From Globomyces pollinis-pini (taxonomy: Eukaryota; Chytridiomycota; Chytridiomycetes; Rhizophydiales; Globomycetaceae): a stretch of DNA of 41,546 bases. Location: the NCBI GenBank assembly GCA_025399215.1, contig MU621241.1, positions 1 through 41,546 of the forward strand. The letters are read 5' to 3'. Position 1 is the stretch's first letter. Each line of letters begins with the position of its first letter. Below the pieces are notes generated by a model that did no database searches, was not told where the DNA came from, and was given only the letters and a program-made list of their open reading frames with translations. This document shows positions 1 to 41,546 of the stretch, in pieces. Position numbers and translations under genes: made by a program.

Positions 1-88
1 ACCAATCAAATGATTCCATAGACAGTGGCACGTGGTTCAGTTCATTGCATTTTGATCCATCACAGTTGTAGTACTCAGCATTAGACAT
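1..88 (-). CDS. N-terminal piece of an unrecognised protein, cut by the window edge
   Basis: On the minus strand an ATG at 88 opens a frame that stays open for 29 codons to the window edge, beginning MSNAEYYNCDGSKCNELNHV. The two cysteines and acidic/polar make-up suggest a soluble protein, but too little is present to name a family. No intron signal is visible in this piece. It could also be a chance frame. Confidence 0.35.
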   Translation of the reverse strand, partial: MSNAEYYNCDGSKCNELNHVPLSMESFDW

Positions 89-899
89 TTTTCTTAATAC
101 CATATTGCAAAGAATGGTGCCATCTTATATAGTTTTGAGATAATTTTTCCTACTTTATTGTATTTAAGGAAAAATGTAATTTTCCTTGGAATCGTTTTTA
201 TTCGATCAGTGACAAGTGTCTAAACCGTGATTTGCCACGAATACAAATTGATAACTGCAAGGTTATGAATTGCTATAATGCATTGTGTGAAATACTAAAG
301 GTACAGTTGGTTATACGTTTTTAGAGCATGCAACTTTTTCATCTATTTGAATAGTGCAATATCAAAAAGCTGATAATGTCATGGTAATTTCTGGTACATT
401 ACACGTTCGGTAAAATAAAAACCATGTAGAAGTCGTGTTTTCATGAACTGAACATGGTGGTTCAGTCAATTATTAAAAAAAACCGAGGTATTATTAGGAA
501 TGATAGGTTATGTATTCTTTAAAATCATATCTGTCAGCACTATTTCATTTTCATTTACTCTTTGTGTAATGGATTACATTGATTATTCAATTTAGAATCG
601 AGAAAATAATATCGGGATGTTGTGAAACAATATCCGATATCATGTCATGATATCGATACGATTTCCAGTTCACATCCGGTTCAAATTTAATCATGTGGTT
701 TACATAAATATCGGTATTGGGTCTCATTTAGTTTAAACAGAGTTTTTAACAGATGAGGTTCGCACAGTGATACGAAAGTACTAACCTTCCAAATCCATTA
801 CGCAACTTACATTCCATTACGATATTCAAAGACAATATGATGGATCCCAGTATATCTTTATTTAATAAAAGTTTAAAAAACAATAATTTAAACTTGAAC
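89..899. other. Intergenic stretch without a convincing gene
   Basis: No frame with coding character or intron-like joints was found. The DNA is AT-rich. It lies between a probable minus-strand start at 88 and the 3' end of the GDI gene at 900, so it should hold the promoter of the left gene and the GDI terminator. The only ordered element is the palindrome at 635-655. Confidence 0.6.
635..655. repeat. Perfect 21-base palindrome
   Basis: CGATATCATG and CATGATATCG face each other across a single T, giving a 10-bp perfect inverted repeat. A related half (ATATCGGG) lies about 20 bases to the left. This symmetry suits a dimeric transcription-factor site or a small cruciform; no known site is claimed. 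Confidence 0.6.
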
Positions 900-2499
900 T
901 TAAGCATTATCATCCATCTTCTTCACCTTTCCTTCCACTTTCAATTCATTGCCAGTGACACGTTTGTAAATACTCTTGACATCGGCACAGGTTGTTTCAA
1001 AGTGTGAGGTGGCATCGTAGGATTTAGAGATATAGACGTGGTCGGTGGTACCGTCGGCGATTGGTTCGTAAAGATCAGTGATATCCACGAATCTAGTTGT
1101 TAGAGACTTTTAGTTACCGTTCTTGAATAGGACCAAGGAGAGCTAGACCTGGTTCACATTCTTTTTCTGGGGTAGAGGTTTCGACGATGGTGGAGACAAT
1201 GGCAACATAGTAGTCTTTACCACAGACGTTGTGGGCGGCGGATACACATGCTATGTAAATATCTGCGGGTTGAGTATATAAATATGATACCGTTCTTTCG
1301 CTTGACTTGGTTTTGTGGGATAACTAATTGAACAGAGTCGGCATCACCAGTATTTGGGATAGGGTGGTTCAAGAAACAAATGATACGTACGACTTGGGAA
1401 GTCTTTTTGACTTTATCGGTAAAGTAAGATGGATCACCAATGATAATTGGGGCTTTAGCAACCTGCTTATTAGTTGAAATTTAAAACCTGTCCTTCGCTC
1501 TTTACTCCAACAGCTTTGCCATCTTCGTAAACGATTTCTTCAACAGGCTTGCTGAGCATGTAAGTACCACCATAAATGGCACTCAATCTGAGGGTGTTAA
1601 TCTTATGGTAATCTACCTTGCAAAACCTTGAGGAAGTTCACCAAGACCATAGAGTGGGTAGATATATGGTGATTTACCATACTTTGCAACAGAGTTTGCG
1701 TACAGACAAATTCGTTCATAAGTATCTCTGGCAGGAGCAGTCATGTAGGTATCATCCAAATGTAAAGCCATAGCATGGCCAATAAAGTCTTGGGTACCAG
1801 CTTCCAAACCGAATTTTTTGTAAACATCAACCATAGTAGCAGTGTTCAAGTCGATACCTTATGTTAGAGATAAAGGACTTATACCTAATGATTAAAATTA
1901 GAAAGAATACCTAAATGAATGAGATATTGGTTAATTGGTACCTTGATGAGTGGCAGGGTTGGTAAAGTCGTAATTTTGAATGAATTCAAAGAAACTCTTT
2001 GCCCGACGTTTTTCAAAGATTCCCATGAGAGGAGAAAGCAAAGCTTCTTGAGTGTTTGCTGGGACTTTAGAAATCTTTCCATCCCGATACACAAAGGAAC
2101 CCTCAATTTGACGGAACTCGAGGTAACGAGTAACATCAGTATGGTAAAGGATATTAACAAATTCACCGGAAGCCATGGCGAATTTAGGGATCAAATCAAC
2201 GTTATAATCACGATCACGGCCAAATTGAGCAGGGGGAGCCATACCTTCTCTGAATTTGCGATACAACTACAGAATGAGATTGGCTAAGAGATACCTGAGA
2301 AGTTAATGGCAGTAGTTATAATACCTGAGTCAAGTTCAAGGAAGCAGATTCACCACCATAGTAATCGTTCTTGTCCATATGTAAGACTTTCTTACCTTCG
2401 ACAGAGAGTAAACCGGATAAGATACATTCAGTTAAACCAGTTCCTAATACAATAACATCATAATTTTCGTCCTGCTGATGAGAGAGAGTAAGTTACCAT
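900..2499 (-). CDS. GDI1: Rab GDP-dissociation inhibitor
   Basis: Extracts prenylated, GDP-bound Rab GTPases from membranes and keeps them soluble for recycling in vesicle traffic; a cytosolic protein. The spliced product is about 441 residues, the usual length. The N-terminus has the dinucleotide-fold sequence [13 protein letters not shown] (residues 5-17), followed by [20 protein letters not shown], the [16 protein letters not shown] region, [20 protein letters not shown] and, near the C-terminus, [11 protein letters not shown], all hallmarks of GDI rather than of REP. There are seven introns: 2472-2496 (directly after the start ATG), 2267-2324, 1858-1941, 1588-1616, 1463-1487, 1263-1290 and 1093-1117. 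Five are 25-29 bases. The other two are chains of two and three intron units. Removing all seven keeps frame. Divergent from the zinc-finger gene at 3098. Confidence 0.96.
1858..1941 (-). other. Chain of three complete GT-AG intron units in the GDI gene
   Basis: The 84-base intron splits without remainder into 1911-1941 (31), 1885-1910 (26) and 1858-1884 (27). Read on the minus strand, every unit starts GTA and ends AG, and the joints read AG|GT. Units two and three contain CTAAT and CTAAC branch-point-like motifs. Protein conservation (residues ...HQG then IDLNTATM...) fixes the outer borders. The other single introns of this gene are 25-29 bases. Confidence 0.85.
2267..2324 (-). other. Chain of two complete GT-AG intron units in the GDI gene
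   Basis: The 58-base intron is 2295-2324 (30) plus 2267-2294 (28). Each unit begins GTA and ends AG; the joint is AG|GT. The outer borders are set by the conserved GDI reading ...SLNLTQ then LYRKFREG..., in phase 0. Confidence 0.82.
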
Positions 2500-2814
2500 T
2501 TTGAAGATAAAAAAGCAAGGATGAAAAACAAATGATATACAAGAACGCCAAAAGGAAGGCTTGAATGGCGTTTGCGGGAACACAAGCAACAAGGGTAATG
2601 AATGAAGGTTTAGTAAATCATTGAGTAATTGTTTGCTTGGTTGTTTGTTATTGGTAATTGGTAGTATAGTAATTGGTAGTATTGTCTAGTGCTTAATTAA
2701 AATACTTTGTAAATATTCCATCCTGTACATTGTTACTACTTTAATTTCACTAAAACTACATCTAATGATTACTACTAATAATAACTATTTAAACTATTAA
2801 CAGTGAATGAATAG

Positions 2815-2874
2815 ACACTAACAAGAGATACTAATATAATAATTATCAACAACAAACACTAACAAGAGATACTA
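2815..2874. repeat. Two perfect 19-base direct repeats
   Basis: ACACTAACAAGAGATACTA occurs at 2815-2833 and again at 2856-2874, a spacing of 41 bases. It lies in the shared upstream region of GDI and the zinc-finger gene; a regulatory role is possible but unproven. Confidence 0.7.
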
Positions 2875-2912
2875 GCAATTGTTACTAGTAACAGATACTA
2901 GCAGCAACGCAA

Positions 2913-2944
2913 GACAACAGACTCCTGGGGGGTGGTCTGTTGTC
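2913..2944. repeat. Hairpin, 10-bp perfect stem with 12-base loop
   Basis: GACAACAGAC (2913-2922) pairs with GTCTGTTGTC (2935-2944); the loop holds a run of six G. It stands about 150 bases before the zinc-finger start codon. Two other hairpins of very similar geometry occur at 9242 and 29484. Confidence 0.7.
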
Positions 2945-3097
2945 GATCACTCTCGTGGCGTGTCATTCCAATTTGGTTGTTGTCTTATATACTAACTATC
3001 CTAATTACTACTATCTTGATACTATCCTAATTATCACTATCCTAATACTACCTTAATTAATTTCTTATTTTATCTCTTATTACTCTTTATATTACTT

Positions 3098-4672
3098 ATG
3101 GACTCTAATCTAGATTCAGATTGTGACTTTCAACAAAAATACTATAAAGCCTTAGAAGAACAAGTTGTACTCCATAGAATCATCTCTGAACAACAGGATG
3201 AAATTCAGAAACTTAGAGGTACTCTATCCTTTCTTACTTTCCCAGATCTACACTCCTCCTTTAAATCCACCGATGATCTCAAAACTGACTCAAAACCTCT
3301 CTCTAATAAACGATCATGTATCGATTGCTGTGCCAACACTACTTCCCAATGGTACAATGACCATGAACGCTTGGGTTGCTTCATTTGTAAAAACTGTTAT
3401 AGGAAACGTTGGAGAAAACGAAACTCTCTTCAGTTACAATCTTGCAACCTCTGTCACACAACCACCACAAACGCTTGGGTTCAAGCAAAAGACGATCAAT
3501 TATTCTGCCAAACTTGTGATTGGAATAGATCCTTGCCCAATCCACCCTTGGGTGATTGCTCTGCATGTAAACAACATACTGAAATCAAATGGTATCCGAA
3601 TCACACTACTGGTGTCTTGTGTGCTGCTTGCTATGGACAAATTCTGCCGACACAAATAACTCCCACAAACTCCAATGCAACCACCCAGCAATCTCCTCAG
3701 ACTCCCACTCCTACTTCCGCCACCTCTAATCAAAGCTCAGGCTTTTCGGGAAGAAAATGTGGTCATTGTGGTGTTACTCGTACGTCTTGTTGGTACAAGG
3801 ACAGGAAAAAATTAGGTGGTCATGTTTGCCGTAAATGTTACACACAGCAAAACATGACCCGAATGGACATTTTGCCTGATGGGACTACCCAGCGTCGCCA
3901 GTGTGGTACCTGTGAGTCAGTAGAGACTACATCTTGGTATAACGACCCAGAAATTGCTGGTCGCTTCAATTGTATTAGATGCTATCAAAGGCGTCGATTA
4001 CGTAGTTTGTCAAGTCAAGATATCAAACGCAACAAAACCGAAACCACAGCTAATATGTCGGCTAGGCTTCGTACCCTTGGAAAAGTTCAGGAATTGGCTG
4101 ATCAAGACAAGCAAATGACTTCTAATCCGATTGATACTACTTCACTTGATTTCCTCGTTAACAACCTACCTTCATTGGATTCGAAACAAAGTGACGCTTC
4201 TGGTGATCCAAACTTTCCCCATTCTGAATTTCAACCAAGTAATCAAAAATCCAATGCAGCGACTGTAAATCAAACATCACCACAACAGCCGAATGAAAAG
4301 CGAAAGGAACCGGGCTTTCAGTCCAACACACAAACCCCACCTATTCAATCAAAACGTGTCAAAAGAAGCGAAGTAGCTAATACAACCACCCAATCAAAAC
4401 CAGATAAAATAGAGTGGGATTTGGGTGAAATAGCCAAAATAATTACTGGAGAAATGATTGACTCCAATATTCCAAACACCACAAGGCACAATTCCAGCAC
4501 ACCAAACTGGGATCTAGACGAATTGGCCAATATGATCAGCAATGACACGACACTCTTATCTGACCAAACCACACAATTCGAACCGTCAACGTCGTGGAAA
4601 GTTGAGAAACTTGAACCTTCTGAAACTGTTACCATAGATGCACCTACTACATGGGAACGGACTCTTCAGTGA
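3098..4672 (+). CDS. Intronless protein with five GATA-like zinc fingers
   Basis: A 524-residue single-exon frame from an ATG at 3098. The N-terminus (about 14-42) looks like a short coiled coil. Five cysteine-rich units follow at about residues 74-100, 116-140, 154-178, 221-247 and 269-295. Four fit CxxC-(x)-T-x-x-WY-x-D/N-x(4-7)-G-x(2-3)-CxxCY, a GATA-type pattern in which the usual tryptophan is followed by tyrosine; the second unit is shorter and reads AWVQ. After some fingers comes a basic stretch (YRKRWRKRN, CYQRRRLR). The C-terminal half is Q/N/S/T-rich and holds two repeats of the form WDLxExAxxI (IEWDLGEIAKII, NWDLDELANMI), which may be protein contacts. Probably a nuclear DNA-binding regulator; the family member is not recognised. 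Classical GATA factors carry one or two fingers, so five is odd. Confidence 0.85.
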   Translation: MDSNLDSDCDFQQKYYKALEEQVVLHRIISEQQDEIQKLRGTLSFLTFPDLHSSFKSTDDLKTDSKPLSNKRSCIDCCANTTSQWYNDHERLGCFICKNCYRKRWRKRNSLQLQSCNLCHTTTTNAWVQAKDDQLFCQTCDWNRSLPNPPLGDCSACKQHTEIKWYPNHTTGVLCAACYGQILPTQITPTNSNATTQQSPQTPTPTSATSNQSSGFSGRKCGHCGVTRTSCWYKDRKKLGGHVCRKCYTQQNMTRMDILPDGTTQRRQCGTCESVETTSWYNDPEIAGRFNCIRCYQRRRLRSLSSQDIKRNKTETTANMSARLRTLGKVQELADQDKQMTSNPIDTTSLDFLVNNLPSLDSKQSDASGDPNFPHSEFQPSNQKSNAATVNQTSPQQPNEKRKEPGFQSNTQTPPIQSKRVKRSEVANTTTQSKPDKIEWDLGEIAKIITGEMIDSNIPNTTRHNSSTPNWDLDELANMISNDTTLLSDQTTQFEPSTSWKVEKLEPSETVTIDAPTTWERTLQ

Positions 4673-5068
4673 TTGTAATCTTTGTTGTACATATTTCGGC
4701 CCTTTTCGTGTTTTTTTTCTGAATTTCTTAAATTAATAATACTTTTAACTGTATTGATTTTTATTTTTAATGTGAGATAAAAAAATTAAATGGAGGTATA
4801 AGTGATTGAGGTGTGTTTTAGAGTTGGTAGGATTGATTGAGCATAGCCATAATCAATTGGTTTCTATGACGCGAAGGAATAGAATAGTTATGATTCGTAC
4901 AAATCGCGAGAGAACTTTACTTGAGATTCCTTAGGGTATTTAAAGATTGAAGATGTTCAATTTGAAATCATTTATACAAAGTTTGTGATGGTTTGACTCA
5001 GATGAAACACTCGTGTGAGTTCCCAAATTGGAACCTAATAGAAAAAGCCATCTGAACTTTACCAATCA
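4673..5068. other. Intergenic stretch
   Basis: No gene seen. It should hold the 3' end of the zinc-finger gene (AATAATA-rich sequence near 4733-4742) and the promoter of the sterol acyltransferase. A single CTTAGGGTA occurs near 4930. Confidence 0.55.
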
Positions 5069-6999
5069 ATGACAGATATTCAGGTAAATCAAGTAGGAAT
5101 AACCATTCAGGATTCAAATCCAGTAATATCACCCACAGACCTCATTGCCGAAAAACTAGTAAGAGATGTCATAACAGAAACACATTCTGATATGGTCATT
5201 GATACTATTGCTGAACAACTTGTCCATAAAGTCATTAATGAATCTATTCCTAAACCAGTATGCCAATCATTATAACATTAGAATCGATTGTTGAAGCATC
5301 CACCTCATTTATATGAGTTCAACGTCAGATTGCAATCAGAGATGTCCATTGATTCAGAATCACTTGATGCCGTCGATGGTGAAGACAAAACCTTAATCGA
5401 TTCCAATGATGAAGGTTCAATTGAAAAACCAGAATTACCAAAAGAACCTCAACAACAAGATATAAAACATAATGATAATGGAAAAAAACATTTGGATTAT
5501 GAATATCCGCTCAAATATACACCAATATCGAATCGACCGGTACGTAAATACAAGCACCGGAAATTCAAAAGTTTATTTAAACCACGACAATCATACCTAG
5601 ATTTCGAACGTCTTATGATGGGCAAAAACGAATTCCGAGGATTCTTTATCCTATTCTGGGTAGGTCTCGGATTCAAAACACTCATCACCCTCTATGAATT
5701 CTGGAAAGTCAATGGATCACTCATCTCATTCGAAATGATCTCGATGGTGGGTGAACATGGTATTGATATGCTGAAAAGCGATTTGGCTATGGTTCTCAGT
5801 ACATTTACTTTTGTGTTTTTTCAGAAATTTATTGTTTATGGAATTGTACCATTGAAGTACGCTTCCCAGTTACAACATGTCATCCAAGCCATTTGGTACT
5901 TGTTCTATCTGGTTTACTGTTACACCAGACCATGGGGATGGGTAAAACTGATTTTTTTAATGAATCTAGATTCAAAAGTTATATTTCGTATTGCATTTAA
6001 CAGCGAATTTAATGAAATCGTATTCATACAATTCATACAATATCAATCTTCATTACCGGTTGATTCGATACCATGCATTACAGAACCAATCGCTGGTTGA
6101 TATACATATCTCAAATGATTTGTTGACCGAACGAGACGATCTGTTTTTGGAATTGACTACCGAACATGGAGGGTTTTTCCCATCCAACTTGACTTTTACC
6201 AATTTCATTGTAAAATCTTTTCATGAGTTTCATAAATAGGATTTTCAATTGGTACCTTCATTAGTATATGAAATCAAATTCCCAAGGACAGAGAAATTCA
6301 GATTATGGTATTTCATGGAACGACTCTGTAGTGGTATTATCGCTGCTACGTTCTTATTCTTGACCATCCAACATTCCGTCATGCCTGTATTTGATAAACT
6401 ACCCCAACAATCTTTTATTGATTCTTTCCTCGAATTAATCATTCCATTCATGATTTGCTGGCTTCTCATGTTTTTCCTCCTCTTTGATGTAATATTGTTG
6501 ATGTTTACCATAGTGTATTACGAATTTTTTTGCGGAAATCACTTGTTTTGCTGATCGACAGTTTTATTCCGATTGGTGGAATTCACCAACCTATGACGCT
6601 TTTGCTCGTGACTGGAATAAACCAGTACATCAGTTCTTATTACGACATTGTTATCAAGAATCAATGACAAATTTGATGTTATCGAAACAAGAAGCCATGC
6701 TATTGACGTTCTTTATTTCGTCACTTGTCCATGAATTAGTGGTATTAATGCTTGGTGGGAAATTTGTAAGTTTTCATTGATGTGTTTTTATACATAGAGA
6801 TTTTATTTGTTTGGAATGCAAATGTTTCAAATTCCATTGATTTATATCAGTAGTTTGAAGATGTTTAAAGGATATGAATTGGCTGGTAACTGCTTCTTTT
6901 GGTTTGGCATGTATATTGTAAGTCTGATATCTTTTTGTTTATCAATTTTAGGGACCTCCATTGATGACTGTCGGTTATTTACGGGAAATTTACGTTTAA
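5069..6999 (+). CDS. ARE2: Sterol O-acyltransferase (MBOAT family, Are1/Are2 type)
   Basis: Esterifies sterols with fatty acyl-CoA for storage in lipid droplets; a polytopic ER membrane enzyme. The spliced product is about 576 residues. It has an acidic soluble N-terminus (to about residue 135), then many hydrophobic segments. Family landmarks, in order, are WIQKLYFVLH...MKSYSYN, FPSNLTF, LVYEIKFPRTEKFR, FADRQFYSDWWN (the FYxDWWN signature), PVHQFLLRHCY, the catalytic-histidine segment SSLVHELVV, FQIPLIY and GPPLMTVGYLREIYV. The PVHQFLLRH stretch favours the sterol rather than the diacylglycerol branch. Introns: 5084-5110, 5258-5281, 5942-5969, 6210-6239, 6489-6513, 6766-6797 and 6918-6951 (24-34 bases). 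The first is in frame and could be retained without harm. The start is the first ATG of the frame that splices into the second exon. Confidence 0.93.
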
Positions 7000-7211
7000 A
7001 AATAATATAAGACCTCTTTTTTGTAGTCTGTCGTTTTAGATTCCCCGAAAGTGTAAACGTCTTATTTTATAGATCCGTGAGTATAGAATTAACGACAAGA
7101 CCAAAGAACACAAAAAATAATCTATGTTACTGCATAGTTACATAAAGTTAAAGAGTCAAAAAGTATATTAAATTCGGAATTTGTAAATAAACGATACAGA
7201 CTGGTAATACT

Positions 7212-7397
7212 TTAACGCATTGAAAACAGAGCAGAAAGTCTCTTCTTGATAGATTTCATAGAAGTATTTGATTTCCAAGATTGTCCAGTGGGAAACGATT
7301 CCAAATTCATATTCATATCCAGATTTTCTTTTGGAATAAGCGTGGAATTTTTGTTGATGAAATTGGCGTAATAGCTTGGAGGAAATGATTTTGTCAT
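7212..7397 (-). CDS. Small duplicated protein, copy 1 (61 residues)
   Basis: Hypothetical protein starting MTKSFPPSYYANFINKN. It shares almost its whole length with the frame at 8103-8291: an SFPPxYYANFINKN start, the block LIPKENLDMNMNLESFPTGQ, and a basic end SMKSIKKRLS. Several codons differ only at the third base between the copies, which argues for selection on protein. The frame runs 14 codons further upstream, but that part overlaps a TATAAAA motif whose counterpart in copy 2 is clearly outside the frame, so the internal ATG at 7397 is preferred. No family is recognised. The basic amphipathic end could bind membrane or protein. Confidence 0.65.
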   Translation of the reverse strand: MTKSFPPSYYANFINKNSTLIPKENLDMNMNLESFPTGQSWKSNTSMKSIKKRLSALFSMR

Positions 7398-8102
7398 ATT
7401 GATATCTTTGATGGTGGTGATCTGTTCTTTTATACTCATTACTCGATTTTAACCTTCAATCACATGATCTTGTTGGTTGATATCTACACAGCATTCCATC
7501 AACAAGTGAGGCCAATACCAAAGGAAGTATGAAACATTGTAATACTTTTACTTTGGAGTTAGTAGATCGCTGTCTACGATATACCTGACACAAAAGTTAA
7601 TATTTCGTTTATTTTTTTACAATTCGCAATTGAACATCTGCATTCAACCATATTAAGACTTCATGGCATCAGCTATTGTAAGATTCATTTGAAAAATACT
7701 TTAGTGTTAGCGTTATCTTGATTTATTTTGTATATTGCAAAAGTAGTTTCGTTAATCAGATTGTATTTGTTCAGCAAGACACAGCTAAAATCTGATAAAC
7801 CAAATCTAAACATGTTGTCTTTTGTAGTTAGCATTCGGAGAAAAGCGCGGGAAATCAATTGAATGAATGGCTTGGTCATTTCAACTTGAATAACGCGATA
7901 TGAATTCAGTGAACTTCTATTAGGCTTTAAATCAATGAGTCGATAATTGCTTCCGTATGAAAGAGTGTTTTGTACACCACATATTCATTTTAACATAGAT
8001 ACGTTACAGAATCTCACATTTTTTTATTTGATTCAAAAAATTTATTATTGTAAAAAAGTTGTAAGTAAACAAGAAATATTGAACAGTATGATTGAATTAG
8101 AA
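7398..8102. other. Stretch between the two small-gene copies
   Basis: Apart from the promoter of copy 1, no supported gene. A 64-codon minus-strand frame at 7685-7879 and a 61-codon plus-strand frame at 7947-8132 lack recognisable features; the latter overlaps the end of copy 2. DNA is strongly AT-rich. Confidence 0.5.
7428..7437 (-). promoter_or_regulatory. TATA-like box of small gene copy 1
   Basis: GAGTATAAAA on the minus strand, about 31 bases before the preferred start. The same ten bases precede copy 2 (8334-8343). Conservation at the same relative place supports a core promoter. Confidence 0.5.
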
Positions 8103-8291
8103 TTAGCGAGTCAATGTAAACATATTAGATAATCTTTTCTTGATCGATTTCATAGAGTTCGCTGATTTTGTAGATTGTCCAGTGGGAAATGATTCCAAAT
8201 TCATATTCATATCCAGATTTTCTTTTGGAATAAGCGTGACATTCTTGTTGATGAAATTTGCGTAATAGTTTGGAGGAAATGATTTTGCCAT
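8103..8291 (-). CDS. Small duplicated protein, copy 2 (62 residues)
   Basis: Paralogue of the gene at 7212-7397, in the same orientation and about 0.9 kb away. It starts MAKSFPPNYYANFINKNVTL and ends in a basic SMKSIKKRLSNMFTL. The central block that follows LIPKENLDMNMN is identical to copy 1. Similarity fades soon after the stop and upstream of the TATA-like box, so the duplication covered little more than the gene. Function unknown. Confidence 0.65.
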   Translation of the reverse strand: MAKSFPPNYYANFINKNVTLIPKENLDMNMNLESFPTGQSTKSANSMKSIKKRLSNMFTLTR

Positions 8292-8809
8292 AGTATGTTT
8301 TGATTTGATAGGTAATGGGATAATTATCTCTATTTTTATACTCTTTCAGATCAAGAACATGATCACATTTGCCCTGTCACATGCCCAGATTTCAATAGCG
8401 ATTGATCCACCAAACGTTGAGCCAAAAGAAGTAGGGGCTACTTCTTTTAGGTTTGCAGTGCAATGGCCTGTAGGAAACAAGTTCAATTAAATAATTAGAT
8501 ATGGTTGATTGTGAATCAACCAATCTACTAATAACATATCAATTAATAAATTACAAACTCTCTTCTGTTTAGTTACATTTGGATTGCAAGTCATTCAAAT
8601 TAGTATAGGGGATTTTTTACTATTGATTCAAGGAATAGGTAAAGTGAAGAACGCGTTGATTTGATAGAACATATGGAAGTGTGTTTGATATTTTAAAGGG
8701 AAGTAGAAATGATGTATTCCATATATATACCATAAGTCAATTACTTGTTGGGCCACTCTGACTCCCCACATTTTCATGGTGTTCTAACATTCAATGTGTA
8801 CTGGATAAA
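8292..8809. other. Intergenic stretch
   Basis: Holds the promoter of small gene copy 2 at its left end. A plus-strand frame at 8305-8490 has no early ATG and no recognisable domain. A TATATATA run near 8720-8728 could serve the frame starting at 8810. Confidence 0.5.
8334..8343 (-). promoter_or_regulatory. TATA-like box of small gene copy 2
   Basis: GAGTATAAAA on the minus strand, about 43 bases before the start codon at 8291, matching the box of copy 1. Confidence 0.5.
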
Positions 8810-9049
8810 ATGTCAATCACCCACAACAACCAAGCTAATTCTAGTATTCACAAAATGAGCGATCGTTCGCATGTTACAAACGCAGTCAGAAACAACGAAG
8901 TACAAATGTTTGAATTTCCAGTTACAATCGATTTGAGATATAGGGATGGTACCCCAACGAAATGTACTTACTCTCAACTTGTTCAACGAAGATTTGAAAG
9001 ATTTGTTGATGGAATCAAAGACATTATTCAAGGAGTTGAGTCCAGTTGA
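8810..9049 (+). CDS. Possible small protein of 79 residues
   Basis: A frame from ATG 8810 with mixed, fairly ordinary amino-acid content (FPVTIDLRYRDGTPTKCTY, then a basic helix-like QRRFERFVDGIKDII). No family is recognised. The opposite strand is also open over the same interval, which weakens the case. A TATATATA sequence lies about 85 bases upstream. Confidence 0.35.
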   Translation: MSITHNNQANSSIHKMSDRSHVTNAVRNNEVQMFEFPVTIDLRYRDGTPTKCTYSQLVQRRFERFVDGIKDIIQGVESS

Positions 9050-10248
9050 GGTTCTACTCATTGTACCAAGTAAATAGCACAATAAATTATATTGTATTTG
9101 AACATTCATCTTGTCAAGTTCAAATAGTATGTTTGATTAAAGGTAAAGATCCACCAGCCAATAAATAAGCCAGTCAGTACCCCAAACGTGAACCAGTTAA
9201 CATGTAGTCAAAAGATTCTGTCTATTTAGCATTAACACTAGCGCTAGTTTGCCACAGAAAGATCAAACTAGCGACTCTGTGCATGCGATACAAAAAACGG
9301 TATAAAAAGACCAAACTTGCACAGTAAGAATCGGTTGAATACAATTTATTTTAATGTACAAATCCTAACAATACCTATAAACAAAAGTTAGATTGAAATT
9401 CAATATATGAGATGTATGAATAGTAAGATGGAAAGGGTTTAGTTCAGTAATGCACGTTGTCCAACATAAAGTCTTTCGGAACAGGTCTGTGTGATTAGAA
9501 ATCATCAGCACTAACCCCAATACCAACGCGAAACAAATCAAAATGACTTACCTATAGACAAACAATTATGGAAGAAAAGATGGTTGAAATTCTACTTATA
9601 AACACATGTGGCTTTTCATAAATTCTCCGACCACTATAAATTCAAAAAACAAAAAATTAGTGACTTGGAAAACCAGTCAACATTTCGATGTTGTGATGAA
9701 AATCGCCTTCGGAGTCTACAAACAAGATCTCGTATCTTACCAATACTCTGGGGAAAGTCCTCGAAACAAATGGCAGAAAGTGTCACTGCGAAAGCGGGTT
9801 CTGTATTAGATACTGATTAGCAAAGTTAGCTTTACGTCGGTTATCTATTACTGTCTTGTTATAGCAAAGTCATGCGATTACTTCTTTGGAAGTCACCCAA
9901 CGAGGCTTAATCATTGGTTTTCCCACCCTTTTTTAAATCCTAATTTGAAATTATTGTCCTTTGCTACACTCTGTGATTCGTCCTTTTCAATGACGTCTTC
10001 CAATTTTTCAGCAAAGAAGATTAATTTTCTGCGTTTCTTTATCCTTTAGTATTTTTTTTACTGAAGATAGGAGACGTGAAATACATTTATTTGAGGTTTT
10101 TATAAAATCATGAAGACACTCTTAGTAGGAGTACTTTCGAACACACTGATTTGTTCATTGACGCTAAGGCTGGACGGTACGCTTGAAACAAGTGAATTTG
10201 TTATGATGCTTGTGTTGGGCTTTTGTAAAAAAGATTCTTAACTTGAAA
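9050..10248. other. Long gene-poor stretch with a hairpin and a coding-like remnant
   Basis: No complete gene could be built. It holds the hairpin at 9242-9273. On the minus strand, 9911-10033 reads 40 codons then a stop, with plausible protein character (FFAEKLEDVIEKDESQSVA), preceded by a CAG acceptor; the upstream joinable frame soon meets a stop with no ATG, so this may be a gene fragment. Plus-strand frames at 9606-9820 lack features. A 43-codon plus frame at 10110-10241 starts hydrophobically and overlaps the ankyrin-gene leader. Confidence 0.5.
9242..9273. repeat. Hairpin, 10-bp perfect stem with 12-base loop
   Basis: CGCTAGTTTG (9242-9251) pairs with CAAACTAGCG (9264-9273) around the loop CCACAGAAAGAT. 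Stem and loop lengths equal those of the hairpin at 2913-2944. Confidence 0.7.
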
Positions 10249-12264
10249 ATGAAATTGTCAGAATTATCGTTGGATATTCTGGAAATAATCGCATCTCATT
10301 TGCATATCATGGACTATCAATCCTTACGATTTACTTGTCGAAATTTATACCAATTGAATATATCCCCTTCATTAACAATGGAAGCTTATCAAAATTCTAT
10401 TATGCATTTTAAAAACTGTCCTCTCTTAATGAGACTACGATTGGATTCAATTCATTCGTCTCAATTCATTCATCAACCTTTCATGGTATTCCAATTCATG
10501 TTCAATCATCAACAAGTGGATTATTTATATTTCATTATAACTCATTTCGATTTACCATACAATTGCAAATCATTCTTGTTGGAACAAAGTTGCAAGTTTG
10601 GAGTGTTGAAAATTGCTGAACATCTATTACTTAATGATAACTCTTTTGATCTTTTTAAATATTTTAATCATTCAGAATCAAGACGAATTCATCCTTATTT
10701 AAATCATTGTGTTGCTGGCAATCACGTTGGTTTAGTTCGACTGCTGATTCAAGACAGTAGAATTGATTTATCTACACATAAAAATAGGCTAATATGTTGG
10801 AGTTGTTTATATGGTTACGAAGACATTGTCGAAATTGTATTGTCTCGTTCAAATGTGGATCCATCCGTGAATAACAATTTTCCTATTCGAATTGCATCAC
10901 GAAATGGACATTTTGCCATTATAAAACGATTACTTCAACATCCATTGGTCGATCCGTCAGACTATCATGATGGCGCTTTAAGGTGGGCATCTCTACATGG
11001 ACACTTAAATTGTGTTAAATTATTGTTGAATGATAGTAGAGTCTCATATCACTCTGCTTTGTACATTTCATCCAATGAAAAATATCTGCCATGCCTAGAA
11101 TATCTAACACATTTACCAATTGCAGCAACGGAAGAGAATGGATGGTTTAATTTTGAATCAGCATTAAGTCTGTTAAACTCAAAAACGGTACGAATCATAA
11201 AGCAAGATCCTAGATTCCAATCTGAAGAAAGAATTATCCAACTTCTTTGTAGAACAATTGAATGCGATGATGTAGAAAGCCTAAAAGTTCTGGTCGAAGA
11301 TCTAAAAATCAATCTATTAGAGTGTAAAAAATTGTATATCAGTCTAATTAAATCTTCCAATCAAATCTTTGATTTTGCAATCTATCATCTAGATATTGAT
11401 CCCGTTTTTTACAACACATTAACTCTACGAATGTATGAACATTTCCCAGATGTAAATGATGTACGATTGATCCGAAATTCAAAATGTATAAACCCACATG
11501 AAAACATGTGTGAACTTGTTCGGCTGGCCGCACAGTTAGGGGAATTTCAATTATTAAAGCAGTATTTAAACAGTGATGATGTAGATGCAGGAATATGCGA
11601 CAATCAGGCAATACAATATGCAGCAGAAAATGGACATGCATCATGTGTTCAAATTTTATTGGAAAATGCCAAGGTCAATCCTTCTGCAGGTAATAACCAT
11701 GCATTTCGATCAGCCGTTAAAAACGGTCACTTGGATTGTGTTCGATTACTTCTGGGTGATGCTCGAGTTGATCCTGCCGCTTTATATAATGAATCTATAA
11801 GAACAGCTTCTTTAGGGGGACATGAAGCCATCTTACGACTGTTAATTGCTCATCCAGATGTGAATGTTTCAGCTGAAAATGAAGAAGCAATTAGAAATGC
11901 TAGTAAAAATGGTCATATTGATTGTTTAAATCTATTACTTTCACATCCAACAGTAAATCCGGGCACGAGTGCCAATTCAGCCATTATCCAAGCAGCAATC
12001 AATGGACATACTGAATGTGTAAAAGCTTTATTGAAACATCCAAAAGTCAATCCAGCTGCCAGAGATAATGTTTTGGTTCGATTGATGGCATCTAAAGGAG
12101 AATTGGAATGTTTGAACTTGATCTTACAAGATGAACGTGTTGATCCCACTGCATGTAACGATATGGCAATCCAGGAAGCATTTAAAAATGGACATCAGGA
12201 ATGTGTTTTTTTGCTGGCTTCTGTAATTCCTAACAACCAGAGTAAAGAGTTGGAATTGTTATGA
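10249..12264 (+). CDS. F-box protein with ankyrin repeats, intronless
   Basis: A 671-residue single-exon protein. Residues 1-39 form an F-box (LSELSLDILEIIASHLHIMDYQSLRF...CRNLYQL), the SKP1-binding part of SCF ubiquitin ligases. Ankyrin-type repeats follow in two clusters, about residues 115-285 and 425-665, separated by a diverged stretch. The repeats read NNxAIRxAxxNGHxxCVxLLLxxxxVxP, and the C-terminal cluster is regular, with units such as NGHASCVQILLENAKVNPSA and NGHTECVKALLKHPKVNPAA. Proteins of this plan are abundant in chytrid genomes. The likely role is substrate recruitment for ubiquitination; the substrate is unknown. The ATG at 10249 is chosen because it places the F-box at the start; the frame is open further upstream without an ATG. 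No introns, unlike the neighbouring housekeeping genes. Confidence 0.9.
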   Translation: MKLSELSLDILEIIASHLHIMDYQSLRFTCRNLYQLNISPSLTMEAYQNSIMHFKNCPLLMRLRLDSIHSSQFIHQPFMVFQFMFNHQQVDYLYFIITHFDLPYNCKSFLLEQSCKFGVLKIAEHLLLNDNSFDLFKYFNHSESRRIHPYLNHCVAGNHVGLVRLLIQDSRIDLSTHKNRLICWSCLYGYEDIVEIVLSRSNVDPSVNNNFPIRIASRNGHFAIIKRLLQHPLVDPSDYHDGALRWASLHGHLNCVKLLLNDSRVSYHSALYISSNEKYLPCLEYLTHLPIAATEENGWFNFESALSLLNSKTVRIIKQDPRFQSEERIIQLLCRTIECDDVESLKVLVEDLKINLLECKKLYISLIKSSNQIFDFAIYHLDIDPVFYNTLTLRMYEHFPDVNDVRLIRNSKCINPHENMCELVRLAAQLGEFQLLKQYLNSDDVDAGICDNQAIQYAAENGHASCVQILLENAKVNPSAGNNHAFRSAVKNGHLDCVRLLLGDARVDPAALYNESIRTASLGGHEAILRLLIAHPDVNVSAENEEAIRNASKNGHIDCLNLLLSHPTVNPGTSANSAIIQAAINGHTECVKALLKHPKVNPAARDNVLVRLMASKGELECLNLILQDERVDPTACNDMAIQEAFKNGHQECVFLLASVIPNNQSKELELL

Positions 12265-12395
12265 ACTACCTATATTAAGTTCAGATCAGTTTTATTTGTA
12301 ATAAATGCCTTCTACACATCAAAGATCGTTTATTCGTTTATATCCAAAACCGTGATTAAGGGTAAAATAATTTGTTGTCCGATTTTGTCTATTAT

Positions 12396-13425
12396 ATGGA
12401 TACCTTAAATGCATCACACATCCCTGTAGAATCATGCAATTCTTGGTCCTATTACTCACCAGTTCCAAACTTGAATCTAACACCTGAAGAATCTAAAAAG
12501 GGATACATGTTGGGAGTTGATGAAGCAGGTAGAGGTCCAGTTTTAGGTAGTATGGTATATGCAATTGCATATACTCCTGTAGATTATCTTGATAAACTCA
12601 AAGAAATGGGATTTGCTGGTAATTCAAATCATAACTCATTCTTTAGATTCAAAAGTATTAAAACCTGAACAAAGAGATACACTTTTTGAAGATATTAAAC
12701 AAACTGATTGGATTGGTTGGGGAGTTCATGCATGCTCTCCTGCCGAAATATCTGAATCTATGTTTAGAAGGTAAACTACCAAATTTAATCAAATCAAGAA
12801 ATAAATACAATCTTAATGAAATTGCTCATGATACTACTATCAATATGATCAAAGAAATATTATCAAAAGGAGTGAACTTGACCGAAGTAATGATTTTATA
12901 ATTGTTAAAAACTTTTTAGATTTATGTTGATACGGTTGGATCACCAGAAAAGTATCAACAAAAATTATCAACGATATTTCCTCAAATATCAATTACTGTT
13001 ACCAAAAAAGCTGATTCCCTTTTCCCCATTGTAAGTGCTGCTAGTATTTGTGCAAAAGTAACAAGAGATTTATCAATTCAAAATTGGAATTTTATTGAAT
13101 CAATAGAGATTGATAAAGAATTTGGATCCGGATATCCATCTGGTAAATTCAAATGAACGTTTATTTGTTTTTCATAGATCCACAAACTGTCAAATGGTTA
13201 AAGGATAATTTGAATCCTATCTTTGGGTTTCCAAATATTATTCGTTTCAGTTGGAGTACTGTAGCCAATTTATTGGAAAGCCATGGTGTCCAGTTTGATT
13301 GGGGTTCTGAAAATGTTCATATAGAACAGTCGAATACAATTGATAAATTCTATTCAAAAACAAAAGGTCACCAACGTGATAGCATCTATCAATCATTGCG
13401 ACTCAGCCATGTGGTCAACTTTTAA
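12396..13425 (+). CDS. RNASEH2A: Ribonuclease H2 subunit A (catalytic)
   Basis: Nicks DNA 5' of embedded ribonucleotides and degrades RNA:DNA hybrids in the nucleus. The spliced product is about 301 residues, typical for the family. Catalytic sites are visible: [10 protein letters not shown] (D42, E43), [11 protein letters not shown] from residue 74, [11 protein letters not shown] and [22 protein letters not shown], then GSGYPSDPQT and [13 protein letters not shown]. Introns 12620-12647, 12771-12798, 12887-12919 and 13143-13177 (28-35 bases) keep frame. The start is the first ATG of the frame. It lies 131 bases after the ankyrin gene on the same strand and converges with the GIGYF gene, with only 80 bases between stop codons. 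Confidence 0.95.
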
Positions 13426-13505
13426 TCAATACTTGGTATTATGTGCATAATATAACTCAATTTATACACTTATCAACTTATCAAATCAGTTTGACATGTC
13501 AGCAT

Positions 13506-16178
13506 TTATTTCTTATTCTTCTTCTTTTTGTTACCAGATTGGCCTTTACCAACCACTGCAGTAAATTTGTTATCACTTGCAAATGTAGTGATTGGATTTG
13601 TACTAAGTTGTGGAGCTTTACCATGACCACCAACAGCGGTCCAACCTGCGTCATCATCTGTTGAAGCAGCAGCAACTGGTTGTTTCTTTGCAGGTTCATT
13701 TGTTGGTGTCCAAGGGGATTGCCCAGACAATTCAGCTCGTCGCTTTTGAATAAATTCATCTGCAAATTTTCGGGAGTCGATCGCAGTAAATCCTCCAATA
13801 GAATGATCACAGATCATAGTGATTGTGGATGATTCTTTGATGTCAACAGACATTAAAATTGAGATAAACTCATCAACTACAAGTTAATTTTTATATGACA
13901 TACCATTTAGAGATGTTTCTTTCGATACTGGCTTAAGGGTATCACGACACCATTTTAACATTTGAGCAGATGCACCATTAGATTTTGTTAACGGAGTAGG
14001 AGCTTCGCCATTTGCATTGGAAGGAGAACCAGTAGTATTTCCTGTAGCACCAGCATAGTTTAATCGACCTGGGCGGTTAGCAGTTGCTGAAACTGATGGA
14101 GACTTTCCAGATGTAATAACGGTAGGTGATTTACCAACAACTTTCCAACCATCAGCACCATCCACAATAACAGGGCTTGGAGCGGATGCCTTCAAAACAG
14201 GTCCGGTAGCAACTACGACAGGAGCTTTTGATGCAGCAACTCTAGCAAACGACATAGGAACAGCACTGGCACCAGCTCCAGACATAACTGATTTGGCATA
14301 TCCTTTCACTTCAGTGGCCTTCACTTGCTCAGATTGCTGTTTCTGTTTAGCTTCATCAGCCATAATCTCTGCCAAAGTTTTCTTTGTTGGTTTTGGCGCA
14401 GCAGCAGTGGCCCATTGAGCACTTGGGATAGGAGATGATTTAACAGCAGCCTCTTGTTTAGCTAGCGATTGAGCTTCAGCAAGAATTGATTTTTCTGCAA
14501 CTTTGCTATTGATTTTTTCTCGAGTTTCCTGTTCTTTCTGTTCAGATGCTTGAATATCCTTCAATGGAATTTTTTCCTTCTTTTTCTCGACGTTTACGGC
14601 ACCCCATGCTGGTTTAACGACAATTTCAGGAACTGGAGCAGGTGGTTCCACCACTTGTGCTTCTGAATCATCTACAACAGGTTCTGGTGGTGCAACTTTT
14701 TTGTTTTTCTTTTTGTCCTTTTTCGTTGCATTTACTGGTGGTTTAGGGTCTTCTTGGGTTGGAGCAGGTGAAGGATCCATTTTTTTAGGCTCAATGACGT
14801 TTGATTTCATAACAGGGCTGTTTTCTTTTGTAGGCGGTTTTACTTCGGCTGGTACAGGTGATTTTTGCATGGGAGACTTTGTAGGTGACGGGACAGATGA
14901 CTTGGGGGATCCATCCTTAACCACTGGGTTCGAAGACTGTTCCTCAGTTTGATTCTCAGTAGTGAACCGAGGCGCAAATGGATTTGCTGAAAAAGGAGAA
15001 GGACTACTGTATCCAAATGAGCTACCACCAAAATCAGTGTTAGCTATAGAAGTGTCATTCCTTTGACCCATTGAAAAGTGAATCTGCACTTGGCGCATAT
15101 AGTATGCACGTTCAAGCGCTTCCTGTTCCCTAAGTGATACCAAGAATGGCTCATCACCACCATACTTTTCAACAAACTGTAAAAGTGGAATAAAATCGGT
15201 GTCTCCAACACATTGAATTGGTAAGTTGGCAGGGAAAAAGCCAGCAATATACCAATCATGCATTTGTTGGGAAGTATAAGAACCTAACAAATTAGCATAC
15301 TGCTATAATAATAAAATGATGGTGGTCAGAAAAAGTAAAATAGGTATTGATTTACCTTGAACGCGTCCTTGTGGATCTTGATAATTCCATTGTGGGGGAT
15401 TAAATTGGAAAGGTGGAACTTGACCAGTGGGAAAGGGAGGTGCCGCAGTATTAGTGAGAGACGGGAAAGGAGCAGAAGATGGGAATCCAAATTGTTGAAC
15501 TTGTGGAGCAAACCCTTGTTGTGGTGCCCCAAACATTGGGTTGAAAGCTGGTTGCTTACTTTGATTTCCAAAACCAAATGGCATATCCATAACATCTCGT
15601 CCTCCTGAATTTGACAAGAACTGAGCAGCCTTAAATGGATCATCCAAAGGGTTTACTTTGTTAGGAGGGGACGGACGTGCAGAACCTTCAACTTCATTGT
15701 CCAAGATAGACCAGTTGTTCTTTGTTTGTAAAATGGCATTATCTGTTTTTTTAATCGCCAGGTTATTGAATCCAAAGACACCATCAGCACCAAAAGAGCC
15801 ACCTGCTTCTGCAGGCATATCCCACAATTCAGGATTGTTGCGTTCCTTATCTTTGTTTCTTGGTTTGGCATCTCTGACAGCTCCCACTTGTCTAGGTTGC
15901 TTTGGAGTGCCCACAAAATTAGGTCTTCGATTAGATTCCGAGTTAATCGAAAGTAATTGAAATAGCTTCTTTTCAGTATCAGATAAAGGTAAATGAGCTA
16001 ATGGAGGCCGAGGTTCCAACACGTACGAAGTAAGGGTAACATCCAAATCTTCAGGAAGCGGATAATCGGTAGCAAACAGAGACAGCAAGTAATCTCTTGA
16101 ATAGACGAAGGGATTATTCGGAGGGTTTCGGTTTTTATGGGTTTGTTTTGGTTTAACTTCAACAAAAGCGTCTGACAT
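13506..16178 (-). CDS. GYF-domain translational repressor (GIGYF/Smy2 type)
   Basis: GIGYF proteins repress translation of selected mRNAs by bridging 4EHP/eIF4E-like cap-binding proteins to proline-rich partners. The product is about 857 residues. The N-terminus has a canonical cap-protein-binding motif YSRDYLL (26-32, Yx4L-hydrophobic), in the context DYPLPEDL...LSDTEKKLF shared with GIGYF1/2. The GYF domain (about 262-320) reads WNYQDPQGRVQG, then SQQMHDWYIAGFFPANLPIQC, with the usual GYF tripeptide as GFF. The middle is rich in P/S/A/K and low in complexity, with a charged helix near KDIQASEQKEQETREKINSK. The C-terminus carries WTAVGGHGK and a lysine tail. Introns: 15284-15355 (72 bases) splits the GYF domain; 13877-13903 (27 bases) is near the end. 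Frame is kept. Confidence 0.9.
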
Positions 16179-16307
16179 ATTTTTGATGGGGAAGAAGAAA
16201 AAATCTAGACTGGTTTACCATAATCATGAACACGACACAAATCAAAACAAATTGATCTTAAGTTGTTAGGAAAACGTTATTCATTCTGTTTTTATTAATC
16301 AAATCAC

Positions 16308-17336
16308 TTATGATAGATCCATAGCTACTTCTTCTACAATAAACTCTTTTGTTGAGGTGCTCAAGACTCCTATTGATCGTTAAAGGAAAAAATTAGTACG
16401 AGTAGTTCCTCTTGGATATTTGTATGACTGTTCTTTGGCTCCTCTTTCATTTGGTCTACCGTAATTACGGAGATATTCAACATTATCTTTAGTAATTACA
16501 GTCACGTCCACATTAGATCCGGATCCTAAATCGTTGAAAATTCCTGATTCAATGGCGTCATTCACTAATTGAATTGCTTCTTCTCTCTATTTTTGTCAAC
16601 AAATAAGAATTTACGTTCATATTTGGTCTCCATTTCGATTCAAATATTGCCACTAACTGTTAAAAATAACAAATCTATTTACTGGCTGCCAAAGATCCAG
16701 AGCCCATGGTCACATATGGAAGTTTATCGGTTGAACCATGAGGTGCAATAGTGTACAATTGAGGTCCATTAATATCATATCCACCCAAAACCAAAGCTGC
16801 TCCAATATGACCTTGGTGTTTGAATAACATTTGTTTCAACATCGTCATCGCAGTCACAACTCTAGCTGATCTTCCAGTTTGTAAACTTTTGCTATTAGTT
16901 GATTAATTTGTTACCGATGCAATTCTAGCTTTGAAGAAATAAGTGCGGTGGAAAATTCTGTGTCTGCAGCTGTACCTGCACCACAACAATACATCTATTT
17001 AATGAAACGCTGATTTCCAAAAGCTTACATTTGGAGCCAAATAATGAATCTTTTCACAATTTTTGTCAGCAACAATAGGGCCTTCTGTAGCTCTAGTATC
17101 TGCACCAAGTACAATTCCATCCTTGTAAATTAAGCCGACAATGGTGGTTCCGGTACTCGTAGTTGTAGGTGGTTTTAATCCATTAGATTGTAAATTCAAG
17201 TTTCTAAAGTCATTAGAAGAAATTGAAAATAATTGAAGATCCGAAATAAACTCTTCATCGCATATTTAAATTGATTGTACCTTGAATAGTTATCGAACGA
17301 GAATCCACCAGAAGGAAGTTGAGTTTTGACTGTCAT
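16308..17336 (-). CDS. PUP1: 20S proteasome subunit beta type-2 (trypsin-like activity)
   Basis: Catalytic beta2 subunit of the 20S core, cleaving after basic residues. The product is about 266 residues. A propeptide of about 37 residues ends in STG, followed by the catalytic [11 protein letters not shown] (Thr1 = T38). The active-site partners lie in GADTRATEG and [11 protein letters not shown], followed by [51 protein letters not shown] and [17 protein letters not shown]. The C-terminal arm [19 protein letters not shown], which wraps beta3, is encoded by the last exon. Introns: 17204-17280 (77), 16995-17028, 16886-16914, 16653-16682, 16587-16614 and 16370-16399 (28-34). All joints are fixed by conservation and keep frame. 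Same strand as, and 150 bases downstream of, the phosphate transporter. Confidence 0.96.
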
Positions 17337-17486
17337 TTAGAAGAAATCAAAAATTGAAGATTCTTCAAACCCTGGTTTGTTCAACGCCACATACAGTGAA
17401 AGAGTTAATTAAGATTAGATTCTATGTAGCGCGTAATATAATCGTTCATCGCATTATAAAGGCATGAAATAGATAGCAATCTGATT

Positions 17487-20414
17487 TTATTGGAAGTCAA
17501 TCAAAGTCATAATAATATAACCAAACGTAACCATCAATGCCCAAGCCGCGACAGAAGCAATAGGTCCAACTGCAAGAAAATCAACAACCTTCAACCATGG
17601 TACACCACGAGGATCCTCTAAGGAAATTGCATTCATGTTTGGGAAAGATGAAACTGGAAGACCCATTCCGCCAGAACACATTAAAGCTATTATATAAGAA
17701 TCTTTGAATCAAACCTGCAGCCATTACTAATGTTCTTGGTCTAGGATCTGGCAGAAGCAGACCGATTTCTGCAATCACAGGTAATAGAATTAGAGCCCCT
17801 ACGGTATGGGATATGAAGCAAGTAACAACAACGACAATTGCAGATAGCAACGCCAAGCATGTAAATACTGACATTTCTACAAGCATTAAACGATCTATTT
17901 AAACTACCTTGCAATACAGGAATCAAATATTTTGTAATCTCAGCCAATAATCCACTGGAAGCCACAGTTTTACCTAAAGCAATACCACCCATAGCCAACA
18001 TAACAACTAATCGTTACCCAAGCACTGTAGCTTACCTGACCATAACATACTATTCCAATCATCTTTAGTTAAAATTCCCGCTCCATAAAAGGCAACAATT
18101 GGTAAAATGGCAACTCTATCTATCAAATACATCCAACATTTACGTTCCCATATCTCCAACATACTCTTCAATAGATGCTTGAATACACCATAAGAAAATT
18201 GTGGCAACTGATACAAATATGATATAATACTGCTTGTAAGAAAACTTGTTCTCGTTCATTGGATTAGAAAACAGTTCTGCAGGGGTTGCATTCATCTCGG
18301 TAGGTCTATACATGAGTAGTAAAAGGCCCCATATTAGCAAATCCAATACGATACAGATAGGTAACGCAATAATGAACCACTCTCCCCAAGAAGGTGGAGG
18401 ATTCATTATTCCCATTGAAATCACATTTTGAGGACTAGCAATTGGTGATGCCATCCTATGGAGTTCAAAAAAATAAAAATTACCCTCCAACATTAGCAGC
18501 TAAGGCGATCCCCAAAACTAAACATCTAGCATATGGAGAACGAGAAGGCAGATTACGCAATATTGGCTAGAATGTTTAAAAAGTCAAAAATACTGAAATT
18601 AAACTAATGTTAGCGATAGTTACACTAACCTGAAGCACAATACAGGAGCAGCGACATTGGAAATCCACATAGAAGCAAATGTACTCACAAACATATTCGC
18701 CAACAGAACAGAGGCAGGCTTAGTGCCAGCTCTACTTAAAATATGCCCCGCCATCACCTTCGCGATATTGTGCTTACTGAGTGCAGCTGCCAATGAAAAA
18801 CTACTTAAAAGAAGCATGATGACCGGTCCAAACATATCTGGATTCTTAATTCAGTTAATTTACCAGCAAAAATCACTTTGGCAGTGGATTTTGCATCTAA
18901 TCGAACACCATGATCGGTCATTGTACGTAACACGATAACTAAAAACGGTACTAGCATAGACGTGACGAATAAAGGAAGTGCCTAAAGAATGAGAACCACC
19001 AAATCATACCTCAAAAGCCCAAAGAGTGGAGGCGAAAACCAGAATTGCTAAGCAGTTAGTTTGTTCTGGCAAGGGTAAAATGGTAGACTGAGTAATCGCA
19101 ATCAATAGAATGACTGAAAAGATCAAAACAATAATGTTCGTTGGTATAACACTTGGTAAATAGCAAGGGCATCCACAAATCTAACAGTTCAAAATGGTAA
19201 GTAGTTACATGAATAACAACAGAGTAAGATGGGAGTTGATCTTTGAGACCACCAGATACAAACCTGAATGTAATTAAATAAAAATTCACAAAGATACCCA
19301 ATCGTCTCCCGTCTACGTTCACTTTCTACCATATCTCTCCAAATTGTGTTTCTTTCCCAAACAATCTACAATGAAACACTTTCATAATACATGCTCACGC
19401 AAATGAGATTTCAATTCATTTTGTGCTATTCCAATTTTTCCATCGGTAGCAATCCTGGCATACCATTGTATTAATCGATCAATTGCTTCTGTCAATTTGG
19501 CTTTCGTAGTTGGTAGAAATGGATATTCAGACTCAACTTTTTCTAAATATTCTGCTTTTAACTTTGTTCCAACAACCTTCTCATATTTCTTTAACACTTT
19601 ACTAAATCCTGACAAATGAGAAAATGCAATAGAGTGGTACCCGTTTCATTGATTTCAACGTAATCTTTTAGCTCGCAAAATACCACAAAAAGATTAATGG
19701 CTTGTTTCAAGAACTGTTGACGATGATGTTTTAAAGATCCAGATGACCAAATCAAGTAAGGTAAAAATCCTGGTCTGGGGATGTTGACGCTGTCTACTTC
19801 CACGATTTCATCTGGATTGTTTGAAGATGAGTTTGGTTGTTCATCCCATGAATCTAAAGCACCTCTAGTGTTTGGTGTGCGAGTGTTTATAGGGCTGATT
19901 GCTAGATTTCCGGATGATTCCTGCTTCCATAGCGAATGCAAATAAGTTTCTTCTTGTCTCTCTGATTTGGTAATATCTGCTGTCATATTGTTCAAACTTT
20001 TCAATATTTCAGTTTCTTTTCTGGAATAGAATGATTTGATCTTTTCCAATTCTTGATCAAGGCAAGCGCAAAAGAACCTAAAGAATGGAGTAAGATTTTA
20101 AGACTGGTACTACTTGTTTGCTTCATCAATGGATAATGTTTCATGAACCCCACTATTATCCAACAACGGTTGCGCTTCAGGATCTGTAGTTGGTCTTAGA
20201 TTAGGAGATTGAACAGAAGGAGACATGATCATATCTTCCAAATCATTAGTTGTAGCAGGTAGTTTTCCTAAACCAAGGGTCGCTTTCTCCAGAATGTAAG
20301 TGATTTTTTTTAAACGAGAATATGCACTTTAAAGAGTTAAATTGATTTTAGATACATGTAATGATCCCTCCATTCAGGTGCTGAATTAAGCTGTATGGAA
20401 TGAGAGAATTTCAT
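17487..20414 (-). CDS. SPX-domain low-affinity phosphate transporter (Pho87/Pho90/Pho91 type)
   Basis: Membrane transporter (SLC13/DASS fold) with an N-terminal SPX domain that senses inositol pyrophosphates. The product is about 830 residues. SPX spans about 1-275, starting MKFSHSIQLNSAPEWRDHYI and including YSRLKKITYILEK, FFCACLDQELEKIKSFY and YVEINETGFSKVLKKYEK. Then come about a dozen membrane segments, with ASTLWAFEALPLFVTSMLVP, WISNVAAPVLCFSL, GIALAANVGGMASPIASPQN, LAMGGIALGKT and ISHTVGALILLPV. Fifteen introns of 25-36 bases: 17687-17714, 17877-17907, 18007-18035, 18116-18143, 18456-18483, 18567-18593, 18604-18629, 18838-18863, 18982-19009, 19181-19208, 19264-19297, 19366-19390, 19609-19640, 20078-20113, 20327-20355. 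Two of them flank a 10-base exon. The total keeps frame. The frame is open upstream to 20549, but MKFS is the canonical SPX start. Plasma membrane versus vacuole cannot be decided. Confidence 0.94.
18594..18603 (-). other. 10-base micro-exon of the phosphate transporter
   Basis: Flanked by introns 18604-18629 (26 bases) and 18567-18593 (27 bases), both GT-AG. Without it the two neighbouring exons are out of frame. With it the protein reads VLCF-SLIS-PILRNLP, matching in length and character the conserved yeast-type VLCYSIVQPLLR segment as recalled. Among the smallest exons expected in any fungus. Confidence 0.85.
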
Positions 20415-20741
20415 TCTGATTGGGTAAAAAATCTTTGAAGACAATTCCAATTTTAATTTAACATGAATTGAACTGTACATGATGAAGTAGGATTCTAAGT
20501 TGAACCACTGATCTAGGAGTATACGTTGTATATAATTATCTATTTGCATTTCATCCCTGTTTGTTTTCCACTTGCTTTGAAATTATATAGGTACTGAGAT
20601 CTTACACTGAGCACAAAGTTACCTCAGAATAAAGTTTACAAAGCTTCTTTATGTTTAATTCATTCCTTAAATTTGGTATTTTCACTACAGTGGTCAATCT
20701 TTAGTTTTCACTGGACAAACATATTGAATTTGACCCCGAAA
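20415..20741. other. Short divergent promoter region
   Basis: Separates the divergent phosphate-transporter and RING-ligase genes. The minus-strand frame stays open to 20549, giving a possible longer SPX leader, but nothing supports its use. No other gene seen. Confidence 0.5.
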
Positions 20742-22512
20742 ATGACAACAACTACTGGTTCTATAGAATCAGTCAGCTATAAAGATGAGGAATGTTGTTC
20801 TATCTGCTTAGAATCGATCAGACAGCAACAGGAAATTCCAGATAAGAGTCCTCTCTTGAAGTTGGCACATACTACACCATCGATGGTCTGTTTAACACCA
20901 GCATGTAATTTCTTGAATTTTACTTAAACTAAAAGGCCACCATATATTTCATTCTTTCTGGTAAGTAGTTTAATCTGATTGATAGCTTATTACGATTTCT
21001 ATCTTCAAATATTACATCGAATCTTTGCCCAAATTGTAGAGCCCCAATTCGAAAGGATTTGAATGTTTTCAAGTTAATATATCTTCCAGATAGTATCTTT
21101 TCTGTCATCAAGCCAACAGATATCCAACCAACCACCATTCAAATTCAACCTGCAGCCCCAGAAACCACAAGACTAATTCGAGACTTAGAAGCGCGAGCTG
21201 TTCAAATTAGAGGTAGCCGTCATCATACATTGATGTTGTAATACATCTCTCTTCACACATCGATTTCAATTACTAATCTTTTACTAGATTTGGAATTACA
21301 ACTCCTTCAAAATGCTAACGGTGCTGACTCAGATACAGACAGTGATGATGCAAATGATGCAGAGTTTGATAATCTCAATACGCTCGTTCAACAGCAACAG
21401 GAGCAAATCAGTAACTTACTATGTCAAGTGTCAAAATTGGAGCATGATAATAGTTTATTGAAGAAAAAGAAACTAGATCAGACAAATGAATGCACAGAAT
21501 TGATTAAAAAAAATACAGCATTGCATCAAAAACAATTAGTAAGCTATAGTAGAGTATGTTGACTTCCTAGGAGTACAAAAGAACCACAGAATTATTGCAA
21601 AACAAATTAAAGGTATGAGAGTTTTATAAAAGTTAATATTAGGTATCTTAGGAATTTAACGTATAAGGAAACAAGCCATGCCAATGATTTACTTGAAAAG
21701 AGACTAAAGGCCTATAAAGTGTAAATTGACTCAGTCCTAAATCGATCAGTATTGAGAGCATTTCAAACTACAGTGTGAAAACCGCCCATGATTGGCAATC
21801 CAAATTAATCGAATTGGAAAATTCATCACAAACAAGGGATGAAATGCTTGGATTTCTTCGATCTATTTTCAAGTAAGCTGTGTACTTTTGTAATCAACAG
21901 AGCACTGGAAGAAGCTACAGACCAGTTTCATATTTTCAGAGATCGGGCATTCAAACTAAAGGAAGAGAAACAAAAGCTGAAAATCCAATTAAACGATAAA
22001 GATGAGGTTAGTGAACGAAATTTAGCTTATAACAGGAACTGGTATGTTTTGAATTCACTTACAACATTTTAGCAAAAGGCCATTTCCGAATCAAAGGTAT
22101 TAACAATGATATTCTTAAATTTGCTCTTAGTTGGCTCTATATTCCGTTAATCATTCCATGGAGAAAGAAAATTTCAAAATCAATATACCCCCACCTGTAA
22201 ATAGATCTGTATGTGTTCCAGGTTCGATGGTAATATATATTGCTCATATCTGTACAGATGCGTTCGAGAGCAGGCCATTCTAGCATGTCAACTTTGCATA
22301 CTTCAATACCCTATTCAAGTGATGGAATGGGAGGCAGAGCCAAAATGTTTCCATCTACTTTCCAAGGAGTTCGAAAAAAGACTGAACAAATCAAACCAAC
22401 TATAACGAATCGCAACGCTTCAAAAGGTACATCATCAACATCATCGTCATCATCAAAAAACCCTATTGCAGGGCGTCAAAACGCAATCAGTCAATACTTC
22501 AAATCAAAGTAA
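20742..22512 (+). CDS. TRAIP: TRAIP-like RING-finger E3 ubiquitin ligase
   Basis: TRAIP ubiquitinates stalled replisome components and interstrand-crosslink-blocked forks. The product is about 454 residues (human TRAIP 469). The N-terminal RING has CCSIC, then C-HHIFHSFC, then LCPNCRAPI. A long coiled coil follows, from about residue 110 to 340 (LEARAVQIRDLELQLLQ, QQQEQISNLLCQVSKLE, RDRAFKLKEEKQKLKIQ). The C-terminus ends QNAISQYFKSK, a PIP-box (QxxIxxYF) for binding PCNA, as in vertebrate TRAIP. Introns: 20905-20935, 20961-20985, 21213-21287 (75), 21539-21570, 21613-21667 (two units), 21719-21756, 21873-21900, 22007-22035, 22042-22072, 22097-22130, 22230-22257. The 38-base intron 21719-21756 is the least certain. 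Total keeps frame. The name rests on architecture, so another RING-coiled-coil-PIP ligase is possible. Confidence 0.82.
21613..21667 (+). other. Chain of two complete GT-AG intron units in the TRAIP-like gene
   Basis: The 55-base intron is 21613-21642 (30) plus 21643-21667 (25). Both units begin GTAT and end AG; the joint reads AG|GT. The flanking exons LLQNKLK and ETSHANDLLEKRLK join in phase 0 only if both units are removed together. Confidence 0.75.
22036..22041 (+). other. Candidate 6-base micro-exon (Glu-Leu)
   Basis: GAACTG lies between 22007-22035 (29 bases, GTTAG...CAG) and 22042-22072 (31 bases, GTATG...TAG). Inclusion gives DKDE-EL-QKAISES, continuing the coiled-coil pattern. Because six bases keep frame, the alternative is one 66-base intron; only transcripts can decide. 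Confidence 0.5.
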
Positions 22513-23196
22513 TTTAATCAAAATGATCAACCATGCGACATTCCCGTGATTCGCCTCGATTCAATAAAACTTGTATAATTTGATACAGTTTAATTGTGAG
22601 GGTGTGATGTCAGTTGATTAGGGCTTTGGCAGCTCATTGACTAATTGGTAAAAACATTAATTACGTGATTCACATTCACATCACTATATGAGAAATCGAA
22701 AAAACAACTATTTTAAATTCATTGTATTCTTCACTATGTGAAAACATTTATGGTAGTATGAGTGAGAATAAAAGAAGATTATTATGGTAAGGGAACTGAA
22801 TCACGATACCCATGAAAGTACGATGGTCTTCCAGTGAGTCAGGCGGTTGAACTAGCAAAGAATATTCATCATCAGTCCATCAGGTGACTGCACCCTTCAG
22901 CTGATCACGTTGTTGATATCACCTGAGTGCATGTGTAACGTCAACTGACATCACAATTTTTTTGTTTGGACAGACCAGATGAGCAAAATAGGTTAGGCTC
23001 GATTAAATTAAACTACAATAACGCTCAATATTTAATATGCCAATTGCGCCATTAAAAATCTGGCCGTTTCAACTTAGAATGCACAATAGAGTTGAATTAT
23101 GGCTGGAACCTCGATTAAGTACCCGCACATGACCTCAAAAGGCAAAGACATGGAAGTGACTATAAAAACCACCAAAAATGGTAACATTTCAAAACA
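22513..23196. other. Intergenic stretch, promoter of the amylase gene
   Basis: No gene seen. Several short inverted motifs (TCAGGTGACTG / TCACCTGA near 22878-22926) lie in the middle. A TATA box stands at 23161-23168, 29-36 bases before the amylase start. Confidence 0.55.
23161..23168 (+). promoter_or_regulatory. TATA box of the amylase gene
   Basis: TATAAAAA, preceded by GTGAC, about 30 bases before the ATG at 23197. Position and sequence fit a core promoter with a short leader. Confidence 0.55.
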
Positions 23197-25201
23197 ATGT
23201 TCAGTCCATTTCTCTTTGCATTAGCCGCTGCGCAATTTGCAGTCAACGACCGTGCAATCAGTGTACAATTGTTTGAATGGAAGTTTACAGATATCGCTAG
23301 AGAATGTAAAGAATTTTTGGGTCCAAAGGGTTTCTCGTTTGTGTCAGTCAGTCCTGTACAAGCACACTCTAGTCAAAATTTCGCTGGTGGACCACCTAAT
23401 CCTTGGTATTTATCATACCAACCACTTGGTAACCTATTCAGGGTCTCATTATATAGGGTTTAAAATTGGAAATCGACTTGGTACCGAACAAGAGTTCCAA
23501 GATATGGTGAATACCTGTAAAAACGCATCAGTCGATGTTGTTGTAGATGTCATCTTCAACCATTTAGTGGGAGTGGGCCAAACTGGTAAAGGTGGTTATG
23601 GTTCAGACGCATCTTGGGTTTCGAAGCCATTTGCAGAAAACTTCCCAGATTCTGGTTTTACTGCTGAGCATTTCAATGATAATTTGTGTAATAGAAAGAT
23701 TGCTGATAATGAATGGTCTGATGACTGGAAAGTGCAAACTTGCCGTTTGGTTGATTTGGCTGACTTTAAAACTGATCATCCCTACGTTCGTGCCAAAACT
23801 GTGGAATTTCTAAACAAACTGATCGATATGGGTGTTTCTGGTTTCCGAATTGATGCATCCAAGCATATTCCTTTCGCTGACGTTGATTACATATTCAGTC
23901 GACTCAAAAACACTTATGCAGGTCGCAAACCTTATATCACCCAAGAAATTTTCTATGCAATCGGAAGCACTAATGATTATCAAAACTTCCCACAATTAGG
24001 ACGTGTATTGAACTTTGACTATGCCCAAAGAATTGGTCAATACTTCCGCAACAGAGATGGAAAGACTATTGACAGATTAGCAAACGAATTCAATTTCTTC
24101 AAGCTTTCAAGTGGTGCATCCACCACATTTATCGAAAACCATGATGTCGAAAGACGTATTGATGGATTTCAAAACTATGCTTTATTCCATGTTAATGGTG
24201 GTTGGTGGTATAAACAAGCTATTGCGTTCAATATTTTATACCCTTGGGGTATCTCTACCATTCACTCAGGATTTACCTTTAAATACCTTGCAGATGAAGT
24301 TCAAGATGTTTACATGTCTCCAACAGACAGCAAAGGTTATGTACTGCCAATGGGTCCTATTATTGATAACAAATGCCCTTCAACCTATCAATGCCAACAC
24401 CGTTTGTCTGATGTGTATCCATTGGTTAAAGTTAGAAACCACATGGGTGCCCCTCAGGTTACTATTCAATCTGCTGGTACCAACAGAATTCATTGGAACG
24501 TTCCTGGTAAGGCCTTCGTTGCATTCAACAGTGCACAAGGTGGAATTGGAAATGAAGACTTCATTCAATCAGTATTTACTGGATTAGAACCTGGCGTCTA
24601 TTGTAATATGCTTTATGGATATGCATCTGGTCAATCATGTGTCAAATGGCCAGGTGTTGAATTGAATAACCAAGAGCAAATCGCTTATACAGTTGATAGT
24701 AACAAAATGACCACTGTTAGAATTCGTGCTAGTGATAAATCAAGAGTGCTTGCTTTGTATTCCGCTGCTGATGGTGTGTGGTCATCTACTACTGATCCTG
24801 TTACTACATCCGTCTCTATTACAACCTTACCAGCCACCACCACAGTTGTACAATCAACTACTACTTCTTCTTCTACCCCTACCCCACCATCAGGTGTAAT
24901 TGTTAACTTCTCTGTATCTGGTGTCTCAACCACTGTAGGCCAGAACATCGTTGTTGCAGGTTCTATCCCACAATTGGGTAGCTGGATCACAACTGGCGCG
25001 CTTAAACTGGCTGCTACTAATTGTCAAGGATCTGTATGTGTCTGGAGTGGATCCGTTAATATTCCAGCCGGCACTGCTGCTAGCTGGAAGGCTGTTTTAG
25101 TTAATGGCAGTACTGCACGTTGGCAATGCGGAGATAACAATAGTTTTACTGCATCTTCACCTGTCAATAATGTTAACCTTGCAAATGCTAGAATTTGCTA
25201 G
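23197..25201 (+). CDS. Secreted alpha-amylase (GH13) with C-terminal starch-binding domain (CBM20-like)
   Basis: Hydrolyses alpha-1,4 links in starch outside the cell. The product is about 658 residues. A signal peptide covers about residues 1-13. GH13 landmarks: DVIFNH (108-113), GFRIDASKH with nucleophile D210, YITQEIF with acid/base E241, FIENHDVER with D307. A Ser/Thr-rich linker (about 520-560) leads to a starch-binding domain (VGQNIVVAGSIPQLGSW, WSGSVNIPAGTAASWKAVL). The core (QLFEWKFTDIARECKEFLGP, SYQPLGFKIGNRLG) resembles animal and actinobacterial amylases (GH13_15/24/32) more than Taka-amylase-type fungal enzymes, as judged from memory of the families. One intron, 23429-23456 (28 bases), lies at the SYQPLGFK segment. 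The remaining 1.7 kb is uninterrupted. Confidence 0.94.
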
Positions 25202-25561
25202 TCTCTTTTTGAAAAACAAATAAAATGAACTTCGCAGTATATGAATTTTTGTTTTACATACATAAGATTTTATCTACAATATATAAGACTCACTTGCCAC
25301 ACATCCTCATGGACATGCCAATCTAACTGACATGAAACACTGATTACATCATTGAGGGCTCTTTGACTATTTTACCACCATAATAATTTGGCACATCTTC
25401 AAGTGCGAATATTTTGTTTGTTGTAACGGATATCAAACTATATGCTCCATGTTTGTCCAATTCTGGAGTGATCAACATTAGGATCAAAAAATATGGAATT
25501 AGTGTTTTGTGTCACTGTCTGTCCCTTTTGATCCATTTTCAACTTTCCTATTCCTAAAACA
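25202..25561. other. Intergenic stretch
   Basis: No gene seen. AATAAAATG just after the amylase stop (25218-25226) is a likely polyadenylation signal. The rest is the presumed promoter of ceramidase A. Confidence 0.5.
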
Positions 25562-26461
25562 ATGTCCTTCAATGTCAAAAGGGAATTAACTGCCGATATG
25601 GACAGAAACAAAAATGGATTTTGGAGTTCTACTTCGTCTATGGATTGGTGTGAAGAAAACTATACAGTATCCCCCTTTATTGCAGAATGGTGGAATACCC
25701 TGACCAATTTAAACTATATTTTGTTAAGCTTGGTTGGATTTTGGAGTGCTTATCAGACAAAGAGCGAAACTAGGACTTACTTTCTTTATTTGGCTGCTCT
25801 TGCTATTGGTTTAGGTGATCTAATTGTGCCATTAATAGAAAGGAAGTTTTGCATTCCATATGACACTTACATATGAGATGCAGCTCTCGGATGAACTGCC
25901 CATGATCTTTGGGTAAGTAGATATATAGATCTATTAACTATCTCTAGAACTGCTTTTCATTTGTATTGCGGTATTAACATCTTTCGAAGTTCAAACGTTT
26001 TCTCTATCATAATTTTGTCAGTGGTATCAATGGGAATTATCGTCCATTACCTAGTGACGTTTGATTTTGCTTTTTTTGAAACAGCATTTATGATGATGCT
26101 TATTGCAGGAGGACTTTTCCCACTATATCATATCTGGACAATGTCCAAAACCCACCCAGGCCATTCACGACAACTTCTAAGATTGTTTGGGCTTGTATAT
26201 TTCGGGTACATTTTTGGGTACACGTTATGGAATATTGACAATTTGAAATGTGAAGAACTACGAGCGGTACGTGACAAAGTGGGAGTGTTTTCGTTTCTAT
26301 TTCAATTTCATGGATGGTGGCATTTGTTTACAGGTTTAGGGGCTTTCACATCCGACACTTTAGTCCAGTACATGAGATTGATTGTATTAGGAAGGAAAGG
26401 TATAATGATCAAGTGGCTTGGACCATACCCAGTTGTTGTAGCAAAATCTAAAGGCGAGTAG
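25562..26461 (+). CDS. Alkaline ceramidase, paralogue A
   Basis: Hydrolyses ceramide to sphingosine and fatty acid at ER/Golgi membranes; a seven-helix membrane metal enzyme. The product is about 278 residues. Family marks: GFWSSTSSMDWCEENY, AEWWNTLTNLNY, the zinc-ligand motif SFAFHMTLTYEMQLSDELPM, NIDNLKCEELRAVRDKVG and FQFHGWWHLFTGLG with two further zinc histidines. Introns: 25815-25842 (28 bases, starts GTGAT) and 25913-25947 (35 bases), both in positions shared with paralogue B at 32990-33947. It faces the 200-residue membrane protein gene tail to tail (126 bases apart) and forms the outer left arm of an inverted duplication. Confidence 0.93.
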
Positions 26462-26569
26462 TTGGTAGTAAATAAAGAACAAATGTCAATTATCCCTATT
26501 TGTTAGTATCGTCGACAGTTAGATAAATCACTTCGCTCGCGGGAACGCTTATGTATTTAAAATACAAGT

Positions 26570-27397
26570 TCATTTTAGATAATATATTAAGAAACACAGA
26601 TACGAATAAATTGACGTTCTTTGAGGTAAACGACCCCACTGAACCAGAGCAGAACAGGAAAAGTAACAACCGTAAACGCAATCGCAATCACATACCCACA
26701 CCAAACTGGTATCGAGAAAAAGTCCGCTAAAAACGGTATCAGTAAATTCGTATTCCAATTCCCAGTATAAAGTCCAAATGGTAATAATGTCAATACAAAC
26801 ATAACAATAGAAGACGGGAATTTAAACAATACCAAATACAAAAACATTTTCCAAACTGTTCCGTTAAGTACCGTACTTTTCACATGCTTTAGCAGTCCAT
26901 TCTCATAATTCAATTCCAGATTGAGAGAATCCATACCAACTTTCTCTTCAAACAGAAAAGAGTGCATATAGATTTCGAATTGAAATAGGTAGATCCAGGA
27001 TCGACATGAGATGTACAGAAGCGCGATGCCGATAGGAAAAAGGATCAGTAGTGGGATGCTGGTGGAAGCCGTTGTTAGTCCCCACACAAATACAAACACA
27101 CCCCAAGGGAAGTTGAACAGCAGGTAGTAGATGTAGGTTGCGTACAAATTGATCTGAAATACATGTGCGAAATAATTGAATTGGATCATTAAGTTAATTT
27201 TGATTTTGGCTATTCTTTGGATGTTAGCGATAATTTATACGTTTTCAGATGCTTTTTTTGTTGGTCACGAACGCATTTAGTGTGTAAAAAAAGCATAAAG
27301 CAAACACAAAACGGATCATTTCATTTACTACGAACGTATTGATATGACATACACACTACAAAGCAATATGTAGCGGGACTGTGTACATGGCAATCAA
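26570..27397. repeat. Left arm of an approximately 0.83 kb inverted repeat
   Basis: Reverse complement of 32082-32907. The arms are nearly identical over coding and 5' flanking sequence, with scattered single-base changes and small indels. Identity stops abruptly after ATCTAAAATGA at the 3' side of the gene and fades near TTGATTG upstream. The arms are 4.7 kb apart. Confidence 0.92.
26587..27189 (-). CDS. 200-residue membrane protein, copy 1 (putative sensor-domain type)
   Basis: Intronless. At least four hydrophobic segments are arranged as two similar halves: YIYYLLFNFPWGVFVFVWGL followed by IPLLILFPIGIALLYI, then WKMFLYLVLFKFPSSIVMFV followed by VWCGYVIAIAFTVVTFPVLL. The YLxFxFPxxxxxFV pattern at the start of each half recalls the prokaryotic putative-sensor family (Pfam PF13796), recalled from memory and not searched. 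The two halves join through a soluble stretch (EEKVGMDSLNLELNYENGLL). Copy 2 at 32288-32890 differs at two residues (L/V in VWGxTTAS, S/T in LLWFxGVV). Function unknown; a membrane sensor or lipid-associated role is a guess. Confidence 0.8.
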   Translation of the reverse strand: MIQFNYFAHVFQINLYATYIYYLLFNFPWGVFVFVWGLTTASTSIPLLILFPIGIALLYISCRSWIYLFQFEIYMHSFLFEEKVGMDSLNLELNYENGLLKHVKSTVLNGTVWKMFLYLVLFKFPSSIVMFVLTLLPFGLYTGNWNTNLLIPFLADFFSIPVWCGYVIAIAFTVVTFPVLLWFSGVVYLKERQFIRICVS

Positions 27398-27604
27398 TTG
27401 AAATCAATGATTACTTTTTGGTTTACCTCAAAGAACTTCAGATTAATCTAACAATCAAAACTATATGTACAAACGTACGCTTTGCCTCAGACGATTACGA
27501 AAGAAACCTCTAATTAATAGCACAAAAAATTTACAACTCAATTGATCAACATACTGCCTGAAGAAATATATTGTAACAATATAAGGTTTATTTCAAGGAG
27601 AGTT
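27190..27604. other. Inverted-repeat upstream part and 3' region of the SET-MYND gene
   Basis: 27190-27397 is the duplicated upstream region of the membrane-protein gene. 27398-27604 is unique and presumably holds the SET-MYND terminator. No gene seen. Confidence 0.6.
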
Positions 27605-29045
27605 CTATTTGTTACATACTTGTTTATGTTGGTTCCAATCAGCAAGTTGACATTGTCTATCACAGTATCCTATCTGATGGCACTTTGCACATTTCTTCAA
27701 ACCTAATTGTGATTTTTTACAATGACCACAAGTATAAGCTGCAATCAAATCCCGACATTTTGAAAGGGACAATGAAAGTATAGTTTGTTCTGATATACTT
27801 ACAATGGAACAATTCCAAGATGGTGATCCTGGTTCCATTGTGGCTATCATATCATGAAGCTGTTGAATAGTAAATGCAAAATTGGATAAAATGGCGGTTA
27901 TTGCTTCTTGCAGAGCATTGAGTATTTCTAACTCATTCTGAAGCGAAACCACACCTGTCACATTTCCAACGGCTTGAATTTCATCATCATTAGCACGCTG
28001 AATTCTCAAGTACTGTAATACATTAACAGGCATAGGATCTTCTTTTGTTAATAAAAAAGTTGAGTTTGGATCCATTCCAAATCGCTTGAATATCCTGACC
28101 TTTTCATCATACAATGGCGACAATGGATGAGTGCTTAGTACCAATTCAAAATTATCATTAATGTTGTCTTGCATGACGAATCCATACAGTCGTAGTAACC
28201 TGCTATTTGATATGATTCCGTAATTGATAAATACCTAACGTAAGACTAAATGATATTCTTACTTGATCACCAGGCTGATAATCTTTACCAGCAATCACTT
28301 GAATAGAATTGGTTTTGATATCGTATTGGTGACATTGTGATACGGATAAAGACCCATTGAATAAATCCATAAATGGTACTAAACATCTCATATGTGTTGA
28401 TGTGCCAGTTGATTGAGGAATGAAGAAATCCATACATCGACTCCAAATTGTGCATAAAGCCCACATATACTAAGATGAATTAAACGACAGATACAATACC
28501 TTTTCTAATGTATAATCGGAGAGTGGAAAGGTATCGGAGTTCTGACTAAAGACATTCATTAATAAATTCATGTAATCTTCTTTGATTTGATTCTTAAGGA
28601 CAGTGGAAATATTGAATAAAGAAGAACCATAACATTTATCAAGATCGTCATCCGAATAAAAAATAGAGTTTGTGTATTCTGTTGGCAACACAGATGCATG
28701 TAAGCTACGGATATAATCCAATTGTTCAACATTTCCCAATGCCAACAACTCATTGTTGGAGAGTTTTGAAAATGATTTATGGGAGTAATACATTAACAAA
28801 ACTGCCAAACAATCATCATCTGAGATATCAGCTCTAGATACTATGGTTCCCAGTAATGGATGTTCTTTAGCAGAAGTAGCAGACCAACACCATTTTAGAG
28901 GGACAGACAGAATTTGACTTGAATTATTGAATTTCTTTGTGGCAGCAAGACCTCTACCAGTTCCTGAGAAATCCTTGATTTCGACATTTCCAGTTCCAGA
29001 AGCACCGAGAAGTTGAATGGTTTCCGCTAAGTGAATTGTGTTCAT
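27605..29045 (-). CDS. SET-domain protein with C-terminal MYND zinc finger
   Basis: Probable protein-lysine methyltransferase of the Rubisco-LSMT/SETD6-like class. The product is about 460 residues. The SET part opens with FSGTGRGLAATKKFNNSSQI and continues through YMWALCTIWSR, LVPFMDLFNG (the usual NH motif is NG here), GDQVFINYGI and LLRLYGFVMQDN. A helical region follows (EILNALQEAITAILSNF), then a MYND finger at the end: CGHCKKSQLGLKKCAKCHQI...CDRQCQLADWNQHKQVC. In SMYD proteins MYND sits inside SET, so this order is unusual. Replacement of the catalytic-pocket NH by NG raises doubt about activity. Introns 28470-28499 and 28235-28262. The start is the ATG at 29045; the frame is open a little further upstream. 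It lies in the unique core of the inverted duplication. Confidence 0.85.
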
Positions 29046-29799
29046 GAGACAAGATAAAAAAATGTTTGAAGATTTTTTTTCCCAATTGAAAGAATCTGAA
29101 TATACTTTAAAGTCATTAATTACCTCAAATGGCCCTATTATGATATATGAATTATATTTTCTAATCACCTGCCATCGGAGTCGCTGTAGCGTATACTGTC
29201 ACAATGATGGAAACCAGAAGAGTACATGTTATACATATCATAAAAGTATCCAAAAACATAAAAAGAACAACCTACTAAATATAATCCAACCAAAATATAA
29301 AAAAACCAACTAAATACAAGGAAGTAATTCCTTTGCAATTTATAAAAACAAACCCAAGTGAACATGATGATCAATAAAACAAATATAATTATCCTTACTT
29401 CACAAAGAAAAAACAAAAAACAAGTCGACTGAATGTGATACTAAAAACAGAATTTATAACTTCCAAGACAAGAGAATGGCTAGGCCATTAGAGATTGGCT
29501 AGCCCATATCTCTAATGGCGGAAGCTCTTTAGAAATGAGTAAAACATAGTCACTGGCACACCAAAACTTAAATCAACTCACGAAAAGATATATCTACACA
29601 TTATACCATGGTAATTTAAGAGAACTTTTATAGAAACTTTTAAGCTCAGGTTAATTCATCTGCTGATATTGATTTCAATGGCAACTCGAGTTCCTTCAAT
29701 AACAATTGATATGGTTGTCCAAGTCCGAATTTGGAACAATTCTTGTCTCCCATAGTGTTTCATATTTCGTTAACACAATTTTTGCTTTACAGAAATTCA
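29046..29799. other. Divergent promoter region with a perfect hairpin
   Basis: Between the divergent SET-MYND gene and the 721-residue gene. A minus-strand frame at 29165-29416 encodes two hydrophobic stretches and could be a small membrane protein, but the composition is AT-driven and no support exists. The hairpin at 29484-29519 is the clearest element. Confidence 0.5.
29484..29519. repeat. Hairpin, 12-bp perfect stem with 12-base loop
   Basis: GCCATTAGAGAT (29484-29495) pairs with ATCTCTAATGGC (29508-29519). The loop contains the 8-base palindrome GGCTAGCC. Comparable in geometry to the hairpins at 2913 and 9242; this one and 2913 lie in divergent promoters. Confidence 0.75.
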
Positions 29800-31995
29800 A
29801 TGGATCCAATCACTATTGCTAGTTACATATTTGACGGTGGTAAAACTATTCTGGGTCTCTTGGAGCGAAGAACTTCTAATTTGGATAAGCGAATTGATTT
29901 TGATTTACTACTGGGTAAATGGAATAAGGCTGAGGAAGTCATCAACACCATTGTTCAAAAGAATGGAAAACTACCTAAAAACATCAGAGACAGTCTCATT
30001 GTAGGAATCCAAAATAAGATAAAATCTATTGCAGAAGCACTAGCTTATGATTATGATTCCACTGGAGAATCCCAGAAGCAAAATGTCAAATCCAAAGTGA
30101 AATTATTCCTCACCAATCCTGACGATATCGAAAAACAAATCCAGCAAGTTTTGTCTTCCATTGACCATTTGATTGATTTAGCGGACGATAGTAGTAAATC
30201 TACATCTGTCAATCAATCTGTTCAAATGGTCATTGACGGGAAACTATCGACTTTGGAGAAAGAACTTGAAATATTAAACATCAAACTTTCGACCTCAATT
30301 TTGAATGTGGATGTTGATTACTCTGTTGCCATGTCCCCAGAGAGTGTCAGTTTTTGGCGTGATAGAATCCAGCCAAGTCAAATTGATATTTCTTCACTTC
30401 CATTTGAGGTATGGTTGGGTTTCTTATTTTGTTTGTAGAGATATGTAGCATCTTGGGCACGATTCGTTCGTATGATTGAATTACACTGTGTCATTCCTCC
30501 ACTGCCTATATTCACAACATTGGGTGATCATATTAGCAGTTTGAAAAACTCAGGAACCCATTTAGAATATATCACAGAAGGTAGAAAAATGGGTGGACAA
30601 GTCATTGTGTCTCAAAAAGCGGGACTTTCTGTTCAATCATTACGTTTCTATTGGAGACAAGCATTTCAACGCGCTTTGGATCCTTATATGCATGGATACG
30701 TTCATCCAGAGGCATATTTCAATTTTTTGAAATATCAATCTCTTTCAATGTGTATCTACAATACGATTATATGCACCGCCGGTATTGGATGCATTGTGGA
30801 ATGTAAACGAGAACAGAAAGACTTGCAAGGAATTGATCAAAATCAAAATGATTACCTTGGTATGACACCATGCAAAATTTTGGCACTCCCTGACGGCGAA
30901 TGGTACGCTGTGCAGTATTTACAAAGTGGGCAAACGGAACGAAAGAGAAACGGCCTTTGGTGTGCTGGAGGGTTTGCTCTTGATGCATCTATTTCGATCC
31001 AAGAATCCAGGCATTCGTGGACAGATTCCGTTATTAAGACTCTGAAAGTAACCCCAGAAGGATACGTAATCAATGATAAGCTTATCCCCATCCCATCCAA
31101 TCCAACAGTTTTTACCAGTCATGTTACACTTGGATTCTCCAAGGAATTCATTACAACTCCGAAAGTGGGGCAACTTGTTCAATGTAAACGCAGTGACTCA
31201 AGCAATTGGATAGATGCGGTTTACAAAGGGCCAGAAGTCTATGAATTTCTTGATGGCTCAGTCACTGACACCGATGCTGCTTCGCAATCAACTTCGGAAA
31301 TTGAAAGTACAGATGAAAATGATATATTTGGCGGTATGGGTTTCCTAGAAGATCAAAATCATACGACTTTAAAAGTTCGCCCTTATAAATGCTTAGATAT
31401 CGGAGATACTGTGGAAGCTCCATTGTCTTGGGAAGCGTACAATAACAAGGAATTCGGTATTACTGACTCCCAAGTTATGACTCTTGCCCGCATCGTAGAT
31501 GTACAGGGAGACAAATTTGGCATTAGATATATTGGAGATGCATCACATTTCAATACTTCACACTCTCCATACTTTATTGAAATGTCTCGTATCCGCCCCG
31601 CTTCTATGTCCCAGCGATTCCACATGGATGGACAATGTTCCATTCCTGAATCTCAAGTATCTCGGCCAGAATACTGGCAAATTTTCAAAGATAAATCAAC
31701 AGAAAAAGAAGATTTTGCAAATGTTGACGAGAAGATAGTGTTGGAACAGTATGCTTCCGCCACGTCTAAATTGGATGCAGCGTTTAAAATGAGTTTGCAA
31801 GAAGAAGATCTTTGGGAGCCTATCAATCCTATCATTCCGAAAACTCGACAATCTACATCCGATTCATCTAGTTCAAATGGGACTGCGATTGAACCAGTTG
31901 GCGAACCCACTTTTCCACAAATGGCAGCAGTTAAGCTATCAGCAGCTGAGGAACAAAACTCCAAGACGTGGAAGTTATCTAGTTTTTGTCAATGA
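29800..31995 (+). CDS. Unrecognised 721-residue protein
   Basis: Starts MDPITIASYIFDGGKTILGL. The N-terminal 200 residues are helical and charged, including an EKELEILNIKLS segment. The middle includes MGGQVIVSQKAGLSVQSLRF and YWRQAFQRALDPYMHGYVHP, which has a helix-loop-helix feel. The second half has short beta-rich units resembling Tudor/SH3-like barrels: VGQLVQCKRSDSSNWIDAVY and IGDTVEAPLSWEAYN, the latter leading into RIVDVQGDKFGIRYIGD. The last 120 residues are S/T/E-rich and probably disordered. Such barrels often bind methylated peptides, but this is inference. One intron, 30409-30438 (30 bases), keeps frame. The start is the first ATG of a frame open further upstream. It sits in the unique core of the inverted duplication next to a SET gene. 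Confidence 0.75.
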
Positions 31996-32081
31996 GCCCA
32001 ATGGACCAAAATAAAAGACTATAGACAACAACAATCAGTGATGTTTTGTTATATTTCAAGGTTGTAAACTGAGTTTGAAGG

Positions 32082-32907
32082 TTGATTGTCATGTACACAG
32101 TCCCGCTACAGATTGCTTCGTAGTGTGTATGTCATATCAATGCGTTCGTATTAAATGAAATGATCCGTTTTGTGTTTGCTTTATGCTTTTTACACACTAA
32201 ATGCGTTCGTGACCAACAAAAAAAGCATCTGAAAACGTATAAATTATCGCCAACATCCAAAGAATAGCCAAAATCCAAATTAACTTAATGATCCAATTCA
32301 ATTATTTCGCACATGTATTTCAGATCAATTTGTACGCAACCTACATCTACTACCTGCTGTTCAACTTCCCTTGGGGTGTGTTTGTATTTGTATGGGGGGT
32401 TACAACGGCTTCCACCAGCATCCCACTACTGATTCTTTTTCCTATCGGCATCGCGCTTCTGTACATCTCATGTCGATCCTGGATCTACCTATTTCAATTT
32501 GAAATATATATGCATTCTTTTCTGTTTGAAGAGAAAGTTGGTATGGATTCTCTCAATCTGGAATTGAATTATGAGAATGGACTACTGAAGCATGTGAAAA
32601 GTACGGTACTAAACGGAACAGTTTGGAAAATGTTTTTGTATTTGGTATTGTTTAAATTCCCGTCTTCTATTGTTATGTTTGTATTGACATTATTACCATT
32701 TGGACTTTATACTGGGAATTGGAATACGAATTTACTGATACCCTTTTTAGCGGACTTTTTCTCGATACCAGTTTGGTGTGGGTATGTGATTGCGATTGCG
32801 TTTACGGTTGTTACTTTCCCTGTTCTGCTCTGGTTCACTGGGGTCGTTTACCTCAAAGAACGTCAATTTATTCGTATCTGTGTTTCTTAATATATTATCT
32901 AAAATGA
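32082..32907. repeat. Right arm of the approximately 0.83 kb inverted repeat
   Basis: Reverse complement of 26570-27397. It covers about 200 bases of upstream sequence and the whole membrane-protein gene and ends about 17 bases after its stop codon. Confidence 0.92.
32288..32890 (+). CDS. 200-residue membrane protein, copy 2 (putative sensor-domain type)
   Basis: Copy of the gene at 26587-27189 on the other strand, 198 of 200 residues identical (V in VWGVTTAS, T in LLWFTGVV). Intronless, with the same two-half membrane layout. At the codon-184 region and elsewhere the nucleotide changes are few and mostly silent. It faces ceramidase B tail to tail (100 bases apart), mirroring the arrangement of copy 1 and ceramidase A. 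Confidence 0.8.
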   Translation: MIQFNYFAHVFQINLYATYIYYLLFNFPWGVFVFVWGVTTASTSIPLLILFPIGIALLYISCRSWIYLFQFEIYMHSFLFEEKVGMDSLNLELNYENGLLKHVKSTVLNGTVWKMFLYLVLFKFPSSIVMFVLTLLPFGLYTGNWNTNLLIPFLADFFSIPVWCGYVIAIAFTVVTFPVLLWFTGVVYLKERQFIRICVS

Positions 32908-32989
32908 CTATCGTCAGAATTTTTTGAGCGAAAACGAAATATAATTCGTCAAAGTGTCTTGGAAATCAGTTAGAATTAGAGTTCTTTTA

Positions 32990-33947
32990 TTATACTTCAA
33001 TTGGCTTCTTATCTGCTGATACTTCTACCACTTCTCTGTTTGTTAAAATGACAGGATAAGGCCCAAACCATTTCACATACACATCCTTGTTACCTTGTGT
33101 GATAAGTCGCATGTAGTTGGCCAACAAATAAAGACAATATGCTGATAACCCGGTCCACATATGCCACCAACCATGAAATTGAAGAAACACTGATAGAATA
33201 CCGATTTTACCCCTTAATTCACGTAATTGATCACAAGCCAAATTATCGGTATTCCAGAATCCAAATGCGATCAAATATCCGCTTATAGCGACTGTCAATA
33301 TAATAGCTAGCTCTCGAGTATGTCCAGGATTGGTTTTCGACAATTTCCAAATCTGATAAATTGGCAATATCCCTACCACTAGTACCAATACTCCAAAAGC
33401 GGCCGCGAATATGTGAAAGTTGAATGTGATGGTGTAGTAGATGCTAGTACCGATAGAATAGATTGCTAATATGACTAACGATGGAATATCTCGACCGCCA
33501 AACACATTCCATAGACAATATACATACAATGTCATCCTACGAAATCATAAAATGGAAACAAATGTTTACCCCCAAATCATTGGCAATTCATCTGAAAGTT
33601 GTAATTGTCGAGTCAATGTCATATGAAATAGCCAGCTACCTAAATTTCAATAACCAATATAGATATACCAACTCCAATGACAAATAATCCAATGTATGGT
33701 AAATAACATCGTAATTCTGATTTAGTTTTCCTTGCACTCCATAACCCAATCAATGCCAACACCATATAATTCAAATTTGTGAGTGTATTCCACCATTCAG
33801 CAATATAGAATGATACAATATAATTTTCTTCACACCAATCCATTGATGAAGTAGCACTAATATTAATATTGATTTTCATTACCTCCAAAATCCTACTTTA
33901 CTGGCTGGATCAATACCATTTAACGCTTTCTCGACTTGATATGGCAT
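32990..33947 (-). CDS. Alkaline ceramidase, paralogue B
   Basis: Same activity as paralogue A. The product is about 289 residues. Marks: GFWSATSSMDWCEENY, AEWWNTLTNLNY, SWLFHMTLTRQLQLSDELPM, NTDNLACDQLRELRGKIG and LQFHGWWHMWTGLS. The N-terminal exon (MPYQVEKALNGIDPASKVGFW) is found only by splicing: intron 33857-33882 (26 bases) interrupts the GFW-S joint, and paralogue A lacks it. Introns 33640-33668 and 33537-33569 match the two introns of paralogue A in place and phase. Protein identity with A is clearly lower (roughly half by eye) than between the adjoining membrane-protein copies. Outer right arm of the inverted duplication. Confidence 0.93.
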
Positions 33948-34971
33948 TTGATTCTTGGATTTGTTTTTGTAAAGTTCACATTCATTGCTTTTTCAATAGG
34001 GTTTTGTATCACTTTAGGAAATCACAAACGGTTTATTTCCACAACTTTCACGTTCCAAAACCCTAAAACTTATATCCTGTCCAATGGATTGTGGTAAACT
34101 TCTTCTTGTCTGATGCCCCAAGTGTTGTGATGAATTGACAATTCGACATTAAAGACTTTGGTATTCATTGTACATTGAATGGAATTTGGAAAATCAAGAT
34201 TTAAAGACCCATTGTTGCACAAGGCTCGTGTGCCGCATTCTCCCCTTTTCATTGGTCAATTTTTGGCATTGTGACACACAATGTTTGAACAACCCTGCTT
34301 TTAAAGTAGTGTATGTAAAGGTAATGAATGTATAGACAAATTTTATTTTTGTTTTTATTCCAGTTTGGTTCACCAGGTAGCTATCGATTTTTAAAAAAAT
34401 TCAAATAGGTATTACAAATCAAGAAATTTTTATCTTGTCAACAGATGCTTTTCAATACAAAAAAATCATTGCAAGTTCACCGACTACCCAATCACAAAGC
34501 CAGCGCAAAATCAATTATAAATCCAATTGAGTAGAGCATTACTGTTTGGGTTAGTTGACTGCCATTTTGTGCCATGAAATACTATAATGTATAGAGTTAT
34601 AGAACCAATTCCAATACGATTCAAAAACTTGTAGACATATAGGTACTTGATGCAATAGTGAACAGTTCGAGTTCCATTGTTGACAAGTACATCTAATTTA
34701 CGGTTACCATGTCATAACAAATATCTCAACACCACAGGTAATATTAATATATTATTACTACGGGAGGCTAATTGAATCAAACGACTTGAGCAGTAATTTC
34801 TATGCGAAATCAAGTAGAAATTCTTTCCGAATTCGCAAAGAAAAAGTTGCTAAACTATTTCAATTCGGTTAGGCTCCCATAGTAACATACTTTTTTGTTG
34901 ACACACTCTTTGCATCGACGGAATACAAAATTGCATAAAAAGCATAAAAAAAAAAAATCATTTGATGTTAT
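33948..34971. other. Intergenic stretch of about 1 kb
   Basis: No supported gene; a 60-codon minus-strand frame at 34070-34252 has no features. It contains an imperfect inverted repeat (34755-34771 with 34869-34885) and an A-run before the BCKDHA stop. Confidence 0.55.
34755..34885. repeat. 131-base segment bounded by imperfect 17-base inverted repeats
   Basis: TTACTACGGGAGGCTAA (34755-34771) and the reverse complement of 34869-34885 agree at 15 of 17 positions. A shorter TGCGAA/TTCGCA pair lies inside. The size would fit a degenerate miniature transposable element or a structured RNA. No target-site duplication was recognised. Confidence 0.4.
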
Positions 34972-36447
34972 TTATTTAGCATGTTGATCAATAGAATTGA
35001 AATGCGTTGGATACTTTTTCAACAACCGATTCAATTCCGCTTCTTGTTCAACAAGATGTTGAGGTAATGTATCATAAACATCAGTAAATAAACCTTTCAA
35101 GGATGGTTTTTTACGTTTTTCGGCTTTACCAAAGGCTTTCAAGACTTGTTTACGGATTTCACTACTTTTGGTTTTTTCTTTTTCTGCATCCCATAGGTTT
35201 TGTTTTTCAAGATATTTACGGAATCGATTGATGGGGGAGGCGGATTCTTGCCAATTGGCTACTTCTTGCTTGGATCGATAAGCCGATGAATCATCTGATG
35301 TACTATGATGTGATACACTTGTTTGTTAGTATAAAATCTTACCGATAAGTCATGGCTTCAATCAATACTGGTCTAGATTCACTTAATGCAATTCGTTTCG
35401 CTTCCTTGACAGAATTGTAAACAGCCTACAATAATCAATATGTTACAAAAAAATTTACGAGGGCATCATTTCCATCAACACGAATGGTAGCAACTCCATA
35501 ACCATGACCTCGTGCTGCAATTCCATCCCCTCGATATTGTTCAATACATGGTGTTGAAATGGCATATCCATTATTTCTACAAAAGAAAATACATGGACTT
35601 TCAGTTGTAGCAGCCATATTTAAAGCAGCATGAAAATCACCCTCAGAAGCCGCTAATCCATAAAAAACATTATAACCAAACCTGATAATTGTTAATTCAA
35701 AAATGTTATGTTTACCTCCATCCCCGAAATAGCATAACGATACCGCTTGTTTACCTTCGAGCTTGAGAGCGTAAGCAGATCCAACAGCTTGTGGTATTTG
35801 AGTCCCCAAAGGTGAAGAAATAGTTTGAAAATTCAATTTATTGGATCCATAATGTACAGGCATTTGACGACCTTTACCATAATCCAAATCATTGGAATAC
35901 ATTTGATTCATAAATTCATCCAATGTAAATCCACGATAGAGTAATACTCCAGCTTCACGATATTGACTTGAATTTAGATACTTGAGATTACCCATAGATG
36001 ACATCATCGAGAGTCAAAGCAGCAGCACTTCCCATATGAATAGCTTCTTCTCCATAACTAGTCATGTAGAATGAAATACGACCTTGACGTTGTGCTTCAT
36101 ACATGATCATATCCATTGTATTCAACGTAATCATATTTGTATACATTTTCAATAAAGTATCATTATCAATCTATAAATTGTTAATGAAAAGAAATAACTG
36201 ATAATGGATCTTTAGAAATGACATTTCCATCGGTATCCAAGAACCTATAGGTAGGAATAACAGGCCAATCCCGATCAATTTTCAAAGATTCAGTATATTG
36301 TGATAAAGGTGCACCAGGAAAAGCAACATTTGTTTGACTATACAATCGATTTAAACAGGATTGATTATAGGTTGGTTTATAAAGTCTGGAGGTCGGTTTA
36401 TAGAGTTGGTAACATCTGTTTAGGATTTTCATGGATTGTATCGTCAT
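34972..36447 (-). CDS. BCKDHA: Branched-chain 2-oxoacid dehydrogenase E1 component, alpha subunit
   Basis: Thiamine-diphosphate-dependent decarboxylation of the 2-oxo acids of Val, Leu and Ile in mitochondria. The product is about 433 residues. A presumed transit peptide ([20 protein letters not shown]..., rich in K/R/Y, no acidic residues) leads to [13 protein letters not shown]. Conserved blocks: [42 protein letters not shown], the cofactor motif [18 protein letters not shown] with [25 protein letters not shown], and the phosphorylation-loop region [16 protein letters not shown]. Introns: 36171-36198, 35967-35991, 35653-35715 (two units), 35426-35458, 35318-35342. Frame is kept. The frame is open upstream of the chosen ATG (36447); an internal ATG at 36432 is also possible. 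Confidence 0.95.
35653..35715 (-). other. Chain of two complete GT-AG intron units in BCKDHA
   Basis: The 63-base intron is 35682-35715 (34, GTAAAC...TCAG) plus 35653-35681 (29, GTTTGG...TTAG), joint AG|GT. The conserved GDGAASEG cofactor motif spans the outer splice sites and fixes them exactly. Confidence 0.85.
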
Positions 36448-36626
36448 TGGAAAAAAATAAAGGATTTTAAATGACTTTTTTAGATGGGTAACGTGACGTT
36501 TTGTTGAACGGTTTTTGTCACACACCCCACTTTTGTCATTAACCTTTCAATACACGACAAGATTGGAATGATTTACAGAAAAACAAATATATAACAAGAA
36601 GAAAAAAAAGAGATACAAGATCAAAC

Positions 36627-38862
36627 TCAATTCAAATGTGTCATTTCTACAGTTCCAGTCACTCTATCCATTAAAGGAATTTCTTCACGTTCATCACCAT
36701 TTTTACCACCCACAAAAGCAATTGCATCCAATCGACCTCTTCCAACATCTACCTTACTAAAAATAAACACAGGCATGACAAGCATGATCAATAAAAACCA
36801 AAAACAATATCTTTTATCACCTAATTCGCCAATGATGCCTACAATCAGTGGTCCGATCCATGCTGAGCCTTTATCGGTGATTTCTAAGAGTTTGGTCAAA
36901 TAAAAAGGTTACCGTAGAGGGAAAAAAATTCGGATTCGTGTCCGATGGGTAATAATTCTGAGAAGAGTACTCGACAGGAGGATTGGGATGCACCTATGAT
37001 GAATGGCATATCATGATACCTATTATATGATTTTATATCACCATACCTAAAATCAATCAAATTTGCATCGACAATTACCTATCAATGTCAAATTTAAATA
37101 GACAAATACCTATCATCAAATATTAAAAGAGTCACAAACCTAACTATGAGCAACGTAAAGAACAAACCTAGTAAAAACCCATGATAGAAAGCCAAGACAT
37201 AAATTTCCCATTTGGCTTGAATACCAATGGAGCCTTTTGGGGTCAGAAACCCCATCAATCCATATAACGGCAACAGACAATACAAAGCACTTTGACGCAC
37301 CAAGACATCCTTTGTGGACCAACGGTAATGATGTTGGATGGAAATCCAAATACGGTTACCAAAGGCGGCAGCAAAGGGGGTGATGATGGCAGCAATGATC
37401 AGTCCGGATTGGGATACACCCAGTTCGGATTGGCAGTAAAGGATAGCTACGGTGGAGATTGTAAAGATTCCATCGGAAAATATAAACCAACCAAGTAGGA
37501 ATGTGAATAAATCTTTGAGTTGGGCGGCTTTTGATAAAGTGGAGCGAACTTGGTGGATCAATAAAGGAGGGTACTTACGACTTTTGAGTGAGTAGAGAAT
37601 GTAATTTTCACCGGGTGGTAGTGGTGGACCAGGTCTTGGTTTCAGGTGTGTATTTGTATATGTCAAGAGAGTGATTAATTGCCATAAACAAGCGAATGCG
37701 ACACCAATTTGAAGGGGATATACGGCAGTGACACCCCATTGGGTACCAGATCCGACGGCGAGAGCAAAGACAGCAGCAATGATCAGTTGGATGACAGCAG
37801 CCAGGTATCCGACTACGAAACCATGGCTTGATATTTGGTTACTGATTTGTTCACGAATGGCTGGGTCATTGTTGGATTCGATGACGGTTGGGTGGAATCG
37901 TGTTAGAATTGGTACCTGCGATGTTAGTTTTAAGGATTGGTTTGAGTAATTTAAGACTGACAAATTGAGATTCTATTAGAATTGTTTCTGAATGAATGTA
38001 ATGAATCACTAGAAGTGATTCTTAAGCGTAATATACTTAGGATGAATGAAATTATTCAAAAGTGATTTTGACGAGTGATGGATACTATGAATCAAAAAGT
38101 GATTTTTGTGTAGATGATAAATGGAAGAAATACAAGATCTATGGTTTACCCAAGCGTAATAAAAGACAAAGGAAGCGCCATGAAAGACGTTTGCAAAGAT
38201 AAAGAGGAATATAGCTGACCAAAAATGAGCTAAGAAGTGAATGAAATCAAAGTACCATCTTTTGTAGCAAAGATGATAAAGGAACCTAATAGAGCACTTA
38301 TGGCAGCAAATCCGATAAGAAAAGTTTTACGATGATTCTACATTTAGAGTGGGAAGAAGGTACTCCATGATCTGCGATAGCACCAAGAGAGATAAAGAGA
38401 ACGAATTGGATTAATACAGAAATTGTAGTTGCGACTACACTTGATTAGTATGAGAATGGATAATCAAGACACGTAATTAGTATGAGAATGGATAATCAAG
38501 TCATTTAATTAGTATGAGAATGGATAATAAAGAGAATGTGAATTTGAGTAAATGATAGAGAACATACAAAAGACAGCGGAAGAAGTATCAATGAAATAGT
38601 TGTAAAATTTCACGTCACAAGAATAAGCTTCGTTAGTGATACATGGGATGGAATGATTTGAATGTTGTACACCCGAATGAGCTTTTGTATTATTATAATA
38701 AATGTATACCGGCCATATGTTGTAGTATTATAGGAAAAAAGACACCATTAGCTAGTACACTATATTTTTTTAGGGTATGAATGATTACGAGTAACCTTCA
38801 GCAGCGAAAGCGAAAGAATACCAAGCTTTTAATTCTAAATCAGCGACCGGAGAGTAATCCAT
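36627..38862 (-). CDS. ATG22: Atg22-like vacuolar MFS transporter
   Basis: Fungal Atg22 exports amino acids from the vacuole after autophagic breakdown. The product is about 513 residues, near the family length, with about 12 hydrophobic segments. Marks: MDYSPVADLELKAWYSFAFA, then FFPIILQHMA, an early lumenal cysteine-containing loop and FIDTSSAVF; ISVLIQFVLFISLGAIADH; FHGASFVFYYAW then VPILTRFHP; FLLGWFIFSDGIFTI; and FHGFLLG-like YHGFLLG then ASQSSCRVLFSELLPIGHE, LYEITDKGSAWIGPLIVG. Introns: 38752-38795 (44), 38682-38709, 38435-38567 (133, with 32-base repeats), 38338-38363, 38230-38255, 37916-38149 (234), 36994-37167 (six units), 36884-36912. Total keeps frame. A further in-frame 30-base intron may exist in the loop encoded near 37550-37580. 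It shares a 136-base promoter with the Tbf1-like gene. Confidence 0.85.
36994..37167 (-). other. Chain of six complete GT-AG intron units in the Atg22-like gene
   Basis: The 174-base intron divides with no remainder into 37140-37167 (28), 37110-37139 (30), 37079-37109 (31), 37047-37078 (32), 37020-37046 (27) and 36994-37019 (26). Each unit starts GTTT, GTAT or GTAA and ends TAG, and all five joints read AG|GT. Units 2, 3 and 4 look related (xxTTGTxxxTxxAAATTTGAxxTTGAT pattern). The outer borders are set by YHGFLLG joined to ASQSSCRVLFSELLP. Confidence 0.88.
37916..38149 (-). other. Long 234-base intron with short internal repeats
   Basis: Conservation of ...FVFYYAW / VPILTRFHP around it fixes the borders. 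Inside are several copies of AATCACTTTT-like sequence and a small palindrome AATCACT-AGA-AGTGATT (38003-38019 region). Unlike the chains it contains no AG|GT joint. Confidence 0.7.
38435..38567 (-). repeat. 133-base intron with three 32-base tandem repeats, each with a TACTAAT motif
   Basis: On the plus strand the 25-base cores start at 38444, 38476 and 38508, an exact 32-base period. Two cores are identical and the third differs by one base. On the coding strand each copy carries CATACTAAT, a perfect branch-point consensus. The repeat length equals that of the intron units in the chains. The last copy together with its flank reads as GTCTTG...TGTAG, intron-like by itself. Confidence 0.85.
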
Positions 38863-38870
38863 AATTTATA

Positions 38871-38983
38871 ATTAGGGTTATTCTCTAATTAGGGTTACTT
38901 CTTTTGAATTAGGGTTAGTAATTTATAATTAGGGTTATTTTGGTAGGGTTATGATATGAATTTGTTAGGGTTGGTTAGGGTTA
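38871..38983 (+). promoter_or_regulatory. Seven TTAGGG-type boxes in the shared Atg22-like/Tbf1-like promoter
   Basis: TTAGGGTTA or close forms at 38872-38880, 38889-38897, 38909-38917, 38929-38937, 38944-38951, 38965-38972 and 38975-38983, all in the same orientation. They fill the 136 bases between the two divergent start codons. The spacing is irregular (about 10-20 bases), unlike a true telomere repeat. Predicted sites for the telobox protein encoded immediately downstream. Confidence 0.85.
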
Positions 38984-38998
38984 GTATAATTTTTTTGA

Positions 38999-40928
38999 AT
39001 GGAAACAGCTGTAGTAGATTCATTACTTTTGATTGATTTGGATGCTTATAATTACATTTCAGCTTTTCTATTTCAAGGTAAATTAAAAAAACTATTACCA
39101 AAAATAAACTAAATAACCCTACTCAAAATCATATACTAACCCTACCCTAAATCATATAACCCTACTAATAAATAACCCTACTAATCATATAACCCTACTA
39201 ATCATTAAATCAAATAACCCTACTAATAAATAAAAATTAACAAATAGGAATGGGAACTGAATTGTTCCAAGTACAAACTATGGATTTACAACAAAGACAA
39301 AATTTATTCAGAAATGATTTATTAGCTAGTAACTAAAAATATTCTAATCAAAAAGATCATGCCTTCTTTTTATACCTAAAACGTTCAGAATTATTACCAA
39401 TACCTACTCTAAAACGTTTAAATATCGCTGCTGCTCTATTAGCTATAGAAGAATTAGCTAGACTAAGAAATACTCAATTAGATCCCGCTCCAGCTGAAAT
39501 ATTAAAACATCATCAACGTATCTCTTCTTGTTACCTAAAATTAATCGACTTTTTACAAGGTGATTCTTTAACTATTCAAGAAAAATCAGAATCAATCGTC
39601 ACTAATTTACTCATCGAATTCAAAACTTTGGTATAAATCTTATTTCTAATCTCTCTAGTACTTTTTAGCAGATTTGGCCGGTATGTACATCCATATTCTA
39701 TCAACTATATATCACTTTCAATCAACACTCTATAATACACTATGTATCATATTACTTCAAAACTCTATCATATTCATATCACATTCAATCAAAACTATAT
39801 AGTATTTGATCAACACGATGTATCATATTTGATCAAAACTCTTTCATATTCAATCAAAACTCTATCACATTAGATCAAAGTATCATATTAGGTCAAAACT
39901 CTATCATATTCATATACCTTTCAATCCACACTATGAATCATATTAGATCAAAACTCTATCATATTCTCCTTGCAAATTCTTGTGTGTCAATAGACACTTA
40001 CTCTTCTTTCAAACTAACAAACCAGGTGGGTACATGAAAGACGGCATTCACCACCAGTACGTAAAAGAAGAAGCCAAACAACGTTGTTCATTACTCCTTA
40101 GCATCAACGAGGAAGATTCACAAAACTTTTCTCCAGACTTATTACCAAACCTTAATGAAACAATCAAAAACCGTCAAGATCTAGTACATACACTACACTA
40201 ACATACAGATATTCGAATGGATTGATACCGGTGAAGTCGCCCTCGACCCAAATGTATCCATCGAAAATGAACAAACATTACTCAAATGTCTCATCTCCAT
40301 TGCCATCTCTGCCAATACTGATATGCAACCCATCTTACATCCTTCTTACCATATAAATTCTTCCCCAAGAATTCAACAAATTTCAAAAAATTTATTGGAA
40401 TCATTACGAAAATCTCAATCTACGTAATGTATCTACTATTGACTCGTAGTGCTGGTAAACAAGATCCCCTTGGACTGGTGATTCGTAAACCTAAAAAACG
40501 TGCGGTTCCTTTTACTCCTGTTGAAGAAGGTATTTCATCGTTTTTTAATTAGTTTTCTTAGGTATCCTCTCTTGTTTTTAATTTCTTTTAGGTATTTTGT
40601 AATCTTTTAATTTCTCTTAGGTAGTTTCTAATCTTTTAATTTTCTCTTAGGTATTAGATTGCTGATAATTAACCTCTTAGGTATTTGCATCAACTAACCT
40701 CCAGGACAACGTAAACGCAAAGCATGGACCGATGCCGAAACCGAAGCCTTACGACGAGGTATTGAACGATATGGCAACGATTGGGTCACCATCCAACGAG
40801 AATTCAAACAAGATTTAATTGATCGACATCCTGTCAGTCTCAAAGATCGAGCTCGATCCATGCGACGGATCCTTACCAGGGCGGGTAAACCTTTGGGTGT
40901 TTGGGGTGGTGCTGGTAAAGATAATTAA
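38999..40928 (+). CDS. TBF1: Tbf1-like TTAGGG-repeat-binding protein (TRFH-like domain plus C-terminal Myb/telobox)
   Basis: Fungal Tbf1 and animal TRF proteins bind TTAGGG repeats at telomeres and,  for Tbf1, at promoters. The product is about 377 residues. Residues 1 to about 260 are mostly helical, fitting a TRF/Tbf1 dimerisation domain (LLLIDLDAYNYISAFLFQG, LKRLNIAAALLAIEELARL, HHQRISSCYLKLIDFLQG, LLKCLISIAISANTDMQPIL). A basic link (VIRKPKKRAVPFTP) leads to a Myb repeat RKRKAWTDAETEALRRGIER, then YGNDWVTIQREF, with the telobox PVSLKDRARSM, closer to the Tbf1 form (LKDKARN) than to the TRF form (LKDKWRT). Introns: 39078-39247 (170), 39329-39355, 39631-39658, 39681-40025 (345), 40184-40208, 40424-40449, 40530-40704 (six units). 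One exon is only 22 bases (39659-39680). Total keeps frame. Confidence 0.88.
39115..39222 (-). promoter_or_regulatory. Seven CCCTAA-type boxes inside intron 1 of the Tbf1-like gene
   Basis: AACCCTA or CCCTAA at 39115-39121, 39138-39144, 39145-39150, 39158-39164, 39174-39180, 39191-39197 and 39216-39222, several in the longer unit ATAACCCTACTAAT. This is the complement of the promoter boxes, so the two groups point toward each other across the 79-base first coding exon. Several units overlap a TACTAAT branch-point-like motif. Confidence 0.85.
39681..40025 (+). repeat. 345-base intron built of degenerate short repeats
   Basis: The exon borders are fixed by phase: a 22-base exon ending GGCCG and the next exon starting GTGGGTAC. 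The interior is a degenerate satellite-like array of ATCAAAACTCTATCATATT variants, about ten copies. It ends with CTAACAAACCAG, a good branch point and acceptor. Only one internal AG|GT exists, so it is not a clean unit chain. Confidence 0.7.
40530..40704 (+). other. Chain of six complete GT-AG intron units in the Tbf1-like gene
   Basis: The 175-base intron divides with no remainder into 40530-40561 (32), 40562-40591 (30), 40592-40620 (29), 40621-40650 (30), 40651-40680 (30) and 40681-40704 (24). Each starts GTA; the first five end CTTAG or TTTAG and the last ends CCAG. All five joints read AG|GT. Units 3 and 4 are close copies (TCTAATCTTTTAATTT versus TGTAATCTTTTAATTT); unit 2 shares their 3' half. 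The last unit has the best branch point, CTAAC. The outer borders join PVEE and GQRKRKAW of the Myb region in phase 1. Confidence 0.9.
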
Positions 40929-41398
40929 ATGTGGTTATTTTCAATATAATTTCAGGTATTTACTGAAAGTGTGTCTTTTTGTTTCGAATTTTCAATTTTG
41001 CAAAATTGTTACTGGTTATTGTTACACGAGTAACAAATACTAATTTTCAAAAATAGAAAAATGATCTTGGCAATTGGGACTGAATAAGCTTTCAGAGGAT
41101 CAAAGACCAGTACTTGAATTGACAGCAAATCTTTATACGACTCGTTATTTCACAAAGTCCCACAATGCACCAACTTTTATACAACTCGTTATTTCACAAA
41201 AAGTCCCGTAATGAACCAAATGTTATTATTTTGACTTTTTCTATTGCAATTGAAACGGCTTTATACCCATGTTTATCTCAAATTCAACGTTTTTTTGATT
41301 TTATTGATGTATTACGATGACATCATCATGAGTCAGAATTCGGTTTCAAGTTTCCAAAAACGAATTTTTTTTTAAACATTTTTGGCAAAAGGAAATAA
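40929..41398. other. Intergenic stretch with a direct repeat
   Basis: Two roughly 43-base direct copies, 41132-41173 and 41176-41219, share CTCGTTATTTCACAAA and GTCCC. No gene seen. A chance 74-codon frame at 40819-41043 lies over the Tbf1-like 3' end in another frame. Confidence 0.6.
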
Positions 41399-41546
41399 AT
41401 GAAATCAAACAAAGATTTAACAAACTCGATTACAAATTTCAAAATCAATTTCGAATATCTTTTATTTAAAGTTGGATATGGATTTAGTGATCACAATTTA
41501 CAACAGATTCAAGAGAAGTTACAAACCAAGGTATGGGGAGATGACT
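41399..41546 (+). CDS. N-terminal piece of an unrecognised protein, cut by the window edge
   Basis: An ATG at 41399 opens a frame to the window edge with ordinary protein character: a mixed polar start (MKSNKDLTNSITNFKINF), then FKVGYGFSDHNLQQIQEKLQ. A GTATGG after LQTK (41530-41535) could be an intron donor, as elsewhere in this DNA. No family is recognised. Confidence 0.5.
   Translation, partial: MKSNKDLTNSITNFKINFEYLLFKVGYGFSDHNLQQIQEKLQTKVWGDD

What the first reader, a model, noticed from the sequence alone, without database searches (positions are those of the whole stretch)
36994..37167. Six intron units chained head to tail inside one intron (Atg22-like gene)
Seen: a 174-base intron partitions exactly into six units of 26-32 bases, each GT...TAG, with five AG|GT joints. 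Single introns in this DNA have the same size. Known: nested twin introns (stwintrons) and recursive splicing are described, but long head-to-tail chains of full minimal introns are not something I recall being described. Inference: whole intron units multiplied and may be removed one by one, each step recreating a GT at the exon edge, i.e. exons of length zero.
Basis: partly seen in the sequence, partly recalled or inferred. Interest (0 to 1): 0.93.

Follow-up and report, generated by a model that had tools for sequence, protein, structure and literature searches.

The report
Chains of tiny introns without exons
In the genome of a chytrid fungus, some introns are chains of two to eight complete tiny introns set end to end with nothing between them; they seem to grow by copying a unit in place, and each unit looks able to be spliced out on its own.

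Summary
Window 36994-37167 (minus strand, Atg22 gene of Globomyces pollinis-pini, Chytridiomycota) is a 174-nt intron made of six GT...TAG units of 26-32 nt; 0 of 20000 shuffles tile. The window also holds a second six-unit chain (40530-40704, Myb-like gene) and a doublet (35653-35715, BCKDHA gene). Genome-wide, three TAG|GT joints at intron spacing occur 197 times, against 8 at a longer spacing. Whole-chain removal restores conserved protein in Atg22, BCKDHA, UBE2H (7 units), gamma-tubulin (4 and 2), Ran (3) and CLK kinase (5). Joint-defined units resemble single introns in length, donor and branch-point signal. Adjacent units are more alike than units of different chains, and two tested units had no copies elsewhere, so local duplication is likely. 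Unit-by-unit removal is inferred, not shown: no RNA data were available, and the same gene has 133- and 234-nt introns without joints. Closest known: ratchet points, dual-specific AGGT arrays, stwintrons. Ten literature searches listed no such chain.

The parts
37140..37167 (-). Atg22 chain unit 1 (28 nt, GTTTGT...TAG)
   Evidence: sequence; model cut
37110..37139 (-). Atg22 chain unit 2 (30 nt)
   Evidence: sequence; model cut
37079..37109 (-). Atg22 chain unit 3 (31 nt); no other copy found within 3 mismatches in the genome
37047..37078 (-). Atg22 chain unit 4 (32 nt); resembles unit 3 (0.78 identity; TRF period 31, 85% match)
37020..37046 (-). Atg22 chain unit 5 (27 nt)
36994..37019 (-). 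Atg22 chain unit 6 (26 nt)
37168..37915 (-). Atg22 coding sequence upstream of the chain, ending ...YHGFLLG (a further 3n intron near 37560 is also removed in the annotated protein)
36913..36993 (-). Atg22 exon downstream of the chain, GASQSSCRVLFSELLPIG...
36884..36912 (-). ordinary single 29-nt intron of the same gene, for comparison
37916..38149 (-). 234-nt intron of the same gene without any AGGT inside (evidence against unit-wise removal being obligatory)
   Evidence: absent from P0001
38435..38567 (-). 133-nt intron of the same gene with a 3 x 32-nt tandem repeat that is not in AG|GT register
   Evidence: absent from P0001
40530..40704 (+). second six-unit chain, 175 nt, Myb-like gene (units 40530-40561, 40562-40591, 40592-40620, 40621-40650, 40651-40680, 40681-40704; units 3 and 4 are 0.90 identical)
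   Evidence: the join is supported by reading frame; the Myb domain starts after the junction, so homology does not test it
35653..35715 (-). two-unit chain (34 + 29 nt) in the branched-chain 2-oxo acid dehydrogenase E1 alpha gene
   Evidence: ungapped alignment through the junction; shuffles tile in 255 of 5000

Best explanation
The stretch is a chain of six complete minimal spliceosomal introns sharing flush AG|GT joints, one of a genome-wide class in Globomyces pollinis-pini. Shown: the whole chain is intronic and is absent from the annotated protein; joint-defined units resemble single introns in length, donor and branch-point signal. Inferred: chains grow when a piece one intron long is duplicated in place with its edge at an AG|GT joint, so that each copy is at once a spliceable intron and nearly neutral. 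Inferred: the spliceosome, which here mostly handles introns of 20-38 nt, recognises single units (intron definition) and removes them one at a time, in any order; each removal rejoins AG to GT, so every route, including occasional skips over several units, ends in the same mRNA.
For: Whole chains are removed: my hand-spliced 351 aa of Atg22 match annotated P0001 (reported as 100% over 100%; one residue differs, at another intron that I had cut differently); UBE2H, 7 units, annotated P0122 has exactly the joined sequence and the join aligns ungapped to yeast Ubc8; ungapped through the junction also for BCKDHA, gamma-tubulin at both its chains and Ran, with no gap at the junction for CLK2; junction positions. 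Units are full introns: 161 joint-defined units peak at 28-29 nt, +3 is A 72% and T 22%, against 30% A after TAGGT in the random sample (80 of 263); branch-point scores equal those of 129 single introns (p 0.49) and exceed shuffles; a YTRAY motif is present in 53% of units, 55% of singles and 24% of shuffles. Duplication: identity of 76 adjacent pairs exceeds that of 2000 between-chain pairs (rank test p 8e-7; 6.6% against 0.2% at 0.8 identity or more); the Ran gene has two identical adjacent 32-nt units with no other copy found within 3 mismatches.
Against: No RNA data. Introns of 133 and 234 nt without joints exist in the same gene, and 11 of the 14 high-confidence introns of 45 nt or more in the random sample do not tile (some may be false calls). 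Of the three that tile, one (L039:8836-8897) makes a stop codon at its join and is doubtful as modelled. Most adjacent units have diverged to near background identity (median 0.64 against 0.60), so duplication is shown only for a minority of pairs. Internal branch points could be kept because units arrived recently rather than because each is used. Chain donors may be a little weaker than those of singles (A at +3 72% against 85%, not tested). A tandem repeat of intron-like period outside AG|GT register exists too.
Confidence: 0.7

Rival explanations
1. One-step removal: the spliceosome pairs the first donor with the last acceptor and excises the chain as one intron; internal joints are relics of tandem duplication.
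For: The same gene has 133-nt and 234-nt introns without joints, absent from the annotated protein. The annotated models P0001 and P0122 are met by removal of the whole chain in any manner.
Against: Internal units keep branch-point strength equal to single introns although most unit bodies have diverged to near background. In the random sample 136 of 151 high-confidence introns are 20-38 nt, so short pairing is the habit of this spliceosome.
Confidence: 0.18
2. Repeated insertion: unrelated introns were inserted one after another at AG|GT by reverse splicing or as introner-like elements, rather than copied in place.
For: Most adjacent units are not visibly related (median identity 0.64). Every joint counted is an AG|GT proto-splice site, by the definition of the search.
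Against: Two tested units had no other copy found in 18.5 Mb within 3 mismatches. The near-copies of chain units found among 1007 short introns are all below 0.9 identity (26 at 0.82 or more, in a loose comparison without control). Adjacent units are on average more alike than units of other chains.
Confidence: 0.25
3. Chance: AG|GT words happen to fall at intron spacing in A+T-rich introns.
For: Doublets are weak singly: shuffles tile in 784, 92 and 119 of 5000 for the three random-sample doublets and in 255 of 5000 for the BCKDHA doublet.
Against: 0 of 20000 shuffles tile for each of the three long chains tested; 197 against 8 triple joints genome-wide.
Confidence: 0.02
4. Regulated chain: retention of chosen units controls expression through frameshift and decay of the mRNA.
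For: Of 34 model-called chains, 30 contain at least one in-frame stop if retained whole.
Against: Stops are expected in A+T-rich sequence; the BCKDHA doublet, for one, is 3n and has no stop. No conservation or RNA data.
Confidence: 0.07

Closest known systems
Recursive splicing at ratchet points (Drosophila, PMC8605326, abstract and passages seen)
   Same: AG|GT joint in which acceptor and donor are juxtaposed; removal in steps; apparent zero-nucleotide exons.
   Different: There the points lie in long introns and need a cryptic RS-exon. Here the spacing is 22-34 nt, up to eight units in a row are bounded by joints, and an RS-exon of about 50 nt has no room between joints.
Dual-specific splice sites, AGGT arrays such as human UBC (PMC10809524, abstract and passages seen)
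   Same: A tandem array of AGGT words that can act as 5' or 3' splice site, tied to tandem repeats.
   Different: UBC units are coding ubiquitin monomers, spliced stochastically to vary the protein. Here units are non-coding, intron-sized, carry their own branch-point signal, and are absent from the proteins tested.
Stwintrons, spliceosomal twin introns of fungi (PMC5639578, PMC8469720, passages seen)
   Same: Complex intervening sequences in fungi removed by consecutive reactions.
   Different: A stwintron is nested: one intron splits the donor, branch site or acceptor of another. Here every element is whole and units lie side by side.
Intron gain by tandem duplication or repeat expansion (Cryptococcus, PMC2395259, abstract and passages seen; potato, PMC4974935, abstract start in a listing only; AGGT duplication model recalled, not read)
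   Same: New introns arise by local duplication of DNA.
   Different: In Cryptococcus the gained introns are copies of other introns of a gene with a repetitive region; nothing in the passages seen describes copies sharing flush joints inside one intron position, as here.
Introners and introner-like elements (PMC4457414, listing only; otherwise recalled)
   Same: Intron multiplication within a genome.
   Different: Introners are dispersed near-identical copies; the two chain units tested were not dispersed.

Membership tests
Stwintron | Internal intron interrupts donor, branch-point element or acceptor of an external intron | tested here: not met
   All six Atg22 units start GT and end TAG with flush joints; no element is split.
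Stwintron | Consecutive splicing reactions needed | not testable with these tools
   No RNA data.
Recursive splicing at ratchet points | Juxtaposed acceptor and donor, AG|GT | tested here: met
   Seven TAG|GT joints in the Atg22 chain counting the exon edges.
Recursive splicing at ratchet points | RS-exon with its own donor downstream of the point, in a long intron | tested here: not met
   The next joint follows after 26-32 nt; the whole intron is 174 nt.
Recursive splicing at ratchet points | Intermediates spliced to the point | not testable with these tools
   No RNA data.
Dual-specific splice site array | AGGT used both as 5' and 3' splice site | not testable with these tools
   The sequence allows it; use needs reads.
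Dual-specific splice site array (UBC-like) | Units are coding repeats | tested here: not met
   Units are absent from P0001 and P0122; 30 of 34 model-called chains have in-frame stops.
Introner-like elements | Dispersed near-identical intron copies | tested here: not met
   Two units tested, no other copies found in the genome within 3 mismatches.
Intron gain by tandem duplication | Adjacent copies more alike than unrelated introns | tested here: met
   Rank test p 8e-7 as a set, but 76% of adjacent pairs are below 0.7 identity.
U2-type spliceosomal intron | GT donor, branch-point motif near the 3' end, AG acceptor | tested here: met
   (YTRAY in 53% of units against 55% of singles).

The most novel reading that the evidence does not exclude
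A genome-wide class of exon-less intron arrays: intron-sized minisatellites whose repeat edge is a working splice joint, so that the spliceosome removes any number of units by any route and makes copy number invisible in the protein. Chains would grow and shrink as neutral tandem repeats, make lariats from units of only 22-34 nt, and provide an order-free splicing substrate with up to eight or more successive zero-length exons.
Probability: 0.6. Interest if true: 0.88.

Novelty: new variant of a known kind. Interest (0 to 1): 0.8.

Why it matters
If the units are spliced singly, these chains are natural test objects for questions now approached with long animal introns: how the spliceosome chooses among many equivalent donors and acceptors, whether introns are taken in a fixed order, how small a lariat can be, and how introns multiply. 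They also give a visible DNA route for intron growth (duplication in AG|GT register) and catch copies at many ages, from identical to unrecognisable. They may explain broken gene models: the UBE2H model of the relative JEL0801 starts just after the place where the chain lies in G. pollinis-pini (whether JEL0801 has the chain is unknown).

Tried and rejected
Chance and composition: rejected for long chains. The reversed pattern offered by the tool (115 control hits) was rejected as a sole baseline because that word is nearly as frequent at the wrong spacing (97). A count of TAGGTA spacings in the 200 kb random sample alone was too sparse to decide (1 pair). My splice model over-calls: for example one called gene runs from 2565 to 13591, across the RNase MRP RNA gene. 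In the random sample exon length 0 occurred 21 times against 51 for lengths 1 to 5 together, so perhaps half of its doublets are false. I therefore used high-confidence introns and protein homology. The model was trained on all sequence held, chain-selected loci included.

Flanking-exon test: chains of 3 or more units have AG upstream and GT downstream in 6 of 18 against 3 of 129 singles. I do not rely on it: most of these loci were chosen by a pattern of three AG|GT joints, which favours such flanks.

Dispersed copies among 1007 short introns: 26 unit-intron pairs at 0.82 identity or more, best 0.89; with short A+T-rich sequences and gaps I took these as background, but made no control for it. 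MCM8, 7 units: the join is in frame, but the alignment has an 8-residue gap next to the junction, so it is not counted as proof. Random-sample doublet L039:8836-8897: a stop codon forms at its join. Paralogues of Atg22 (C13, C46): only the protein search was possible; one (C13:118610-119062) aligns through the chain site, about residue 392, with no room for an intron (151 codons for 154 residues, no stop). The annotated paralogue P0025 seems to retain a short intron as protein; not followed. Rfam found only RNase MRP. ARAGORN found no tRNA.

Full report
What was claimed. A 174-nt intron at 36994-37167 was said to split exactly into six GT...TAG units, which might be removed one by one.

Where it is. 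The window is contig C152 of an 18.5 Mb assembly in 459 contigs. One residue differs, at another intron that I had cut differently. Pfam ATG22 covers residues 10-472 of P0001. The chain lies on the minus strand.

The six units are 28, 30, 31, 32, 27 and 26 nt, all GT...TAG. Both exon edges are TAG|GT too, giving seven joints in a row. None of 20000 dinucleotide shuffles tiles into two or more GT...AG units of 20-38 nt. A splice model trained on 311 kb of this genome (window and chain-selected loci included), with a flat length prior above 36 nt and no rule for chains, cut it into the same six introns.

It is removed whole. The joined exons read YHGFLLG|ASQSSCRVLFSELLP. The annotated protein has exactly this, and Atg22 proteins of other chytrids (for example P0004 and P0007) run through the same place without a break. 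If all of the chain were retained there would be four in-frame stops.

More in the same window. At 40530-40704 (+) a second chain has six units of 32, 30, 29, 30, 30 and 24 nt in a gene with a Myb-like domain after the junction. Its 175 nt are not a multiple of three, and units 3 and 4 are 0.90 identical; the domain match starts after the junction, so this join rests on the reading frame alone. At 35653-35715 (-) a 34 + 29 nt doublet interrupts the E1 alpha gene of branched-chain 2-oxo acid dehydrogenase; the joined protein aligns without a gap to the solved 2-oxoisovalerate dehydrogenase alpha subunit (1v11) through the junction CYFGDG|AASEGD.

Genome-wide. Three TAG|GT joints at unit lengths 22-34 occur 197 times; the same word at 42-54 nt occurs 8 times, one of them inside a chain. 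The reversed word gives 115 and 97, so it has hardly any spacing preference. The tool calls its counts lower bounds. The 100 rows printed of the 197 fall at 61 separate places, the longest run having seven rows, that is nine joints and eight units (C7:65413-65641). A few rows look like coding sequence (for example C38:59674). By proportion there would be about 120 places; this is an extrapolation. A wider pattern with CAG or TAG gives 343 (reversed control 238), including coding repeats.

A sample not chosen for chains. In 20 stretches of 10 kb, 151 introns had well-supported coding exons on both sides: 136 were 20-38 nt, none 39-44, 14 were 45 nt or longer, one was shorter than 20. Of the 14, three tile exactly, all as doublets. 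Such doublets are weak singly: shuffles tile in 784, 92 and 119 of 5000, and one of the three (L039:8836-8897) makes a stop codon at its join. Long chains are thus a minority feature, but a clear one.

Other chains tested by homology. UBE2H/Ubc8: seven units, 195 nt; the joined protein aligns ungapped to yeast Ubc8 (8pmq_E), and the annotated G. pollinis-pini protein P0122 has exactly the joined sequence MKLLMSDYEV, while the model of Globomyces sp. JEL0801 (P0121) begins at MSDYEV, just after the chain's place. Gamma-tubulin: four units at residue 55 and two at residue 134, ungapped. Ran: three units at query residue 14, ungapped from residue 8. CLK-type kinase: five units, no gap at the junction. 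MCM8: seven units, in frame, but a gap lies beside the junction. With Atg22 these are six of the 17 model-called chains of three or more units (five pass, MCM8 is unclear) and two of the 17 doublets (BCKDHA and gamma-tubulin). I picked them because their proteins are well conserved.

Each unit looks like an intron. From 95 rows I took 161 distinct units defined only by TAG|GT joints. Their lengths peak at 28-29 nt, with one unit below 25 although 22 was allowed; the pattern cuts them off at 34. Position +3 is A in 72% and T in 22%; in 129 high-confidence single introns it is A 85% and T 11%, so chain donors may be slightly weaker (not tested). After TAGGT words in the random sample A is 30% (80 of 263). 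A branch-point motif (consensus near YTRAY) learned from the single introns scores the same in units (p 0.49) and far above shuffles (median p 7e-16 over 20 shuffles). In the 18 chains with three or more units (17 model-called plus the Myb one) middle units score 2.91, first 2.88, last 2.80, against 1.95, 1.82 and 1.31 for one shuffle of each. Internal units are thus not weaker than outer ones; these cuts come from the model, whose acceptor profile reaches 8 nt upstream.

How chains grow. Adjacent units are more alike than units of different chains (rank test p 8e-7; 6.6% of 76 pairs at 0.8 or more against 0.2% of 2000); non-adjacent units of one chain are intermediate (p 0.005). In the Ran gene two neighbours are identical over 32 nt, and no other copy was found within three mismatches; the same holds for Atg22 unit 3. 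I read this as local duplication, with old copies worn down to their splice signals. Duplication is not confined to the AG|GT register: a 133-nt intron of the same gene holds three 32-nt repeats without joints. The chain site is empty in at least one Atg22 paralogue, by protein alignment.

How it most likely works. Because 136 of 151 high-confidence introns in the random sample are 20-38 nt, the splicing machinery should pair a donor with the nearest usable branch point and acceptor. In a chain every such step leaves AG joined to GT and a shorter chain. The order does not matter, and a skip over several units does no harm, since all routes end in the same mRNA. This is inference. The strongest argument is that branch-point signals persist in internal units whose bodies have diverged. 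It is not conclusive, because units that arrived recently would also keep their signals, and because introns of 133 and 234 nt without joints show that longer pieces can be removed without such joints.

What is known. Recursive splicing uses AG|GT ratchet points, but in long introns and with an RS-exon (PMC8605326, abstract and passages). Dual-specific AGGT sites form an array in human UBC, with coding units and variable products (PMC10809524, abstract and passages). Stwintrons are nested, with a split donor, branch site or acceptor (PMC5639578 and PMC8469720, passages). Repeat expansion has made introns in Cryptococcus (PMC2395259, abstract and passages). None of the papers listed by ten searches announces chains of complete spliceosomal introns in its title or abstract start. 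Several listings were capped (for example 25 of 298), I opened only five papers and no whole text, and the library holds only open-licence papers, so this is a limited statement.

Verdict. The chain is real, intronic, and one of a class. I file it as a new variant of known multi-step intron removal, closest to ratchet points and AGGT arrays, and a proven member of neither by the tests made. Unit-wise removal is likely, not proven.

Noticed in passing
window 9694-9915 (+): RNase MRP RNA gene, Rfam RF00030, 87.8 bits.
   Followed up: no
window 26587-27189 (-) and 32288-32890 (+): Two nearly identical 200-aa ORFs in opposite orientation about 5 kb apart, suggesting an inverted duplication.
   Followed up: no
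window 38869-39234: Arrays rich in TAACCCTAA-like words, resembling interstitial telomere repeats (resemblance recalled), beside the 5' part of the Atg22 gene.
   Followed up: no
window 39708-39966: A+T-rich tandem array with overlapping periods from 18 to 55 bp.
   Followed up: no
window 38435-38567 (-): Intron with three 32-nt repeats, each with a branch-point-like TACTAAT, but without AG|GT joints: intron-sized duplication in another register.
   Followed up: partly
window, whole: Ten tandem arrays of period 22-36 in 41.5 kb (two of them the chains) against five in the 200 kb random sample: this contig is unusually rich in such repeats.
   Followed up: no
P0025, paralogue of Atg22 in the same genome: The annotated protein carries an extra run GKMTIELICI before EITDKG, where a short 3n intron seems to have been kept as coding; small introns of this genome may be missed in annotation.
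   Followed up: no
P0121 (Globomyces sp. JEL0801): UBE2H model starts just after the chain's place and contains a further run that corresponds to an unspliced 27-nt intron of the G. pollinis-pini gene; gene models in this genus may be damaged by tiny introns.
   Followed up: partly
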